A stretch of 64,000 bases of DNA from Ruegeria sp. THAF33 (GTDB lineage Bacteria; Pseudomonadota; Alphaproteobacteria; Rhodobacterales; Rhodobacteraceae): the NCBI RefSeq assembly GCF_009363615.1, contig NZ_CP045388.1, positions 9,544 through 73,543 on the forward strand. The letters run 5' to 3'. Both the position numbers and the translations under genes were made by a program. This document shows, piece after piece, positions 1 through 64,000 of this stretch (position 1 is the first letter of the stretch; the number at the start of each line of letters is the position of its first letter). Under the pieces are notes generated by a model. The model had not been told where the DNA came from. It made no database searches and saw only the letters and a program-made list of their open reading frames with translations.

Positions 1-142
1 ACCCGGTCTCAATTTCATTTCCGAGCGACGCATATACACCCGAGAACGGGAGCAGAAGGCCCACCTTGATCTCTTCTTCTGCCACAGCAGGCACAGCGAA
101 GCTGGTGGCGAACCCAAGGGCCGCCAGGATTGCGCGTTTCAT
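1..142 (-). CDS. ABC transporter periplasmic binding protein, LivK-type (N-terminal part only)
   Basis: Only the first 47 codons lie in the window; the gene runs off the left edge. The ATG at 142 follows a good GGAG-type ribosome site. The product begins with a signal peptide (MKRAILAALGFATSFAVPAVA), followed by EEEIKVGLLLPFSGVYASLG, the usual opening of type 1 periplasmic binding proteins of the branched-chain amino acid/aromatic acid class. It lies directly downstream of benD on the same strand, 41 bases away, so it may capture an aromatic acid or related substrate for the ben pathway. Ligand and full length cannot be judged from this fragment. Confidence 0.75.
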   Translation of the reverse strand, partial: MKRAILAALGFATSFAVPAVAEEEIKVGLLLPFSGVYASLGNEIETG

Positions 143-183
143 TTTGTATCTCCTCCAGTTGGTTAACGACCCCTCCTCAGGGC

Positions 184-963
184 CTAGCCTAAGTCGCCCC
201 CACCCACCGGGACTGTGACACCGGTGATGTATGAGGCTTCGTCCGACGCCAGAAACAGGATGGGACCTGCCTGCTCGTCGAGCGTTCCATATCTTTTCAT
301 GAACGAGGACTGGATCGTCTGGTCGACGATGGTCTGGTACCAGTCTTCGCGTTGTTCTTCTTCGGCATTGGGGTTGCGCGGTACGACCCGCGGCGGGGCT
401 TCGGTTCCGCCCGGTGCGGTTGCAACGACGCGGATCCCGCGTTCGGCAACTTCCCAAGACAGGCTAGCCGTGAGCGCGTTCACGCCGCCCTTCGCTGCTG
501 CGTAGGGCACGCGGTTCAGTCCGCGGGTCGCAATGGAAGACACATTGACGATGGTGCCCTTACCTTGCGGTAGCATCCGTTCAATGGCGGCGCGGCAGCA
601 GTAGAGTGTCGGGAACAGCGAACGGCGCACTTCTGCGTCGATCTGCTTGGGCTCGTAATGCTCAAACGGTTTGGCCCAGATCGTGCCACCGACGTTGTTG
701 ATCAGGATGTCGATGCGGCCCCAGAGATCCACGGCCTTGCCGATGGCCTTGTCGCAGCCACTCCACGTCTCGAGGTTAACCGAGATCGCCTCGACCTCGC
801 CCCCCGCTTCGCGGATCGCCGCGACGACGTCTTTGCGTGCGGGCGAGCGGTCCACGATCAGAACCCGTGCGCCTTCGCTTGCCGCTCGTTCGGCGACGCG
901 GCGGCCGATACCTTGTGCCGCGCCGGTGACGACCATCACCTTGTTGTCGAAACGGCCTGTCAT
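184..963 (-). CDS. benD: Benzoate diol dehydrogenase (cis-1,6-dihydroxycyclohexa-2,4-diene-1-carboxylate dehydrogenase)
   Basis: A 259-residue short-chain dehydrogenase. BenD oxidises and decarboxylates the cis-diol made by benzoate dioxygenase to catechol, reducing NAD+. The nucleotide motif TGAAQGIG is at residues 13-20, NNVGG near 89-93, the catalytic Ser at 142/143, and YAAAK with Tyr154 and Lys158. I chose the ATG at 963 because it overlaps the benC stop in an ATGA junction and begins right at the Rossmann fold; a longer frame upstream has no homologous content. The ben context makes BenD far more likely than a generic SDR. Confidence 0.88.
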   Translation of the reverse strand: MTGRFDNKVMVVTGAAQGIGRRVAERAASEGARVLIVDRSPARKDVVAAIREAGGEVEAISVNLETWSGCDKAIGKAVDLWGRIDILINNVGGTIWAKPFEHYEPKQIDAEVRRSLFPTLYCCRAAIERMLPQGKGTIVNVSSIATRGLNRVPYAAAKGGVNALTASLSWEVAERGIRVVATAPGGTEAPPRVVPRNPNAEEEQREDWYQTIVDQTIQSSFMKRYGTLDEQAGPILFLASDEASYITGVTVPVGGGDLG

Positions 964-1982
964 GCCGCTTCGGCCTTCTCTTCGGTGGGGTTGAATTTCT
1001 CGTAGTAGAAATTCGTGGGCTCGACGCCCAGTTTCCCGAAATGCGCGCGCACGGCATCGACCATAGGCGGCGGGCCGCACAGGTAGACGTCGCAATCGCC
1101 GCCCGACAGGTCATCGCCGCTGAGGTGATCGGTCACGAACCCCTTGCGCTCATGCGCGTCTTCTTCGGCGGCCAGAATGGTGATCACGGTGACGTTGCCG
1201 ATCTTTTCAGCAAGCGCGCTAACGCGATCCAGTTCCACGAGGTCAGCGGCGCGCGTCACGGCATAGTAGAGCGTGATCGGGTGCTCTGCTCCCTGCTCAG
1301 CCACTTGTTCCAGCATGGAGAGGAACGGCGCCAGACCGGTGCCACCGGCGAGCCAAACCTGCGTGCGCTCGATTGGCCGCAGGTAAAAGGCACCCATCGG
1401 ACCGGTTGCAGTCAGAGCGTCGCCGGGCTTCGCCTGCTCGCCAAGATAGGTGCTCATGACACCGCCGGGCAGGTTGCGGATCAGGAATGTTGCTTCCTGC
1501 GCACCCGGTGCGGACGAAAAGGAATAGGACCGGTGTTTGTCCGTACCGGGGACTGTCAGGTTCACATACTGGCCCGGCAGGAAGTTGATTGGCTTGGCCA
1601 GATTCACCCGCAGACCGAAGGATGTCTCGGAAAGTTTGTCAACGCCCTGCACTTCGGCTTCCACTGCCTCGGGCGCGGTCTTGCAGATGGCGGATGAGGC
1701 CGGAACCCGCACAACGCAGTCGCTTTCTGGGGTCATCTGGCAGGTGAGCGCGTAGCCTTCTTCGGCCTCCTCGTCGCTCATCGACTCGTCCATGTAGAAT
1801 TCCAGCTCGTACTCGCCCTTCTCGACAAAGCACTTGCAGGTGCCGCAGACGCCATCGCGGCAGTCCATCGGCAAGTTGATCTTCTGACGGAAGGCCGCAT
1901 CGGTTACCTTCTCGTCGTCATCGCACTGGATGACGCGTGTGACGCCATCTTCGAAATTCAGGGCAACGTTGTAGGTCGTCAT
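960..1982 (-). CDS. benC: Benzoate 1,2-dioxygenase, ferredoxin reductase component
   Basis: A 340-residue electron-transfer subunit that passes electrons from NADH through FAD and a plant-type [2Fe-2S] cluster to BenAB. The ferredoxin domain is N-terminal with Cys41, Cys46, Cys49 (CRDGVCGTC) and Cys81. The FAD domain follows (RSYSFSSAPG near 150-160), then an NAD domain (GGTGLAPFLSML, later CGPPPM). The length matches BenC/XylZ. The ATG at 1982 has a GGGAGGAG ribosome site about 8 bases upstream. It lies 73 bases after benB and its stop overlaps the benD start, so the genes are one operon. Confidence 0.92.
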   Translation of the reverse strand: MTTYNVALNFEDGVTRVIQCDDDEKVTDAAFRQKINLPMDCRDGVCGTCKCFVEKGEYELEFYMDESMSDEEAEEGYALTCQMTPESDCVVRVPASSAICKTAPEAVEAEVQGVDKLSETSFGLRVNLAKPINFLPGQYVNLTVPGTDKHRSYSFSSAPGAQEATFLIRNLPGGVMSTYLGEQAKPGDALTATGPMGAFYLRPIERTQVWLAGGTGLAPFLSMLEQVAEQGAEHPITLYYAVTRAADLVELDRVSALAEKIGNVTVITILAAEEDAHERKGFVTDHLSGDDLSGGDCDVYLCGPPPMVDAVRAHFGKLGVEPTNFYYEKFNPTEEKAEAA

Positions 1983-2055
1983 GGCATGCTCCTCCCTTAT
2001 CCGCGCACCCAGACGTAGATGCGCGGAGGTCTTCAGGCTCCCGGAGTAACGGGGA

Positions 2056-2580
2056 TCAGGTGTGATAGACGTCGATCACGTGGTGGATGTGATCGTTCTT
2101 CAGGACGACCTTCTTATCGGTGATCAGCGGCTTCGGCCCGCTGGTGTCGATCGAGTAGAACGACGTGCCCCAGTGGGTATCGGTCTCGGCGTAGCGGTAG
2201 CTCAGCGTTTGCCAGTTGAAGCGCAGCTTGATTTCGCTACCTTCGCGGCTCAGCACTTCGATACCCGACAGATAGTGGTTCGTGCGCGGCTCCGGCAGCG
2301 AGGTCGCCGACGACCGGTCGGTCTTGATCCGGAATACGCGGTCCTCGATGCCCTGCTTGTTGGGGTAGTACATCAAGGACATCTCGTTCTGCGGATCCTC
2401 CGTCAGCGTGTCGAAGTCATCCCATGCGGGCATCCAGAACGGACAGTCCTTGTGGTAGAATGTCAGCCAGGTGTCCCAGTCGCGATCGTCCAGAGCGCGG
2501 GCCTCCGCGAAGAGAAAGGCCTGGATGTCTTCGAAGCTCATCACATCGGTTGCAGGGCGTTCAAGAGTCGCAGTTGTCAT
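2056..2580 (-). CDS. benB: Benzoate 1,2-dioxygenase, small (beta) subunit
   Basis: A 174-residue beta subunit of the ring-hydroxylating oxygenase, structural partner of BenA in the hexamer that converts benzoate to the cis-diol. It has the compact alpha+beta (NTF2-like) pattern and the conserved stretch beginning EARALDDRDWDTWL near residue 30, as in BenB/XylY. The ATG at 2580 has a clear GGAGG site. It sits 12 bases downstream of benA and reads in the same direction. The family name follows from size, sequence pattern and its place between benA and benC. Confidence 0.9.
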   Translation of the reverse strand: MTTATLERPATDVMSFEDIQAFLFAEARALDDRDWDTWLTFYHKDCPFWMPAWDDFDTLTEDPQNEMSLMYYPNKQGIEDRVFRIKTDRSSATSLPEPRTNHYLSGIEVLSREGSEIKLRFNWQTLSYRYAETDTHWGTSFYSIDTSGPKPLITDKKVVLKNDHIHHVIDVYHT

Positions 2581-2592
2581 GTTCTTTCCTCC

Positions 2593-3981
2593 TCACTCGG
2601 CTGCGACCGACGCCTGAGGCGCGGTTTCGCGTTCCTTGGCGATGGCGTCTCCCATCCGCTCGGACCAGTTGCTGTGCTGGATGACGAAGAGCCCTTCGTC
2701 CTCAGTGCGCGCACCGGACATAACCGGGTTGATGCCAAGGGCCTTGGCGTCTTCATCGGGACCTTCGATCCATTGGGTTGCTCCGCGGGTCAGGTCGTTC
2801 CACTTGGCGTGTGCCGCACCGGCATAGCCGCGCTGTGTGGCCCGGAATTCTTCGGTATCATCCGGCGTCGCCATGCCAGAGGCATTGAAGAAGTCCTCGT
2901 ACTGGCGGATGCGTCGGGTGCGTGCTTCCTGGCTCTCGCCCTTCGGCGCGATGCAGTAGATCGTGACCTCGGTCTTGTCGACCGAGACGGGCCGGAAGAC
3001 GCGGATCTGGCTGGAGAACTGGTCCATCAGGAAGACGTTTGGATAGAGGCAGAGGTTGCGCAGCACTCCCACCATCCATTCGGCCTTGGTCTTGCCGTAC
3101 TTCTCCGTCCATTCCTCCAGACGCGGATAGCCGGGGCGGTTGGTCGGGTCGGCCCATTCCGTCCAGAGCAGGATGTGACCATTCTCGTAGGCGTGGAAGC
3201 CACCGCGCTGCTTCGCCCATTTGGACGCGTCGGTTGCCTTGATGTTGTCTTCTTTGCCGTCATCGGTACGGTGCGCCGTCGTGGCCACGTAGTTCCAGTG
3301 CACGGCCGAGACGTGGTAACCGTCAGCGCCGTTTTCGGCCTGCAGCTTCCAGTTGCCGTCATAGGTGTAGGTGGACGAACCGCGCAGCACCTCGAGACCT
3401 TCGTCAGCCTGATCGACGATCATGTCGACCATCTTGCGTGCTTCGCCGAGGTACTCCTCCAGCGGCTTCACATCGGCATTGAGGGAGCCGAACAGGAAGC
3501 CACGGTAGTTTTCGAAGCGGGCAACTTTGGTCAGGTCATGGGAGCCGTCCTTGTTGAACTGCTCAGGATAACCTGCACCCTTGGGATCCTTGACCTTCAG
3601 GAGCTTGCCAGTGTTGGAGAATGTCCAGCCGTGGAACGGACAGGTGAAGGTTTTCTGGTTGCGGCGCTTGAAGCGGCAGAGCTGCGCACCACGGTGCGAA
3701 CAGGCGTTGACCAGCGCGTGCAGCTCGCCGTCTTTATCGCGGGTGATGACGACAGGCGTGCGGCCCATGGTCAGAGTAAAGTAGTCGCCCGGGTTCGGGA
3801 TCTGGCTTTCATGCGCCATGTAAATCCAGTTGCCTTCGAAGATGTGCTTGATCTCAAGCTCGAACAGCTCTTCGTCGGTGAAAATATCTCGGCGGCAGCG
3901 GAACACGCCATTTTCCGGGTCGTCCTGAATGGCGCCGTCGAGCCGTGCTTCGAATGCGTCGAGATTGGATTGGGTGAACAT
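2593..3981 (-). CDS. benA: Benzoate 1,2-dioxygenase, large (alpha) subunit
   Basis: A 462-residue catalytic subunit, the usual BenA length. The Rieske [2Fe-2S] ligands are Cys94-x-His96 and Cys114-x-x-His117. The mononuclear iron site is visible around [13 protein letters not shown], with Asp220, His223 and His228. The start at 3981 (MFTQSNLD) has GGAGGATC upstream; an ATG 30 bases earlier has no comparable site. BenAB dihydroxylates benzoate at carbons 1 and 2. A toluate-type (XylX) specificity cannot be excluded by reading alone, but the neighbouring benD and catB favour benzoate. Confidence 0.92.
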
Positions 3982-4047
3982 CTGTGATCCTCCTCCAGAC
4001 TGCCTCAGCATGGATGCATCGGCTGGTTTGTTGTTCGTGTCGCGGGA

Positions 4048-5196
4048 CTATTCACCCGCGACGGCTTTCATGCTCCGCCGACCATCTCGGCGGAAGAAAT
4101 CGATCTTGTCGGGGTCGAGCGTCGCGCCAATGCCCGGGCCGTGTGGAATTTCGACGCAGAAATCTCTGTAGACGATCGGATTTGCGAGAATGTCCTCGGT
4201 CAGCAGCAGCGGGCCGAACAGCTCGGTGCCCCACGCCAAGTCATCAACGGTAGAGAACAACTGCAATGCCGCAACGGTGCTCAGGCCGGTTTCGAGCATG
4301 GTGCCACCGTAAAGGCCAAGGCCCGCAGCCTGCCCAATGGCTATGACTTCTGAGGCGCGCTTGAGCCCGCCGGATTGCCCGATCTTTACGGCGAAGACGT
4401 CCGCAGCTTGTGCCGTTACCACTTCGAGAGCATCCTCAGGCCCGTTAAGCGCCTCATCAGCCATCACGGCGATTTCGTAGCTACGCGTCAGTTCTGCCAT
4501 TGCCCGGCGATAACGCGCGGGGACAGGTTGCTCGACAAGTTCGCAGCCCGCCTCTTGCAGCCCCCTCAGACCCCAACGTGCATCCTGCAACGACCAAGCC
4601 GTGTTGATGTCAACGCGCACGCTGGCTGCATCACCAACCGCCTCTTTGATGCGGGCGACATGGGCCACGTCATCACGGACCGCTCGCTTGCCGATCTTCA
4701 GTTTGAAGACGTTGTGGCGGCGGGTTTCGATCATCTGCTGGGCTTCGGCGATGTCGGTCTCGGAATTGCCGGAGGCCAGCGTCCAGGCGACCGGTAGACG
4801 TTCGTGAACGGCCCCACCAAAAAGTTGCGACACCGGCACGCCCAAGCGCTTGCCCAGCCCGTCCCACAGAGCTATCTCGACAGCTGTCTTGGCGATCCGG
4901 TTACCTTTCACCAACTTGTCGATGAGCTGTATTGCACCATTCACATCGTCGCTGTTGCGACCAAGCAGGCCGGGCGCGATATAAGTCTCGATCGCCGACT
5001 GGATGCCTTCAGGGCTTTCCGGTCCGTAGCTCAGCCCGCCAATCGTCGTGCCTTCGCCGATGCCTTCGGAGCCGTCCGAGAACTTGACCCTGACCAGCAC
5101 CGCAGTTTGCGTACGCATCGTGGCCATCGAAAGCACGTGACCGCGAATGGTGGGAATGTCGAGGATCAGGGTCTCGATCTGGTCAATCTTGGTCAC
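4048..5196 (-). CDS. catB: Muconate cycloisomerase
   Basis: A 382-residue member of the enolase superfamily, which turns cis,cis-muconate (the catechol ring-cleavage product) into muconolactone. The Lys-x-Lys acid/base motif KLKIGK is at residues 165-170; metal ligands are Asp196 (VRVDIN), Glu222 (VEQP) and Asp247 (ADEAL); the second catalytic Lys is Lys271. Length and motif spacing match CatB. The start codon is GTG at 5196 with a weak ribosome site. It is first in the minus-strand run catB-benABCD. No catechol 1,2-dioxygenase (catA) is present here. A chloromuconate or related cycloisomerase is a less likely alternative. Confidence 0.88.
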   Translation of the reverse strand: MTKIDQIETLILDIPTIRGHVLSMATMRTQTAVLVRVKFSDGSEGIGEGTTIGGLSYGPESPEGIQSAIETYIAPGLLGRNSDDVNGAIQLIDKLVKGNRIAKTAVEIALWDGLGKRLGVPVSQLFGGAVHERLPVAWTLASGNSETDIAEAQQMIETRRHNVFKLKIGKRAVRDDVAHVARIKEAVGDAASVRVDINTAWSLQDARWGLRGLQEAGCELVEQPVPARYRRAMAELTRSYEIAVMADEALNGPEDALEVVTAQAADVFAVKIGQSGGLKRASEVIAIGQAAGLGLYGGTMLETGLSTVAALQLFSTVDDLAWGTELFGPLLLTEDILANPIVYRDFCVEIPHGPGIGATLDPDKIDFFRRDGRRSMKAVAGE

Positions 5197-5544
5197 TGGG
5201 GCTCACCACATCTGCAGGTTTCTAATGGATGCAGATTGCCCGCCCGAGCCGGATTCTGTCGATGATTGGGAGGGTCTTGGATAATACCCTGGCGAGATGG
5301 GACAGTAAAAACCGAGCGAAGGTCAGACCCGGTTTCAGGCCGCTCTTCGCCGTCAATTGAAAAACAGCTATTTAGATTTTCTGGAAACAGGTCTCACCGA
5401 GAAACCTTCCGCAGCACGTGAAATTCTAGTTGGCATTTTTGCTAGAACGCAGGTGGCACAAGGTAAGTAGCTCCACAACAACTGCAATGCTGGCTGAAAA
5501 AGTTGAACGAATGCAAGAGTTACGCAGCGAGCAGCAGTCATCAC
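5197..5544. other. Gene-free junction between the ben/cat operon and the transfer module
   Basis: These 348 bases separate the catabolic operon from virD4 and hold no complete gene. They must contain the catB promoter, but I see no convincing -35/-10 pair. A short plus-strand open stretch of 53 codons without a start codon (5309-5470) reads like the tail of a lost protein and is discussed under findings. Base composition is lower in GC than on either side, as expected for a junction of unrelated segments. Confidence 0.5.
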
Positions 5545-7458
5545 TCACCCTCCCAACAACTCCTCGATGAAATCCTCCTGCCGATCGAGCGCCGCCTCCC
5601 ATTCCTTCGGCACCGCCGCGTCCCGCTCCAGCGTCTCTAGCTCGGGGCTACCACGCCCGACCTCCATCGTCCTCACGCTCATCGCGCGTGCTTCCCGGCG
5701 TTGCGAACGATCCCGGAAAGGCGCGCGTTCGGCTGGCTTCACCGAGTCCTCTTCGCCGACCTCGTCACCACCGTCCGCACCCCAAGGCCCCACACCCTGC
5801 ACGCTTGGGGGATAGGGGAACGGCTTGCCCTCCTGGCGGGCCAGCATGCCCTTGAAGAACGGATCGTCGTAATACTTGATCCGGCTCGCCTTGATCGGAT
5901 GCTGGGGCGAGGCAAGGATGATGACCTCGTCGGGATCCATAAGGCGCGCTTCGGTCTCGGAAAGCAGCGGCCGCTCTTCCAGCCGCGCTGAGGTCGAGGT
6001 CGCGCCGAGGAAACCCTTGTTGCGACCATACATCCGGGTCACCGCCTCGCGGGTCGTGCTTCCGACGGCGGCCGAGACTTCCTTCACCGTGCGTTGATCC
6101 CGCGGCGTGATGTAGAGCTTAAGCCCTGCCCCGTTCTCGAGGCTTTCGCGGCCTTCGGGTCCGTAAATCCGGTCGAGCGACGCCAACGACTGCGCAATCA
6201 TCGCAACCCGGCCGCCGTAGCTCGCAAGCGAATGGATCGCGCGCTCGAGATAGGGCATCGCGCCCATCTGCTGGAATTCGTCGATCATCATCATGACGGG
6301 CCACGGCTCATCCGGACCCGGTTCATTCAGGCGGATCGAGGCAATGAGATCGGCGAACATCAGGCGCAGGAGCGGGGCCAGCGTCGCGATGTGATCCTCG
6401 GACACCGCGATGTAGAGCGACTGCGGGGTCTTGCGGAAAGTCGAGAAATCAAAATCACTCGCCTCGGTGGCCGAGCGGACCGCCGGGTTGTCCCATTGCT
6501 TGAGACCGGCGGTCATCAGCGCCTGGATGTTCGAGGTCAACAGCCGCGTCGAGGCCGAGGCGGCGTTGGTCCAGAGCTCGCGCAAGATGTCTTCCTCGGC
6601 CTCGTCGGCATAGGTCTTGTACTGGGCGTTCTTGTATTCCCCTCCTGCGACGATCTTGTTGACCTCGCCAAGGTTCGGCGTGCCGCGTTGGATCGCCAGC
6701 AAACAGGCCGCGACAAAGATAGACTTGCCGGCCTCGGAGAAGGTGTCGAGCGTCTTGTTGTCCTTGTCGAGGAAGAGGTCGGCGAGGATCGAGACCTCGG
6801 TATAGCGCTGCGCGAATGTCGGGGCCTTGGCGATCCGGGCGAGCGGGTTGTAGCGATGCGTGGCATTGGCCCAGTCAAAGGGGCTGAAGCGATAGACCTC
6901 ATCGCCCTTCAGCGCCCGGAGCCGCGCGGTCTTTTCGAAGTTCTCGCCCTTCACGTCGAGCACCACCACCGAGCCCGCAAAGCTCAAAAGGTTCGGGATC
7001 ACGAAACCCACCCCCTTACCGGCACGGGTCGGGGCCACCATCATCACATGAGGGATGGTGGTCGAGGAGATGAACTCGGCCTTGGAGGTCGGGAGCCCAA
7101 GCTTGCCGCAGACGAAGCCCTTGCCCGGCGCCTGCAGCATGTCGTTCTTCTTCAGTTCGGCTTTAGTCTGCCAATGGGCGGAACCGTAATCGTCGCGCTC
7201 CTTCTTCCAGGTCCAAGCCAGCGCGAGTGCGCCGAGGCCGATGGCTCCGAAGCCGACGGCGCCAAACCCCACCTTGAAAGCTTCGGGATGTGCCGCGCGT
7301 GTGCCCGCGCTCGCCTTCCAGAGCGCCAACATGTCGAAACTCTGAAACCCGGTTTTCAGGGCCAAGGTCAGGTAGAAGGCGGCGACGATGGTGCCGATGA
7401 CGGCGCCGCAGATCACACCGAAGAGGAGCGCGGCCCAGAGGGGAAGTGTCTTGGTCAT
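5545..7458 (-). CDS. virD4: Type IV secretion coupling protein VirD4/TraG
   Basis: The coupling protein is an inner-membrane ATPase that recruits the relaxase-DNA complex to the secretion channel. Two membrane segments lie near the N-terminus (about residues 5-30 and 50-75), then a Walker A motif (APTRAGKGVG) and a hydrophobic Walker B (VMMMIDEF). The total of about 637 residues fits VirD4/TraG. I prefer the ATG at 7458 (MTKTLPLW), with GGGGGAG about 9 bases upstream, over the ATG at 7467, which is too close to that site. It lies 16 bases after the relaxase gene, in the same operon. Confidence 0.93.
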   Translation of the reverse strand: MTKTLPLWAALLFGVICGAVIGTIVAAFYLTLALKTGFQSFDMLALWKASAGTRAAHPEAFKVGFGAVGFGAIGLGALALAWTWKKERDDYGSAHWQTKAELKKNDMLQAPGKGFVCGKLGLPTSKAEFISSTTIPHVMMVAPTRAGKGVGFVIPNLLSFAGSVVVLDVKGENFEKTARLRALKGDEVYRFSPFDWANATHRYNPLARIAKAPTFAQRYTEVSILADLFLDKDNKTLDTFSEAGKSIFVAACLLAIQRGTPNLGEVNKIVAGGEYKNAQYKTYADEAEEDILRELWTNAASASTRLLTSNIQALMTAGLKQWDNPAVRSATEASDFDFSTFRKTPQSLYIAVSEDHIATLAPLLRLMFADLIASIRLNEPGPDEPWPVMMMIDEFQQMGAMPYLERAIHSLASYGGRVAMIAQSLASLDRIYGPEGRESLENGAGLKLYITPRDQRTVKEVSAAVGSTTREAVTRMYGRNKGFLGATSTSARLEERPLLSETEARLMDPDEVIILASPQHPIKASRIKYYDDPFFKGMLARQEGKPFPYPPSVQGVGPWGADGGDEVGEEDSVKPAERAPFRDRSQRREARAMSVRTMEVGRGSPELETLERDAAVPKEWEAALDRQEDFIEELLGG

Positions 7459-7474
7459 GGTGGTCATCTCCCCC

Positions 7475-9415
7475 TTAGAATTCCATCTCGTCATCGAGAC
7501 CACGATCCAGTTCTCTGGCACGGCCAAGGTCGCGCCCCATTTCCTGCGCCTCCTGCTGGCCGCGCAGCCGCGCCACTTCGTTCGCCTTGTCCTGCTGCAA
7601 CCCGGCGGCGCGATCGGTTAAGACCTGGTCGCCCGTTTCCTCAAACGTCATCTCGAGGAATTCCTGCGTGACGGTGATCTGGTCGAGCTTGCTCGGCAGG
7701 GCCGCATCCAGCACCTCGTAGTTGCCGCGGCGAAGTTCGGCCAAGCCTTCTTCGCCCAGTTCCTTGAAGAGCTCGGATTGCAGGGTCCGCTCGACCGTCT
7801 CTTCCTGTTCCTCGGTGAGCTTGCCGTCGCGCAGCATGTCGGCGAGGTCCTGCAGGTAGGGATTGGGCGTCCGGTCATCCTCGTCGATGAGGGGCAACGT
7901 CGTCTCCTCCTCATCGGCAAGGGTGCGACCGATCTCGACGCCCATCTCCTTTGCGCGTTCCATCAACGCGTCCATCACGCCGTCGACCTTCTCGAGCGCG
8001 GCATCCAGTTGGTCATCATTGGCCGTCTCGACGCTGAGACCGTCCTTGGCCAGCACCGCATTCATGTCGCGCTCAACCCAGTCCTGCGCCATACCGTAGT
8101 TCCGCGTGCCGCCGGCCATGATCCGGGCCACCAGCTCCTCGCTGTCCATGCCTGCCTCTTCGGCACTCTCGAGCACATCGCGCAACCCCTCGTCATTGCC
8201 GGACTGCAGCGCGCCGATCAGCACCACGCTGCCCGCCCCCGGGGGATAGGGTTCTTCAAGCTGCTTGCCGAAGCGCGCCCGTAGCTCCGGGTCGGGCACC
8301 ATCTGCGAGAGATCCGCGATGATCGGCGCGGCCTTGGCCTCGAATGCGGCGCACTCGGCCGGGTCCAGTTCCTCGGCCTTGAGCCTGAGCGCCTCGATCG
8401 TGCGCTCGGAATAGTCGATCGCATCACCGACGGTCTTGATGTCCTTCATGTCTATCTCTCCTTCGGTGAAGTTCCACGGCGTGCCGGAACCGAGCCCCTC
8501 CGCCATGCCGCGCAGGGCGCGGGCCATGTGGCGCTGGTCCATCCGGTCCAGCAGGTCAGCGAGGTTCTTGTAATCCTTGGCGAAGCCCACCACCTGCGCC
8601 TGCGCCATGGCGGTTTCCTGGGCCGTCAGGGCGATCTCGCGCGGCAGGCGAGCCTCTTCCTTGGCGCGGTAGATCTCCTCGATACCCGCAGGCTTCTCGA
8701 AGATGCCCCGCTCGAGCCGGGTGGTGGCGTCAAGCATCACGCTATAGCGTTCTGCGATTTCGGCCTGCTTCTCGCGCATCAGCTGCGGCGACATCACGCC
8801 CTCGGCCCAGCAGGAAAACCAGGTGCCGTTTTCGACGCCGCGGTTGTTCAGGATGATGTGGGCGTGCTTGTGCGCTCGGTCGTCATGGACCGCGAGGACA
8901 TAGTCCCACTGATCGCCGTATTCGCCGCTCTCGAAAAAATGATCCGTCCAGTCCATGGCGATGTCACGGACCTGATCAACCGTCACGTCGGTCGGGAAGG
9001 ACAGCAGCATGTGCGAGGTGAACCCGAGCTTGGTCGAGCCGCGCCAGGTCCCGGCCCAGTCCTCAACGATGTCTTCTTTCTGCGCCTCAGAAAGCACCGC
9101 CGCGTCGGTCAGCGCATTGGTCATCGTCGAATAGGTGTAGACCGCCTTGTCGTTGATATAGGAGATCTGCGCCCCAAGCGAAGCACGCGTCTTGCACCCC
9201 CCGGCCCGGATCCGTTTGAACACCGCCGCCCGGCTCTGACCCGACGCCACCTTCAGCGCATTGCGCGCCGACAGGGATCCGACACGCGCGAAACTCCGCC
9301 CCTGCCGACGCCCTGCCAGCCGCGCGTCGATCCGTGCCGCGGCCTGACCCCGGATGCGCTCATCCTCCCAGAGCCGGCCCATGACCGAGGTGTAGAGGGC
9401 GAGGGGATCAGCCAT
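7475..9415 (-). CDS. Conjugative relaxase, VirD2/MOBP type
   Basis: A 646-residue relaxase that would nick oriT and lead the strand into the recipient. The metal-binding motif fits the MOBP pattern HxDxxxxHxH: His177, Asp179, His184 and His186 within VHDDRAHKHAHIILN. Tyr86 in ISYINDK is the likely nucleophile. The long acidic, coiled C-terminal half is probably the translocation and interaction part. Its start overlaps the end of the upstream accessory gene by 8 bases, and virD4 follows. The T-border-like site at about 10074 fits this relaxase class. Confidence 0.88.
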   Translation of the reverse strand: MADPLALYTSVMGRLWEDERIRGQAAARIDARLAGRRQGRSFARVGSLSARNALKVASGQSRAAVFKRIRAGGCKTRASLGAQISYINDKAVYTYSTMTNALTDAAVLSEAQKEDIVEDWAGTWRGSTKLGFTSHMLLSFPTDVTVDQVRDIAMDWTDHFFESGEYGDQWDYVLAVHDDRAHKHAHIILNNRGVENGTWFSCWAEGVMSPQLMREKQAEIAERYSVMLDATTRLERGIFEKPAGIEEIYRAKEEARLPREIALTAQETAMAQAQVVGFAKDYKNLADLLDRMDQRHMARALRGMAEGLGSGTPWNFTEGEIDMKDIKTVGDAIDYSERTIEALRLKAEELDPAECAAFEAKAAPIIADLSQMVPDPELRARFGKQLEEPYPPGAGSVVLIGALQSGNDEGLRDVLESAEEAGMDSEELVARIMAGGTRNYGMAQDWVERDMNAVLAKDGLSVETANDDQLDAALEKVDGVMDALMERAKEMGVEIGRTLADEEETTLPLIDEDDRTPNPYLQDLADMLRDGKLTEEQEETVERTLQSELFKELGEEGLAELRRGNYEVLDAALPSKLDQITVTQEFLEMTFEETGDQVLTDRAAGLQQDKANEVARLRGQQEAQEMGRDLGRARELDRGLDDEMEF

Positions 9416-10028
9416 TACGAACCAACTTCAAACGACTTCCGATCGCATGGGAGCTGTCCTCCAGAACCGCGCTCTCCGCCTCCTGCCCTTCTTCCTTTTG
9501 CGGCCACTCCTGATGACGCAGCGCCTGCGCCGCATCCTTCATCCGGCCCATCTCACGGCTCATGGACTGCGCCAGATCGAACAATTCGATCAGCACCGCG
9601 CGATCCGCCTCCGAGACCTCGAGCCGACCGCGATGGACCGCCTTGGCGAGCGCCAATCCCGCGTCGCTCACATCCTTCGCCTGACGCCATGCCGCGCAGA
9701 ATTCCGCGACCAGATCACGGGGTACATCGAGGAAACCGCACCGTCCGCGCAGCACTGCATTGAGAGCCTGCGACCGGTTGGAAAAACCCCGCGCGCGCCA
9801 CTCCGCATCGAAGGCGTCCAGCTCGGATCGGCTGGCCCGGAATGCCACTGTCTCGCTCGGATCGCGCACCGTGATCCCCTCGCCCGCCTCCTCTTTCGCG
9901 AGCCGGTTCACGTGGCGCGCAGAGATGCCGAACGCCGCCGCCAGCTCCTTCGCGCTCTCGCCCGTCGCAAAGCGCCGCGCCACTTCGATGCGCTCTTCAA
10001 GCTTCAGGTTTTTCGCTGGCCTCGGCAC
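9408..10028 (-). CDS. Relaxosome accessory protein, MobC-like with N-terminal helix-turn-helix
   Basis: A 206-residue basic protein. Residues 15-45 form a helix-turn-helix (ATGESAKELAAAFGISARHV). A second segment near 60-95 (TVAFRASRSELDAFDAEW onward) resembles the ribbon-helix-helix-like part of MobC proteins, which bind DNA beside nic and help the relaxase. The start is GTG at 10028 with GAGGGG about 8 bases upstream. It is first in the mob operon and starts 46 bases from the predicted nick site. Assignment rests on context plus these motifs; a pure transcriptional regulator of the mob operon is possible. Confidence 0.65.
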   Translation of the reverse strand: MPRPAKNLKLEERIEVARRFATGESAKELAAAFGISARHVNRLAKEEAGEGITVRDPSETVAFRASRSELDAFDAEWRARGFSNRSQALNAVLRGRCGFLDVPRDLVAEFCAAWRQAKDVSDAGLALAKAVHRGRLEVSEADRAVLIELFDLAQSMSREMGRMKDAAQALRHQEWPQKEEGQEAESAVLEDSSHAIGSRLKLVRNG

Positions 10029-10054
10029 GGGTCAGACCCCTCGGACAAAATGTG

Positions 10055-10140
10055 CAAACATTGGCCATATCCTGCCAACGTCTTCCTTCTCTCCTTTGTT
10101 CATACTTCAATACATCACATTGCGCAATATTGCATTTTGC
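10055..10140. other. Predicted origin of transfer (oriT) with VirD2/RP4-like nick site
   Basis: The plus strand reads TTGGCCATATCCTGCCAA at 10061-10078. TATCCTG/CC matches the nick consensus of the RP4/Ti-border family (YATCCTG/Y), which would place nic between 10074 and 10075. TTGGC and GCCAA form a 5-base inverted repeat around it. Just beyond are TTGCGCAA (10120-10127) and the perfect palindrome GCAATATTGC (10124-10133). The site lies immediately upstream of the mob operon, the expected position. Prediction only; nicking has not been shown. Confidence 0.7.
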
Positions 10141-10379
10141 ATGTTGTGACTTTTTGCTGGCCGGTGCTGGCACATCTCGATCAACGGAGTGATACGACGT
10201 CGGACCACTCAACACGCTTCAAACCAACACCAGCCGGGGAACAGTGAGCCCTTCTGTTTCGCCAGGACGCCGCCAAAATTTCGTTCAGTTTTGTTCGCGT
10301 GGGATCATGATCGAAACCAAAAAATGGCCGCCCTGAAATGGGCGACCTCGTCTTCTGGATGCTACGCGACGCGCGACCG

Positions 10380-10607
10380 TCAGGCGGCAGTACCTTCATG
10401 ATCCGTCAGAACCATGTTCTCCGTGATACCCACAAAGAGCGGTGTGATCTGGTACTCGCCGTCCGCGATTTCTGGCGGCGTCACGGCAACGATCGCAACC
10501 GCAGGTGCTCCGTCGAGGAAACAGGAAAACAGTGCGAAATTGTCGTGTTCTCCCGAGGTCAGCGCCTCAAAGGCGCTGATGTGTTCGGGACGAATATTGG
10601 TGCTCAT
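10380..10607 (-). CDS. Small conserved plasmid protein, function unknown
   Basis: A 75-residue, acidic, soluble protein with no signal peptide or recognisable catalytic motif. It starts MSTNIRPEHISAFEAL and contains an antiparallel-looking stretch (APAVAIVAVTPPEI, YQITPLFVGI). Its ATG overlaps the end of the upstream DUF2958 gene by 4 bases (ATGA), which supports it as a real, translationally coupled gene. Similar small genes accompany DUF2958 on alphaproteobacterial plasmids. The 227 bases from here to the oriT palindromes (10141-10379) contain no gene. Confidence 0.6.
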   Translation of the reverse strand: MSTNIRPEHISAFEALTSGEHDNFALFSCFLDGAPAVAIVAVTPPEIADGEYQITPLFVGITENMVLTDHEGTAA

Positions 10608-10963
10608 GCGATGATCCCTCCAGCTTCACGAGCGCGCTCGGCATAGGTGCTGAGTGGCGCGTCAGCTTCGAAGTGGAGGTCGCGCTCGATGGGCAGCCCG
10701 AGACGGCCACGATGCGCCTTGAGAACGCTGAGCCGAACGGAACCCAGTTCGGGATAACCAAGGCCGAGGTCGCAAAGCCCGAAAGAGATATCCGCGTCTT
10801 CGGGGTCGGTTTCACTCAGGAGCCAGGTGGCGCCGCCGTCGGGCGTGAAGAGCTTGACCACCGGATGATGGTCGATAGTGTCTTCACCGGCTTCGATGCG
10901 CTCTTGATTGGCGCGGCCATTGGCGGCCAGCTGATCGAGGATGGATTGAGGCAGAAGTTCCAT
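10604..10963 (-). CDS. DUF2958 family protein
   Basis: A 119-residue protein of the DUF2958 family, recognised by the N-terminal pattern LLPQSILDQLAANGR, the stretch HHPVVKLFTPDGGATWLLSE, and DPEDADISFGLCDLGLGYPE. The family is widespread on plasmids and integrative elements of alphaproteobacteria and has no established biochemical role that I know of. The ribosome site AAGGA lies about 9 bases before the ATG at 10963. It is coupled to the 75-residue gene downstream. Confidence 0.8.
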   Translation of the reverse strand: MELLPQSILDQLAANGRANQERIEAGEDTIDHHPVVKLFTPDGGATWLLSETDPEDADISFGLCDLGLGYPELGSVRLSVLKAHRGRLGLPIERDLHFEADAPLSTYAERAREAGGIIA

Positions 10964-11032
10964 TTGTCTGTCCTTCGTATGAGATGTCGGTGAGATTTGG
11001 CGGGAGGGGCGCGAGGCCCCTCCCTGGCCGGG

Positions 11033-11233
11033 TCACTCGGTGACCTGGCCGTCGTCGCTGTCGGCCTTGGGCTCGAAGAGGACGAGTTCGCCATTCACCG
11101 GGTTTGCGAAGAGCTGGATGGTCATGAAGGACTTTGCGCCTTCGTTCTGCGGGAAGGCGACACCCACCTTGTGGAAGCGGCTCTTGCCATCCTTGCCGGT
11201 GTCGGGGGTGGTGACGGTGTAGTACTTGGTCAT
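11033..11233 (-). CDS. Small plasmid protein, function unknown
   Basis: A 66-residue protein starting MTKYYTVTTPDTGKDGKSRF, with AAGGAGA upstream of the ATG at 11233; the longer frame to 11260 lacks a ribosome site. It reads as a small beta-rich domain (SFMTIQLFANPVNGELVLFE) with an acidic tail. The length and pattern resemble the small DUF736-like plasmid proteins such as the one at 19396-19734, but I cannot assign a family firmly. It lies 69 bases upstream of the DUF2958 gene. Confidence 0.6.
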   Translation of the reverse strand: MTKYYTVTTPDTGKDGKSRFHKVGVAFPQNEGAKSFMTIQLFANPVNGELVLFEPKADSDDGQVTE

Positions 11234-11565
11234 ATCGGTTCTCCTTCGTTTTCGATGCAAACGAGAGACCGTGACCGCCCGGACCGGCTGTCAGGCTGAA
11301 CTTTGCTGCGCGAGGAATGGGCGCGAAGCGCACAGGGGAAAGTTCTGCTTGAAGGGGATGGCTGAAGGCCGCGCCCGGCAGATGGGACAGGTCGCGGAAA
11401 TTGCATCAGGAAGAAAACGACAGGGGAACTGAGATGGCCGGGCTGCGTGCCGATCACGCCAGACCGCAGGAGGACTGGCTACGTCCACGATGGATGACGT
11501 CTGAACTTAGATGAACCTGCCACCATCGGAATGACATCTCGCCGCACAACCTGATATGGCGAGGC
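11234..11565. repeat. Gene-free divergent region with a leader repeat shared with 19840-19884
   Basis: These 332 bases lie between divergent genes and contain no open frame I trust. They hold CGCGAGGAATG at 11309-11319 and CAGGGGAAAGTTCTG at 11333-11347. The same two blocks, in the same order and with nearly the same spacing, occur at 19848-19858 and 19870-19884, again just upstream of a small minus-strand plasmid gene. This looks like a duplicated 5' leader or regulatory element. Confidence 0.55.
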
Positions 11566-12291
11566 ATGATCAAGCTTCGACCCATTGCCGATGACGATCC
11601 CGTCCTGGACCAGTCCCGGCTGCTGCGGGCCTTGGAACTCGCCTTCGCCTATGCCGACACACACGGCGGGATCGGACTGACACAGACCAAGGCGTTCAAC
11701 CGGAAGTTCGCGCATTGGATGGCGGAGAACTCGCCCTGGCCGGACTACAAGGCAGAGGAGTTGCTGCGATTGAACAAGGTCCTCAATGAGTGGGATGTCG
11801 CGCCGGCCATGGTCGTGCATGATCTCATGATCGTCATGAAGCTGGGTCGGCACGTGAAGGGCAAGTTCCAAGGCTCAAAGAAAGCCAGAGCGCTGGCCTC
11901 AAATCGTGGATCCTTCTTCGCAGACCTCGCCGAGACCTACATCTTCCGCTACAATCACGCCCGCACCGCGCGTTCCGAATTTACAGCGCCGGGCAACTGG
12001 GACATCTTCCTCAACATCATCAACGTCGAGGCGGAACAGGGCCTATCCGAGCCGCATCTGGTGAAGACGCTCTACGGATTGGAACGGCAAGGGGTCTATG
12101 ACCGGGAATACTACGACCACGCGAGGTTTCTATTCACCCACGTCTTGCGGCCCTTGAGCTGGATCGGGTTTCTGGCGGAGGCCCCCGGCAGCGACAGGCG
12201 CTCCGACAAGACCTATTGGAAGACGCCGCTTTGGCGCGCCTGTCTCCAACTCAGCACCGATGACATGGTGGAGGCGCCGTCGCGGCACTGA
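11566..12291 (+). CDS. Hypothetical plasmid protein
   Basis: A 241-residue soluble protein of unknown function. It contains AFAYADTHGGIGLTQTKAFN near residues 26-45 and an aromatic, helix-rich middle (FADLAETYIFRYNHARTA), with no signal peptide or membrane segment. The ATG at 11566 is the first in frame and lies just after GAGG. It is the only plus-strand gene between the mob region and the Xre/RES pair. The overall pattern suggests a helical DNA-associated or regulatory protein, but no motif confirms that. Confidence 0.6.
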   Translation: MIKLRPIADDDPVLDQSRLLRALELAFAYADTHGGIGLTQTKAFNRKFAHWMAENSPWPDYKAEELLRLNKVLNEWDVAPAMVVHDLMIVMKLGRHVKGKFQGSKKARALASNRGSFFADLAETYIFRYNHARTARSEFTAPGNWDIFLNIINVEAEQGLSEPHLVKTLYGLERQGVYDREYYDHARFLFTHVLRPLSWIGFLAEAPGSDRRSDKTYWKTPLWRACLQLSTDDMVEAPSRH

Positions 12292-12341
12292 AGGCGCGCC
12301 TTGAGGATTTCCACCACTTCGGCGCTAGAGTGAGAGGCCGC

Positions 12342-13238
12342 CTATGCGGCGACCTCGTCCGTGTTTGGCTGCAACCCATGCAGGTAGTCGACGGCTTTCT
12401 GAGCGTGAGCAGCCGCCTGGAAGATGAACCGCTTGTCGTTGCGAAGACCGGTCAGCCAATGCGCAATATAGGCGGCGTGTTCATCGCGCGGTTCCGGTGA
12501 CAACCCGAGGTCAGCGGCCAGAAAAGCGGCACCAAGCTCAGCGACGAGCTCCTCCTGGGCATAACCTTCGTCGCCCCAGCGTTTGCGGCCGAAGCTGCGA
12601 TCTAGGCGCTTGGGGTGGCGAGTCCAATGGCAAACCTCGTGGCCGAGGGTTGAGTAATACGCCTCCGGGGATTCAAACGTCTCGAAGGGCGGCATCTGCA
12701 CGTAGTCGGGATCGACCGCATAGAAGGCCTGGCTGCCACCATAGCGAATATCGGCCTCGGTCGCTGCGAAGAACGCTTCCGCGATGGCATTGCGCTCGGC
12801 GGTCTCGGGCATCGGCTCAGCCACCTCGTAGTAGGTCTCAGGCAGTCCCTCGATCTGATCGACGTTGAAAACCGTATAGCCCTTCATGAAGGGAATCTCG
12901 ACCTCACGATCCTGGCCCGCATCATCAGTCTCGGTTTTGCGCATCTTGTCAGCATAGATGACAAGCTGACCCTTGGACCCTTTGCGGACTTGCCCGCCGA
13001 GTTCGAGTGCCTGACGATAAGTCATCCAGGTGGGTGCGGCATAGCCATGGGCGACAGATGCGGCCCAGAGCAGGATGATGTTGAGGCCCCGGTAGGCGAC
13101 GCCGTTGTGGCGCAGGGGCCGGGAAATGCGACCGGCGAGGTGTTCGGCATTCCAGGGTTTGTGCCAGGGTCGAGTGCCAGCCTCGAGATCGGCAATGATC
13201 TTCTCGGTGATGCGGGTGTAGATATCGGGCTTTGCCAT
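12342..13238 (-). CDS. ardC: ArdC-type antirestriction protein (ssDNA-binding plus zincin metallopeptidase-like)
   Basis: A 298-residue protein with two parts. Residues 1-120 match the ArdC N-terminal ssDNA-binding domain (RPWHKPWNAEH, YRGLNIILLW, WMTYRQALELGG). The C-terminal half carries a zincin HEVCH motif (His200, Glu201, His204) followed by the helix containing QEELVAELGAAF. ArdC proteins protect incoming plasmid DNA from host restriction early in conjugation, which fits this element. GGAGG precedes the ATG at 13238. The 281 bases upstream to the hipA end hold no gene. Confidence 0.88.
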   Translation of the reverse strand: MAKPDIYTRITEKIIADLEAGTRPWHKPWNAEHLAGRISRPLRHNGVAYRGLNIILLWAASVAHGYAAPTWMTYRQALELGGQVRKGSKGQLVIYADKMRKTETDDAGQDREVEIPFMKGYTVFNVDQIEGLPETYYEVAEPMPETAERNAIAEAFFAATEADIRYGGSQAFYAVDPDYVQMPPFETFESPEAYYSTLGHEVCHWTRHPKRLDRSFGRKRWGDEGYAQEELVAELGAAFLAADLGLSPEPRDEHAAYIAHWLTGLRNDKRFIFQAAAHAQKAVDYLHGLQPNTDEVAA

Positions 13239-13519
13239 GTGATCCTCCATTTTCTCGTCCCCGTGCGGGACGCGGGAGGAAATGGCGGACGCAATAAGCC
13301 ACCCGGGCATGGTCAACACGGGAGCGTCAGCGAATGGAGCGGGCAGACCATTGCGCGGGCGGCGGCGTCTGCCATACCCGCGATCCCCTTGCTCGCACGG
13401 GGATGAAAATGAGGAGGTTCAAGGGGCTAGAATTCGGCACCCATCATTCGCACAAACATGTTGCACGCTTTATCACGTCCACTGTGGCAACGTCTGGCAT
13501 CCATGTTGAGATGGTCCGC

Positions 13520-14752
13520 TTACAAACCGAGAGCCGTCTCCATCCTCTCATGCTCAAAGGCTGGCGCGCATCTTCTGTGCGCGGCCCCGGTAATACCATG
13601 CTGGCGGAGTGTATCACCCCAGATCTCGCTCACCGTTTTTGCCATTTCCCTGGCCATAACCTTGGCATCAGCTTGCTCGATATCAAAGAAGGGCGCGGCT
13701 TCGACAACTGCTTCTACTGAGGGTTCAAAGCCGTGAATATCACTGATCCCGGTTTCTAAAGTCGGTTGTCTGCGTGGCTGCGGGTTTACGTCAAACATCG
13801 GTGACAGGCGCCATCGATTGTCGCGCACATAGAGAAACCCATGATTTTTCAGGTGATCATCAGTGTTTGTGATCAACACGGTGAACAATAGGCGCCGCCA
13901 AAGCTCCAGAATGTCCCTGTCAGGAAGAACAGACATTTGACGAAGAGCATCTGCAATGTCGGTGTAATAACCGTGAGCAGATCCTTTTTTCCCAAGAGCC
14001 GTACGGGCCGACATATATGGCAGACGACCACCTTTGCGGCGATCAAAGCGTTTGATGAGCCCAACAGGATGCCTGCTGGCCGCCAGTTCAAGTCGTGCCT
14101 CCGGTGTTCGAATACCGACCGCGCGCGCCATATTTAGCGTGGCGATTTCCAACCGCTCAACGGGCCATGTATCATCAATCGAGGTAAACTTTGCGATCCA
14201 GAGGTCATCGCCATCCTCGACATTGGCTTTGGGGCGCGCACCGCCAAGTGAACCAGCCGCGCCGACAAGATCACGCGCTTCGGCTTCAGCTCCATCCGGA
14301 TCTCGCTCATACCGTGCCGCGATCGCGCGCAGTTCTTCAATATTCGCCAGGCGCGGCACGGGGGGCTGATCCGGATGGAATACCTCACCCTTTTCATTCA
14401 AAAACCGTAACGCCCCCTGGCGGGCCCTGTCATCTGCAGCAACCAGATAGTCAAACTCCGTCGCGCCCTCACCGTGCACCCGGCGAATGAGCTTACGCCC
14501 CCAACTATCAGGCGATGTATCCGTGAAGGGCCCTGCCAGAACATCTCGACGACGGCTGTCGCGCCCCTCAGACGAAGAATGGAAAGGCGCAAGACTGCGC
14601 GGCATGTCCGGAGCGAGGTCAAATCCTATCGGATTTTCAAGCCATCTTTCATCATAGATGAACGTGGAATGAGACCGGCGTCCATCGGTTTCAAAAATCA
14701 AACGACCAACGGGAATACAGGCGTCCCCAAGAACAACAAAAGCCTCAGGCAT
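13520..14752 (-). CDS. hipA: HipA-family serine/threonine kinase toxin
   Basis: A 410-residue HipA-like protein. HipA kinases phosphorylate glutamyl-tRNA synthetase or related targets and stop growth unless held by HipB. Visible motifs are the P-loop-like GAAGSLGGARPK (164-175), the catalytic NTDDHLKNHGFL (296-307) and the metal-binding SPMFDVNP (317-324). The ATG overlaps the last base of the hipB stop codon (TAATG), typical of hipBA. The length is near the family norm, and it appears intact. Confidence 0.88.
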   Translation of the reverse strand: MPEAFVVLGDACIPVGRLIFETDGRRSHSTFIYDERWLENPIGFDLAPDMPRSLAPFHSSSEGRDSRRRDVLAGPFTDTSPDSWGRKLIRRVHGEGATEFDYLVAADDRARQGALRFLNEKGEVFHPDQPPVPRLANIEELRAIAARYERDPDGAEAEARDLVGAAGSLGGARPKANVEDGDDLWIAKFTSIDDTWPVERLEIATLNMARAVGIRTPEARLELAASRHPVGLIKRFDRRKGGRLPYMSARTALGKKGSAHGYYTDIADALRQMSVLPDRDILELWRRLLFTVLITNTDDHLKNHGFLYVRDNRWRLSPMFDVNPQPRRQPTLETGISDIHGFEPSVEAVVEAAPFFDIEQADAKVMAREMAKTVSEIWGDTLRQHGITGAAHRRCAPAFEHERMETALGL

Positions 14753-15144
14753 TAAAATGCTGTCCCTTCATCATCATCAACAGCAACCGTCCCTTTTGGC
14801 GCATCTTTCGATTTAGTCGGGATGGTTCTAATGTGCCTGCCGCGCTGCCGGATGCGCTCTGGGAGTTTGTCTCTATCCAGCCCGATGCCAGTGGCATCCG
14901 AAGATGGGTCGGCGATTTCAGCCAACCGGTCCAGCATGCCCAGAGCCAGAAGCGCCATGGCAAAGGTCTCAAGCCGAACACCACCATCGCCCCGCTCCAG
15001 CTTTGCAAGAGTCTTGTCGCTAACACCAATCCGGCTACAGAAATCCGCAACCGACATGCGGCGCCTTTTGCGCGCCGTCTGAATATCGCGACCAAGCTGC
15101 GACAAAGCGGATTTAACTTGCAATGAGCCCACAACACTCTCCAA
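14752..15144 (-). CDS. hipB: HipB-type Xre antitoxin
   Basis: A 130-residue protein with a Cro/C1 helix-turn-helix at residues 15-70 (MSVADFCSRIGVSDKTLAKL). It neutralises HipA and represses the operon. The C-terminal 50 residues are basic then acidic and disordered. The start is uncertain: TTG at 15144 is the first possible codon, and other TTG/GTG codons lie within the next 8 codons. The upstream region carries repeated CTCCGG motifs that are likely operators. Confidence 0.82.
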   Translation of the reverse strand: MESVVGSLQVKSALSQLGRDIQTARKRRRMSVADFCSRIGVSDKTLAKLERGDGGVRLETFAMALLALGMLDRLAEIADPSSDATGIGLDRDKLPERIRQRGRHIRTIPTKSKDAPKGTVAVDDDEGTAF

Positions 15145-15158
15145 GGGTTACATCGTAC

Positions 15159-15290
15159 ATTTTTCCGGCTTGAAAGGCTTAGTCCGGAATTTTCTCCGGT
15201 ATAAAGCCTCACACCACATAAATCAAGGTTTCGCGTCATAATCCGACTGAAACTCCGATCTAAACCAATTAAAGCGAACTTTTCTCCGGT
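15159..15290 (-). promoter_or_regulatory. Putative hipBA operator region with repeated TTTTCTCCGGT
   Basis: The 315 bases upstream of hipB contain no gene. They hold two exact copies of TTTTCTCCGGT, at 15190-15200 and 15280-15290, 90 bases apart, and a degenerate copy, ATTTTTCCGGCT, at 15159-15170. Read in the operon direction the shared element is ACCGGAGAAAA. The first copy is extended by a second CCGG (TCCGGAATTTTCTCCGGT, 15183-15200). Repeated operators are usual in hipBA autoregulation, so these are the natural HipB binding candidates. Confidence 0.5.
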
Positions 15291-15460
15291 TTATTCAAAA
15301 AAACAGCTCAGGAAACACTTCTGGCGCATCCCCTCCCCTGCCCTATGATCCACTGCAGAACATTCAGACAGACTCGCGAAAGATTCGGACCCATACTTGC
15401 GAAATCTTGCAGATTCACTGTGCAGTAAACCTGCGGGCATCGACCGGTGGACCCCCTTCT

Positions 15461-16870
15461 TCACGCCGCCTGCCCGCTCAATCGGCCATAGAAGCTGCGC
15501 TCGAGATGCAACTCCCCTGCCCCGGCTTTTTGGACGATGCCGCGCAGATATCCGCCTGGAGACGCCACCTCACCGGCGCAATGCTTGTCGAAGGTCAAAA
15601 CCAGCGCCGCCGTGGCGATTTGAGGCCCAAGGCGGTCCTGAGCGAGGTTCCAAGCGTGCTCCGAGATGCCGATCATCGGTCTCAATTGCCCAGCAACCCG
15701 GTGCAAATCGCCCCAACCCTTCAGATACCCGCCCATATTGCGCGCCCAGGACGCGAATTCAGGACAAGCTTGCATCACCGTCGGCAAATCAAGCGCAGCA
15801 CCGCGTTTCTTGCGCGTTTCGGCAACCCAATCCTCCAACTCCCTATCCACCCACTCTTCCGGTGGCGCATTGGGCACCATGCCCGCCGCTTGCTCAGTTT
15901 CTGAGCGATTACAGGTTACAGGATTAAGTTGAGTTGTAATTAGTATATGAGGTTCAGGCTTGACCTCCCTGGGGTTCAATTCTTGAGTCTTTTCACTGAT
16001 TTGTTCGATGCTTTCAGCGCTGTTATCCACAGCCTCATTCGTCCGAGTTCCCTTGAGATAAGCCGCCTCGACATGCTCCTGAAGCTCCTTGAACCAGGCC
16101 AGGAGCCGTTCAAGCGTCTCAGAACCCGAGTTTCGGCGCGGAAGACGGCCCAGGAGATCCTCGAAGAGCCCTGAAAGATGTTCCCAGGGCCCACTCAGCG
16201 CCGCGTGAGACGCCGCTTCGAGCCGGGCGCGGATCATCCTGCGCGCAACCGTAATTTGGCGCTTCAGGCGCTGGCAGAGCTCGCGCTCAGTCTGCAATTC
16301 AGCCTGGAGCTGTTCGAATTCCTCGACGCGGGCCGACAGCGGGGACAAATCGAAACCGTAAGCCTCGATGATGCGCCCGTCAGCGTCCCTGCGGCCCCAT
16401 CGCTTGCCATTAGGACTGTCCTTGAAGGAGATCACGCCGATCTCGGCCAGGCGGCGCGCATGGCGTTTGAGCGCGGACAGCGAGAAACCCGTCTGCTCCA
16501 TCAGGTAGGCATTCGACGCCCAAACGATCGGACGCTGCCCCTCCTCCCAGTCCTGAGCTTGTGTGAACGCTCCAAGCGTGTCGAGGAGCAGCATGTCGCC
16601 AGCTTTGAGGCCGATGTGAGCGCCGACGCGCTTCACTGAAACAAAGGCTTGCGATTTGGGAACAGCCGCCTTCTCGCCGTTCTGTGCGTGCTGTTCAGCG
16701 ATAGCAAGACCAACCGTTGCCTTACGCCAGCCCGAGGGTTGGTTGATATTGGACATACCTCCACCATTCTGAGGCATGCCTGTCCCAGTCGCTCCATACG
16801 GAGCATCATTGAATTTCTTCATTTTTCTATGCAGGCACAGAAAACCTGTTCGCCCGAAGACGTTTTTCAT
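15461..16870 (-). CDS. repC: Plasmid replication initiator RepC
   Basis: A protein of up to 469 residues that initiates replication of repABC plasmids by binding an origin usually located inside its own gene. The conserved core reads GWRKATVGLAIAEQH, GDMLLLDTLGAF and FSLSALKRHARRL, a winged-helix region. The C-terminal part includes WARNMGGYLKGWGDLHRV. The start is uncertain: candidates are the ATG at 16870 and in-frame ATGs at 16822 and 16756; the last lies next to a GGAGG. The gene order repA-repB-repC and the spacer RNA agree with the family. Confidence 0.92.
   Translation of the reverse strand: MKNVFGRTGFLCLHRKMKKFNDAPYGATGTGMPQNGGGMSNINQPSGWRKATVGLAIAEQHAQNGEKAAVPKSQAFVSVKRVGAHIGLKAGDMLLLDTLGAFTQAQDWEEGQRPIVWASNAYLMEQTGFSLSALKRHARRLAEIGVISFKDSPNGKRWGRRDADGRIIEAYGFDLSPLSARVEEFEQLQAELQTERELCQRLKRQITVARRMIRARLEAASHAALSGPWEHLSGLFEDLLGRLPRRNSGSETLERLLAWFKELQEHVEAAYLKGTRTNEAVDNSAESIEQISEKTQELNPREVKPEPHILITTQLNPVTCNRSETEQAAGMVPNAPPEEWVDRELEDWVAETRKKRGAALDLPTVMQACPEFASWARNMGGYLKGWGDLHRVAGQLRPMIGISEHAWNLAQDRLGPQIATAALVLTFDKHCAGEVASPGGYLRGIVQKAGAGELHLERSFYGRLSGQAA
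15905..16031. other. Candidate replication origin (oriV) within repC
   Basis: A perfect DnaA box, TTATCCACA, lies at 16023-16031 inside repC. About 65 bases away is an unusually AT-rich stretch (about 15905-15956, with GATTAAGTTGAGTTGTAATT) in an otherwise GC-rich gene. In studied repABC plasmids the origin lies in the central AT-rich part of repC, so this is the best oriV candidate. A second perfect TTATCCACA occurs at 19270-19278, upstream of repA. Confidence 0.55.
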
Positions 16871-16904
16871 TGTTTAGCGATTCGCGGGCTGCTAGGATTG
16901 TGGT

Positions 16905-16969
16905 GTCAAAACAAAATCGCGCCTTGTGCGCAGCAGCCCTCGGGACTTCGGTTTCGAGGGTTTTCTTTT
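16905..16969 (+). ncRNA. Putative antisense counter-transcribed RNA (inc-alpha) of the repABC operon
   Basis: The repB-repC spacer encodes, on the strand opposite the rep genes, a promoter-like TTGTTT (16870-16875), 17 bases, then TAGGAT (16893-16898), followed by a strong terminator ending near 16969. This predicts an RNA of about 60-65 bases. repABC plasmids carry a small antisense RNA in exactly this interval that limits repC expression and sets incompatibility. The start point is estimated from the -10 element and was not measured. Confidence 0.65.
16937..16969 (+). terminator. Rho-independent terminator of the putative antisense RNA
   Basis: CCCTCG (16937-16942) pairs with CGAGGG (16955-16960) across a 12-base loop containing CTTCGG, followed immediately by TTTTCTTTT. 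The uridine tract lies on the plus-strand transcript, so the terminator serves an RNA running against repBC. Confidence 0.75.
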
Positions 16970-17010
16970 AGGTGCCGTTCTCCTTTCTGCTCATTGCCTC
17001 CGTTTCGGCG

Positions 17011-17026
17011 GTTAACAGCTGTTAAC
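17011..17026. other. parS centromere site 1
   Basis: Perfect 16-base palindrome GTTAACAGCTGTTAAC, matching the repABC parS consensus GTTNNNNGCNNNNAAC. It lies in the repB-repC spacer, 6 bases beyond the repB stop, and would be bound by RepB for plasmid segregation. Identical copies occur at 17785 and 19330. Confidence 0.85.
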
Positions 17027-17031
17027 CGCCA

Positions 17032-18003
17032 CTATCCTTCGTCGTTCTCTGATTGAAACCGCTCGAAGGAATCTTGAATGAGCTGGTCCAAGTTCTGATC
17101 CAGCCAATTTGCAAAATTCGTATTGCCCCCTGCCCTCTTTACGGTCACTGAGAGGCCGGACTTTCCACTCTTGATCTGAACACCAGGAAGTGGCGAGCGT
17201 TCCTCAACAGTGCGTTCTTGCTTACCGCGTTTGCCAATCTCCTTGAGCACAAGCTCCAACCGGCCATCGGATTCCAAGTCACCGGAACGACCCAGAACCC
17301 CAAGAGCAGCCTTTTCTGTCAACTGCTCCTTTTCAAAGGCTGTCGCGAGTGTCGTCCATTTCGGGCGCCCTGCCCCCGGCGCTGCACCGATCGCTTCACC
17401 GACGGCCGTGGGAACCAAGCGGTTGATGCGCTCAAGCTGCGACAAGGTATTCTTGCTGATCGCCAGAGCCTGGCATACCTCCGCCCGGGAATAACCCTGC
17501 TCCAAAATCGCTTGAGCAAAACGAACGCGCTCGTAGTAGCTCAGCTCTGCACGCCCAGCATTCTCAAGCCCCTTTGCCAACAGGGCGTCTGTATCATCAA
17601 GGGTTCGGATCAGAGAGCGCACCGGGATACCAAGATGCCGGCAGGCCAGTATCCGTCGCTGGCCGTAGATCACCTCGAAATGCCCGTCTCTTTCCTTTGA
17701 CGGGCGCAGAAGCACAGGCACTTGCTGACCAGCCTCGGCGATACTGGAGGCGAGATCCTGGATCGATTCATTCGGCTCAGCGTTGTTAACAGCTGTTAAC
17801 TCGATATCGAGCCGGTCCTTGGGGCCCCAGGCAAGGATGAGGTTTGTATCAATATCCTGGATGCCGCCAAGCCCCGCACGAACAGACCCAATCGTCCCTT
17901 TGGGCAAGGTACGATGCGCTCGATCAGACCCCCCGTCTTTCGGCGCCTCTGTCGCCGCTGTAATGGCGGCCATGATCCCAGTTTTGTTTTTCCCCATAGC
18001 CAT
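17032..18003 (-). CDS. repB: Plasmid partitioning protein RepB (ParB family)
   Basis: A ParB-type centromere-binding protein of about 323 residues. It shows the ParB N-terminal signature (IQDLASSIAEAGQQVPVLLR, then YGQRRILACRHLGIPV), a central helix-turn-helix (SRAEVCQALAISKNTLSQLE) and a C-terminal dimerisation region. The start chosen is the ATG at 18003 (MAMGKNK), about 9 bases after GGGGG and just beyond the repA stop; an ATG at 18018 would lie inside repA. It binds parS and works with RepA. One parS copy is inside its own coding sequence. Confidence 0.93.
   Translation of the reverse strand: MAMGKNKTGIMAAITAATEAPKDGGSDRAHRTLPKGTIGSVRAGLGGIQDIDTNLILAWGPKDRLDIELTAVNNAEPNESIQDLASSIAEAGQQVPVLLRPSKERDGHFEVIYGQRRILACRHLGIPVRSLIRTLDDTDALLAKGLENAGRAELSYYERVRFAQAILEQGYSRAEVCQALAISKNTLSQLERINRLVPTAVGEAIGAAPGAGRPKWTTLATAFEKEQLTEKAALGVLGRSGDLESDGRLELVLKEIGKRGKQERTVEERSPLPGVQIKSGKSGLSVTVKRAGGNTNFANWLDQNLDQLIQDSFERFQSENDEG
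17785..17800. other. parS centromere site 2, inside repB
   Basis: A second exact GTTAACAGCTGTTAAC, embedded in the repB coding sequence, where it encodes the region around TAVNN. It keeps full palindromic identity with sites 1 and 3 despite the coding constraint. Confidence 0.82.
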
Positions 18004-18005
18004 GA

Positions 18006-19187
18006 TTAACGCCCCCAAGCCTGCTGGACCATTGCCGCAACTTCCGCACCAACCGCGTCCATACTGGTCTTGGCGCGATCATAGGTCGACCGCGTCATCT
18101 CCGATCGTGAGACCTCGTAGATCGACATCTTCAGCATGGATGCGTCACCAATCGCCGTGCTTCGCAAGCTCGTGGCTGCCACGACGCGGTCCTGAAACAG
18201 GGCTCGCATCAGGCTCACGATCTGCTGGCTTGGAATATCGCTCGGATCATCACGCGTGATGAGGAAGGAGAAGAAGTCATGATCCAGTTTGACGCCCGTA
18301 TCCTCGATCACTCCGAGGTAGGCGGAAGTCATTTCCACAAACTGTTGTGTTGAGGCCAGGTCGAGCATGCTTGGCGTCATCGGCACGATGACCGAGGTTG
18401 CCGCATAGAGGCCGGTCAGGGTCAGAAACCCGAGTGCCGGTGGGCTGTCGATAACCACCACATCGTAATTGCTCTCAACGGACTGAATCGCTTTGCTGAG
18501 CTTCTCAAAGAAAGCAACGCCGCGGCCCGCATTGACTGCGGTCTCGGTTTCAAACTCGCTCAGCACGAGACGGGCTGGCGCGAGATGGAGACCCGGGAAG
18601 TAGGTTTCCACGATGGCCTCTGACATGGGCACAGGATCCTCGTAGCGCAGCGCGTCATAAATCGACGCGCCTTCAAACTCCAGTTCCGTCTGAATCCCGC
18701 AGAAACCCGTGAGGCTACCTTGCGGGTCCAGATCAATAGCCAAAACTCGGTATCCACTCAGGGCAAGGTAGTGACAAAGGTGAATAGCGGAAGTGGACTT
18801 GGCCGAACCGCCTTTGAAGTTCATCAGCTGGATGACTTGGAGCTTATCACCCTCACGGCGGCCAGGAAGGTACTTCCCGGGTGTGCGCGAGCTCGCCTCC
18901 AATAGGTGGCGGGCTTGCAGGATTTCCTCACCGGTATAGAACCGGCGTCCGTTCTTGATGACGTCCGGCTCTGGCAGGGACCCTTCACTGTGGCACTTGC
19001 GCAGGAACTGACCCGTCACGCCAAGAAGCTCAGCAGTCTCTGTTGCGCTGAATAGTCTCAAATTCTTGCGCTGATCGGGCGCATAAGCTTGCTGAAGATG
19101 CGTGGTGAGCGCAGTATGTAGACGCGCCGCCATCTGGCTTGTAAGCTCAGATTGAGAGGCTGCTTCGATGGGTGCCGTTTGGAACAT
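18006..19187 (-). CDS. repA: Plasmid partitioning ATPase RepA (ParA family)
   Basis: A 393-residue ParA-type ATPase. An N-terminal DNA-binding region of about 110 residues (FSATETAELLGVTGQFLRKC) precedes the deviant Walker A (FKGGSAKSTSAIHL), Walker A' (VLAIDLDPQGS) and Walker B (VVVIDSPPALGFLT). With RepB and parS it segregates the plasmid, and it represses the rep operon. The ATG at 19187 is followed by a typical RepA N-terminus. repB starts 3 bases after its stop. It appears complete. Confidence 0.94.
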   Translation of the reverse strand: MFQTAPIEAASQSELTSQMAARLHTALTTHLQQAYAPDQRKNLRLFSATETAELLGVTGQFLRKCHSEGSLPEPDVIKNGRRFYTGEEILQARHLLEASSRTPGKYLPGRREGDKLQVIQLMNFKGGSAKSTSAIHLCHYLALSGYRVLAIDLDPQGSLTGFCGIQTELEFEGASIYDALRYEDPVPMSEAIVETYFPGLHLAPARLVLSEFETETAVNAGRGVAFFEKLSKAIQSVESNYDVVVIDSPPALGFLTLTGLYAATSVIVPMTPSMLDLASTQQFVEMTSAYLGVIEDTGVKLDHDFFSFLITRDDPSDIPSQQIVSLMRALFQDRVVAATSLRSTAIGDASMLKMSIYEVSRSEMTRSTYDRAKTSMDAVGAEVAAMVQQAWGR

Positions 19188-19345
19188 AGTTGCAATTTCT
19201 CTGCTCGAACGCGCTTATTTGCGCAACTTGACTCTAATGGCCGTGATTCACCCTGCTAAGTCAAGGATTTTATCCACAATTTGTGCCACCCAACTAACGG
19301 ACTACTAGGGAAGCGAAACGCCCCGGGGAGTTAACAGCTGTTAAC
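19188..19345 (-). promoter_or_regulatory. rep operon control region with DnaA box and parS site 3
   Basis: The spacer upstream of repA carries a perfect DnaA box TTATCCACA (19270-19278) and a third exact parS palindrome GTTAACAGCTGTTAAC (19330-19345), preceded by CCCCGGGG. The rep promoter must lie here; I could not fix its -35/-10 with confidence. RepA/RepB binding in this region would autoregulate the operon, as in other repABC plasmids. Confidence 0.7.
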
Positions 19346-19362
19346 AGCACCCCAGGAGTGGA

Positions 19363-19391
19363 TGCACCGGACCCGAATTTGGCCCGGTGCA
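19363..19391 (-). terminator. Hairpin downstream of the DUF736 gene
   Basis: TGCACCGG (19363-19370) and CCGGTGCA (19384-19391) form a perfect 8-base stem around a 13-base loop, starting 4 bases after the DUF736 stop. There is no clear uridine tract, so it may stabilise the 3' end rather than terminate efficiently. Confidence 0.4.
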
Positions 19392-19395
19392 GAGG

Positions 19396-19734
19396 TCATT
19401 GGGCGTCCCGGGGGGCCCAGGGAATGACGGCCTGGAGCGCATCATCTTCTTGGTTCGCAGCCTTGCCGAGATTGGCATTGAAGCCGAAATCGCGGATCGT
19501 CAGCGTGAAGTAGTCGGCGCCGGTTTCCCGATTCTGTTTCTTCCAGATCCCGCCGCACTCGACCAGACGGCCCCGGGGAGAACGGCCGAGAACACGGTGC
19601 GTCGGGGCCAGCGGATTGTCGCTGGAAACGGGCTCAACGGTAATGTCGATGTCGAATGTCAGGGTGGAAATCGAACCGCTGCCTTTGGCGTTTTCGATAT
19701 CGGGAGCGTCAAATTTAATGCAGTTGGTGGTCAT
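19396..19734 (-). CDS. DUF736 family protein
   Basis: A 112-residue protein of the DUF736 family, common on conjugative plasmids of Rhizobiales and Rhodobacterales and without a proven function. It reads MTTNCIKFDAPDIENAKGSG, then a beta-rich middle and RVLGRSPRGRLVECGGIWKK. GAAAGGA precedes the ATG at 19734; the open frame upstream of that is not family-like. Its leader (19840-19884) shares blocks with the leader of the small gene ending at 11233. Confidence 0.8.
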   Translation of the reverse strand: MTTNCIKFDAPDIENAKGSGSISTLTFDIDITVEPVSSDNPLAPTHRVLGRSPRGRLVECGGIWKKQNRETGADYFTLTIRDFGFNANLGKAANQEDDALQAVIPWAPRDAQ

Positions 19735-20012
19735 CGCCAGGGTCCTTTCTTTGGTGTTGCGATGATGGTCAGAAGGCAGGGACCAATGCCAAAACCACAC
19801 CGGAGGCAGAGCGCAGCGGAGAAGGGTAGGGAAGCAGAATTCTGTTTCGCGAGGAATGATCCGAAGGGGCAGGGGAGAATTCTGGTAACCGCCCTTTGTG
19901 GTTTTGGCAGGACCTGCGACCAGCATTCTAAGCAACGCCGATGGAAGGCCAGAGCGACGCACCACCAGCATGGATTGACGCCAATGTCTGACGTCAAGGG
20001 GCCGCCAACGGA

Positions 20013-21119
20013 TCAGACCAACGGGTCGAATTCCTCGATCTTGCGGTGTGCCCATTTCAACCAGTCAGCGGCTGGCATACCGTCAATCTCATCGGCCAGA
20101 CCATGAGGGTTCGCTTCAAGTGCGGCGAGAAAGGAACGAAGCCTTTGCGCTTCTTCCCAGTCCTTCGCCCGGCCCCGAAACAGACGCCATTTCTCCTGCT
20201 CAAGCTGAGCCATATGACGGCGCTCTTCCTCTGCGATCCGCTCGGCCTCAATGCGACGGTCTCGCTCCTCAAACTCTGCGCGCCGGGCGGCCAAAGCTGG
20301 GCCCGCCAACATGAGGCCCGCAATCACGGTTGGAAGCAAATCCTCACCATTGAGCGTGCTTGTTTCGACCCATTCTTTCTTCACACCCGTTCCAAGATAG
20401 GTCGTGATCGTGAAGCGCAGGAACCCGGTGGGGGCCAGAGCGCTGTTGTGGTGGTAAGGAAAAGCCGTCCAGCCCTTCGGCTCATCAGACGGCCTTCCAT
20501 GAAACTGGTACATCTTTTCGACAACAGAAACCTCAAACTTTTCCCCAGAAACTTCAAACTTCAACTTGCCACGGATACTTCCTTCATGCGCGCGACCTCC
20601 TTGGTCTTCAAACCCCTTTAGAAGCGCGCTTGTAACCCGAAAGCGATAGCGATCCCTGTCGGTCAAATCCGGTAGTTCGTCTTCACCCCACCAAAAATCG
20701 TCCAAACGACGCCCACGTTTTTTGGCGCGACGTTCAGCTTGTTCCTTACCGTGTTCGTCCACCCAAGCCGCAACGATCGGGTGGAGATTGCGAAGCGTCC
20801 CGGGGATGGATGTCTTGGCAATATTCACCGCAGCCTCCTCAACACGTTTCCTGCCTGCACGGGATTTTCTTTGAAACTGACCGCTCTGCGTGATCCGGAT
20901 GATACTGGACGTTCCCGCAGGGCAGGGAGGCAGATCGCGTTTTTCAACCTTCTTGCCAGCTTCCAACTTTGCCCAATACCCCCGCGGCGGCCTTGGAATC
21001 GCGTGGCGCGCGCAAATCTTGGAAAGGCCCTGATCTGAAAGGCCAAATTCCTCCGCAAGCTTTATCATTGGTTTGCGCCAGACGAGTTCATAGAGTTCCT
21101 CTCGCGATATTTGCTTCAT
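20013..21119 (-). CDS. Hypothetical plasmid protein with N-terminal helix-turn-helix-like region
   Basis: A 368-residue protein. Residues 1-60 include YELVWRKPMIKLAEEFGLSD and KICARHAIPRPPRGYWAKLE, a helix-turn-helix-like opening seen in many proteobacterial hypothetical proteins. The middle is basic and mixed alpha/beta. Residues 270-330 are a long charged coiled coil rich in Arg and Glu. It may be a DNA-binding protein, but no family function is known to me. The ATG at 21119 is the natural start. The 278 bases between it and the DUF736 gene hold only the repeat-bearing leader. Confidence 0.6.
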   Translation of the reverse strand: MKQISREELYELVWRKPMIKLAEEFGLSDQGLSKICARHAIPRPPRGYWAKLEAGKKVEKRDLPPCPAGTSSIIRITQSGQFQRKSRAGRKRVEEAAVNIAKTSIPGTLRNLHPIVAAWVDEHGKEQAERRAKKRGRRLDDFWWGEDELPDLTDRDRYRFRVTSALLKGFEDQGGRAHEGSIRGKLKFEVSGEKFEVSVVEKMYQFHGRPSDEPKGWTAFPYHHNSALAPTGFLRFTITTYLGTGVKKEWVETSTLNGEDLLPTVIAGLMLAGPALAARRAEFEERDRRIEAERIAEEERRHMAQLEQEKWRLFRGRAKDWEEAQRLRSFLAALEANPHGLADEIDGMPAADWLKWAHRKIEEFDPLV

Positions 21120-21249
21120 GGCTGAATCCAGTCAATTTCTCAATTTTTCATATAGTTACGCCTGACAGTGGAACAACTCTGTGAAGTCCTGACTAGGAAT
21201 TTAAGTCAAATCGCGCCGCCCAGGCGGTGCTCCTGCGCGGACAGCGCCG

Positions 21250-21296
21250 GTCCGGCGGCGGGGCAGGGGGCTTGTCCTTCTGCCCCGCCGCCGGAC
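21250..21296. repeat. Perfect 17-base inverted repeat
   Basis: GTCCGGCGGCGGGGCAG (21250-21266) is repeated in exact inverse as CTGCCCCGCCGCCGGAC (21280-21296) around a 13-base spacer. The stem is almost all G/C and is followed on the plus strand by AATTTTG. It lies between the upstream end of the 20013 gene and the terminator of the ParB-like gene. It could act as a very strong transcription block or structural hairpin. Confidence 0.7.
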
Positions 21297-21331
21297 AATT
21301 TTGAAGGCCTGTTCTTGGAAAAACGCTAAAC

Positions 21332-21357
21332 AAAAAAAGACCCCGCGTGATGCGGGG
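21332..21357 (-). terminator. Rho-independent terminator of the ParB-like gene
   Basis: Read on the minus strand, CCCCGC (21357-21352), loop ATCAC, GCGGGG (21346-21341), TC, then seven uridines (21338-21332). It starts 29 bases after the stop of the ParB-like gene at 21386 and is a textbook intrinsic terminator. Confidence 0.85.
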
Positions 21358-21385
21358 CCAGTTGGGTCTCCCCACGAAGGAGCCG

Positions 21386-23251
21386 TCAGGTGCAGTCGGG
21401 CACCCATTTGTCGAGTTTGGCTTTCTGTTCCGGTGTCAGACCCATGAGTTTCTGGGTGGTTGGATCACTCACGAGCTTCTCCATCTTCTCGGCCTTTTCC
21501 GCTTTCTTGAGCTTGGCGAAACCGGCAACCCGCTCGTCGCGGGCATCGCAATCGAGAAACTCGCAAAGCAAATCGACCAGATGACCGGCTGAGACCCGCG
21601 AGAAGAAATTCTCTGCCGTGGGCGTCCAGTGCTTGCGGATATCGGCCCCGGCCTCGTCGCCAATCAAGCCGAAGAACTCCACGCCACCGGCCCGGTAGGG
21701 CAGGGTGCGCGCGACCGCTTCGGTAATAGTGGCATTGCGGGCCTTCTTGCCGGTCTCGCAGAAGGTGGCGAAGGCCTCGGACAGGTCCTCCACGCGGGTG
21801 CCTTTCTGCCAGTATTCGATGGCATCGACCCCGTGCTCCAAACGCGGCTCGCGGGCAAAGCCATCTTCAACACTCGGCACATTGTTCGGGCGGTCCAGCC
21901 GAATGTCGAAAACACTCTCGAAGCTGCCTGATGCCTCCGAGAGGCCAAAACCCAGCAGGTCCAAAACCAGTTCCGGCTTGGCCAGCAGGGCGGCTTGCAC
22001 GGAGGCCAGCCGGATTGCCTGTATGTCCGCCACTAGCTTTTGCGAGTAGGGGGATTTCGGGGTGTCTGACTTGGTGGTCTGCGGCGCTTGCAGGACACCT
22101 GCGTCGATGGCGGCTTTCTTGTCCTCGGGGCGAACCAGACCAGCTGTGATCTCAGGTTTGCCTGACCCGTTCACAAGGATGATGCAGCCCGCATGGGCTT
22201 TCTGGTCCTCGGTATAGTCACCGTCGAGAAGAGCCTGCAACTCGGCAAGCCGCGCCTCGCCATCCTCGTCCAGAACTCCGCCATTGGCGAGGTCAGCCAA
22301 CTCGTCGTATTCCTCTGCTTCCTCTTCGGTCAGATCACCCTCGACGGGGTAGAGGCGTACCAGCTTCATCTGATCGAGCTCATAGTAGTTGAGCCAGGCC
22401 TCGTTGCGGGCCTCGGCCCATGCCCAGCCTTGGGTTTCGACCAGATCGGCCTGGGCTGTTTCCAGCTTCTCGGTGAAGAGCCGATCCAGAAGGGCAGGGG
22501 AGGCGAGGAAGACCTCGTCGGAGAAGAGATCGCGGGTGACAGTGCCGCCCTCGGCCTCGTAGGCCTCAACCCCAACAAACCTGGCGCGGCGGTCGGTGGC
22601 TTTGATCGCATCGGGATGCAGCGAGTTCTTGATCGCGCTCTCGGAGACGGCTTGTCCTTTCACCTGATCCAGAATGCTCAGGGTGAGCGCTTCATCGTCT
22701 GAGAGGGTGAAGGCCTTGGCGGTGCCAAGACTGATCTCACCTGCTGCAAGGGCGTCCAGCACCAGCGCGGGCAGGCCCGCAAGCGCCAACCGCTGATAAA
22801 CGCGGGCTTCGGTGACAGCAAAGGCGAGGGCAATTTCCGGCACGGTGGCCCCGCGCGATTTCATACGACCGAAGGCGCGGATTTCATCGGCTGGGGTCAT
22901 GTCCTCGCGCGCTGCATTCTCAGCGCTGGCCCAATCTTCGGCCTCGGCGGCGTCTGCCGCCAGTTTGACGGGAACCGTGGTGAAGGGATGGCTCTCGGAA
23001 CGTGCCGCGATCAATTGAATGGCGCGAAGGCGGCAGCCGCCCGCGACGATCCCGACTTTGCCATCCTCGTCCATGAGGCCTGCGAGATTGTGGATGAGGC
23101 CGAAACGCTTGATGCTGTCGGCCAAGCTTTCGATATGGGCCTCGGAAACGGCTTTGCGCGGGTTCAAATCGGAGATGTAGGCCATCTCCAAGGGGATTTG
23201 CAGGATCACGGCGCTGGTGGTGTCTGCTTGGATGGGTTGTTGCTTGGTCAT
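21386..23251 (-). CDS. Large ParB/Spo0J-like plasmid protein
   Basis: A protein of about 621 residues. Residues 25-100 form a ParB N-terminal domain (ISDLNPRKAVSEAHIESLAD, SIKRFGLIHNLAGL, VGIVAGGCRLRAIQLI), followed by a helix-turn-helix (GATVPEIALAFAVTEARVYQ). The C-terminal 400 residues are acidic and contain a helical repeat-like region. Such proteins accompany DUF736 genes on repABC plasmids but are distinct from RepB; they may act in stability or as a DNA-bound CTP switch. AAGGAC precedes the ATG at 23251. The exact role is unknown. Confidence 0.75.
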   Translation of the reverse strand: MTKQQPIQADTTSAVILQIPLEMAYISDLNPRKAVSEAHIESLADSIKRFGLIHNLAGLMDEDGKVGIVAGGCRLRAIQLIAARSESHPFTTVPVKLAADAAEAEDWASAENAAREDMTPADEIRAFGRMKSRGATVPEIALAFAVTEARVYQRLALAGLPALVLDALAAGEISLGTAKAFTLSDDEALTLSILDQVKGQAVSESAIKNSLHPDAIKATDRRARFVGVEAYEAEGGTVTRDLFSDEVFLASPALLDRLFTEKLETAQADLVETQGWAWAEARNEAWLNYYELDQMKLVRLYPVEGDLTEEEAEEYDELADLANGGVLDEDGEARLAELQALLDGDYTEDQKAHAGCIILVNGSGKPEITAGLVRPEDKKAAIDAGVLQAPQTTKSDTPKSPYSQKLVADIQAIRLASVQAALLAKPELVLDLLGFGLSEASGSFESVFDIRLDRPNNVPSVEDGFAREPRLEHGVDAIEYWQKGTRVEDLSEAFATFCETGKKARNATITEAVARTLPYRAGGVEFFGLIGDEAGADIRKHWTPTAENFFSRVSAGHLVDLLCEFLDCDARDERVAGFAKLKKAEKAEKMEKLVSDPTTQKLMGLTPEQKAKLDKWVPDCT

Positions 23252-23371
23252 TGGTTTGTCCTTTTGGATGGATGTCAGGCTTGCTCGGAGCGACACAGGC
23301 GCTCGGCGGCTGGTTTTGTGGATGGGGTAGGGGAGGGGGCCGGAACGCTTGAGGCTTCGGCCCCGGTGGCG

Positions 23372-23740
23372 TCACCACCAGCAGGAATAGATCACGGTCG
23401 ATCCGGCTTCGATCTCAGCCCGCGCCCATGCGCAGAATTCAAGATCGTAGTCGTGGTATTCGCTGGCCTGCTCGTCCTGAAACTGATGCCCATAGAAGAA
23501 CCCGCCCTCGCACCGGGGCAGGGCGCTTCCCTTTACGGCTTGTTCCAGCGTGTCGATGTCGGCGGTTTCCAGTTTCAGCTCACCACAATTCAGATCGGAA
23601 GCCGAAAGCCCGGTCCGCTCGGTGTAGAGCGCCTCCATGAAGGTTTGCAGCTTGGAATGCTTGCGCCAGACGAATTTCGGGCTTTCGCCTTCTTCTCCGC
23701 TCTCGGCTGTTTTGACATATGCGTATTGGTCGAGGCCCAT
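23372..23740 (-). CDS. Hypothetical plasmid protein (MGLDQYAY family)
   Basis: A 122-residue protein beginning MGLDQYAYVKTAE, an opening seen in a small family of phage and plasmid proteins of unknown function. It is rich in aromatic residues and Glu, with CEGGFFYGHQFQDEQASEYH in the second half and a C-terminal CWW. AAGGAG lies about 9 bases before the ATG at 23740. It follows the ParB-like gene's promoter region on the same strand. No enzymatic motif is evident. Confidence 0.65.
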   Translation of the reverse strand: MGLDQYAYVKTAESGEEGESPKFVWRKHSKLQTFMEALYTERTGLSASDLNCGELKLETADIDTLEQAVKGSALPRCEGGFFYGHQFQDEQASEYHDYDLEFCAWARAEIEAGSTVIYSCWW

Positions 23741-24300
23741 GGCCTGCTCCTTTCGTGGTTAGAGCGGCGCGGAATCTTCTTTTGGCGACCTCTCGGCCTT
23801 GGCCCGCTTACCGCCAGTGGCGGAGGCCTCGACTGATCTGTCAGTCCGAAAAGCCCCCGTGCTTTTCGGCTGGGCAGAGCAGGGGAGGGCGAAGCACGAC
23901 CTGCGGCCGGACGGCGACCCGACACAGGGGGCCGGAGCGGTGAAATCGGGAGGGACCCGCGCGACCGCGTGGGAGGAACCGGATTTCTCCGAGGAGGCTG
24001 GCGCGGAACGCGACACCAGAGCCCCTGTTCGGGACGCCGACCGGATGGCAGGCGGAATCAAGGAATGGAAATCTGCCAGCCGGGTTAGAGCGGAGCGGAG
24101 ACCCGGCTGACCTCTGGCTCAAGCGATCGCGGTCTCGCCCGCGATCTCATCTGAGACATGCACGAAGGATCGTTTCCAGAATTGGCGGAGACGCGACACA
24201 CGCGGCTCCGGGCGCAGCCAAGAGCCTGGTCAGCGCGAGGTGCTGACGTGCCAACCCAATCAAGCAACGCACGCCATATAAAGGATATAGACAATACTCA
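23741..24300. other. Gene-free GC-rich region with three strong hairpins
   Basis: About 560 bases without a credible gene. Perfect stems are CCGAAAAGC/GCTTTTCGG (23846-23854 with 23861-23869), AGCCGGGT/ACCCGGCT (24078-24085 with 24101-24108) and GATCGCGG/CCGCGATC (24125-24132 with 24139-24146). Open frames here show no ribosome sites or family patterns. It may be the leader of the 23372 gene, a structured RNA, or degenerate sequence at the edge of the inserted Xre/RES-dnd segment. Confidence 0.45.
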
Positions 24301-24302
24301 AT

Positions 24303-24330
24303 CATATGATATGTTTTTTCTACTCATATG
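24303..24330 (+). promoter_or_regulatory. Putative operator of the Xre/RES operon (two CATATG half-sites)
   Basis: ATCATATGAT (24301-24310) is a perfect 10-base palindrome, and a second CATATG lies at 24325-24330, exactly 22 bases on, about two helical turns. They flank a T-rich tract just upstream of the antitoxin start, in an AT-rich promoter region (ATAAAGGATATAGACAATAC). Autorepression by the antitoxin is the likely purpose. Confidence 0.45.
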
Positions 24331-24339
24331 GAGGCTATG

Positions 24340-24756
24340 ATGCTTGAACCCATCCAAAATGCGCCTCAACCGGCATATGTCCAACCAATTGACCAACAGG
24401 ACAAGATCGCCGCGATTATCAAAGGCGTTGTGCGGACCGCTGATGCCTGGGGGTTGTCGAATGCCGAGGCTGCAATGCTGTTCGATGTCCCGACAGCCAC
24501 CTGGGGGCGCATGAAGGCTGGCACCTACAAGGGCGTGCTGGATCAGGACAAGGTCACCCGCGCAAGCTTGCTGATCGGGCTGTTCAAAGGCCTGAGGCTC
24601 TTGTTCAACGGCCCGCTCACATATGGCTGGCCAAAGACCGCAAATGCAGGCCCGGGCTTTAACGGCAAAACCCCGGTTCAGATCATGTGCGAAGGCGGCA
24701 TTCCGGCGATGATGAAAATGCGCCAGCATATCGACGCGCTCCGAGGTGGCGTGTGA
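24340..24756 (+). CDS. Xre/MbcA/ParS-family antitoxin
   Basis: A protein of about 138 residues with an Xre-like N-terminal region (SNAEAAMLFDVPTATWGRMK, the helix-turn-helix) and a C-terminal toxin-binding domain typical of RES-partner antitoxins (LIGLFKGLRLLF, PVQIMCEGGIPAMMKMRQHI). GGAGG at 24330-24334 best fits the ATG at 24340; ATGs at 24328 and 24337 are alternatives. The stop overlaps the toxin's start (GTGTGA). The small antitoxin first, toxin second order is the family norm. Confidence 0.85.
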   Translation: MLEPIQNAPQPAYVQPIDQQDKIAAIIKGVVRTADAWGLSNAEAAMLFDVPTATWGRMKAGTYKGVLDQDKVTRASLLIGLFKGLRLLFNGPLTYGWPKTANAGPGFNGKTPVQIMCEGGIPAMMKMRQHIDALRGGV

Positions 24757-25457
24757 TCAGAGCAAGTGACCTAGCACAGGTCGAATTCACAGACCCCAAA
24801 ACTGTCCGGCTGATTTCCACCGCCTATATCGACGAGCCCGCCATGGCTCCCTTGGCAGATGATGAAGATGACCTTGCGATCCTCGAGGAAATCGAAGGAC
24901 TCACATCCGCGCGCCAGTCCGTCACCTTGCCGATCCCGGGCGGCCTTCATCCTGGTGAGCTTCTGACCGAGGCCGCCGGGTATGGCTGGACGCTGGTGAA
25001 TGCAGCGTTCTGCTATACTCGCCCGACAGGCAACAGGTTCAATGGCCCGGACCGCGGGGCGTGGTACGCGTCCTATGGAGAGCTTGCGATCGAAACCGCG
25101 CAAGCCGAGGTATCCTCGCATCTGACGCGAGAGCTTGAGGCGACCGGCGTGTTTGAAAACACCACGTCCTACAGGGAGCTTTTTGCCGGATTCACGTCTC
25201 AGTTTCACGAACTCGCCCCGGGAACAGAAGACGCCGCATTGCACACTGACCCTGCGACCGCATACCCGGCGGGGCAAGTCCTGGCACGCGATGTGCTTGG
25301 CTCAGACGGCAACGGGATCCTTTACCCATCCTCACGTCACCCGGACGGCCAATGCTTGGTCGCGCTTCGTCCCCATCTCGTGCAGAATATCCGGCAGGGC
25401 GCGGCTTGGGATTTTGTTTGGGACGGCGATCCCACACCCATCATGACCAAGCGCTAG
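24753..25457 (+). CDS. RES-domain toxin (NAD+-targeting)
   Basis: A 234-residue RES-domain protein. RES toxins degrade or transfer NAD+ and arrest growth unless bound by the Xre partner. The conserved pattern is RPTGNRFNGPDRGAWYAS, with the expected Arg, Gly-Tyr-Ser and Glu residues (ELAIETAQAEV), and a later Ser/Asn-rich GNGILYPSSRHPDG. Translation begins with GTG at 24753, overlapping the antitoxin stop by 3 bases. It is longer than the shortest RES toxins because of an N-terminal extension of about 80 residues. It appears intact. Confidence 0.85.
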   Translation: MIRASDLAQVEFTDPKTVRLISTAYIDEPAMAPLADDEDDLAILEEIEGLTSARQSVTLPIPGGLHPGELLTEAAGYGWTLVNAAFCYTRPTGNRFNGPDRGAWYASYGELAIETAQAEVSSHLTRELEATGVFENTTSYRELFAGFTSQFHELAPGTEDAALHTDPATAYPAGQVLARDVLGSDGNGILYPSSRHPDGQCLVALRPHLVQNIRQGAAWDFVWDGDPTPIMTKR

Positions 25458-25615
25458 CCGCATGATACTCTGTATATCGGCGATTTGGTGACGATTTCAC
25501 TCGTATTCGGCGCTCGGGTGGACTAGTGAGTGCAGCAATATAGGGCGGGTACGGGCTCTAGCTTGCCAAACGGTTCACCCAGCAGAGAAACCGAGGCACA
25601 ATAGCCAAACAGACA

Positions 25616-25643
25616 TTGACTTCCCGTCAGACTTCCATAGACT
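25616..25643 (+). promoter_or_regulatory. Putative promoter of the dnd operon
   Basis: TTGACT (25616-25621), 16 bases, then TAGACT (25638-25643), 26 bases upstream of the dndB start at 25669. The repeated word GACTTCC occurs twice within it. This is the best -35/-10 pair in the 211-base gap between the RES toxin and dndB. A tentative call from pattern alone. Confidence 0.4.
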
Positions 25644-25668
25644 TCCAGCGTAACGGCAGGGGGTTCTC

Positions 25669-26775
25669 ATGAGTGGCAATTTCTACAATTTTGCGGCCAT
25701 ACGCGGCGTCCAAGCTGGGACCGAGTATTATGTGATCATGGTACCGCTTAAAATGGTGCCAAAGATTTTCGAGTTCGACAGCCAGGAATTACCGGCTGAC
25801 CTGCGCGCTCAGCGCGTTTTGTCAAATGTCCGCGTCCCGCAAATCGCATCCTATCTTTCGGACAACTTCGAAGAATACACGCTCTCCTCTCTCTGCGCAT
25901 CCGTGGACGGGGATCTGGAGTTTTCGCCCGCCAGCGACAACCTTCAATTCCGCAACGTTGGCGAGCTACGGCTTTCGATGACGGCTCGCATTATCTTGAA
26001 TGATGGGCAACACCGCCGCGCGGCAATTGAAGAGGCCCTGAAAACGCGACCCAAACTCGAAAACGAAACGATCTCAGTTGTGCTCTTTGTGGATGAGGGC
26101 TTGGAGCGCTGCCAGCAAATGTTTGCAGACCTCAACAAGAATGCGGTGCGCCCATCCGGGTCTTTGAATGTCCTCTATGACCGCAGAAACCCTTTGGCGC
26201 GTTTAAGTACGCGCGTGCTGGAAGGAATTCCGTTCTTCCAGGAATTCACCGAGCTCGAAAAGACGTCGCTCTCAAACCGAGCCAAAAACCTCTTCACCTT
26301 GTCCAGTCTAAATCAAGCCAACAAATGGCTGGCGGGGCAAGACGCGGACCGGTTCGGTGAAAACACCGAAAGCACTGTGATCGCGTATTGGCGGCAGGTA
26401 TCCGAAGTCATGCCAGACTGGCAGAAACTGATGCGAGGCGTGACCACGGCTGGCGATTTACGCAAAGAGACGGTTCATGCCCATGGCGTCATGCTGCAGG
26501 CCTTTGGCGTCTTGGGGGCACGGCTGATCGCAGCCAAACCAGATGGATGGGCGGAAAGTCTCGCTCCCCTTGCAGAGATTGATTGGAGTAAGCGCAATGT
26601 CCAACTGTGGCGTCCTCGCGTAATGGGTGCCCGCGGCATGGATGGCAGTGTGAAATCCGTGCATCTGGCGGCAAACGTCCTGATTGGGGCTGTGGGCCTA
26701 CCCCTGAACGAAAAAGAACAAGCGAATGAAGACGACTACTTGGCGTCATTGGCTGAGGAGAAGGTCGTCACATGA
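25669..26775 (+). CDS. dndB: DNA phosphorothioation regulator DndB
   Basis: A 368-residue DGQHR-domain protein; the signature DGQHR is at residues 112-116 (ILNDGQHRRAAIEEAL). In studied dnd clusters DndB represses dnd transcription and limits modification. Other conserved stretches are RVPQIASYLSDNFEEY and MFADLNKNAVRPSGSLNVLY. It opens the operon, and its stop overlaps the dndC start by 4 bases (ATGA). Length matches DndB. It is one of two DGQHR proteins in the window; the other is at 41321-42553. Confidence 0.92.
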   Translation: MSGNFYNFAAIRGVQAGTEYYVIMVPLKMVPKIFEFDSQELPADLRAQRVLSNVRVPQIASYLSDNFEEYTLSSLCASVDGDLEFSPASDNLQFRNVGELRLSMTARIILNDGQHRRAAIEEALKTRPKLENETISVVLFVDEGLERCQQMFADLNKNAVRPSGSLNVLYDRRNPLARLSTRVLEGIPFFQEFTELEKTSLSNRAKNLFTLSSLNQANKWLAGQDADRFGENTESTVIAYWRQVSEVMPDWQKLMRGVTTAGDLRKETVHAHGVMLQAFGVLGARLIAAKPDGWAESLAPLAEIDWSKRNVQLWRPRVMGARGMDGSVKSVHLAANVLIGAVGLPLNEKEQANEDDYLASLAEEKVVT

Positions 26776-28232
26776 CATCAAAAATAGATAATTTAGCGAA
26801 AAAGGCAGGCCTCGACCTGGGCGCTCTGCAGGAGCACATTCGCGCCGTCTACAAGTCAGACGATCGGCCATGGGTGATCGGATATAGCGGCGGAAAAGAT
26901 TCAACCTGTGCTTTACAGCTGATCTGGGGTGCCGTTTGCGCGCTTCCGGAAAATGAACGACGCAAACCAATTTTCGTCTTGAGCTCCGATACGCTTGTGG
27001 AGACGCCAGTCATCGTGAACTACATCGACGACACATTGGCGGCAATCAACGCAGCAGCGGCAGAACAGAAGATGCCGATCACTGCACAAAAAGTCGTTCC
27101 GGAGATTTCGGATAGCTTCTGGGTGAACCTGATCGGTCGCGGATATCCCGCACCATCAAAACGCTTTCGCTGGTGCACCGAACGGCTGAAGATCGATCCA
27201 GCAAATGCCTTCATCAAGAACCGCGTTGCTGAATACGGCGAAGTCGTCATGGTCTTGGGCGTGCGATCCGCTGAGAGCGCGACTCGCGCTCAGGTCATGT
27301 CGCTACATAAGATCGATGGAACGGCATTGTCGCGTCACTCGACCTTGCCGGGGGCTTATGTATTCACGCCAATCGAGGCGTTTAGTGTGGATGATGTCTG
27401 GGCCTTCCTACTGCAAAACCAGTCGCCCTGGGGATCGGATAACCGCGATCTGCTTGCCATGTATAGGAACGCGCAAGCTGGCGAGTGCCCGCTTGTGGTG
27501 GATAAGCAAACAGAAAGCTGCGGCAACTCGAGGTTCGGATGCTGGGTCTGTACAGTCGTCACCAAAGACAAAGCCATGGAAGCCATGGTCGATAATGGCG
27601 AAGAATGGCTAGAACCACTTCTTGATCTACGTGACGAGCTGGCCGAAACGCAAAACCCTGACAGAAAAAGGGAATTCCGAGATTTCAAGCGGCGGGACGG
27701 TTCTGTCACGTTCGTTGGCGACTCCGAGACATCAATTCCTGGTCCGTACCTCTTCGGCTATAGAAAGGAACTCCTTCGCAAGGTCCTCGAAGCCCAAGAG
27801 CAGGTGAACGCCAAGGCACCACCAGGGGAGAAGACGGTCCTCATTCAAATCGAAGAGCTTAAGGAGATCCGTCGTATCTGGCGCAGTGAGCACGGTGACT
27901 GGGGCGATTCTGTTTCGGAAACTGTCAAATCGGTTACGGGTAAAGAGCTTCCAGCTGAGGCGACTGAAGGGTTTGAGTTTCAAGGTGATGACGCGAAGGT
28001 CTTGGCTGACGTCTGCACTGCACATGATCTGCCACCACGTCTCATGGCCCAGCTTCTCGAGGCCGAACGTTCTGTACGTGGCCTCAAGCGACGCACCCTT
28101 ATTCACAGAAAAATCGCCTCCATCCTTGAGCAGGAATGGCGTGACGAAACAACAGTTCTGAACGAGCGAAAAACGCGGCTGGAACAGAACAAGTCGACAG
28201 CGGCCAACCCACTATTTGAGACCAAATTATGA
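26772..28232 (+). CDS. dndC: DNA phosphorothioation sulfurtransferase DndC
   Basis: A 486-residue PAPS-reductase-like ATP pyrophosphatase that activates and transfers sulfur to the DNA backbone. The PP-loop SGGKDS is at residues 39-44. RFRWCTERLKI follows near 131-141, and four Cys, at 239, 250, 257 and 260 (GECP, ESCGNSRFGCWVC), are placed to hold the [4Fe-4S] cluster known in DndC. Length and motif order match the family. It overlaps dndB and dndD by 4 bases each, showing tight coupling. Confidence 0.94.
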   Translation: MTSKIDNLAKKAGLDLGALQEHIRAVYKSDDRPWVIGYSGGKDSTCALQLIWGAVCALPENERRKPIFVLSSDTLVETPVIVNYIDDTLAAINAAAAEQKMPITAQKVVPEISDSFWVNLIGRGYPAPSKRFRWCTERLKIDPANAFIKNRVAEYGEVVMVLGVRSAESATRAQVMSLHKIDGTALSRHSTLPGAYVFTPIEAFSVDDVWAFLLQNQSPWGSDNRDLLAMYRNAQAGECPLVVDKQTESCGNSRFGCWVCTVVTKDKAMEAMVDNGEEWLEPLLDLRDELAETQNPDRKREFRDFKRRDGSVTFVGDSETSIPGPYLFGYRKELLRKVLEAQEQVNAKAPPGEKTVLIQIEELKEIRRIWRSEHGDWGDSVSETVKSVTGKELPAEATEGFEFQGDDAKVLADVCTAHDLPPRLMAQLLEAERSVRGLKRRTLIHRKIASILEQEWRDETTVLNERKTRLEQNKSTAANPLFETKL

Positions 28233-30178
28233 TCCTTGTGTCCCTACGTCTCGTTAACTTTGGTCTCTATGGCGGTGAGCACCGATTTGAACTGGCCCCT
28301 GATGCCGGCGGCCAGAAGCCTGTAGTTTTGGTGGTTGGCCATAATGGGGCGGGGAAGACTACGTTCCTGGAGTCTGTGCGTCTGGCGCTGTATGGTAAAC
28401 GCGCGCTCGGTGCCCGTATTGGCCAAGCCGAGTATGAGCGGCATCTGCTCAAACGGATCAACAACTTTGCCACGGACCGCACTGCCTCTGTCGAATTGTC
28501 CTTCAAGAGCCAAAACCTCGGCAACGAGGACATATACACTGTGCGCCGTGCTTGGGCCGCCCGTGGCGCAAGTGTTGTCGAAAGCCTCGAGTTTGAACGC
28601 AATGGTGCGCCAGTCGATGATATCCCGACCGAGGATTGGAACCACTATCTCGAAGACATCATTCCAGCGGGTGTTTCGCAGCTTTTCTTTTTTGACGGGG
28701 AAAAGATCCAAGACATTGCAGATGATCAGGAAAATACAGGGCTGACTGATGCAATCAAATCTCTGCTGGGCATCGACATTCTTGACCAGCTTCGGGGTGA
28801 CCTCGCTCTCTACAAGTCGCGCAGTATGGGCCGGGAAGGCGGCGCTGACCTTGAAAGTCTCCAGCGCGATCTCGAAATTGCCAAGTCTGACCTAGTCTTT
28901 TCTGAAGAAGAACTTGGGGCTTTATCGGCAAAACGCACTCAGCTTGCGCGCCGAAGCGAAGCATTACAGAAGGTTTTTGAGCAAGAAGGCGGCAGCATCG
29001 CATTGAGCCGTGACACTCTGTCGGAGGAACTCAAGCGTGTAGAGACTGACCTGAGCAAGCAAACCAACGCCCTTAAGTCGCTCGTGAACGGTGTCGCACC
29101 TTTCGGCTTGGCTCCAAAGCTCTTGGCAAAGTTCTTATCCGATGTGGAGCATGCTCGAAGTCAGCAGTCTGCCCTCGCAATCGAGGCCTTCGTTTCGAGT
29201 TTCCAACAGACCGTGGGCAATGACGCGACATGGACGAAGACCCATTTTGCGCGACTTCGTGACTTCGCTGAAAGCCGTCAAAGCTCCGGCCCCAAAATGG
29301 CTTTGAGCACGGAACCAGATTGGGTCATGGAGAAACTTGCTCAGGTGCCGGACGAACGGGTTAAGGTGGCCAAGCTTGCTGCGCAACTGGCAGAGCTACA
29401 AAAAAAACGCGCGACCTTGAAGGACCAGTTAAAGAACTTCCGGCCAGGTGCAGCATCCGGTGCTTTTGAGGACTTAAAGAAAGCCGAATTTGAGCTCGGC
29501 GCCGTTGAAGCCGAGCTCAAGCGCAAACAAGATACGGCAACGCAGGCCCGTGCGCTGATCGACCGCTTGGAACGCGAGTTGCGTAAATCGCGAGACGCCG
29601 TTTTTGCTCTGGCAAAGGCACAAGAAAAGCGTGATTTGGCGACGCGGGCGCAGGCCGCGCTCAATGATTACGAACAGCGGATTGTTCAGCTGCGCCTCGC
29701 CTCGCTTTCAAAGCACTTCATTGACGCCTTTAGCGGGCTCGTCACGCGCAAGTCCCTCGTGCGCGAGGTCATAGTCGACCCGAATTCCTTCCAGATGAAG
29801 CTTCTGGGTGAAAAGGGCAGGGAAATTACACCGTCGGAACTCTCCGCCGGCGAACGGCAGCTGTTCGCAATTTCAATGCTTTGGGCGCTTGGTAGAACAA
29901 GCGGAAGAGAACTGCCTATGATTATCGACACGCCGTTGTCACGTTTGGACCAGCAGCACCGCACGAACCTGATGGCAAATTACGTACCGCGTAGCTCTGC
30001 CCAGGTTATCATGCTGTGCACCGATACCGAGCTGACACCGGATCTTTCGGAAATCATCTCGCCTTACGTGAGCAGGCGCTTTGAAATCGGTGCGGTCGTC
30101 GGCGGGCGACGCACGGAGATCACTGTGCTGGACCATGCACGGGATGCCCACCTCCTGGAGACAACCGATGCACATTAA
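28229..30178 (+). CDS. dndD: DNA phosphorothioation SMC-like ATPase DndD
   Basis: A 649-residue ABC/SMC-type ATPase thought to open or nick DNA for sulfur insertion. Walker A GHNGAGKTT is at residues 37-45. A long coiled coil occupies about 200-480, and the signature LSAGERQLFAISMLWAL and Walker B LPMIIDTPLSRLD lie near the C-terminus. It overlaps dndC by 4 bases, and dndE begins 11 bases before its stop. A second, divergent DndD-like ATPase is encoded at 38201-40252. Confidence 0.94.
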   Translation: MILVSLRLVNFGLYGGEHRFELAPDAGGQKPVVLVVGHNGAGKTTFLESVRLALYGKRALGARIGQAEYERHLLKRINNFATDRTASVELSFKSQNLGNEDIYTVRRAWAARGASVVESLEFERNGAPVDDIPTEDWNHYLEDIIPAGVSQLFFFDGEKIQDIADDQENTGLTDAIKSLLGIDILDQLRGDLALYKSRSMGREGGADLESLQRDLEIAKSDLVFSEEELGALSAKRTQLARRSEALQKVFEQEGGSIALSRDTLSEELKRVETDLSKQTNALKSLVNGVAPFGLAPKLLAKFLSDVEHARSQQSALAIEAFVSSFQQTVGNDATWTKTHFARLRDFAESRQSSGPKMALSTEPDWVMEKLAQVPDERVKVAKLAAQLAELQKKRATLKDQLKNFRPGAASGAFEDLKKAEFELGAVEAELKRKQDTATQARALIDRLERELRKSRDAVFALAKAQEKRDLATRAQAALNDYEQRIVQLRLASLSKHFIDAFSGLVTRKSLVREVIVDPNSFQMKLLGEKGREITPSELSAGERQLFAISMLWALGRTSGRELPMIIDTPLSRLDQQHRTNLMANYVPRSSAQVIMLCTDTELTPDLSEIISPYVSRRFEIGAVVGGRRTEITVLDHARDAHLLETTDAH

Positions 30179-30542
30179 CAAGTTTCGGATTTCATCAACG
30201 GCCACTGGCCAGGTCAGGATCATCTCACAAAGATCAGGCCTGACGCCAAACCTCGTGTGTCGTATGGCGATGTTATCATCATTTGAAGCCGGACCCGTTT
30301 CCGGCGTGGCTGATGACTCGGGCGAGGGACAGGAATTCAATGCCTACACGCTGTTTGGGGACTTCCAGCCTCTCTTCATCGATCTCTTAAAATATGTCGA
30401 GCTTGACCCAGAAGAGAACGAGGCCGACGACAATGATTTGCTGGAGCGCCTGCGGATGCACATTGATCGTGGCGTTCGACAACTCTCGGTCCGCTTAAAG
30501 TCCCCGGCTGATGCGGCTGAACTGATCGCAGGAAGTGCATAA
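30168..30542 (+). CDS. dndE: DNA phosphorothioation protein DndE
   Basis: A 124-residue protein; DndE is a small tetrameric DNA-binding protein (reported nicked-DNA affinity) needed for modification. The sequence begins MHINKFRISSTATGQVRIIS and includes LTPNLVCRMAMLSSFEAGPV, followed by an acidic region and LRMHIDRGVRQLSVRLKSP. The ATG at 30168 overlaps the dndD end; an earlier in-frame ATG lies deep in dndD. Its stop is 4 bases before the dndA start. Confidence 0.9.
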   Translation: MHINKFRISSTATGQVRIISQRSGLTPNLVCRMAMLSSFEAGPVSGVADDSGEGQEFNAYTLFGDFQPLFIDLLKYVELDPEENEADDNDLLERLRMHIDRGVRQLSVRLKSPADAAELIAGSA

Positions 30543-30546
30543 CACA

Positions 30547-31710
30547 ATGTCGGCGCCGATTTATCTCGATCACAATGCTTCAACGCCGATTGATCCGGAT
30601 GTCTTGGAGACAGTTATACGAGTCAGTCGGGACAGCTATGCAAACCCGTCAAGTGTTGATCACAGTCAAGGTTCGGCAGCGGCAAGGATTGTCGAGACTG
30701 CACGCGCGCAAATCGCGACCCATGTCAATTGCAAGGAAACCGAGCTTGTTTTCACAGCTGGATCCACCGAAGCAAACAACCTTGCGATCCTCGGTGCATT
30801 TCCAATTTTGAAGGCGGCAGGACGGCGCCACCTGATCACCACGAAAATTGAGCACCCATCGGTTCTGGCCTGTTTTGACTTTCTCGAGGGCCAAGGCGCA
30901 CGAGTGACGCGACTGGGCGTTGATGAAGGTGGCCAGATTTCGCTCGATGAGCTGGCCCAGGTTTTAACCGATCAGACCGGCTTGGTTTCCATCATGGCCG
31001 CCAACAATGAGACGGGCGTTTTGCAGCCCATCTTGGAGGCAGGCCAGCTTGCAGAGGAGGCTGGGGCGCTGTTTCACACGGACTTCTCGCAGGCTTCTGC
31101 TCTTGTGCCACTTGATCTCAAGAATGCGCCCATCCATCTGGCGAGTTTTTCCGGACACAAGGCCTATGGACCGAAAGGGGTAGGGGCCCTTTACAGGTCG
31201 ATCCGAAAGCCACGGGTGAACTTGGCACCCGTGATGTTTGGCGGCGGACAAGAGAAAGGATTAAGGGCAGGGACCTTGAACACATCTGGCATCGCGGGGT
31301 TGGGACATGCATTTGAACTCATTTCAAAGCACATAGACTGTGACCGGGATCGGATTGGTGCTCTTCGAGACCAGCTCGAAAAGGAACTCAAAGGAGCCTT
31401 ATCCGTGCAGGTCAATGGGAACACTGAGGCGCGGTTGCCAAACACGATGTCGCTCACGATCAACGGCGTTGTCCCACAAGCGCTGATGCAGAAGCTAAAA
31501 AACGACGTCTGCTTCTCCGCGTCGAGCGCCTGCGCCACGGAACATGTCGAAACCTCTCACGTTCTGCTCGCCATGTTCGGCGACACTCCAAGGGCACGTA
31601 ATGCGTTTAGGCTGGGTCTGGGACGACAAACTCGCCAAGAAGACATTTCGGAGATTGCTGATCTCTTTGGTCGAGCGGCTCACGAGCTTCTGCTCTTACG
31701 CAGTGCATAG
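30547..31710 (+). CDS. dndA: Cysteine desulfurase DndA
   Basis: A 387-residue NifS/IscS-class PLP enzyme that takes sulfur from cysteine for DndC. The PLP lysine is Lys205 (SFSGHKAYGPKG). His102 lies in TTKIEHPSV, and the catalytic cysteine is Cys329 in SASSACATEHVE. It has a good N-terminus (MSAPIYLDHNASTPIDPDVL). dndA is often divergent from dndBCDE or absent and replaced by a housekeeping desulfurase; here it is the last gene of the same operon. Confidence 0.92.
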   Translation: MSAPIYLDHNASTPIDPDVLETVIRVSRDSYANPSSVDHSQGSAAARIVETARAQIATHVNCKETELVFTAGSTEANNLAILGAFPILKAAGRRHLITTKIEHPSVLACFDFLEGQGARVTRLGVDEGGQISLDELAQVLTDQTGLVSIMAANNETGVLQPILEAGQLAEEAGALFHTDFSQASALVPLDLKNAPIHLASFSGHKAYGPKGVGALYRSIRKPRVNLAPVMFGGGQEKGLRAGTLNTSGIAGLGHAFELISKHIDCDRDRIGALRDQLEKELKGALSVQVNGNTEARLPNTMSLTINGVVPQALMQKLKNDVCFSASSACATEHVETSHVLLAMFGDTPRARNAFRLGLGRQTRQEDISEIADLFGRAAHELLLLRSA

Positions 31711-31734
31711 AGCGGCAAGCATGGCACATCGCTG

Positions 31735-32640
31735 CTAGATGTAGTGAATGTACTTCTGATCCACGAACAATCCGGACATGTCTGTTTCTTCTTCAGTGTG
31801 ATCGACCGCATCTTCTGGAATTTCTTTTTGAACCGCGAAGATGAGTTCCTCGACCAAGTCGCCTTCATTGAACCAAACTTCATGATTTGCCTCCACTCGT
31901 GCAAGGATAGCTTGAAGGAGAAATAGCACGAGGCGGATTTGAGCATGGAACAGCTCGGTCTGCGTATCACAGGTCTTATCGTCAGAGTCCTCCCCCCAAT
32001 CTTGAGGTTCCAAACTCTGGATTTTCCCGTGAAGAATACCGTTCCGAAACTGGCGCAGCAGTTCAGCTGAAACACCCAGATAGCTGCCCGAAGCGATGGC
32101 CTCCTTGAACGGTCGCTCTTGCATGTTGATATAAGTGAGAGCTCTCGAGTGTGCGTCGAACATTGCTTCCTTAAGCCCAAAAATCGGCTGATGGCCAAAC
32201 CTTTCCAGCCTATGACGGACAGCCTGTGACGTTGGTTTTTTCCCATGCAAAAAAAGCGCTTCACCCGCAATTTCAAAAGCGTTCCAAGCGCCTTGAAAGA
32301 CCAGTTGACCGGAAACAAACCTCTCTTTCACATCTGAGACAGCATTGTCGTAGTCGCGACCCGAGCTGCACATCATACTATCGTTGAAAACGTCAGTGTA
32401 GAGACCAACGCTCTGCAGCGACAGCGCTTGATGAAGGTTATGATACACCCCGTCCCACGCAGAGCTGTTACCACCACCTCCTGAAAGACTGGAGATCACC
32501 CGAAGAACTCGCAGAGCGTGGGTTCTCAGGGACGCCAAGTAGGCGCCGTCAGAGACCATGGTGCGGCAGGCCCAAAGGGCGTCGAAAGGTTCACTTTGCC
32601 GCCGCAACTGACCTTGCAATGCGGCTTCTAGACTGTTCAT
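31735..32640 (-). CDS. HEPN-like protein, putative RNase or toxin
   Basis: A 301-residue, mostly alpha-helical protein on the strand opposite dnd. It carries RNGILH (Arg199 to His204), an R-x4-H motif as in HEPN ribonucleases of toxin-antitoxin and defence systems, set in a helix (LLRQFRNGILHGKI). The rest does not match a family I can name. It ends 24 bases from the dndA stop (convergent) and is divergent from the 1026-residue gene with a 170-base intergenic region. The HEPN call depends mainly on that one motif; the placement suggests a defence effector. Confidence 0.45.
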   Translation of the reverse strand: MNSLEAALQGQLRRQSEPFDALWACRTMVSDGAYLASLRTHALRVLRVISSLSGGGGNSSAWDGVYHNLHQALSLQSVGLYTDVFNDSMMCSSGRDYDNAVSDVKERFVSGQLVFQGAWNAFEIAGEALFLHGKKPTSQAVRHRLERFGHQPIFGLKEAMFDAHSRALTYINMQERPFKEAIASGSYLGVSAELLRQFRNGILHGKIQSLEPQDWGEDSDDKTCDTQTELFHAQIRLVLFLLQAILARVEANHEVWFNEGDLVEELIFAVQKEIPEDAVDHTEEETDMSGLFVDQKYIHYI

Positions 32641-32810
32641 TTTATATCCAAGGATCTACGCTTAAAGGCATCAACTATAGCGAGCAGCATCCTGGACCAA
32701 CACCCCTCAAAACACATAGTATTTCGAGATTTCAGTTGGTAGATTAAAGAGGTAGTGGGTTCTTTTTGGCGATTTTTTTAGTGGGTTAACGGAGGTCGTA
32801 AGCGGGCAAC

Positions 32811-35800
32811 ATGCTTTCAAGACTGGGTAAGAAACTCAAAGCTCTCGTGAGCAGAGAAACAGTGAAGACTGTTTCAACGGCTCCATCTGTCGCAACAGAT
32901 GGACAAGATCATTCGGCCACATCAGTCATTAAGGACACCTCAACGAGTTCGACAGTTGAACCAGCACCAAGCCTCACCGCAACGGAACCCACACAGACCG
33001 CACAGCCGGCTCCCGTGCTTGAATTGGAGAAACCGCCCAGAACCCTTGACAGAATTGAAGGCAACGAGCCTGAAGTTGCGCTCAATGCGACTGAAGCTGA
33101 TCAGACAGACACTGCTTGGGCGAAGGTTGTCGACAAAGCGCCCGATGATCAGCTGGAAGCTCGGCCGAATTCTGACGATGATTTAACCGTGTTGCAATTG
33201 GCCTTGGCTATCGAAGAGCCGAGTCAGGGTAGCCCCTCCAAGAGGCAAGCTACATACACTTCTAGCAGCCGGCCACGTAAGCCAGTTCGGCCAGCTTCTC
33301 AAAATGCACTGGAAGAAGAACACCTTCTTGATCTGGCGATACAGAATTTCGCATCAACGCGGCTGATCAATATGCTGCGAAGCCCTGAAAATGAACTGCC
33401 AGTGACGACGCTCAACGACTACATGTTGGCACCCGATTCAGCGCGCGAGAGCTTTGAGCAGCTCAAGAATTTCGGCGCAAAGCTAGCGAACGAGCTTGAT
33501 CGGTTGGTGCGCAAAAGCGCAGCTGAAAAACAAGCGAACGAAATCAACCGAAAGAAATGGGAGGATGCGCCAACTAGTATTGTCGAGATAATACGAGAGG
33601 CTGATTGCTCTGTTCGACTTCTCAATGCAATCACCGCAAATTCTGATCGGTTACCCATAAACACTGTACGAGAATACATGGAAGCACCGGAAATTGCTCG
33701 AAATGCGTTCTTAAAGCTACCAAACCTTGGCAAAAAGTCAGCATCTGAACTCGACGAGATTGTGCGAAGCGTTGCTGCTTTTTCGACCAAAGAAACGGGT
33801 AGAGCAACAGGGGCATTTGATGAAGAAACGACCTACAAGAGAGCAAACCAAGTAGCTGAGTTGTTTTTATCCGGGATGCAGTATCCTGACGAGCTCTTTG
33901 AATGGTCGCCACCGACCAGGCTCACGAACCTTTTGAAAATTGATCAAAAAGAACATCGAAGTAGCTTTGGAGACTTCTTGAAGACTTACGATGAAACCTC
34001 CTTGCGGATCCGTTCGCTACCTGGCTGCGGACGTAAGAGCATCGAACAGCTCAACCAGATTGTTTCTCGTGTGATTGAAGCGCGCCTTTCAATTTGTGGC
34101 GCTGATACGAAGATTGCGCCCCAACTAAGAAGCTTACTGCATGGCGACATACTCTCTGATTCATCGCTGGCTAAAATCATAGAACTCGGGAACATCAAGC
34201 CTGAAGACATTAAAGCTTCCGAGAGCAGTTCAATCGAGGAATTGACGGTAGCTGAAGTTATTGCAGGATCCGTCTCTTCACTCAATGAAAGACAACAAGA
34301 CATCCTGCATCGGCGGTATGGTATCAATAGCGGCGAGACCGAAACGCTCGAACAAGTCGCCTCTAGCTATGATGTGACCCGAGAGCGCATACGTCAGATT
34401 GAGAAGAAGGCAAAGCAAAAGCTCCAAACGAAGCGCACAATAAAAATACTGATCGGCGCACTGGAGCAAGAAGGCTCCTTGGAAAAGCTCTTCAAGAATC
34501 GGAAAATCGTCTCTGAGGAACAGATAAGTGCTGTGAGCAAGTTACTGGCTCCAGAGGAGCGTCTTGCGGTCGACCTGGCGTACGGCGACTTGAGGTCGTA
34601 CCTCGACGCTGAGAGCATTCGAACCGATGCAGGTTGGGTGCAAGAACATGACCTTCTCACGATGAGTCATGAGCCGGAAGACTTATCTGGGTCATTTCGG
34701 CAGCGAATTGTGTCCGCAATCGGCGAACAAAAACTGCCGATCCGTTTGTCAGAAATTGCCGCCTCACTACCCGACTATCCGCTTTCGGAAATTAAGGGCG
34801 AGTTGTCAGCACGTTTTGAGGCTTCTCTCGAAGGAGATCTTGTAAGAGCTGCTCCGCGTTTGCCTAGTTCAGTGCGGTGTATTCTCATCCTTCGCGAAGC
34901 GGGGCACGCTATGCATTGCGACGAAATCCGGGCTCGGATGCACGAAGTCTTCGCAAAAGACGAGAGCATTCATCATATCGGGAGCACGCTTGCTGGGCTG
35001 GAAGAAGCCCTCATCGTCGAAAGAGGAACATATGATCTCTACGAGAACCTCAGTCTTACGGACAACGATCTTGAAGAAATTCGAGACCGTACGCTTCGTC
35101 ACCTGGAGAGTGTCGGCGGGTTCATAAGCGCAAAAGTTCTGTTCTCCGACTTATTCCAGGGCGAGACTGAACGCTTTGGTATCTCGTTTGGACCTTACAT
35201 GCTTCTGGGCATTGTACAGGATGACGAGCGTTTCGTGACCAAGAGAGGCCTGATGATCGGGCTCGCAACTGATGAAAACAAGTCTGAGTTCCGCGGCCTT
35301 GGCGAAGAAGTCTTGGCCGTACTGACAGAAGCGCAGCGTTCGATGACGTTGGTGGAGATTGCCGAGGAGCTTGAAGGCCGAAGAGACGTTTTCACAACGT
35401 CGATATCAATTGGACTGGAAAACTCGCCTGACGCGGTGTCGGTCGGCCGGGGCCGCTTTGATCTAGTGGTAAGGGCCATCGGTCAAGAAGAACGCCAAAC
35501 CGACCTAATACTGGCTTGTGCAATCGCATTGGCGGACGGTCCCAGAACCGCGTTTGCACTCTCAGAATTCTTGAGCCCTCTTTGGGGCGAAATTCAGACA
35601 CGGCCGCTCCTGAGCTTCTTGAAAAACCGCGATATTTTCGACGTGAACCAAAAGATCGTTACAACAACTGAGCTGCCCGAAGTGGTTTCAAAATACATTG
35701 AAATTCGGGATCAAACTCTAGAACATGGGTGTGCAGGAGTACCAGACCTTGAAGCGGTGCAAGATGCTCTCAAATCACAGGATGCGTCTGACCTGACACG

Positions 35801-35891
35801 TCTCGACCACTTGTTCACAATCAAGGAAGACGAGCCGGGAGAAGGTGAAGAAATGCTCGGAATGATACTCGGGGACTTTGGTATTGATTGA
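32811..35891 (+). CDS. RNA polymerase alpha-CTD-like / sigma region 4 / winged-helix chimera, function unknown
   Basis: A 1026-residue protein. Residues 1-165 are basic then acidic, Ser/Thr/Pro-rich and probably disordered. Three helix-hairpin-helix repeats resembling the RNA polymerase alpha C-terminal domain follow, ending in FGAKLANELDRLV (221-233), LPNLGKKSASELDEIV (303-318) and LPGCGRKSIEQLNQIV (403-418). Residues 488-540 match sigma-70 region 4 (LNERQQDILHRRYG, then ASSYDVTRERIRQIEKKA). The C-terminal half contains repeated winged-helix-like units reminiscent of HARE-HTH domains. No catalytic motif is visible. It starts a co-directional gene train and overlaps the next gene by one base. 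Confidence 0.75.
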   Translation: MLSRLGKKLKALVSRETVKTVSTAPSVATDGQDHSATSVIKDTSTSSTVEPAPSLTATEPTQTAQPAPVLELEKPPRTLDRIEGNEPEVALNATEADQTDTAWAKVVDKAPDDQLEARPNSDDDLTVLQLALAIEEPSQGSPSKRQATYTSSSRPRKPVRPASQNALEEEHLLDLAIQNFASTRLINMLRSPENELPVTTLNDYMLAPDSARESFEQLKNFGAKLANELDRLVRKSAAEKQANEINRKKWEDAPTSIVEIIREADCSVRLLNAITANSDRLPINTVREYMEAPEIARNAFLKLPNLGKKSASELDEIVRSVAAFSTKETGRATGAFDEETTYKRANQVAELFLSGMQYPDELFEWSPPTRLTNLLKIDQKEHRSSFGDFLKTYDETSLRIRSLPGCGRKSIEQLNQIVSRVIEARLSICGADTKIAPQLRSLLHGDILSDSSLAKIIELGNIKPEDIKASESSSIEELTVAEVIAGSVSSLNERQQDILHRRYGINSGETETLEQVASSYDVTRERIRQIEKKAKQKLQTKRTIKILIGALEQEGSLEKLFKNRKIVSEEQISAVSKLLAPEERLAVDLAYGDLRSYLDAESIRTDAGWVQEHDLLTMSHEPEDLSGSFRQRIVSAIGEQKLPIRLSEIAASLPDYPLSEIKGELSARFEASLEGDLVRAAPRLPSSVRCILILREAGHAMHCDEIRARMHEVFAKDESIHHIGSTLAGLEEALIVERGTYDLYENLSLTDNDLEEIRDRTLRHLESVGGFISAKVLFSDLFQGETERFGISFGPYMLLGIVQDDERFVTKRGLMIGLATDENKSEFRGLGEEVLAVLTEAQRSMTLVEIAEELEGRRDVFTTSISIGLENSPDAVSVGRGRFDLVVRAIGQEERQTDLILACAIALADGPRTAFALSEFLSPLWGEIQTRPLLSFLKNRDIFDVNQKIVTTTELPEVVSKYIEIRDQTLEHGCAGVPDLEAVQDALKSQDASDLTRLDHLFTIKEDEPGEGEEMLGMILGDFGID

Positions 35892-37975
35892 TGTCCCTTG
35901 AAACCCTGAAACTCCCTTTTTACGTCACGACGAGCGAGCATGATCCTGTAGCGGATTTTTTTGATCCAGTTCTTGAGCACGCGCAACAATATGACATTGC
36001 TGTCGGGTACTTTAGCAGCGCGTGGTTGCGCGATGCAGCTCATGGCATGGCAAGCTTCGCACTCAACGGTGGCAAAGCTAGGTGGGTGATCTCACCCGAA
36101 ATGTCTGTCGAAGATTTCAAGAGCCTTCAGGTTGATGGTCAGCTGTCGGATGAACTTGCCCAAGATTTCATTTCTCGATCGTACGACGATCTCTATGAGC
36201 ACCTTACGCAACATACGCGCGAAGCGCTTGGCTGGCTTCTCTATGATGGCGTACTGACCTTTAAAGTTGGTATTCCGAAGAACAGGCTTTCCGGAATTAT
36301 GCATGCCAAACAGGGCATCTTCACAGATGAGTTCGGAAACCGAGTAGGCTTTCAAGGATCGTACAATTTGACCGGCGGAGCTGGTACAAATTGGGAAGCT
36401 TTCAGCGTGTTTTGCGATTGGAAATCAAGCGAAAGCCTCGAAAGAAATAATCATATCGCAGCGTCCTTTGACCGAATGTGGAGAGGACTAGATCCGAACT
36501 TGGCGCTGTTTGATCCTTCTTCAGCCGATCTTGAGCGGTTTGTCAGTGCAGCACGAGATAGCTCCAGACACTACGAATTGTTTCCGCCAGAAAAACCGAG
36601 TTCTCCCCGTGTACCTGAACACTTCCTGACTGACGGTCGCCTACGCGGTTACCAAGAAGATGGGATACGCAAGTGGTTCAAGAACAATGGCCGCGGGATT
36701 CTCCACATGGCAACGGGAACCGGCAAGACAGTGACTGCTTTGACAGCAGTGACGAGGTTGAATGATTTTGTTGCCCAGAAGAACGGTCAACTTTGCATCG
36801 TTGTAACGGTTCCCTATCAACATCTTGCAGAACAATGGGCCCGAGAGGCTGAAGAGTTCGGGTTCAAGCCTGTTTTGTGCTACGGCGGCGTCCACCGCTG
36901 GATGGAAGAATGCCAAAGGCGCCTGAATGAGCTGCGCTCGAAAGCAACTCAGCATGTAATGCTCATCGCAGTCAATGCCTCTATGGCAGACAAGCCATTC
37001 CAGTCTGTTCTTGGATCTTTCGGTGGCAACATCCTATTTGTTGGCGATGAAGCGCATAATCTGGGTGCGCCGTCTAACCTACAAGCGCTCCCGGAGAGCG
37101 CTGCATTTCGTCTGGGATTGACAGCGACGCCTGATCGCTACGGGGATGAAGAAGGCACTGAGGGTCTAAAGAGGTATTTCGGCGAGATTGTTTTGGACTA
37201 CGGCCTAGACAAGGCGATCAGCGGAGGTCACCTCTGCCGATATCTTTATTACCCGATCCTCGTGCACTTAGACGAAGACGAACAAGATGAGTATGCAGAA
37301 CTCTCCACGCGTATTGGTAGGCTATTCGGCCAGGCAGCCAAGCCGGATAGCGACAAGAGCGAACAGTTGAACCGATTATTGATTAAACGGGCCCGGCTGG
37401 TAGGCAAAGCGCGAAACAAACTACCGGAACTGGTCAAGCTTCTTAAGCAGCAGGGGGAGATCTCCCATACTCTGATATATTGCGGCGACAGCAAGGATGA
37501 TGGTCAGCGATATATCGATTCCGCTCTTGCGAGGGTAGGGGGTGAATTAGGGCTGAGAGCAAGCCCGTTCACTTCAGAAGAGAACAACGACGAGAGGTCG
37601 AGACTGCTGAAGCAGTTCGCAGCTGGAGATATACAAGCACTGCTCGCTATCCGATGCCTAGATGAAGGCGTCGACGTTCCAATGACGCGGACTGCGTACA
37701 TCTTGGCTTCATCTTCAAACCCAAAAGAATTTGTCCAAAGACGGGGGCGGGTCCTTCGGCGCTCTGAAGGGAAGAATCGTGCATATATCTATGACTTTAT
37801 CGTTGTACCAGATCTGGAAAAATTGTCAGATCAAGCTCCATCCAACGTAGAGCGGTCTCTGATGAAACGAGAACTGGCGAGGTTCAACGAATTTGCTACG
37901 CTTGCAGAAAACCATGGAGAAGCGCTCTCAGTGATCACTGAGATCAAGAAGAGCCTCAACCTCCTTGACCATTAG
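35891..37975 (+). CDS. PLD-nuclease/SF2 helicase fusion, likely restriction enzyme
   Basis: A 694-residue protein (numbered here with one added N-terminal residue). Residues 1-200 form a phospholipase-D-type nuclease domain with His139-x-Lys141 (IMHAKQGIF) and GSYNLTGG (157-164). Residues 250-640 are an SF2 helicase: ATGTGKT (275-281), DEAH (387-390), TATP (412-415) and a late QRRGRVLRR motif VI. It resembles proteins annotated as phosphorothioation-system restriction enzymes. The ATG at 35891 overlaps the previous stop (TGATG); a TTG one codon earlier is less likely. Confidence 0.85.
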   Translation: MSLETLKLPFYVTTSEHDPVADFFDPVLEHAQQYDIAVGYFSSAWLRDAAHGMASFALNGGKARWVISPEMSVEDFKSLQVDGQLSDELAQDFISRSYDDLYEHLTQHTREALGWLLYDGVLTFKVGIPKNRLSGIMHAKQGIFTDEFGNRVGFQGSYNLTGGAGTNWEAFSVFCDWKSSESLERNNHIAASFDRMWRGLDPNLALFDPSSADLERFVSAARDSSRHYELFPPEKPSSPRVPEHFLTDGRLRGYQEDGIRKWFKNNGRGILHMATGTGKTVTALTAVTRLNDFVAQKNGQLCIVVTVPYQHLAEQWAREAEEFGFKPVLCYGGVHRWMEECQRRLNELRSKATQHVMLIAVNASMADKPFQSVLGSFGGNILFVGDEAHNLGAPSNLQALPESAAFRLGLTATPDRYGDEEGTEGLKRYFGEIVLDYGLDKAISGGHLCRYLYYPILVHLDEDEQDEYAELSTRIGRLFGQAAKPDSDKSEQLNRLLIKRARLVGKARNKLPELVKLLKQQGEISHTLIYCGDSKDDGQRYIDSALARVGGELGLRASPFTSEENNDERSRLLKQFAAGDIQALLAIRCLDEGVDVPMTRTAYILASSSNPKEFVQRRGRVLRRSEGKNRAYIYDFIVVPDLEKLSDQAPSNVERSLMKRELARFNEFATLAENHGEALSVITEIKKSLNLLDH

Positions 37976-38012
37976 CAGGTATGACCCACGAGATTTCAGA
38001 AAGACGTAAGAA

Positions 38013-38204
38013 ATGTCCGAGCACAGTAAGTCCCCAAAGCAAATCCTCGAAGCGGCTTCTCCGAAGGCGAGAAAAGTCGTGAATGAAATTCTATCCATTG
38101 AACACGAATATCAGAGCTATCGAAATCTTGGGGCCGCGGGTAGTGCTGAAAAAGAGATTGCTGCGCGGATCAAACAACTCATCGAGCGTGAGGTAAAGCG
38201 GTGA
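38013..38204 (+). CDS. Small DNA-modification-system-associated protein
   Basis: A 63-residue, highly charged helical protein (MSEHSKSPKQILEAASPKAR, then IKQLIEREVKR). It lies between the helicase and the SMC-like ATPase, and its stop overlaps the ATPase GTG start (GTGA), which argues strongly that it is translated. I recall similar small proteins being annotated as associated with DNA modification systems, but its function is unknown. It may be a subunit or adaptor of the ATPase. Confidence 0.7.
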   Translation: MSEHSKSPKQILEAASPKARKVVNEILSIEHEYQSYRNLGAAGSAEKEIAARIKQLIEREVKR

Positions 38205-40252
38205 GAATACTTCGTCTAAAAATCAAAAATTTCCGTCAATTCCACGGAGAGTGTGAGCTCGAATTCCTCTCTGACGACACCTCAAGGATTACCGTCATTC
38301 ATGGTGAAAACGGTTCTGGGAAAACCTCACTTTTGAACGCCTTCAAGTGGGTTCTATACGGCAAGACAGATTTCGACACCGGCGAGCAAACAATCCTTAA
38401 CGAACTTGCTTTGTCTGAAGTCGCTCCGGGAGCGGTCACGGAGCTCAGCCTTGAGCTTGAATTTGAACATGAAGGATCGACATATACCGTTGACCGAAAA
38501 CAGGAATTCAGGCGTACAGGCGAAGCGCTAGAAGCCGAGCCTATTGGAAAGTCTGTCCCGACTCTGTCTTGGATAGATGAACGGGGCAAATATGAAACGG
38601 CAAAAAACCCAGCCAACCGGATAAACCAATTGATACCTGAGCAGATGCACTCATACTTCTTCTTCAACGGAGAGCGCATCGAAAAACTGGCGAATGTGTC
38701 TGCTTCCGGCGAAATCCGAGATGCCATAAAGACCTTGATGGGCTTGGAAATCATAGACCGTGCAAGTGATCACCTTGGTCGCCTGGTGATCAAGGATCTT
38801 AGGAAAGAAGCTAGTGAAACGGCTTCAGCTGACTACCGCAATCTTCTTGAGAAAGAGTCGAGGATCAATACAGAGATTGATCAACGCAAACTGGAGCGGA
38901 ACACTGCGTCGAAATCAAGCAATGGCTTCCAAACAGAACTTGACGCTATCAACGCATCATATGAACAGATTGCTGATGTAAAGGCAAAGGCCGAACAGAG
39001 GCGAAGTTTAGAGGCCGAGAAAGGCACCATCGAAGGCGACCTCGAAAATCTCAGCCAAGAGAGAATGGAGCTGGTCTCGCAAGGGGGCGCACTGGCTTTT
39101 CTAAACGATACAGTAGCTTCAGTCTCAAACGTTCTGGAGGATTGTCGTAAGAAGGGTGAGCTGCCTTACAAGATCAGAAGGACATTCATTGATGACTTGC
39201 TGCACGATGCGAAGTGCATATGTGGAACAGAACTAAAGGAAGGCTCTCAAGCTAGAGCCGCGATTGAAGGTTATCGCGATCGAGCCACTGGTGAGGATCT
39301 AGAGGCCGCTTTTACAGATGTCGTGAGCAACCTGAGAGCTATGCCTCGTGAGAGGAACAGGCTTTATGCACAGCTATCTGCTTGGTCAGCAAAAGAGAGC
39401 GACTACGACAAGCGTTTAAAAGCGATTGCAGAAGAGCTCGACGAGATTAGCAGTAGCTTGGGGTCTTCTGATATCGAAGATGTCAAGAGGCTCGAAGAAC
39501 GGCGCAACGAGCTGACAAAACTACAAGCTGACGAGCGTCTTAAAGTCGTCAAAGCGAAGGATGCGATCGAACTGCTGAACGACGACCTAGCCAAGGTCAA
39601 AAAAGAGATTGAGAAGGTCCAATCCAAATCTCAAAAGGAAGACCTGGCCAGACAGAAGCTTGAGTTTGCCGAGGCCTGTAAAAACCTGGTCGACAATCTG
39701 CACGAAGCGCTGGCCGAAGAGACACGCCACCACCTTTCCACCAAGGTGAATGACACATTCCAAAGCATTCTCCGCAAGGATTTCTATGCAGAGATTGATC
39801 GCGACTACACTCTAAGAATTTTCAAGGACGTTCCGGGAGTGGGGAAGCAACCCGTCTCTGAGAAGTCGACTGGCGAGAACCAGGTCATCAGCCTGAGTTT
39901 CATTGCGAGCTTGGTTAACCTCGCAAAGGAACGCAACAAGGCGAAAACGACCTTTTTCAAGGGTGGTGTTTACCCACTGATCATGGATTCTCCGTTTGGC
40001 GCTCTGGATCGCGAATACCGCGAGAAAATCGCACAACACATTCCTGATCTAGCCGACCAGGTGATCGTGTTTGCGTCTAACTCACAATGGAGCAAGGAAG
40101 TCGACGACAAGTGCCGGCCGTTTATCGGAAAAGAGTATAGCTTGGTCTACCACGCTCCGAAATCGAAAGGGCGCGAAGAAGACACCGAGTACGTAAAACG
40201 TACTGATGGTCCTGAGTTCACAAAAATTGAGGAGGGCTACCTTGGCCACTAG
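38201..40252 (+). CDS. DndD-like SMC/Rad50-type ATPase (second copy class)
   Basis: A 683-residue AAA/ABC ATPase. Walker A GENGSGKT is at residues 35-42; the FFFNGERIEKLA segment is similar to DndD. A coiled coil is interrupted near residue 340 by DAKCICGTEL, a Cys-x-Cys hook-like element. It ends with the signature STGENQVISLSFIASL and Walker B YPLIMDSPFGALD. It is clearly related to, but not a copy of, the DndD at 28229. The start is GTG at 38201. With the neighbouring helicase it may form a DNA-sensing or cleaving complex. Confidence 0.85.
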   Translation: MRILRLKIKNFRQFHGECELEFLSDDTSRITVIHGENGSGKTSLLNAFKWVLYGKTDFDTGEQTILNELALSEVAPGAVTELSLELEFEHEGSTYTVDRKQEFRRTGEALEAEPIGKSVPTLSWIDERGKYETAKNPANRINQLIPEQMHSYFFFNGERIEKLANVSASGEIRDAIKTLMGLEIIDRASDHLGRLVIKDLRKEASETASADYRNLLEKESRINTEIDQRKLERNTASKSSNGFQTELDAINASYEQIADVKAKAEQRRSLEAEKGTIEGDLENLSQERMELVSQGGALAFLNDTVASVSNVLEDCRKKGELPYKIRRTFIDDLLHDAKCICGTELKEGSQARAAIEGYRDRATGEDLEAAFTDVVSNLRAMPRERNRLYAQLSAWSAKESDYDKRLKAIAEELDEISSSLGSSDIEDVKRLEERRNELTKLQADERLKVVKAKDAIELLNDDLAKVKKEIEKVQSKSQKEDLARQKLEFAEACKNLVDNLHEALAEETRHHLSTKVNDTFQSILRKDFYAEIDRDYTLRIFKDVPGVGKQPVSEKSTGENQVISLSFIASLVNLAKERNKAKTTFFKGGVYPLIMDSPFGALDREYREKIAQHIPDLADQVIVFASNSQWSKEVDDKCRPFIGKEYSLVYHAPKSKGREEDTEYVKRTDGPEFTKIEEGYLGH

Positions 40253-40673
40253 AGTAAGACGCCCCGCCGAATTTGAAGAGATGCTGAGTGAGCTTCGTGA
40301 CGAAGGCATTTTCCAAACCTTTAAGGACGCTCTTGTCTTTGCGGCTTCTTTAGGGTTCCGCCGAGGAAACCGGAAGCCGTTTCAGAAGAGCTCAGAACCT
40401 ATCGATCTTGAAGTGTTCAGGGGTGACTTTGATCGAACCATCATGAGCATGATTGCCATCGAAGAGAACAATGATCCGAAGATGCTGGCTCCTTCCAACG
40501 AAGCCGAGCGTGTCCTATGCTTTGAAGAATATGCGAATGGTGGCCTTGAGATCATGAAGCGCGAAATCTCAGACGGCAAGCAAGACTGGCGAGAAGGTCT
40601 GCTGACCCTCATTCACAGGGAAGAGAGCGACCAAACGATACTTGATGACATAACTGAACTGGCAAATTTTTAG
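40242..40673 (+). CDS. Dnd-system-associated protein 4-like
   Basis: A 143-residue protein with the pattern RVRRPAEFEEMLSELRDEGI, ALVFAASLGFRRGNRKPF, then an acidic C-terminal half. It resembles the family annotated as dnd system-associated protein 4. The likely start is TTG at 40242, preceded by GAGGAGGG and overlapping the ATPase stop by 11 bases; no ATG lies nearby in frame. It may bridge the ATPase and other parts. Function not established. Confidence 0.7.
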   Translation: MATRVRRPAEFEEMLSELRDEGIFQTFKDALVFAASLGFRRGNRKPFQKSSEPIDLEVFRGDFDRTIMSMIAIEENNDPKMLAPSNEAERVLCFEEYANGGLEIMKREISDGKQDWREGLLTLIHREESDQTILDDITELANF

Positions 40674-40781
40674 CATAGTGCTTAAACGCAGCGAATGTAA
40701 TACAGCAAAAAAAATTGTTCCAAACGAGCCACTTCTTAGAAAAAGAAGCTGAAGTATTCCGCAGTGAGGGAGAGTATTTTG

Positions 40782-41321
40782 ACCAAAACCAGTACTGACG
40801 CAAATCAAATGGGTGATTGGCAGTACCTCGGTCGCGAGATTCGTCGGCGCACTTTCGCCCCATTCAAGAGTGTACCTTTCGTCTTTTACTTTATTCTCGC
40901 GATCGTCGTTTTGGGTGGGCTGGGGATATGGGTTGAGGTTGCGAAGAGCCAGCTGGATCAAAATTGGAAAGTAGATGGTCTTCTAACTGCCTTGTCTACC
41001 TTTTTTCCCGCCTTAATCGGCTCTGCATCGCTTCAGTTAATTTTGAAATCAACCGATAGGTCGGACAAGATCTTGATTTCATTCTCGTTGTTAGTTTGCT
41101 TTTTTTCCTTTGTAGGAATTGGCATCATAGCGGCATTTTTTTCACTTCACCCAGGACTTTGCCTAAACGCGGCATTTGGCTTTGGCATTCTAGCAGTTTG
41201 GTTTTGGTGGTTTACCAACGGGGACGACCTGACCTATCGAAATGCTCCCATCGATGCTGCTACAGGCGGCAGTACCAACCGAGCAATCAAAGGTAACTTG
41301 AACGAATTTAAGGTAGATTAA
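40782..41321 (+). CDS. Four-helix membrane protein, function unknown
   Basis: A protein of about 179 residues with four hydrophobic segments: about 32-50 (FVFYFILAIVVLGGLGIWV), 67-88, 95-120 and 125-143 (ending AVWFWWF). The N-terminal 30 residues are basic. The start taken is TTG at 40782, with GAGGGAGAG just upstream; GTG at 40764 is possible. Its stop overlaps the ATG of the DGQHR gene (TAATG), so the two are a translationally coupled pair. Membrane proteins paired with defence sensors are common, but no known family was recognised. Confidence 0.65.
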   Translation, partial: TKTSTDANQMGDWQYLGREIRRRTFAPFKSVPFVFYFILAIVVLGGLGIWVEVAKSQLDQNWKVDGLLTALSTFFPALIGSASLQLILKSTDRSDKILISFSLLVCFFSFVGIGIIAAFFSLHPGLCLNAAFGFGILAVWFWWFTNGDDLTYRNAPIDAATGGSTNRAIKGNLNEFKVD

Positions 41322-42553
41322 TGGATATTCAGTTCCCTTTCACAGTACCTGCTCTCCGGGTCGACCAGCGTCTTGGCAGTTTCTATGTTGCCGTACTTCC
41401 AGCCGAACTTTTACTTCGCGTCTGCGCAAGCGACAGAATGAGCGCGTCTCTTAACCCAGATGGAGTGGGTTATTCGCTTGAAGGAACACAACGGGTGATA
41501 CAAGACAAACGCCTGTCGGAAATTGCTGCATACATTAATCGTGTCGACTCAGCCTTTCCAAACTCAATTATAGTCGCTGCGAACTACGACCGTGAGACCG
41601 GCTTCGATCAATCCGAAAATGAAGACATCGCAGCGGAGGAAGGCGAAGAACCCAATGGCGTATCCAGTGCATGGAGTGTTCAAGTATCAGATGATGGTTG
41701 TCACAAACTGACGATCCCGTCGGAAGCCAAACTTGCAGCGGTGATTGATGGCCAACACAGGCTGTTTTCTTTTGCAAAAGCGAGTCCGGAAGCACTGCGG
41801 AGCATGAACCTGATTTGTTCTATCTTCATCGACCTTCCCAAAGCTCTGCAAGCCCAGATTTTCGCAACGATTAACTCTACTCAGAAACGGGTTGACCGCA
41901 GTTTAACGTTTGAACTGTTCGGGTATAATGTTTCTGACGAGCCAGAAGAGTACTGGACTCCAGATAAGTTGGCTGTCTTTTTTGCTCGTAAGCTGGCAAC
42001 GGACAAGGACTCACCTTTGCGAGGCCGCATCATGGTCGCTCCAAAACGGGACTCGAGGCTGGAGAAAATTGCCGCTGAAGCCGCATGGCGAATTTCGACT
42101 GCCGTCGCGGTTGATGGAATTATGAGGCTCTATTCGAGCAATCCCAAGCGAGACGCCAATCTAATGCGAGAAGGCGAAGCCCATACCAGAAATGTACTCT
42201 TGGAAGGCCCAAAAGATAAATCTCCCCTAAGAAGCGCTTACATCGAAGGCAATGACGCAGTGATCTTCAAGATGGTTCTAAACTATCTAAAAGCGGCAGA
42301 CCGAGTTTTTTGGGAAAACGCGAATGAGGGTTCTTACATCTTTCGGACCATAGGTGTGCAAGCCATATTCGACATTCTGCGAAAGCTAGCGTCTGGTGCA
42401 TTTGAAAGAAAGGACATCAGCTCAGGCTACTTCGAAGAGATTTTGGAACCGGCTGGACAGATCGACTTTTCTTCAACTGAATTCCAAAATGCCTCAGGTT
42501 CCGGCCGGACCTTCATTCGAAAAGCGATTGAGGCGTCTATTGGACTTACTTAA
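41321..42553 (+). CDS. DGQHR-domain protein (DndB-related, divergent)
   Basis: A 410-residue protein with the DGQHR signature at residues 143-147 (AAVIDGQHRLFSFA) and the following IFATINSTQKRVDRSLTFEL, matching the DGQHR/DndB superfamily pattern but longer than, and clearly different from, the DndB at 25669. An acidic insertion occupies about 95-115. It is coupled to the preceding membrane protein and is last in the plus-strand train. It could be a DNA- or phosphorothioate-binding regulator. Confidence 0.75.
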   Translation: MDIQFPFTVPALRVDQRLGSFYVAVLPAELLLRVCASDRMSASLNPDGVGYSLEGTQRVIQDKRLSEIAAYINRVDSAFPNSIIVAANYDRETGFDQSENEDIAAEEGEEPNGVSSAWSVQVSDDGCHKLTIPSEAKLAAVIDGQHRLFSFAKASPEALRSMNLICSIFIDLPKALQAQIFATINSTQKRVDRSLTFELFGYNVSDEPEEYWTPDKLAVFFARKLATDKDSPLRGRIMVAPKRDSRLEKIAAEAAWRISTAVAVDGIMRLYSSNPKRDANLMREGEAHTRNVLLEGPKDKSPLRSAYIEGNDAVIFKMVLNYLKAADRVFWENANEGSYIFRTIGVQAIFDILRKLASGAFERKDISSGYFEEILEPAGQIDFSSTEFQNASGSGRTFIRKAIEASIGLT

Positions 42554-42566
42554 ACGGCCCAGCCTT

Positions 42567-42600
42567 ACCTTCACCGAGGCATTTGGCTTCAGGTGAAGGT
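42567..42600 (+). terminator. Hairpin downstream of the DGQHR gene
   Basis: ACCTTCACC (42567-42575) and GGTGAAGGT (42592-42600) form a perfect 9-base stem, extended by GAGGC/GCTTC with one G-U pair to 14 base pairs around the loop ATTTG. It starts 14 bases after the stop codon at 42553. No uridine tract follows, so it may be a Rho-assisted terminator or a 3'-stabilising hairpin. Confidence 0.55.
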
Positions 42601-42783
42601 CAGGTACGTGGTTCACTTGTGCGAGAGTCTTTGGCAAATCCTCAACTAAGGAGTGGCCTGATAAGCACAACTCCAGCATGAACTCTACTAAATGTCCTTT
42701 CAGAATTAACATAATAAACCTTATGCGTTTAATTTCTTGTAGCCGGGCACATTCTAAACTGGCTTGCGATAAATGCCCTATCT

Positions 42784-42957
42784 TGCTGGAAGCGCAACAT
42801 CACGGCGGTCACAGATCATGAATTGAAAATGATCTGTGACCGCCTCAACGCAACACCCAGAAAATGCCTCGGATGGAAAACGGCCGAAGTGATCCGGGAA
42901 ACTCTGACGACGGACAATCCCAACATGAGTCGCAGTTCAGATATCGCTCACAGATAA
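42784..42957 (+). pseudogene. IS30-family transposase, C-terminal remnant
   Basis: An open stretch without a start codon reads NITAVTDHELKMICDRLN followed by ATPRKCLGWKTAEVIRETL and a stop at 42957. The (L)N-x-RPRK-x-LGWKTP-like end is the typical C-terminus of IS30-family transposases. The catalytic DDE domain is missing and I see no terminal repeats. It lies in the 618-base gap between the DGQHR gene and the AraC regulator, at the edge of the low-GC island. The remainder of the gap (42601-42783 and 42958-43171) shows no gene. Confidence 0.7.
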
Positions 42958-43171
42958 CCGTCGCGGACTTTGCCGCTAGCGGTTTCGAGTGATACCATTT
43001 CAACCCAATCCTACATGTGAGCTTCGCGGTAAACACAAGGTATCAATTGTTACCTTTGTTGCACACCCCGATTGGCAGAAAATTAGTTTAATAGAAATTT
43101 CCTCGGTGCGCACCTCATAGAGTGACCGGGAAAGGGGCGCCGCGTCAGTCGGTCGTGAAGGGAGAAATGAA

Positions 43172-44104
43172 ATGACCCAGCTAGATTTAGCCAGAAACAG
43201 TCAGGCGGAGCGCCGGGTGAGGAAACTGGTCGAATACCGGTCCGCGCATTATGCTTCGCATTCGGAGGCAGCGAGTTACTTCACAAACACCCCTGCACGG
43301 GTCCAGTTTTGCTTTGCCAACCCGATCATCTGCCGCCTGGGACGCGGTCACAAAATCATGAGCGTGTCGGACAGCGACGCATTCGACTTCATGCCCGGCG
43401 ATGTCATGTTCGTCCCGCCGGGGCTGGAAATCGACATCGACTTGAGCATGGCGCGCACGGACGCTCCGATTGAATGCGATTGCATCGAGATCGAAAACGA
43501 GCGCGTCGAGTCAGTGCTTGGACGACTGAACGAGACCATGACGCGTGGCGGGCACCCGATCGCGATGTCGCTCGACTGGACAGCGTTCTCGGTGTTGCGG
43601 GGCGGCGAGGCGGATGAGCTTGATCTGCCGAACCTGATGCGCCTGTTTCGGACCGAAAGAGATGTGTTTTCCGATTTGCGCATTGACTCCAAGATTGACG
43701 ATCTTCTTCTACGGCTACTCCAGCTTCGCGGGCGTTCCCTGCTTGTCAGCAAATACGGATCGCACGATTCCGGTATTGCGGCGGTAGCCAGCCTCATCCG
43801 GGACAACCTGCACCGCCATGTGCCGATCGCGGAACTGGCACGTGCTGCCGCGACGTCGGAATCGTCCGTGAACCGCCAGTTCAAGAAGTACTTCGGCACC
43901 ACGCCGGCGCGCTTTGCCAACAAGGTCCGCATCGCCGAGGCAAAACGTCAATTGCGCAAGTCTCTGACGCCGATAGAGGCTCTTGCCTTTGAGCTTGGCT
44001 TTTCTGATGCGAGCCATTTCGGTCGAACTTTCCGCAAGACCACAGGCGAAACGCCTGCGGGTTATCGTAAGCGCCGTCAGAGACCGCCAAGTATGTTGTC
44101 TTGA
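43172..44104 (+). CDS. AraC-family transcriptional regulator
   Basis: A 310-residue regulator. The C-terminal 100 residues carry the two AraC helix-turn-helix motifs (VPIAELARAAATSESSVNRQ and PIEALAFELGFSDASHFGRT, then FRKTTGETPAGYRKRR). The N-terminal part is a sensor domain resembling those of AraC regulators of alcohol and aromatic catabolism. GAAGGGAG precedes the ATG at 43172. It sits just upstream of and co-directional with the aldehyde and alcohol dehydrogenase genes and is their likely activator; the 93-base gap between holds no gene. Confidence 0.88.
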   Translation: MTQLDLARNSQAERRVRKLVEYRSAHYASHSEAASYFTNTPARVQFCFANPIICRLGRGHKIMSVSDSDAFDFMPGDVMFVPPGLEIDIDLSMARTDAPIECDCIEIENERVESVLGRLNETMTRGGHPIAMSLDWTAFSVLRGGEADELDLPNLMRLFRTERDVFSDLRIDSKIDDLLLRLLQLRGRSLLVSKYGSHDSGIAAVASLIRDNLHRHVPIAELARAAATSESSVNRQFKKYFGTTPARFANKVRIAEAKRQLRKSLTPIEALAFELGFSDASHFGRTFRKTTGETPAGYRKRRQRPPSMLS

Positions 44105-44197
44105 TTGTTTTGTTCCAAGTGTTGCGTGTTTTGTTCATGGCGCAATAATTCTGATCGCATTTTCATATATCCAAAATTCATCTTGGGAGGAAAGAAA

Positions 44198-45694
44198 ATG
44201 CTCGATTGGCTTAAGCGAGGCAGCGGGGACACAAAAGTGCCGGCCCGCGAGATGTTTATTGGCGGCGCGTGGAGCGCGGCCAGCAACGAAAAGACATTCG
44301 CGACGGACAATTCCACCACCGGAGACACCATTGCGCAAGTCGCGGACGCAACTGCGGACGATGTGACGGCGGCCATTGACGCAGCGACAAAGGCGCAGCC
44401 AGACTGGGCGGCGTTGCCTCCTGCTGCGCGCGCAGGGCTTTTTCACCGCGCTGCGGCACTGTTTGTGGAGCGTCAGCAGGATTTCGTGGACATGCTCGTC
44501 GCTGAGACCGGCTCGGGCTTTGGCAAGGCGATGTTTGAATGCTCGCTAGTACCGCTGGCGCTCGCCGAAGCCGCCGGGCTGACCACCCGCGAGATCGGCG
44601 AGATCTATCCGAGCCAGGTACCGGGGAAGATAAATCGCACGTTGCGCTCGCCCGCAGGCGTCGTGGGCGCAATCAGCCCGTGGAATTTCCCCCTTTACCT
44701 GTCGCTGCGAGGCTTCATTTATGCGCTGGCGCTCGGCAACACCGCCGTTCTGAAACCCTCAGAAGACAGTCCCCTGTCCGGTGGCCTGATGTTGGCGGAA
44801 CTCTTCAACGACGCGGGTTTCCCAGCGGGTGTTTTCAACGTTGTTACGACCTCCCGCGACGGTGCGGCCATGGTGGGAAATGCTTTTGTAGATGACAAAC
44901 GGATCGCGGTGATGAGTTTTACAGGCTCAACACGCGTCGGTCAGCTTCTCGCGACCGCTTGCGCCAAGGCATTCAAACCGATCGTGCTCGAACTCGGCGG
45001 CAAGAACTCGATGATCGTGCGCAAGGATGCCGATCTCGACCGTGCAGTCGATCTGGCATTCTTTGGTTCGTTCCTGCATCAGGGCCAGATTTGCATGTCC
45101 TGCGACAAAGTTCTGGTGGACCGTTCGATTTATGATGCGTTTGTCGAAAAGCTTGTGGCTAAGACAGTCAATTTCGTCCCCACCAACCCCGACGAACAGA
45201 CCTGCGTGGTCGGCCCGATCATCAACACCCGTCAGCTGCGCCGGATCGAGGCCATGGTGGATTCAGCCGTCAAGGCTGGTGCCAAAGCTGAATGCGGCGG
45301 CAAGGCCCAAGGACCGTTCTACACCGCTACGGTGCTGACCCGCGTGACGCCGGAGATGGATGTCTGGACAGATGAAGTCTTTGGCCCCGTGACCACCGTG
45401 ACGCCGTTTGACAGTGAAGATGAAGCCATCGCGATGGCCAATGACACGCCTTATGGTCTGTCTGCCTCTGTCGTTACCGGCGATGTGTTGCACGGTGAAC
45501 TTCTGGCCGAGCGCATCCATGCGGGCATGGTCCACATCAACGACTCGACGGTCCACGACGAACCGCATTGCCCATTCTCGGGAATCGGGGCTTCGGGTGG
45601 CGGCGGCAAATGGGGACCGAAAGGCGCCATCGAGGCCTTTACAACGCAGCGCTGGATCTCGACCCAGCGTCAGCCGCACCCACTGCCGTTCTAG
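44198..45694 (+). CDS. NAD(P)-dependent aldehyde dehydrogenase
   Basis: A 498-residue ALDH that oxidises an aldehyde to its acid. Catalytic residues are Asn163 (PWNFP), Glu265 (LELGGKN) and the nucleophile Cys299 (GQICMSC); the cofactor motif FTGSTRVG is at 241-248. Spacing and length match benzaldehyde/aliphatic aldehyde dehydrogenases such as XylC. GGGAGGAAAG precedes the ATG at 44198. With the GMC enzyme downstream it forms an alcohol-to-acid module. The substrate is not provable here: benzaldehyde is attractive given benABCD, but aliphatic or polyether aldehydes are possible. Confidence 0.88.
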   Translation: MLDWLKRGSGDTKVPAREMFIGGAWSAASNEKTFATDNSTTGDTIAQVADATADDVTAAIDAATKAQPDWAALPPAARAGLFHRAAALFVERQQDFVDMLVAETGSGFGKAMFECSLVPLALAEAAGLTTREIGEIYPSQVPGKINRTLRSPAGVVGAISPWNFPLYLSLRGFIYALALGNTAVLKPSEDSPLSGGLMLAELFNDAGFPAGVFNVVTTSRDGAAMVGNAFVDDKRIAVMSFTGSTRVGQLLATACAKAFKPIVLELGGKNSMIVRKDADLDRAVDLAFFGSFLHQGQICMSCDKVLVDRSIYDAFVEKLVAKTVNFVPTNPDEQTCVVGPIINTRQLRRIEAMVDSAVKAGAKAECGGKAQGPFYTATVLTRVTPEMDVWTDEVFGPVTTVTPFDSEDEAIAMANDTPYGLSASVVTGDVLHGELLAERIHAGMVHINDSTVHDEPHCPFSGIGASGGGGKWGPKGAIEAFTTQRWISTQRQPHPLPF

Positions 45695-45718
45695 ACGCTA
45701 GCCGAAAGTAAGAATTGG

Positions 45719-45755
45719 CCCGCTCCTCATGCGGTGAGGAGCCGTTTGGAGCGGG
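45719..45755 (+). promoter_or_regulatory. Alternative hairpins between the aldehyde and alcohol dehydrogenase genes
   Basis: CCCGCTCC (45719-45726) pairs with GGAGCGGG (45748-45755), while the overlapping CTCCTCA (45723-45729) pairs with TGAGGAG (45735-45741) around TGCGG. Both stems use CTCC at 45723-45726, so the two structures partly exclude each other. It lies 25 bases upstream of the GMC start and could act as an intergenic attenuator or processing/stability element. Confidence 0.5.
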
Positions 45756-45780
45756 CGACTATGTCTTTGGGAGGACAATC

Positions 45781-47514
45781 ATGAAAATTTTTTCGAAAGC
45801 ACTCGAAAAGGGCGATAGGCTGATGACGCTTCAGGCCGGGCTGGTGCATGGCCGCATCGGGCGGCGGGCCTTTATACAGATGGCCGTGGCGGCCGGCGCA
45901 TCGCTGGCGACAGCCAAAGTCTGGGCACAGGAACTGGGCGATGCGGCGATCACGCAGCGCTATAATGCGCAGAACCTGGCTAGATCCTATGACTATATCG
46001 TCGTCGGCTCCGGGTCAGGCGGCGCTGTGGTCGCTGGACGACTGGCAGCCGAAACCGATGCCAACGTACTGGTGCTGGAAGCCGGCGATACCGATCAGAT
46101 TGACGAAGTACTGAACCCGCTGATGTGGCCCACCAATATCCGTTCCGAACGTGACTGGGGTTATACCGCAGAGGCTTCCGACAAGGTGAACGGGCGTTCT
46201 CTGATCCTACCGATGGGCAAGGTTGTTGGCGGCGGATCGTCGATCAACGTGATGATTTGGGCGCGTGGCCACAAGAACGATTTCGACCACTGGGCCGCCG
46301 AAACCGGCGATGAGGCCTGGAACTACGAGAATGTGCTGAAGATTTACAAGCGGATCGAAGATTGGCACGGCCCAGCAGATGACAGCCGCCGCGGCACGGG
46401 AGGGCGACTTTTCGTCACTGAGGTCGAAGACCCTAACCCGATCGCGCCGGCCTTTCTGCAAGCCTGTGAAAGCGTCGGGATTCCATCCTATTCCGATATG
46501 AACGGCGAAATGATGGAAGGCGAGGGCGGTGCGGCACTCGCCAATGTGCGGATCAAGGACGGGATGCGCCGCAACCTGCCCGCCGACTACCTTTGGGAAA
46601 CGCTGAAGCGCCCGAACATCACACTGGTGACCGGCGCAACCGTCCACCGCGTCGAGCTTGATGGAACCACCGTGACGGGCGTCACTTTCGAGAAGGACGG
46701 CGAAGTGATGACCGTGGGCGCGAATGAACGCGTCGTGCTCTCGGCAGGTGCGATCAACACGCCGAAAATCCTGATGCAGTCAGGTATTGGTCCGGCGGCT
46801 CACCTCCGCGAGGTTGGCGTGGAGGTAGCGCATGATCTGCCCGGGGTCGGCCAAAATTTCCAGGATCACATCCTCGCCGCGGGCTGCGTATGGGAGTATG
46901 ACACCCCGCTGCCGCCGCATAACTCGGCGGCCGAGGCGACATTCTTCTGGAAGTCGAATTCCAACCTCGACACACCCGACCTACAACCTTTCCAGATTGA
47001 GGTGCCCTACGCATCGGAAGTCCATGGCCCGGCCTTCGAGGTTCCGGCGGGGTCGTGGACTATCGCGCCCGGCATCGTGAAACCGAAATCGCGCGGCGAG
47101 GTGCGGCTCACGGGGCCGAACCCCAGCGATCCCCTCTCGATTGACGGCGGCTTCCTTAAGGAAGAGGCCGACCTGACCGCGCTCACCCGCTGCATTGAAC
47201 TGTGCCGCGAAATCGGCAACTCCTCCCCGATGGCCGAGTTCGTGAAACGCGAGGTGATGCCCGGCGCGTTGTCGGGCGAAGACCTCAAGGACTTCGCCCG
47301 CAGCGCTGCCGGGACCTATTTCCACGAAAGCTGCACCTGCAAGATGGGTACGGACGAGATGTCGGTCGTGGATGGGTCGCTGTCAGTTTATGGCATCGAA
47401 AAACTGTCGATTGCCGACGCCTCAGTCATGCCGCAGGTCTCGACCGGCAACACGATGGCCCCAACCGTGATCATCGGCGAACGGATGGCCGACATTCTGG
47501 TGGGAGCGATCTGA
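45781..47514 (+). CDS. GMC-family FAD alcohol dehydrogenase, Tat-exported
   Basis: A 577-residue GMC oxidoreductase. Residues 24-50 hold a twin-arginine-like signal (GRIGRRAFIQM, hydrophobic stretch, ATAKVWA), suggesting periplasmic export. The FAD site YIVVGSGSGGAVVAG is at about 72-86. Later come GKVVGGGSSINVMIWARG and LSAGAINTPKILMQSGIG. The catalytic His region HESCTCKMG and STGNTMAP are C-terminal. It oxidises a primary alcohol to an aldehyde, comparable to AlkJ or PEG dehydrogenase. GGGAGGA precedes the ATG. The stop overlaps the porin gene start. Confidence 0.88.
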   Translation: MKIFSKALEKGDRLMTLQAGLVHGRIGRRAFIQMAVAAGASLATAKVWAQELGDAAITQRYNAQNLARSYDYIVVGSGSGGAVVAGRLAAETDANVLVLEAGDTDQIDEVLNPLMWPTNIRSERDWGYTAEASDKVNGRSLILPMGKVVGGGSSINVMIWARGHKNDFDHWAAETGDEAWNYENVLKIYKRIEDWHGPADDSRRGTGGRLFVTEVEDPNPIAPAFLQACESVGIPSYSDMNGEMMEGEGGAALANVRIKDGMRRNLPADYLWETLKRPNITLVTGATVHRVELDGTTVTGVTFEKDGEVMTVGANERVVLSAGAINTPKILMQSGIGPAAHLREVGVEVAHDLPGVGQNFQDHILAAGCVWEYDTPLPPHNSAAEATFFWKSNSNLDTPDLQPFQIEVPYASEVHGPAFEVPAGSWTIAPGIVKPKSRGEVRLTGPNPSDPLSIDGGFLKEEADLTALTRCIELCREIGNSSPMAEFVKREVMPGALSGEDLKDFARSAAGTYFHESCTCKMGTDEMSVVDGSLSVYGIEKLSIADASVMPQVSTGNTMAPTVIIGERMADILVGAI

Positions 47515-48188
47515 TGACTTTGCAAGCGATATTGACCCGACCCGCTATGGCCGCGATTGCGTTGGTGGCGGCGCTCCAGAGCGCTCAGGCGCAGGACTTT
47601 TCGGATCGCAAGATCGAGTTGAAGGCCGGGCTGACGGGTGTGTTCTTTGACGAGGCCGCGACCGTCAGCATAGGCGGCGTAGAAGTGCCAGGCGGTGATG
47701 CTCGGATCGACGACAATGTCACAGCCATTTTCGAGGTTGGGTACTTCTTTCGCCCGGACATTTCGGTCTGGTTGGGCCTCGGCCTTCCCGCGACAACCAG
47801 CCTTTACGGTGCCGGTTCGCTTGAGGCGTTCGGGCATCTGGGCGATGTCACCTATGGCGCCCCAAGCCTGACCCTGCGCTACCATTTCAACACCGACGGC
47901 AGGGTATCACCCTATATCGGAGCAGGTGCGGTCTATGGGCTGATCCTCGACGAAGAAGATGCGGCGCTTGCTGACGTGTCGGTCGATAACGGCTGAGGCA
48001 CGGTGCTGGTCGCCGGTGTCGACTACGCCATCGACGACAGATGGGGCGCTTTTGCAGAGATCAAGAAATCCTGGCTGGAAACCGAAACAGATTTCACAGC
48101 GCCCACTGGGGCCGGACCGGTGGTGGGGGGCTCAAAGCTGACGCTCGATCCGGTCACGGTCACGTTGGGTGTGTCGTATCGGTTCTGA
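47514..48188 (+). pseudogene. OmpW/AlkL-family outer-membrane porin interrupted by an in-frame TGA
   Basis: The frame reads an OmpW-type beta-barrel: signal peptide ending AALQSAQAQ, then barrel strands (KIELKAGLTGVFF, SPYIGAGAVYGLIL, GVDYAIDDRWGAFAEIKKSW) and the C-terminal phenylalanine of outer-membrane proteins (VTLGVSYRF). A TGA at 47994-47996 stops it after VDNG, yet the same frame resumes GTVLVAGVDYAID and runs to 48188. One base change (probably TGG to TGA) explains it. Without readthrough the last 63 residues are lost and the barrel is likely non-functional. The ATG overlaps the GMC stop. Confidence 0.82.
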
Positions 48189-48208
48189 CGACAAACGAGG
48201 AGCATTGC

Positions 48209-49054
48209 ATGAGCGAAGATCGTTACGTCGATATCATGGGGCTGAGGACGCGCTACCGGCAAGTCGGCACGTCCGGTCCGGTGGTGCTCCTCGTCCACGG
48301 GATCTATTCGTCCATCGAGGACTGGCAGGGCAATATCGGCCCGCTCGCCGAGCGATACCGGGTCTGGGCGGTGGACCTGCCGGGCTGCGGCAGGACCGAC
48401 AAGCCCGCCGATTTAGACCTGTCGCTCGATGCGCAGGTCGCGTTTCTGCGGGCCTTCGTGACGGAACTCGGGCTCGAAAGTTTCCACCTCGTGGGGCACT
48501 CGATGGGCGGACGGCTGTCATTGGGGCTCACGCGCGCAGAGCCGGCTCGGGTCCGTTCGCTGACCCTCGTCTCGCCTGCAGTGATCGGCTATGAGACCTA
48601 CATTCTCTTCCGGCTCTCGACCCTGCCGGGGCTGGGAGAAATGTTGACCTGGCCGAACCCGCTGGGGATGCGGATGCTGATGGGGGAGGTCGTTCATGAC
48701 AAGAGCCTGGTGACCGATGAACTCGTGCGCGCAAGACTGGCCTTCGCCCGCATGCCAGGGGCGCAACGCGCCTTTCTGAAGACCCTGCGTGGATTGTCGA
48801 ACCTGTTCGGATTCCGCCGTGAACTGGTGCGTGACCTGCATGGTTGGCTGGGCGAAATCGACCAGCAGGTTATGGTGATCTGGGGCAAGCAGGACAAGCT
48901 AACGCCAATGCATCACCTGCGATTCCTCGAGCAGGGAACAAATGCCATTCGCAAACGTCTCTATGATGGCTGCGGTCACCTGCCGCATCTGGAACACGCG
49001 GATCGGTTCAACGCGGATCTGACGGCTTTTGTCGCGGATGTCGACAACCCGTGA
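48209..49054 (+). CDS. Alpha/beta-hydrolase fold enzyme
   Basis: A 281-residue hydrolase. The nucleophile elbow is GHSMGG with Ser98; the acid is Asp229 (WGKQDKL) and the base His257 (GCGHLPH). The oxyanion region is HGIYSSIEDW near 30. It may hydrolyse an ester or a ring-cleavage product; the position after alcohol and aldehyde dehydrogenases and a porin suggests an ester of the alcohol substrate. GAGGAG precedes the ATG at 48209. No specificity can be read from the sequence. Confidence 0.8.
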   Translation: MSEDRYVDIMGLRTRYRQVGTSGPVVLLVHGIYSSIEDWQGNIGPLAERYRVWAVDLPGCGRTDKPADLDLSLDAQVAFLRAFVTELGLESFHLVGHSMGGRLSLGLTRAEPARVRSLTLVSPAVIGYETYILFRLSTLPGLGEMLTWPNPLGMRMLMGEVVHDKSLVTDELVRARLAFARMPGAQRAFLKTLRGLSNLFGFRRELVRDLHGWLGEIDQQVMVIWGKQDKLTPMHHLRFLEQGTNAIRKRLYDGCGHLPHLEHADRFNADLTAFVADVDNP

Positions 49055-49127
49055 CTGTGGCACGCCAAAAAGTGTGTTCCGGTATCCGTGCATTCGTTAA
49101 CAAAACACCCCGATATCGCGCCCTTAG

Positions 49128-49390
49128 TGACCTGCCCCCCGAAACCTCCCGCACTTTAATGTAGAGTTTGCTCAACCTCTTGAAGGAGCAAACAGATGCG
49201 AAAGAGCCGTTTTACAGAAGCGCAGATCATCGGGATGATCAAAGAACAGGAAGCCGGGATGCCGACGGAAGAGGTCTGCCGCAAGCACGGTCTCAGCCAG
49301 GGCACATTTTATAAATTCAAATCCAAGTATGGCGGCATGGAAGTGTCTGATGCGGCCAAGCTGAAGGCTTTGGAGGATGAGAAGGCAGGC
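49128..49390 (+). mobile_element. Truncated IS3-family element (left end plus OrfA N-terminus)
   Basis: TGACCTGCCCCCC at 49128-49140 matches the terminal inverted repeat of IS3-type elements. At 49196 an OrfA begins (MRKSRFTEAQIIGMIKEQEA), continues through the helix-turn-helix GMPTEEVCRKHGLSQGTFYK and ALEDEKAG, then departs from OrfA sequence at about 49390. OrfB with its DDE residues and the right end are absent, so the element cannot move. It marks a rearrangement at the border between the catabolic genes and the virB region. Confidence 0.8.
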
Positions 49391-49496
49391 ATCCGATTCC
49401 GGCGATCTCGCGCCGTTCCCAGATTTCTTCTCAGCACCTTCGAATGTAACATATATCGCGTGGTGACATTTCGCGCATCGTGTCCGTTTCGCGGGC

Positions 49497-49706
49497 ATGA
49501 ACTTGCGGGACCGTGTAGCACAGAACATCCAGGAATTGAGACGCGCCCGCGGCCTCAGCCAGGAGGAGCTTGCTCATCGGGCCGACGTGAGCCGCGGCCA
49601 TATGGGCAAGGTCGAGAACGCCAAGTTCGCGGCCTCCCTCGACCTTCTCGAACGCATCGCCAAGGCGCTCAATGTCGACCCCGAAGAACTCTTCGCGAAA
49701 CGCTAG
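49497..49706 (+). CDS. Small Xre-family regulator
   Basis: A 69-residue Cro/C1-type DNA-binding protein (MNLRDRVAQNIQELRRARGL, SQEELAHRADVSRGHMGKVE, then LERIAKALNVDPEELF) made of little more than the five-helix domain. It lies upstream of the virB operon on the same strand and is a natural candidate repressor of transfer genes, with the TGCAATATGT repeats at 50590 and 50607 as possible operators. That pairing is inference. Confidence 0.78.
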   Translation: MNLRDRVAQNIQELRRARGLSQEELAHRADVSRGHMGKVENAKFAASLDLLERIAKALNVDPEELFAKR

Positions 49707-49783
49707 TGCGCTTCCTGAGGCTTTGATCCCGTCACCCAACGCGAGAGACATAACGGCAAGAACGATACGAGTGGCGCGGGTAC

Positions 49784-49984
49784 ATGGCGAAGAGAAAGAC
49801 TGGCTGGCCCTTCCTGGAAGGGTTTATCATCGACGGAACGCAGGAAACCCATGTGTTCACCGACTATCGCTGGGATGATGGAAGCGTGAGCCGCCGCCAA
49901 TTCGTGGATCCTGACAGTTACGACCCTACGCTTGTCATAGTACGGCCAGTGTCACTCAAACTGTCGGACAGACAGCATCAGTAG
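49784..49984 (+). CDS. Small hypothetical protein
   Basis: A 66-residue protein (MAKRKTGWPFLEGFIIDGTQ, then TDYRWDDGSVSRRQFVDP) with no recognised motif. Its end overlaps the convergent gene on the minus strand by 7 bases. The start is ATG at 49784 with a weak ribosome site. Compact length and sensible composition support coding, but identity is unknown. Confidence 0.5.
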   Translation: MAKRKTGWPFLEGFIIDGTQETHVFTDYRWDDGSVSRRQFVDPDSYDPTLVIVRPVSLKLSDRQHQ

Positions 49985-50556
49985 GAAAACCACTCCGAGT
50001 GACCCATGTTGCCCTCGTAGTCGCCGAATTCGACCATGATGCTGCGGGAATAGAAGTGCCAAAGGCCGCCACCGCTCGGATAGGCGATCTCCTGTCCGCT
50101 TTCCGAGACGAATGTCGTGGGCCAGGGCGTGTGGGACCCGTAGACCCGCTGGATATAGCGGCAGGTCCGGTTCTCACGATCGCAGGAGCGGATCGACCAG
50201 TCCCACTGACGCGGCTCGTCACGCGGCTCGTAGGAGCGCCCGGTGAACCAGATCACATGGGTCCGGTTCAGCCATTCGTATTCGGGCAGGTTGGTGTCGA
50301 GCTCGCCCTCGCCGCCGGGCCCGCCCAGCTCGACCGGCACATGGGCAAAGGTGCAAACCCCGAAGGGCGGCAGGCTCGGCCAGGGCGTGATGCGGCGGAT
50401 CATCGTGCGATAGGCCCGCGCGCAGACAGCACTCGGGGGGAAACCACCCGCCATGCAGAGCATGATGGCGCAGTCGATGTCATAGGCTTGCGCCTTCTCC
50501 GGGGCTCCGAAGCCTGCCAAACCCCCGATTATCGCCGCCATTACTTGTCGTCTCAT
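49978..50556 (-). CDS. Exported Cys-containing hypothetical protein beside virB
   Basis: A protein of about 192 residues with a signal peptide (MRRQVMAAIIGGLAGFGAPE, then KAQA) and a mature domain with six cysteines (DCAIMLCMAGG, AVCARAY, GVCTFA, SCDRENRTC), probably disulphide-bonded in the periplasm. The ATG at 50556 starts directly with the signal peptide; a longer frame to 50583 is less likely. It is divergent from the virB operon. Similar exported proteins accompany T4SS operons on Rhodobacterales plasmids; function unknown. Confidence 0.65.
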   Translation of the reverse strand: MRRQVMAAIIGGLAGFGAPEKAQAYDIDCAIMLCMAGGFPPSAVCARAYRTMIRRITPWPSLPPFGVCTFAHVPVELGGPGGEGELDTNLPEYEWLNRTHVIWFTGRSYEPRDEPRQWDWSIRSCDRENRTCRYIQRVYGSHTPWPTTFVSESGQEIAYPSGGGLWHFYSRSIMVEFGDYEGNMGHSEWFSY

Positions 50557-50589
50557 GCCACTCTCCCGCAAAAGTTGCGGCAACTATCG

Positions 50590-50616
50590 TGCAATATGTA
50601 GTTTTCTGCAATATGT
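50590..50616. promoter_or_regulatory. Direct repeat TGCAATATGT in the divergent virB control region
   Basis: TGCAATATGT occurs twice, at 50590-50599 and 50607-50616, 17 bases apart, followed by TTGACTCTATATAA (50621-50634), a possible promoter. It lies in the 132-base divergent region between the exported protein and the first virB-region gene. A related arrangement lies near oriT (GCAATATTGCATTTTGCATG from 10124), suggesting one regulator may act at both transfer regions. Confidence 0.5.
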
Positions 50617-50688
50617 CGTATTGACTCTATATAACTTTATGGCCTTAGTGTCGTGAAGTAGAAGGGCTCTCGTGGGGAGAGTCCGAAC

Positions 50689-51003
50689 ATGCCGATAGCG
50701 CGCAACCAGATCCTGATCACCATAGACGGTGTCAAAGACTTGTCCGAGAAGGGCATCGCGTTCCGCTGCCGGTATGAACTCGTGGGGTTCACGGACGATG
50801 GCAAGCCGCGCTACCAGTGCATCTACCTGCGCGAGGGCGAACCGGAAGCCATTCTGGTCTCAACCCGGATCACCCCGCACGGTCCGGAGCCGCGGTATTT
50901 CAACATATGGCCGGGGCTCTTTAAACATCATCTCGAGTTCGGCGACGGGCGCGATTTGCGCTTTGGTCCTGACTATGAGCTCACCCTCGAGGAGCGCTGC
51001 TGA
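50689..51003 (+). CDS. Small hypothetical protein heading the virB operon
   Basis: A 104-residue soluble protein starting MPIARNQILITIDGVKDLSE, with CRYELVGFTDDGKPRYQCIY. There is no signal or membrane segment. It overlaps the start of the lytic transglycosylase gene by 29 bases and reads in the same direction, so it is probably the first gene of the virB operon. No known function. Confidence 0.6.
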   Translation: MPIARNQILITIDGVKDLSEKGIAFRCRYELVGFTDDGKPRYQCIYLREGEPEAILVSTRITPHGPEPRYFNIWPGLFKHHLEFGDGRDLRFGPDYELTLEERC

Positions 51004-51640
51004 CGTCATCGCCTTCGGCCGCGACGGCACGGCCCGCACCTCGGGCTGGACCTTCCATGGCGAGAGGCCTGCATGGGCCGGTCTGGATGATAGCGCTGAG
51101 GACGGCGTCGTGCTGGCCGCGCTGGATGCCACGCCGCCGTCCGGTCGCGACGACATCCTCTCCCTGATCCAGACGACTGCCGTTCGCCATCAGGGGAACC
51201 GCGCCCTGCGGCAGGTCGACCTCGATGCGGACGACTGGCAGATCCTGTTCCGCGCTCTGGTCGAGGCTGAAAGCAGCTACAAACCGACCGCCGTCAGCCC
51301 GAAGGGCGCTTACGGTCTTGGCCAGCTGATGCCGGATACTGCCCGTGCATTCGGCGTCGATCCGCGCGATCCCTCACAGAACCTAGACGGCGCCGCACGC
51401 TATCTGCTCGCGCAGCTGGCCACATTCAAGGACATCAACCTGGCACTCGCGGCCTATAATGCCGGGCCGCACCGCGTGGTCGAGTATTCGGGCGTGCCGC
51501 CCTTCACCGAGACCCGCGACTACATTGCGCGCATCCACCGGATCCGGTCCCGGCTGGCGGTAGCGCCCGTTTCCGCGCCGGACATCCGCGTCGCGGACCG
51601 GGTGCCTGCCCGCGCGCCGGTCCTCATCGAGCTTCAGTAA
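50975..51640 (+). CDS. virB1: VirB1-like lytic transglycosylase
   Basis: A protein of about 221 residues with an SLT/lysozyme-like domain: catalytic Glu in ALVEAESSYKPTAVSPKGAY, then GLGQLMPDTARAFGVDP and AAYNAGPHRVVEYSGVPPF. It opens the peptidoglycan for the secretion channel. The start is uncertain; ATG at 50975 gives no clear signal peptide, and no better ATG follows. It precedes virB2 by 16 bases. A second, longer homologue lies at 54803-55915. Confidence 0.82.
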   Translation: MSSPSRSAADVIAFGRDGTARTSGWTFHGERPAWAGLDDSAEDGVVLAALDATPPSGRDDILSLIQTTAVRHQGNRALRQVDLDADDWQILFRALVEAESSYKPTAVSPKGAYGLGQLMPDTARAFGVDPRDPSQNLDGAARYLLAQLATFKDINLALAAYNAGPHRVVEYSGVPPFTETRDYIARIHRIRSRLAVAPVSAPDIRVADRVPARAPVLIELQ

Positions 51641-51656
51641 AACAAGGGAAATTCGC

Positions 51657-51938
51657 ATGCTTCGACATCGCCTCAGCCGCCTCTTGCCTGTCGCCACAAC
51701 CCTGGCGGCTTTCGCAACGCCCGCCTTCGCGCAGGACTTGTCGCCGATCCAGACCATGCTGGAAACCGTCGAGGCCGCACTAACTGGTCCCATTGGAATC
51801 GCGGTCGCCACGCTCGCAGTCATCGGCACCGGTTTCATGTGCATGATGGGACGGCTGAACTGGGGCTGGTTCGCCTCGGTCATCATCGGGATCGTGCTGA
51901 TCTTCTCGGCCGGCACCATCGTTGACGGCTTCTCCTGA
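51657..51938 (+). CDS. virB2: VirB2 pilin
   Basis: A 93-residue TrbC/VirB2-type pilin precursor: a long signal sequence ending AFA, then a small protein with two hydrophobic segments (PIGIAVATLAVIGTGFMCMM, then FASVIIGIVLIFSAGTIV) joined by a short loop. It would form the conjugative pilus. Position between virB1 and virB3 supports the name. Confidence 0.85.
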   Translation: MLRHRLSRLLPVATTLAAFATPAFAQDLSPIQTMLETVEAALTGPIGIAVATLAVIGTGFMCMMGRLNWGWFASVIIGIVLIFSAGTIVDGFS

Positions 51939-51953
51939 GAACCGAGTAGAGCA

Positions 51954-52232
51954 GTGGCAGAACGATCCCCCCTCTTTTTGGGCCTCGCCCGACCGCCCAA
52001 GTATCTGGGCTTGCCCGTAGGATACCTCGTGGTGCTGGCGACAGGAGTCGTTCTGCCGTTCATCTGGACGAAGTCGATGGTCTTCTTCCTGATCGGCCTT
52101 GTTGCCTATCCGATCCTCTGGTTCGTCGCCGACCGCGAGCCGCATTTCTTCGAAGTGCTGCGCGTCTCCTATGGATCAGTGCGCCCGACGAAGAACCGGG
52201 CCCTGCATGGAGGCGACAGCTTTGGCGCTTGA
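51954..52232 (+). CDS. virB3: VirB3 inner-membrane protein
   Basis: A 92-residue protein with the VirB3 pattern: short N-terminus with GLARPPKYLGLPVGYLVV, two hydrophobic segments (about 20-60) and a charged tail (VADREPHFFEVLRVSY). The start is GTG at 51954. It overlaps the virB4 start, as is usual for this coupled pair. Confidence 0.85.
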   Translation: MAERSPLFLGLARPPKYLGLPVGYLVVLATGVVLPFIWTKSMVFFLIGLVAYPILWFVADREPHFFEVLRVSYGSVRPTKNRALHGGDSFGA

Positions 52233-54600
52233 TGCAGGCACTCTTTCCACTCACGGAACCGCTCTGCTGCAGGCTGGCGGCGGGGCGTTCGCGCAGGAAA
52301 GCTATCTCGCGGAGCATCTGCCGTATTTCGCGCTGGCGGATGACGATGTCATGGTGCTGCGCGAGGGCGACCTCTTGGCGACCCTACGCCTTGATGGTCT
52401 GAACCCGATGACCACTGAGGACGCCCGGCTCGACGCGCTCAAGCGCGCGGTTGCCGCCATCGTCGCCCAGACCGGCAACGCCTTCGGCTTCTACATCCAC
52501 CGCATTTCCGTTCCGCAGGATCTCGGGATGCGCCCCATCGAGGGAGACAGTTTCGCCGCCGCGATCGATGCGCGCTGGCAGTCCCATGTCAAAGACCTCC
52601 GCCCTACCAAGCGCCAACTCTATCTCAGCGTCATCCGGCGCCCCGATATCTCCGCGCGCATTCCGTTCCTGCGAGCACTGGCCCGCAAGGCCTGGGTCAA
52701 GGACCGCGCGACACGGATGCAGGAACTGAACGAGGTCATGGGCTTCTTCGAGGTAGCGCTCTCCTCGGCCAACCCGGTCCGGCTGACCCGCACGGGCGGT
52801 GAATGGCTGGGCTATCTCAACACGCTGAACGCTGGGGCATTCTCTCCCATAGCCTTCGGGCAAAGCGCCCTGCCCCTTTCGCACACCCTGAGCAATTGCC
52901 GCGCCACCTTTGACGGCGACGTCGTCACCCTGACCGACGCCGTGACCGGTCAGGTCAAATACGGCGCGCTCTTTTCGATGAAGACCTACCCGGCATTGAC
53001 CGATGTGACGCTGCTCGACGCGCTCGACCTGCCGCTCGACATCGTGCTGACGAACTCCTTCAGCCCGATCCCGAACAACATCATGGCCGAACGCATCCAG
53101 CGGATCATCCGCCAGATGCACGCCTCAGACGATGCCGCCGTGTCCCTGCGCGAACAACTCGGGCAAGCAGCCGACGACCAGGAAGCGGGCCGCATCGCCT
53201 TTGGCGATCATCACCTCTCCATCGCCGTCTATGCGCCGGACCGCGACACGCTCGAACGGGCCGCCGCCCAGATCAAACGCGTCGGCCAGGAGATCATGTC
53301 GGTGATCGTGCGCGAAAACATGGCGTTGAAAGCCACCTATTTTGCACAATCCCCCGGCAACTTTGGCTATCGCGCCCGCAAGACGCCGATCTCCTCGATC
53401 AATTTCGCGGATTTCGCAGCCCTACATGGCAGCGTCGAGGGGCGTGGTCCTGACCAGTCACCCTGGGGCCAGACCATTTCGGTCCTTCCGACGGTCGGCA
53501 CCTCGGGCTATCGCTTCAATTTCCACGAGGCGGGCAGCCCGGGCAAGGAACCCACCGTCGGCCACACCCTTGTCCTGGGGCGCACCGGCACCGGCAAGAC
53601 ACTGACCACCGCTTTCCTCGCAGCCCAAGCGCAACGGGTCGGCGCGCGGCTTTTCTTCTTCGACAAGGATCGCGGGCTTGAGATGGCCGTCCGCGCCCTT
53701 GGTGGCCGCTACAACGAAATCCGGGCAGGCGTGCCCTCCGGCCTGAACCCCCTCGATACCGAAATCGATGAGCGCGGCCGCGCCTGGCTCTCGGACTGGC
53801 TGGCGACCCTTCTTTCCCGGGGCGGAACCCTCACCGGCGAGCAATCCCGCCACATCCAGAGCGCGGTCGCGCAAAATGCCCATGCCGAGGGCTCGCTCAG
53901 ACGCTTCGCGAGTTTCGAGACCCTGTTTCAGTCGCTCGATGACGATGGCGAGTTGCAGAGCCGCGTCGCCGAATGGGCGCCCGGCGGGCGCTATGGCTGG
54001 GTCTTCGACGAGCCGGAATACGGTGCCGGGCTTGAACTGGCCTCCGACATCATCGGCTTTGACATGACCGAGATTCTCGACATGACCACCGAGCGCATGG
54101 CGGTGCTCTCCTACATCTTCCGTCAGATCGAACGCGTGGTCGAGGATCGCCGCCCCACCATCATCGTGCTCGACGAAGCCTGGAAGCTTCTCGACGATCC
54201 CTACTTCGGGGCGCGGCTGGAAAACTGGCTGGTCACGCTTCGGAAGATGAATTGCGTCGTGATCATGATGACGCAATATCCGAGCCAACTGCGCGACAGC
54301 CGCGTCGGCAAGACCATCGTCGAGACGGTGCCAACGCAGATCCTCTTCCCGAACGATCGCGCCACCGTCTCCGACTACGACTTCCTCCGCGTGAACGCCA
54401 AGGAGGGCGCCCTTCTCGTGCAGCCCACCATCGGCCAGCGCATCGCACTTGTGCGCTCGGCGGGCGACAGCGTCTTCGTCGATGCGGACCTCTCCGCACT
54501 TGGCACCCTTCTCCCCATCCTTGGCGGCGGCGCCACCGGCGAGGCCCGTGTGCCTGCCGATTGGCGCGCCAATCCCGATTTCTGGAGACATGTGATATGA
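52207..54600 (+). CDS. virB4: VirB4 ATPase
   Basis: A protein of about 797 residues that powers pilus assembly and transfer. The N-terminal part follows the VirB4 pattern, Walker A GRTGTGKT is at about 458-465, and Walker B is TIIVLDEAWKLLD near 650, followed by MMTQYPSQL. The start is uncertain between ATG at 52207, inside the virB3 end, and TTG at 52222 with GGAGG before it. Length agrees with the family. The stop overlaps the lipoprotein gene start. Confidence 0.93.
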   Translation: MEATALALDAGTLSTHGTALLQAGGGAFAQESYLAEHLPYFALADDDVMVLREGDLLATLRLDGLNPMTTEDARLDALKRAVAAIVAQTGNAFGFYIHRISVPQDLGMRPIEGDSFAAAIDARWQSHVKDLRPTKRQLYLSVIRRPDISARIPFLRALARKAWVKDRATRMQELNEVMGFFEVALSSANPVRLTRTGGEWLGYLNTLNAGAFSPIAFGQSALPLSHTLSNCRATFDGDVVTLTDAVTGQVKYGALFSMKTYPALTDVTLLDALDLPLDIVLTNSFSPIPNNIMAERIQRIIRQMHASDDAAVSLREQLGQAADDQEAGRIAFGDHHLSIAVYAPDRDTLERAAAQIKRVGQEIMSVIVRENMALKATYFAQSPGNFGYRARKTPISSINFADFAALHGSVEGRGPDQSPWGQTISVLPTVGTSGYRFNFHEAGSPGKEPTVGHTLVLGRTGTGKTLTTAFLAAQAQRVGARLFFFDKDRGLEMAVRALGGRYNEIRAGVPSGLNPLDTEIDERGRAWLSDWLATLLSRGGTLTGEQSRHIQSAVAQNAHAEGSLRRFASFETLFQSLDDDGELQSRVAEWAPGGRYGWVFDEPEYGAGLELASDIIGFDMTEILDMTTERMAVLSYIFRQIERVVEDRRPTIIVLDEAWKLLDDPYFGARLENWLVTLRKMNCVVIMMTQYPSQLRDSRVGKTIVETVPTQILFPNDRATVSDYDFLRVNAKEGALLVQPTIGQRIALVRSAGDSVFVDADLSALGTLLPILGGGATGEARVPADWRANPDFWRHVI

Positions 54601-54806
54601 GTTCGAAACCCCTTCTCGCGCTTTTCGCCGCCGCAGGCCTTCTTTCCGCTTGCGAGAAGTACACCGAGAAAACTTCGCCCTGCTTCGGACGCAATGGCGA
54701 GCCGCAAGTAACGCGGTCCGCGCTGTCCTTCTCGACCATGGGCGCACCGACTCACGCGACGGCCAAACCCGACTGCACCTTCGAGCCTCTGCCCCGTCCG
54801 GAATGA
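54597..54806 (+). CDS. virB7: VirB7-like lipoprotein
   Basis: A 69-residue lipoprotein: signal peptide with lipobox LLSAC (Cys19), then a short polar domain. It occupies a VirB7-like role, anchoring VirB9 in the outer-membrane core, by size, lipobox and position in the operon; sequence similarity in this family is low. The ATG overlaps the virB4 stop and its own stop overlaps the next ATG. Confidence 0.72.
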   Translation: MSSKPLLALFAAAGLLSACEKYTEKTSPCFGRNGEPQVTRSALSFSTMGAPTHATAKPDCTFEPLPRPE

Positions 54807-55915
54807 GCCGTATTGCGATCATATCCGCCGGGCTCTTCCTCGGCCTCGGTGCCCTGCCCGCCCATGCCCTGGGCGTGCCGACGCAGGATAATTCCGCGAT
54901 CGGTCGCGCCATCGCGCGCGTGACAGCGCTGGCCGAGGATCTTGGCGTCCAACAGGACAAGGATCGGACCGAATCCACGCTGGCCGATGTGCAGGCCGAC
55001 CAGCTGCGCGTCCTCGAGGAGATGACGGCGGCCATCACCGGCCCCGGATTTGATATCCGCGCCCTCGAAGGCAATGCGGATTTTGGTGTGTCGGCGGTCT
55101 ATCCAAATACCGACCCTAGCCCCATGAACAGCCGCCTCTTCGGCGAGGGCCGCGAGACGGTCGAGATGATGATTGTCGAGGTCGCCGGCGAGTTCGCAGG
55201 CGCACCCGGTGTGGCCCGCGCGGGTCTCTCGGCCACCCAGTGGCGCTGCCTCTTCCAGGCCCTGATCAAGCAGGAGAGCCGGTTCAACGTCGCCGCACAA
55301 AGTCCGGTCGGGGCCTATGGGTTGACCCAGCTCATGCCTGGCACCGCCTCCGATCTCGGCGTCGACCGGTACGATGTGAAAGACAACCTCCGTGGCGGCG
55401 CGCGTTACATCACGACCCAGCTCAACCGCTTCGGCAACATCCCCCATGCGCTTGCGGCCTACAACGCGGGGCCGGGACGCGTGATCGAATATGGTGGCGT
55501 GCCGCCCTTTGCCGAAACACAGGGCTACGTGCGCAACATCTCGAAGTTCTACAACGAATACCTCGCCGTGGTGGGCGGTGCCGACGCGCTCGGCACGCTC
55601 TCGCCTTCGGATTTTGCGCTCGCCGAATATGCCAGCATCTCGGAGGCCGGCGTCTATTACGCCGCCGACAGTTCGGCGACCACTGAGCAGGTCATCAACC
55701 GTCTGCGCGCGATCATCCTGCAGATCGATGCGCAGCCCAATGCCAAGGCGGCCTGGGAGCTCAACACCTACGCCAAGGCCGAGATCGGCCGCATCCTCAA
55801 TCTTCGTGTCCGGTTGATGGCGGCAAACCAGCAGCGCGAGGCGGCCTATGCCCAACACCTCGTCGCCGACCGTCTGGCCGAGCGCGACTTCATGCAGATG
55901 GGAGTTCCCGAATGA
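54803..55915 (+). CDS. Second lytic transglycosylase with coiled C-terminal extension
   Basis: A 370-residue exported protein (signal ending LPAHA). After about 125 residues of predicted helix it has an SLT domain: ALIKQESRFNVAAQSPVGAY (catalytic Glu), GLTQLMPGTASDLGV and AAYNAGPGRVIEYGGVPPF. The C-terminal 120 residues are helical, with TEQVINRLRAIILQIDAQPN, and recall VirB5-like assembly proteins. It is a paralogue of the VirB1-like protein at 50975. ATGA overlaps with both neighbours put it in the operon. Confidence 0.78.
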   Translation: MSRIAIISAGLFLGLGALPAHALGVPTQDNSAIGRAIARVTALAEDLGVQQDKDRTESTLADVQADQLRVLEEMTAAITGPGFDIRALEGNADFGVSAVYPNTDPSPMNSRLFGEGRETVEMMIVEVAGEFAGAPGVARAGLSATQWRCLFQALIKQESRFNVAAQSPVGAYGLTQLMPGTASDLGVDRYDVKDNLRGGARYITTQLNRFGNIPHALAAYNAGPGRVIEYGGVPPFAETQGYVRNISKFYNEYLAVVGGADALGTLSPSDFALAEYASISEAGVYYAADSSATTEQVINRLRAIILQIDAQPNAKAAWELNTYAKAEIGRILNLRVRLMAANQQREAAYAQHLVADRLAERDFMQMGVPE

Positions 55916-56679
55916 GACATCTTTTCCTGACCGTAACCGCGGTCACCACACTCGGGTTTTCCTCACCCGCAACGGCCCAGGGTGTACCAACCTTCGATGG
56001 CTCGCAGCTTGGCCAACTCGTGGCGCAGCTCGAACACATGGCCGAGGACCTGAACGTCCAGATGCAGCAGCTGGCCACCATGCGGCTGGAACTGGAAACC
56101 CAGCTGTCGCAGCTCACAAACCTCGAGGCGCAACTGACCTCGCTCATCGAAGGCAGCGGGCTCGGCGAGCTCTTCGCCACGGTCGAAGAATTCCGCGCGC
56201 TCCGCGGCAAGCTTGTGGCCCCGCTCAACACCGCGCAGTCCTTGGCCAGCGGTGATTTCCTGAGCGGCTTCAATCCCGGCGCGGAACTGTCGGCCTCGGT
56301 CGAGCGAGTTCTGTCGGGCAGCGGCTTCACCTCGGAGCGCTTGGGGACACTCTCAAGCTCCGACCAGCCTGCCGACAACCGGATTGCCACCTCGGCCGGG
56401 GCCAGCGCCATGCTGTCGGTTGCGGCTCAGGAAAGCCACGAAGAGGCGGGGCAAAGCCTCGAACGGTTGGAGGTGATGGTCGGCAAGATAGACGAGCAGG
56501 ATGGGCTGAAGGCCGCCGTCGATCTCAACACCCGCGTCACCGCCGAACTCGGGATCATCCTGACCCAGATCTGGCGGCTCGAAGCGGCGCAAGGCGTCAG
56601 CGCGGGCCAACTCGGCGTCGTCAATGCCGCGACGCTGGCGGATGAGCGCAAGTTCCGTTCGATGGCGGTGGATCCATGA
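55912..56679 (+). CDS. virB5: VirB5-like minor pilin
   Basis: A 255-residue exported protein with a signal peptide ending PATAQ and a mature helical domain (LGQLVAQLEHMAEDLNVQMQ, then LETQLSQLTNLEAQL) and C-terminal TRVTAELGIILTQIWRLEAA. This fits VirB5/TrbJ pilus-tip proteins by architecture and by its place before virB6. Naming relies on architecture and context. Overlaps of 4 bases at both ends. Confidence 0.72.
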   Translation: MRHLFLTVTAVTTLGFSSPATAQGVPTFDGSQLGQLVAQLEHMAEDLNVQMQQLATMRLELETQLSQLTNLEAQLTSLIEGSGLGELFATVEEFRALRGKLVAPLNTAQSLASGDFLSGFNPGAELSASVERVLSGSGFTSERLGTLSSSDQPADNRIATSAGASAMLSVAAQESHEEAGQSLERLEVMVGKIDEQDGLKAAVDLNTRVTAELGIILTQIWRLEAAQGVSAGQLGVVNAATLADERKFRSMAVDP

Positions 56680-57113
56680 GGCAAACCATGACCCTCAGCT
56701 TGGCACCTGTTCTATCTTTTGGTCTCGCCGCGCTTGTCGTGGCTGCCCTACCAAGTGTTGCGTTGGCCCAAACTCCGACCACGCAGCCCTCCGGTGACAC
56801 ACCCTTCAACTCGATGGCCATCGCGCGGGACGAGGCCGACGCATGCCGTGTCCCGAAACCGCCCATCGATCTGGCCGAGACCGCCTATCTCCGCAACGGC
56901 TACCGCGCGATCCTGCGCATCCTGATCGCCGAGGAAGCCCTCGCCTCGGAAACCTGCACCTGCCTGCTGGATCAGTTCGCCTGGGATCAGGCGCTGGACG
57001 CCCTGCCCCGGTTTCAGACCTCGGACAACCCACGCCTGCCTTTCAAGGTGCTCGATCTCTACGCGCGAGCCGACGAACTCGAGGCCCAAGTCGCGGAGGT
57101 CTGTGCGGAGTAG
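56676..57113 (+). CDS. Exported protein of unknown role within the virB operon
   Basis: A 145-residue protein with a signal peptide (up to VALAQ) and a small helical domain with three cysteines (DACRVPKPP and CTC). Position between virB5 and virB6 suggests a periplasmic T4SS component or an entry-exclusion factor (Eex); the latter is a guess from location only. The stop is followed directly by virB6. Confidence 0.6.
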   Translation: MRQTMTLSLAPVLSFGLAALVVAALPSVALAQTPTTQPSGDTPFNSMAIARDEADACRVPKPPIDLAETAYLRNGYRAILRILIAEEALASETCTCLLDQFAWDQALDALPRFQTSDNPRLPFKVLDLYARADELEAQVAEVCAE

Positions 57114-58127
57114 ATGGGCGTTATTCGGGACATCTTGAGCCAGGTCGACGCCGCGGTGAACACCGTGGCGCAGGACGGCTTTGTCTCCTCGGCAGGTGCT
57201 GTCGGTGACGTGATCTCTGCCGGAGCCGCACTCCTTGTCGTGCTCCTCGGGATCAACGCGGTGATGCAACTCCGCCCCCTGCCCTTTGGCACCGGCTTTG
57301 CCTTCGGGATGAAGGTCACGCTCGTGGGGATCTTCGCGCAGAGCTGGGACAATTTCAGCGTCATCTATGGCGTGGTCACGGAGGTCCCCGACTCCATCGG
57401 CGCCTCGATCCTCGCCCTCACCGGCTCGGGCGACGAGGCCGGGGTCTATGAGAGCCTAGACAACATGGTCGCCCGCATCACCGCCTATGGCGACACGATC
57501 GGCGATCGCGCGGGCTGGGTCTTCGGCGCAGTTCTGGGTGCCATCTTCTTCGTCCTTTCCGCCGTTTTCGCCGCCGTCACCGCAGGGATCATCGCCTTCG
57601 CCCGCATTGTCTTCGCGCTGATGATCGTGATCGCTCCCTTCATGATCGTGACCTCGCTCTTTAAACCGACGCAATCCCTTTTTGAGGCCTGGACTCGCGC
57701 CACCATCGGCTATGCGCTCATGCCGGTCGCCGCCGCAGGGGCCGCGGGCATCATCGTCGCGATCGCCGAGGCCATCGGGGACGCCTCCGCCGATCCGGGC
57801 GATGTCGAGACCGTCAGCCTCATCCTGCCCTTTCTCGTCATCCTGATCCTTAGCGCCGGGATCATGGCCTCGGTCCCCTATATCGCGTCCAACCTCACCG
57901 GCGTCGTCGGCATTGCCTCAAATGCCGTGGGACTGACCGGCCTCGCACGTCAAGGCTTCGTGAACACGCGGGAGTATGGCACGGGCGCCGCCTCGCGCCT
58001 CGTCACCGGCAAGTCCCCGCAGGAGCTGAACCAGATGGCCAATGCGGGCGTGGTGAAGACCGGCGAGATGATCCGGCAAAGCCCCGGCGCGCTTCTCTCC
58101 GCCGCCAAATCCTTCCGCAAACCCTGA
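57114..58127 (+). CDS. virB6: VirB6 polytopic membrane protein
   Basis: A 337-residue inner-membrane protein with at least six hydrophobic segments (for example residues 28-48, 130-175, 185-225 and 235-260) and the VirB6/TrbL layout of a long periplasmic N-terminal loop. It forms part of the inner-membrane channel. The last 60 residues are cytoplasmic. It begins right after the stop of the preceding gene. Confidence 0.88.
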   Translation: MGVIRDILSQVDAAVNTVAQDGFVSSAGAVGDVISAGAALLVVLLGINAVMQLRPLPFGTGFAFGMKVTLVGIFAQSWDNFSVIYGVVTEVPDSIGASILALTGSGDEAGVYESLDNMVARITAYGDTIGDRAGWVFGAVLGAIFFVLSAVFAAVTAGIIAFARIVFALMIVIAPFMIVTSLFKPTQSLFEAWTRATIGYALMPVAAAGAAGIIVAIAEAIGDASADPGDVETVSLILPFLVILILSAGIMASVPYIASNLTGVVGIASNAVGLTGLARQGFVNTREYGTGAASRLVTGKSPQELNQMANAGVVKTGEMIRQSPGALLSAAKSFRKP

Positions 58128-58144
58128 TGTGAAAGACGACTGAC

Positions 58145-58825
58145 TTGAAGAAGCTTGTGACAAGTTCCGCGAACCACGACCGCGACGCTTTTGAAGCGGA
58201 TTTCATCTACGGGCCAAGACGGCGCGAGCGTTTCGCATGGTTTGTCGCGGCCGCGGGCGTGCTGGTCGGCGTCGCCGGTATGGTCGCGAGCGCGAGCCTC
58301 TTTCCGCTCAAGACAACCGAAACCTTCGTGGTCGTGGTCGACAAAGAAACCGGCGAGATGGACCGGGTCGCCACCGTCCAGGCGCTGACGCTCTCGGAAA
58401 GCGATGCCATCATCCAGGCCAATCTCGTGGCCTATGTCGACGATCGAGAGACCTATGACCTGACCGACGGCGAACAGCGCATCAACTCGGTCCTCGATCG
58501 TTCGGACGGCGATGCCGCCCGCACGCTGCGCGATCTCTGGTCCTCCACCAACGAAGACTACCCGATCACCGTCTATGGCCGCGACGCCAAGATCGAGGTT
58601 GTCATCAAGTCGGTGAACCAGATCGAGCGCGGCGTGGCCCAAGTCCGCTTCACTCGGACGCTGCGCCGCCCGCGCGACACCCGTACAGTGACGCGCTCTT
58701 ACGTGGCCACCGTCGGCTACGACTTCCAACCCGAAACCCGCCAGCGCCTTCAGGACGTCTGGGCCAACCCCTTGGGCTTCGTGGTGACCTCCTACCGCGT
58801 CGACGCCGAGACCCTGGAGAACTGA
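58145..58825 (+). CDS. virB8: VirB8 assembly factor
   Basis: A 226-residue bitopic protein: a cytoplasmic stretch, one membrane helix (about 34-56, FVAAAGVLVGVAGMVASASL) and a periplasmic NTF2-like domain of about 170 residues. This is the VirB8 pattern that nucleates the channel. The start is TTG at 58145. It is followed after 5 bases by virB9. Confidence 0.88.
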   Translation: MKKLVTSSANHDRDAFEADFIYGPRRRERFAWFVAAAGVLVGVAGMVASASLFPLKTTETFVVVVDKETGEMDRVATVQALTLSESDAIIQANLVAYVDDRETYDLTDGEQRINSVLDRSDGDAARTLRDLWSSTNEDYPITVYGRDAKIEVVIKSVNQIERGVAQVRFTRTLRRPRDTRTVTRSYVATVGYDFQPETRQRLQDVWANPLGFVVTSYRVDAETLEN

Positions 58826-58830
58826 CCAAG

Positions 58831-59553
58831 ATGAAATACCTGCCCGCGCTCCTCCTCGCGCTTGCCCTTCCTGTTGCCGCCAATGCCGAAGCCACGCCGC
58901 AAGGCGGGTCGCTCGATATCCGCATCCGCACCGCCGTCTATAACGAAAACCAGGTCTACCGGATCGAGACCGATCTCAGACATTCGACGACGATCCATTT
59001 CGGGGCGGGAGAACGCTTCGAGGCGGTGATCGTCGGCGACACCGAGAGCTTCCAGGTCGATCCGATCCCCGAGCTTGGCAATGTGCTGACCATCAAGCCG
59101 CATGTGGCCAATGCCTCGACCAACATGACGGTGATCACCAACCGCCGCACCTATTCCTTCCACCTGCGCGAGGGCTCGATCCCGAACCGCACCGGCATGT
59201 TCTTCGAGGTGCGCTTCCGCTACCCCGACGAAGAGCGCCGCGCGACGGGTGCCACCCAGCCCAAGGGCTTTGAGGCGCCGCGCAACTACAACTACCGCGT
59301 CTCGGGCGAGGGGGATTTCCGCCCCAGCCATATCTATGACGACGGGCGCTATACCTACTTCGTCTTCCCGGAAAATGGCCGCCAGCCCGCCCTCTTCAAG
59401 GCCGATGACCAGGGCCGTGAGCGCACCGTCAACTGGACCCAGCAAGGCAACACCGTCCGCGTGCTTGGGGTGAACACCTACTGGACGCTGCGCATTGGCG
59501 ATGAGGCGATCTGTGCCGCGCGTGACGAGAGCGCGATCTACGTGAGCAACTGA
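58831..59553 (+). CDS. virB9: VirB9 outer-membrane core protein
   Basis: A 240-residue exported protein (signal ending VAANA) with the VirB9/CagX pattern: an N-terminal beta domain with FGAGERFEAVIVGD and a C-terminal domain with RYTYFVFPENGRQPALFKAD. It forms the periplasmic core with VirB7 and VirB10. Length is typical. virB10 starts 3 bases after the stop. Confidence 0.9.
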   Translation: MKYLPALLLALALPVAANAEATPQGGSLDIRIRTAVYNENQVYRIETDLRHSTTIHFGAGERFEAVIVGDTESFQVDPIPELGNVLTIKPHVANASTNMTVITNRRTYSFHLREGSIPNRTGMFFEVRFRYPDEERRATGATQPKGFEAPRNYNYRVSGEGDFRPSHIYDDGRYTYFVFPENGRQPALFKADDQGRERTVNWTQQGNTVRVLGVNTYWTLRIGDEAICAARDESAIYVSN

Positions 59554-59555
59554 CC

Positions 59556-60992
59556 ATGGCCGAGCAAACCCCTTCTGACCTTCAAAACCGCCTCGATCAA
59601 TTCAGCCAGCGCGGCAAATCCAAGCGCCGGGGCAACAGCCTCGGGGTCGGCGCACTCGCCGCCGCCCTCGCCCTTGGCGGCGCCGGGGTGGCATATTTCC
59701 TGGCGACCGGCCTGAAGGAGAGCGATAGTGCGCTCGAGACCTCCGATGTCGAAACCTTCCAGGACCGCCGACCCGGCACTGGCGGGCGGCTTGAGTTTCC
59801 ACCCGACGAGACCGAGCAAAGGGTCAATGACGCGCTGATCGCCGTCGAGGAAGCCCTCGATGTGCCCCCCGCCCCTGCCCCGGAACCGAGCGCCGAGGTG
59901 CTGGCCGAGATCGCCAAGCTGCGCGAGGCCCTTGCCGCCAGCCAAGCCGCGCGCAACTCGGAAATCCAGTCTGCCGTTGCGGACCTGCGCGAAGCCTTCG
60001 ACGAACAGAAGGCGACACTCGAGGCGACGCTCACGGCAAAGGAAACCGAGCTTGCCAACCTGCAGCGCCAGACCGAGACCCGCATCGAAGGGCTGCAAGC
60101 CATGCTCGATGCCGAACGGGCGCAACGCGAGGGGCTTGAGGCAGAGCTCAACCGCGAGGGGTTGATCGCCGATCAGCGCCTTCTCGAAGAACGCAGGCGT
60201 CAGGAAGAGGAGCAGCGGCAACGTGAGGCCGAGCGGATTGCGGAAGAGCTTCTGACCGCGCAGATCAAATCCCCCGCGGTGGTCTATGCTGACGGGCACT
60301 CCAATAGTCTGGGTGGTGGCCAAAGTGGCGCGGCGGTGGCTGATCCGGCGGCCCCTGGCACCCAAGGGCCAACCCTCTCGGGCAATGAGCAGTTCTTGCA
60401 AAGCGCGCGACCGCTCGAGGTGCAGGAGGCCGCCCGCCTCACCCATCCCGAGCGCACGCTGACGCAAGGCTCGGTCATCCAGGCCGCGCTTCAGACCGCC
60501 ATCAACAGCGATCTGCCCGGGTCTGTCGTGGCCGTCGTCTCCGAGCCGGTTCCGGCGTTTTCCGGGGACCGGATCCTGATCCCCCGTGGCTCCCGCCTTT
60601 TTGGCCAATACCGCTCCGGGATCGAATTGCACCAGAAGCGTATCCTGATCCTCTGGACCCGCGTCCTGACCCCGGACGGCACCTCGATGGAAATCGCCGC
60701 CGTGGGCGGGGACCAACTCGGTCGCTCGGGCCTCACCGGTCTCGTCGACACCAAGTTCGCCGAGCGTTTCGGCGGCGCGGCGTTGATTTCCGTGATCGGG
60801 GCGGCGCCGGCCGTGGCGGCCGAGAGCGCCAACAATGAAACCACAAGCATAGTCCTGGGCGATGTCGGCAGTGATCTTCAGGATGCGGTCGGCTCGGTCA
60901 TTGCCGATCAGGTCTCGATCGCGCCGACGATCTATGTCGATCAGGGGGCCTCGGTCACCGTGCTGGTGGACCGGGATGTGGTGATTTACTGA
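59556..60992 (+). CDS. virB10: VirB10 core channel protein
   Basis: A 478-residue protein: short cytoplasmic tail, one membrane helix (about 26-47), a proline-rich then long coiled region (residues 100-240), and the conserved beta-barrel domain (RTLTQGSVIQAALQTAINSD, then PRGSRLFGQYRSGI). It spans both membranes and senses ATP use. The final residues overlap the virB11 start. Confidence 0.92.
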   Translation: MAEQTPSDLQNRLDQFSQRGKSKRRGNSLGVGALAAALALGGAGVAYFLATGLKESDSALETSDVETFQDRRPGTGGRLEFPPDETEQRVNDALIAVEEALDVPPAPAPEPSAEVLAEIAKLREALAASQAARNSEIQSAVADLREAFDEQKATLEATLTAKETELANLQRQTETRIEGLQAMLDAERAQREGLEAELNREGLIADQRLLEERRRQEEEQRQREAERIAEELLTAQIKSPAVVYADGHSNSLGGGQSGAAVADPAAPGTQGPTLSGNEQFLQSARPLEVQEAARLTHPERTLTQGSVIQAALQTAINSDLPGSVVAVVSEPVPAFSGDRILIPRGSRLFGQYRSGIELHQKRILILWTRVLTPDGTSMEIAAVGGDQLGRSGLTGLVDTKFAERFGGAALISVIGAAPAVAAESANNETTSIVLGDVGSDLQDAVGSVIADQVSIAPTIYVDQGASVTVLVDRDVVIY

Positions 60993-61972
60993 TGGAGCAG
61001 GCATCACCAGCCTCATACCTCGAGCGCTATCTCGATCCGTTCCGCGACCTGCTGAGACGCGATGACGTGGTCGAGATCACGATCAATCCGGACGGCAAGG
61101 TCTGGCTCGAGGTCGCGGGTGACGCCACGATGCGACACGAAGGCCAGACCGTGGATCGCACCACCGCCCTCAACATGGCCCAGACCATCGTCGGCGACGC
61201 CAAGGCCCGCGTCTCTGAAAAGAACCCGCTCGTGTCCGGCAAGGTGGAATATGCAGGCCGGCCCCTCCGGGTCCAGGTCGCCGTGCCGCCCGCCATCGAT
61301 CGCGGTGCCTCGATCACGATCCGCCTCTTCGCCTCGGGCAGCGTACGTGACTACGTGCCAACCTATCTTTTCGGCAAGGCCGTCTCGCTCGATGCGCTCC
61401 GCGCCGAGAAGATGAAGAACATTGCCAGTCTCGCCGAGGAAAACCTCGAGATCGCGCTGCAAACCCTGGTCGAGGCACGGCTCAACGTCCTGATCAGCGG
61501 TGGCACCTCGACCGGCAAGACCACCTTCGCCCGACACCTCCTGACGCATGTCATCGAACATGAACGGCTGATCACCATCGAAGACGCCTTCGAGCTTTTC
61601 CCCGGCCAACCGAACACCGTCGCCCTTCTGGCCGACCGCGGTGCCGGCTCGCAACGCAGCGCCAACGCCCTCCTTCAGGCCTCCCTCCGCATGCGCCCCG
61701 ACCGGATTATCGTCGGCGAGCTGCGCGGGGCCGAGGCCCTGACCTATCTCGAAGCCATCAACACCGGTCATGGTGGGTCGGTTTCGACGATCCACGCCGA
61801 AACCGCGGAACTCGCCATCGATCGGTTGGCGATCATGGTACTGCAGGCGGGAACGCCGCTGACCTTCGCCGAGGTGCGCGAGTACATCCGCAAGTCCATC
61901 GATGTGATCGTTCAGCTCGGGCGGGTCGAGGGGAGGCGGGGGATTACGGAGTTCTATTTGCCGGGGTGGTGA
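60992..61972 (+). CDS. virB11: VirB11 traffic ATPase
   Basis: A 326-residue hexameric ATPase at the cytoplasmic base of the channel. Walker A GGTSTGKTT is at 170-178; the Asp box is ITIEDAFELF; Walker B is IIVGELRGAEAL; the His box is GHGGSVSTIHAE. The length is standard. It ends the virB operon. The 118 bases that follow, to benE, hold no gene and only a weak AAGCCT/AGGCTT hairpin. Confidence 0.94.
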   Translation: MEQASPASYLERYLDPFRDLLRRDDVVEITINPDGKVWLEVAGDATMRHEGQTVDRTTALNMAQTIVGDAKARVSEKNPLVSGKVEYAGRPLRVQVAVPPAIDRGASITIRLFASGSVRDYVPTYLFGKAVSLDALRAEKMKNIASLAEENLEIALQTLVEARLNVLISGGTSTGKTTFARHLLTHVIEHERLITIEDAFELFPGQPNTVALLADRGAGSQRSANALLQASLRMRPDRIIVGELRGAEALTYLEAINTGHGGSVSTIHAETAELAIDRLAIMVLQAGTPLTFAEVREYIRKSIDVIVQLGRVEGRRGITEFYLPGW

Positions 61973-62090
61973 CTTACATCATTGAAGCCGTACTTTGCAC
62001 ACATTTGGCGCAGCGAGTAAGCTTAAGCCTGTAACCTACAGCAAGAAGGCTTGCGACCTTACACTTAGGCTATACGTTTGACACAAATTC

Positions 62091-63215
62091 TCAGGTGTGT
62101 GTTTTGCCCGAAAACAACTCGGCGGACCTGCCTAGAAAGTGGACGGCGATCCCAATAACCACCCCCCAGAAGGCCGAACCGATTCCGAACAGGGTCACAC
62201 CAGATGCCGTGAACAGGAACGTCAGCAGCCCCGCCTGAGCATCTTCAGACGCAAGCATCGCACCGGTGAATTTCAGGATAGGTTGTAAGAGCGCGAGACC
62301 AGCCAGCAGGGCAATAAGCGCCGTCGGCAAAAGCACCAGTACTTCAACGATGGTCCCGGCGAAAACGCCGCCAAGGCAGAAGAAAACGCCACAGGCGATG
62401 CCGGCGACATAACGGCGGTCGGGGTCTTCATGGCTATCCGATCCCGCACAGAAGGCTGCGGTGATCGAGGCCAGAGCGGTTGTTATTCCGCCCAAGAGCG
62501 CGGCCAAGACAGAGACAAGGCCGCCAACAATGAGGATCGGATTTGCCGAAATCCGGAAGCCATTGGCCCTTAGGATCGCCATCCCCGGAAGGTATTGTCC
62601 GCTCAGTGTTGTGATGAGCAAAGGCAATGCCAGGCTCAGCATGGCCCCCATTGAAAAGACCGGTCCGCTGACTTCGAGGGACGCGAAAACCACGCCCACG
62701 GTTCCAACCGATGCATCGTAGAAGACGGCGCTGATCAACAGTGCCGAGGCCAGCAGGACAAGCATGGAATAACGGGGAAAGAGCATCGCGCAGACGGCGA
62801 AGACGACGATCAGCAGCGCAATTGCGGCAGGATCAGTTGCCAATCCTCCGGCGGCCTTTAGGCCGAATCCGAAGAGTATGCCAGCCATCATTCCATTGGT
62901 CACCGAAGGCGGGAGGAGTTGTACAAGCCGTTCGAAGACGCCGGAAAAGCCGATGAGCACCAGAATCGCTGCCACAGCGACATAGGCACCGACCATCTCG
63001 GCGGGTGACAAGGATGTCCCGAGAGAAATCAGAAGGACCGTGCCAGGGGCCGACCATGCCATCGCGACCGGAACACGGAACCACAGGCTGAGCCCGATGC
63101 TCGACAGCCCAGCTGCCACGGAAATTGCGAAGACCCAGGACGAAAAACCCTCCTTCGAGGTGCCCACCGATTCCGCAGCGCTCAGATAGATCAGAAGCGG
63201 ACCGGCGTAGGACAC
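62091..63215 (-). CDS. benE: Benzoate/H+ symporter BenE family (N-terminus uncertain)
   Basis: A polytopic transporter of at least 374 residues with about 11-12 hydrophobic segments, matching the BenE family (PPSVTNGMMAGILFGFGLKA, ASITAAFCAGSDSHEDPDRR). It imports benzoate. The first start codon in frame is GTG at 63215, but homologous-looking sequence (IGAGFLAVLVSYAGPLLI) extends about 12 codons further upstream to an in-frame TGA without an ATG. A neighbouring ATG at 63261 is in another frame, so a small frameshift at the N-terminus is possible. Confidence 0.82.
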   Translation of the reverse strand: MSYAGPLLIYLSAAESVGTSKEGFSSWVFAISVAAGLSSIGLSLWFRVPVAMAWSAPGTVLLISLGTSLSPAEMVGAYVAVAAILVLIGFSGVFERLVQLLPPSVTNGMMAGILFGFGLKAAGGLATDPAAIALLIVVFAVCAMLFPRYSMLVLLASALLISAVFYDASVGTVGVVFASLEVSGPVFSMGAMLSLALPLLITTLSGQYLPGMAILRANGFRISANPILIVGGLVSVLAALLGGITTALASITAAFCAGSDSHEDPDRRYVAGIACGVFFCLGGVFAGTIVEVLVLLPTALIALLAGLALLQPILKFTGAMLASEDAQAGLLTFLFTASGVTLFGIGSAFWGVVIGIAVHFLGRSAELFSGKTHT

Positions 63216-63290
63216 AAGGACTGCAAGAAAACCGGCCCCGATTGCGGAGCCGGAATGTCATTCAGGCGTAGCCCGTGATATCTAGATGCT

Positions 63291-63914
63291 TCAGACAATC
63301 GTTGCCTCGGTCGCCTTGATGATATCGTCGCGGGAGACAGCATCGGCGCATTCGACGATGTGCAGGCCCTTGTGGGTCACGTCCAGAACACCGAGGTTGG
63401 TGATGATCCTGTCGACCACGCCTTTGCCAGTCAACGGCAACGTACACTCCTTCAAGAGCTTGCTGTCACCATGCTTGTTGGTGTGATCCATCACCACCAC
63501 AACACGGCCAACACCGGCAACGAGGTCCATCGCACCGCCCATACCCTTCACGAGCTTTCTCGGGATCATCCAGTTTGCGAGGTCACCCTTCTCGGAAACT
63601 TCCATTGCACCCAAGACTGCCGCGGCGATCTTGCCGCCGCGGATCATTCCGAAGGACATGGCGCTGTCGAAGTACGAGGTTCGGTTCAGCTCGGTGATCG
63701 TCTGCTTGCCGGCATTGATCAGGTCCGGGTCCTCTTCGCCCTCGAACGGGAACGGACCCATGCCGAGCATGCCGTTTTCCGACTGCAGCGTGATATCCTT
63801 GTCGCCGACGTAGTTGGCGACAAGCGTCGGGATGCCGATCCCGAGGTTCACATACATGCCGTCTTCGAGTTCCTGTGCGGCACGTGCCGCCATCCGGTTG
63901 CGATCCCAGGGCAT
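63291..63914 (-). CDS. pcaJ: 3-oxoacid (3-oxoadipate) CoA-transferase subunit B
   Basis: A 207-residue CoA-transferase beta subunit. The active-site Glu46 lies in SENGMLGMGPFP; other signatures are GIGIPTLVANYV and GGAMDLVAGVGRVVVVMDHT. In this setting it most likely activates beta-ketoadipate with succinyl-CoA (PcaJ); acetoacetate CoA-transferase (ScoB) is the alternative, since the two are nearly identical in sequence. The ATG at 63914 overlaps the previous stop (TAATG). Confidence 0.87.
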   Translation of the reverse strand: MPWDRNRMAARAAQELEDGMYVNLGIGIPTLVANYVGDKDITLQSENGMLGMGPFPFEGEEDPDLINAGKQTITELNRTSYFDSAMSFGMIRGGKIAAAVLGAMEVSEKGDLANWMIPRKLVKGMGGAMDLVAGVGRVVVVMDHTNKHGDSKLLKECTLPLTGKGVVDRIITNLGVLDVTHKGLHIVECADAVSRDDIIKATEATIV

Positions 63915-64000
63915 TATGCTTCCTCCCGCTTGCGTGTTGCCCCTTCGGACCGCGCTCGCGTTGTGCGCTGTTCAATCCGCTTTTCGTGTTCGCCCTGTAT
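63914..64000 (-). CDS. pcaI: 3-oxoacid CoA-transferase subunit A, C-terminal end only
   Basis: The last 28 codons of a minus-strand gene that enters from the right edge: IQGEHEKRIEQRTTRARSEG, a short basic tail and TAA at 63916-63914. The (V/I)xGExEKRIEQRT tail is typical of CoA-transferase alpha subunits, and the TAATG overlap with subunit B confirms the pair. Only this fragment can be described. Confidence 0.75.
   Translation of the reverse strand: MQGEHEKRIEQRTTRARSEGATRKREEA

What the first reader, a model, noticed from the sequence alone, without database searches (positions are those of the whole stretch)
32811..35891. A 1026-residue chimera of RNA polymerase alpha-CTD-like repeats, sigma-70 region 4 and winged helices beside dnd
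Seen: three HhH repeats ending in LPNLGKKSASELDEIV-type motifs, as in the alpha C-terminal domain, then a region-4 sigma motif (TRERIRQIEKKA), then repeated winged-helix-like units. Known: alpha-CTD and sigma region 4 contact promoters and each other in RNA polymerase. I know of no characterised protein joining them. Inference: it may redirect or block host RNA polymerase, sense modified DNA, or regulate the following helicase/ATPase genes. Its place at the head of a gene train after dndBCDEA makes it a strong candidate for a new defence component.
Basis: partly seen in the sequence, partly recalled or inferred. Interest (0 to 1): 0.88.

Follow-up and report, generated by a model that had tools for sequence, protein, structure and literature searches.

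The report
RNA-polymerase-like DNA reader beside Pbe defence
A large plasmid gene fuses copies of the parts that bacterial RNA polymerase uses to read promoters to five more DNA-binding domains, and it sits at the head of a known anti-virus gene set, so it may help that defence choose where on DNA to act.

Summary
ORF 32811-35891 (1026 aa) has three alpha-CTD-like helix-hairpin-helix repeats, one primary-sigma-type region 4 and five modelled winged helices. The main alpha-CTD (repeats 2 and 3) and sigma-4 DNA-contact residues are nearly invariant in 56 homologues. No sigma region 2 or alpha-NTD was found, so it is neither a sigma factor nor an alpha subunit. In the AlphaFold model a helix after sigma-4 appears to fill the site where the polymerase beta-flap tip would dock, which suggests a self-contained DNA reader.

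The "following helicase/ATPase genes" are not new. They are PbeABCD (CxC ABC-ATPase defence system), behind a dndBCDEA cluster on a repABC plasmid. Stop and start codons overlap (TGATG) between this gene and pbeA. In three comparisons it diverges faster than its dnd and pbe neighbours. Relatives sit beside pbe genes in 9 of 26 Pbe loci, in three separate PbeA lineages, with dnd, a methylase or neither. They were not found in 14 loci, and orphan copies exist.

Best reading: an accessory DNA-recognition subunit of some Pbe systems that reads promoter-like DNA. Promoter targeting is inference. Proteins combining alpha and sigma features were, as I recall, predicted in 2012; I found no text linking them to Pbe. 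New variant of a known kind.

The parts
32811..35891 (+). alpha-CTD x3 / sigma-4 / winged-helix x5 protein (1026 aa), head gene of the pbe operon
32811..33302 (+). N-terminal region, residues 1-164: mostly disordered in the model (helix 2-18), fast-evolving
   Evidence: residues 16-164 pLDDT <50; 59% identity to the Pontibrevibacter copy
33330..33515 (+). alpha-CTD-like HhH repeat 1, residues 174-235
   Evidence: 56 bits; R184 26 of 39, N187 31 of 40
33582..33773 (+). alpha-CTD-like HhH repeat 2, residues 258-321
   Evidence: Pfam, below cut-off; alignment to solved alpha-CTDs, best E 0.02; R269 53 of 53, N272 52 of 53, G307 54 of 55
33882..34076 (+). alpha-CTD-like HhH repeat 3, residues 358-422
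   Evidence: R370 53 of 54, N373 48 of 54, G407 54 of 55
34221..34466 (+). sigma-70 region 4, primary-sigma type, residues 471-552
   Evidence: R524 55 of 56, E525/R528/Q529 56 of 56
34539..34601 (+). helix region (about residues 577-597) that appears to occupy the RNAP beta-flap-tip site on sigma-4 in the model; exact limits inferred
   Evidence: SigA4-flap-tip chimeras 7kug_D, 8d5v_B, 7kuf_B aligned over 94 of 96, 97 of 97 and 85 of 85 residues, model 477..597, 1.8-2.1 A; no significant sequence match to the host flap
34692..34850 (+). winged helix 1, residues 628-680 (model only)
34863..35042 (+). winged helix 2, residues 685-744
35058..35282 (+). winged helix 3, residues 750-824
35292..35468 (+). 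winged helix 4, residues 828-886
35484..35672 (+). winged helix 5, residues 892-954
35888..37975 (+). PbeA: SF2 helicase with PLD/HKD-type N-terminal part as described for PbeA (TIGR04095); ATG at 35891 overlaps the stop codon of the preceding gene (TGATG)
   Evidence: helicase domains; PbeA E 1e-233; the PLD/HKD part is from the literature, no Pfam match
38013..38204 (+). PbeB-like small protein (63 aa); no family match, named by position and by 94% identity to the L095 copy
38201..40252 (+). PbeC, ABC ATPase of the CxC clade (CIC motif in the translation)
   Evidence: E 3e-271; translation
40206..40673 (+). PbeD / DNA phosphorothioation-associated protein 4 (TIGR04062); true start probably near 40242
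   Evidence: E 3e-49
40764..41321 (+). small protein (hydrophobic segments by eye) paired with the DGQHR protein; PADLOC 2TM effector model at E 0.009 only
41321..42553 (+). DNA phosphorothioation-associated DGQHR protein 1 (TIGR04172)
   Evidence: E 3e-161
25669..31710 (+). dndB, dndC, dndD, dndE, dndA (25669, 26772, 28229, about 30168, 30535)
31735..32640 (-). 301-aa protein without a match in Pfam, NCBIfam or PADLOC, kept at this place in the Pontibrevibacter plasmid

Best explanation
It is an accessory DNA-recognition subunit of a subset of PbeABCD (CxC ABC-ATPase) defence systems. Shown: the protein carries three alpha-CTD-type and one sigma-4-type DNA-reading domain whose DNA-contact residues are kept, plus five modelled winged helices, and none of the polymerase-binding regions looked for; its start-stop overlap couples it to pbeA; relatives recur beside Pbe genes in three PbeA lineages. 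Inferred: sigma-4 reads -35-like DNA and the alpha-CTDs read the AT-rich minor groove next to it, so the protein settles on promoter-like DNA; its own helix takes the place of the beta flap, so it does this outside the polymerase; the winged helices and disordered tail read further DNA features or contact PbeA/PbeC; in this way it brings the helicase-nuclease and DndE/ABC-ATPase scanner to, or gates them at, promoters of unmodified DNA. About 0.8 that it is a working part of the Pbe module where present; about 0.4 that it acts as a promoter-reading targeting subunit.
For: Domain identities and fold. Near-invariant DNA-contact residues, with 16 of 55 aligned homologues at 21-32% identity. SigA4-flap-tip chimera structures superpose almost in full on residues 477-597. 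TGATG overlap with pbeA. Same gene order on the Pontibrevibacter plasmid; neighbours of Pbe genes in 9 of 26 loci, three PbeA lineages. Of 294 other same-family genomes, 3 have a family match and all 3 have a PbeA match, which 14 of 294 have (chance about 9e-5). Found with dnd (window, L093, L095, L100) and with an N6/N4 methylase (L097, L127, L129), with neither seen in L091 and L141, so it follows the Pbe module rather than one modification. Lowest identity of the dnd-pbe genes in each comparison: 73% against 86-96% (L095), 48-56% against 60-81% (L092/L093), 30% against 44-48% (L091). Precedents: alpha-CTD-like plus three wHTH domains in PglW and a sigma-HTH in BrxL (PMC12839542, passages); sigma-HTH inserted in some DndH (PMC10853773, passages).
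Against: Not found in 14 of 26 Pbe loci examined, and 3 more are cut by contig ends; the cloned archaeal dndCDEA-pbeABCD fragment protects without it (PMC6459918, passages). Orphan relatives (sigma-4 39.7 bits, one repeat 22-23 bits) without Pbe homologues within 10 kb lie on two Acidiphilium plasmids opened. No DNA or protein binding was shown. Conserved contact residues fit any DNA-binding role, including autoregulation. The beta-flap inference rests on one AlphaFold model (pTM 0.51), for which Foldseek gave no match at E<=0.001, and the sequence of that helix is not significantly flap-like. In three of the nine linked loci (L091, L100, L141) Pfam sees sigma-4 but no alpha-CTD.
Confidence: 0.4

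Rival explanations
1. It is a dedicated transcription regulator of the pbe (and dnd) operon: it binds the local promoter through sigma-4/alpha-CTD mimicry and represses or activates the operon.
For: Head position in the operon, divergent 170-bp intergenic region upstream, DNA-binding domains and a disordered tail only.
Against: 1026 aa with nine predicted DNA-binding domains is large for a local regulator; in L097, L127 and L129 the gene lies downstream of the pbe genes. No sigma70-type promoter site was found in the intergenic region, a weak test. Conservation upstream is high only against the near relative L095.
Confidence: 0.2
2. It blocks transcription: once activated it occupies promoters (host, phage or both) in place of RNA polymerase and shuts down expression, stalling the virus.
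For: It has the promoter-contact residues but no sigma region 2. Pbe defence halts virus DNA accumulation without detectable cleavage (PMC6459918, passages).
Against: The archaeal system gives that effect without this protein and with a different transcription machinery (the latter recalled). Nothing here shows promoter occupancy.
Confidence: 0.13
3. Integrated decoy: sigma-4 and alpha-CTD are the RNAP parts that phage take-over proteins bind or modify (for example T4 AsiA on sigma-4 and ADP-ribosylation of the alpha-CTD arginine; recalled). The protein senses such attack and releases Pbe.
For: Two recalled phage targets are joined in one defence-linked protein; it is fast-evolving; it is present only in some Pbe systems.
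Against: Invariance centres on DNA-contact residues. Three alpha-CTD copies and five winged helices are not needed for a decoy. No phage of the host was examined.
Confidence: 0.1
4. The winged helices read phosphorothioate or other modified DNA and tell self from non-self for Pbe.
For: Winged helices are readers of modified DNA in the account of HARE-HTH and SBD in PMC10853773 (section 17). Weak HARE-HTH matches in 5 of 42 members and in L127 (21.9 bits, cut-off 25.9).
Against: No HARE-HTH match in the window protein or its C-terminal piece. The same kind of protein accompanies both PT and methylase systems.
Confidence: 0.12
5. Plasmid hitch-hiker with no functional tie to Pbe.
For: Orphan relatives exist.
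Against: TGATG overlap and gene order shared with L095, three PbeA lineages, genome-level co-occurrence.
Confidence: 0.05

Closest known systems
PbeABCD / CxC ABC-ATPase defence system (Xiong 2019; Rakesh, Aravind and Krishnan 2024)
   Same: The next genes are PbeA, B, C, D in order, linked to dndBCDEA.
   Different: The described four-gene system has no alpha-CTD/sigma-4 protein; the passages and sections I read do not mention one.
Bacterial proteins combining RNAP alpha and sigma features with HARE-HTH (Aravind and Iyer 2012; recalled, paper not held)
   Same: Same recalled combination of alpha-CTD, sigma-4 and winged helices.
   Different: HARE-HTH is not detected in the window protein and only weakly in some relatives (5 of 42). 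Whether that paper covered this subfamily or its Pbe link could not be checked.
MzaA of the MZA anti-phage system (NF041931)
   Same: Sigma-4 region matches MzaA 629-716.
   Different: The MzaA model matches proteins in 287 of 299 genomes at E<=1e-60, in the rows listed mostly from about position 220-240 to 716, so I infer that MzaA is a full sigma factor; this protein shares only region 4.
PglW of BREX/Pgl systems
   Same: alpha-CTD-like domain followed by winged helices in a defence protein (PMC12839542, passages).
   Different: PglW carries a kinase, and no sigma-4 is named in the passage read.
DndH variants with an inserted sigma-type HTH
   Same: Sigma-HTH recruited into a phosphorothioation-linked defence protein (PMC10853773, passage).
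   Different: There it lies inside a nuclease/HerA protein; here it is a separate protein with alpha-CTDs.

Membership tests
RNA polymerase sigma-70 factor | region 4 with -35-contact residues | tested here: met
RNA polymerase sigma-70 factor | region 2 (core binding, -10 melting) | tested here: not met
   no Sigma70_r2 match (E<=0.1); the full sigma factor in L125 does match it
RNA polymerase alpha subunit | alpha-CTD HhH domain | tested here: met
   (weak in single-sequence tests)
RNA polymerase alpha subunit | alpha-NTD (dimerisation/assembly domain) | tested here: not met
   no such match; residues 16-164 are disordered
MzaA | full-length match above curated cut-off (800 bits) | tested here: not met
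   69.4 bits, only 629-716 of 726
PbeABCD system (the locus) | PbeA helicase, PbeB, PbeC CxC ATPase, PbeD in order | tested here: met
   PbeB by position and by homology to L095 only
PbeABCD system (this protein as a component) | one of the four described subunits | tested here: not met
   no PADLOC Pbe model among its matches (MzaA, and a CARF model at E 0.003); not found in 14 of 26 loci
HARE-HTH proteins | HARE-HTH domain (PF05066) | tested here: inconclusive
   no match in the window protein; E<=0.05 in 5 of 42 members, best 0.0024, and sub-threshold in L127
Sulfur-binding-domain (SBD) proteins | SBD fold and PT-contact residues | not tested
   no SBD profile was run by itself; structure lists were dominated by generic winged helices

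The most novel reading that the evidence does not exclude
The protein is a portable copy of the promoter-reading face of bacterial RNA polymerase (three alpha-CTDs, sigma-4 and a built-in stand-in for the beta-flap tip) that aims Pbe at promoters of incoming DNA, so that the defence recognises invaders by the one thing they must show to be transcribed.
Probability: 0.25. Interest if true: 0.9.

Novelty: new variant of a known kind. Interest (0 to 1): 0.62.

Why it matters
If the targeting reading holds, a modification-based defence would use the cell's own promoter code to find invader DNA, a target that phages cannot easily abandon. Even on a modest reading it adds a recurrent, uncharacterised protein to Pbe systems, whose mechanism (block of virus DNA without seen cleavage) is disputed in print, and it gives exact residues (E525, R528, Q529; R269, N272, R370) to test.

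Tried and rejected
Sequence homology of residues 577-597 to the host's RpoB flap tip: a short local match (LAPEERL against MTPEEKL) scores no better than shuffles (fraction at or above observed 0.64 for the protein, 0.87 for the consensus), so I claim only structural occupancy of the site. A PDB sequence search with that region gave one unrelated hit at E 0.42. Foldseek with the whole model gave no PDB match at E<=0.001; the sigma-4 superposition is from the second aligner.

The genome-contig scan was wasted: its patterns included the sigma-4 recognition helix and the 80 loci kept matched only within residues 412-563, around sigma-4. Search of phage records with residues 560-1026: no match. 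Own-genome search: the other matches cover only region 4 or its near surroundings, among them one 645-aa protein that reads by eye as a full sigma factor.

L125 was first counted as a linked relative and then dropped, because its protein is a full sigma factor with region 2; the tree was relabelled (then 105). L134 and L138 were left out of the Pbe count because no PbeC was found. Some homologues are shorter than the window protein (for example P0029, P0036-P0041). P0035 (multi-domain fusion) was left out of alignment A1, so A1 holds 56 of the 57 proteins P0001-P0057 of the 95 listed; P0058-P0095 were left out because they cover only 6-13% of the query, with full sigma-factor domain sets. A2 uses 41 of those 56 rows plus the window piece.

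The 4-of-4 co-occurrence figure (hypergeometric 4e-6) includes the window's own genome; without it, it is 3 of 3 against 14 of 294 (9e-5), and one of the three (G484) has its family member on a separate 4.5-kb contig. Promoter and terminator scan upstream: none found. MZA as a parent system: rejected. SelB- and UFL1-type matches of the C-terminus (TM 0.2-0.4) are taken as generic tandem winged helices, not kinship. PADLOC gave a weak CARF-model match at residues 808-866 (E 0.003), in the winged-helix region; not followed up.
Full report

DNA-CONTACT RESIDUES. Which residues contact DNA in alpha-CTD (R265, N268, G296, K298, S299) and in sigma-4 (R584, E585, R588, Q589) is recalled knowledge. 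The corresponding positions were placed with the alignments and by eye for repeats 1 and 3. In A1 they are: repeat 2 R269 53 of 53, N272 52 of 53, G307 54 of 55, K309 45 of 54; repeat 3 R370 53 of 54, N373 48 of 54, G407 54 of 55, K409 45 of 55; repeat 1 weaker (R184 26 of 39, N187 31 of 40); sigma-4 R524 55 of 56, E525, R528 and Q529 56 of 56 (rows with a gap at the position not counted). Many rows are near relatives, but 16 of the 55 others are at 21-32% identity.

NEIGHBOURS. Upstream lie dndB, C, D, E, A. Downstream lie PbeA (PADLOC E 1e-233; TIGR04095), a 63-aa PbeB-like protein, PbeC (E 3e-271), PbeD (TIGR04062), a small protein and DGQHR protein 1 (TIGR04172). The stop codon of the gene and the ATG of pbeA overlap as TGATG. 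The Pontibrevibacter plasmid NZ_CP049815 has the same order through PbeD, with the DGQHR pair inverted. The window lies on a 73.5-kb contig with RepA/ParA-, RepB- and RepC-type genes and a VirB4-like gene.

HOW OFTEN IS IT LINKED TO PBE? PbeA-family searches found matches (E<=1e-30) in 8 of 398 phylum-level and 15 of 295 family-level genomes, 22 different genomes. Of these 22, 20 have PbeC or a piece of it beside PbeA, and 6 of the 20 have an alpha-CTD/sigma-4 protein beside them (window, L091, L092/L093, L127, L129, L141). Of six plasmid regions that I opened (of 187 plasmid records matched), 3 have one (L095, L097, L100). In all this is 9 of 26; in 14 none was found within the stretch fetched (about 9 kb each side, less where a contig ends, as in L126 and L140), and 3 are cut at contig ends. 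By Pfam, both domains are over the cut-offs in L097, L127, L129 (alpha-CTD 41-48 bits) and L093 (26.9 bits); in L091, L100 and L141 Pfam sees only sigma-4 and the repeats rest on the family's own profile. On the PbeA tree the nine fall in three groups and need three changes at least; one gain and two losses would also do, and the tool warns of long branches that meet. In L097, L127 and L129 an N6/N4 DNA methylase stands upstream of PbeA and no dnd genes were found; in L091 and L141 neither was seen in the stretch. In the other direction, 4 of 295 same-family genomes have a family match at E<=1e-28 and all 4 have PbeA; without the window's own genome this is 3 of 3 against 14 of 294, about 9e-5 by chance. 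A class-level search of 385 genomes found only the window's own, so the close family is rare. That the host is a roseobacter-type bacterium is inferred from the names of near homologues. A second Rhizobium plasmid repeats the NXC14 arrangement. Against: two of three Acidiphilium plasmid hits were opened and show an orphan relative (sigma-4 39.7 bits, one alpha-CTD-like repeat 22-23 bits) with no Pbe homologue within 10 kb, among toxin-antitoxin genes.

RATE. Between window and L095 the protein is 73% identical, while DndA-E, the 301-aa protein and PbeA-D are 86-96%. Within it, winged helix 4 (91%), the flap-site region (88%), winged helix 2 (85%) and sigma-4 (84%) are best kept, the disordered tail (59%) least. 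In L092/L093 the two pieces are 56% and 48% against 60-81%, and in L091 30% against 44-48%. The DGQHR protein (49%) and its partner (31%) diverge even more in L095.

LITERATURE. PbeABCD was described in archaea as halting virus DNA replication without visible cleavage (PMC6459918, passages read) and re-read as CxC ABC-ATPase systems in which nuclease action is likely (PMC10853773, abstract, passages and sections 16 and 17 read). Neither mentions this protein in what I read; the latter notes a sigma-type HTH in some DndH. PglW has an alpha-CTD-like domain followed by winged helices, and BrxL a sigma-HTH (PMC12839542, passages). The prediction of proteins mixing alpha and sigma features with HARE-HTH (Aravind and Iyer 2012) is recalled; the paper is not held. 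Searches of open-licence PMC listed no paper that I recognised as linking such a protein to Pbe; only the rows listed were seen, and papers outside that library and supplements were not searched.

VERDICT. A real chimera of RNAP promoter-reading modules, most likely an accessory DNA-recognition subunit of some Pbe systems. The parts, the link and the coupling are shown by sequence; promoter reading, action outside RNAP and recruitment of PbeA/PbeC are inferred.

Noticed in passing
window 31735-32640 (-): 301-aa protein without a match in Pfam, NCBIfam or PADLOC between dndA and the pbe genes, 88% identical in L095 and with a homologue beside dnd/pbe in L139, where no sigma-4 protein was found.
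   Followed up: partly
L155 8474-11098 and L156 8474-11098: Orphan 874-aa sigma-factor-like proteins on Acidiphilium plasmids beside HipA, RES/Xre and, in L155, AbiEii genes.
   Followed up: partly
L097, L127, L129: Pbe loci with an N6/N4 DNA methylase in place of dnd genes, each with an alpha-CTD/sigma-4 protein downstream of PbeC; their N-termini look alike by eye.
   Followed up: partly
L141 14954-16802: DGQHR protein and small partner lie directly upstream of the sigma-4 protein here, but downstream of PbeD in the window.
   Followed up: no
window 24687-25457 (+): RES-domain protein just upstream of dndB.
   Followed up: no
window 15461-19187 (-), 52099-54600 (+): RepC, RepB and RepA/ParA-type genes and a VirB4-like gene: the island rides on a repABC plasmid with at least part of a type IV secretion set.
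   Followed up: partly
L125 14027-16000 (-): A full sigma factor (regions 2 and 4) lies 6.6 kb from PbeA beside a cysteine desulfurase.
   Followed up: no
window 35232-35408 (residues 808-866): Weak PADLOC CARF-model match (E 0.003) in the third/fourth winged-helix region.
   Followed up: no
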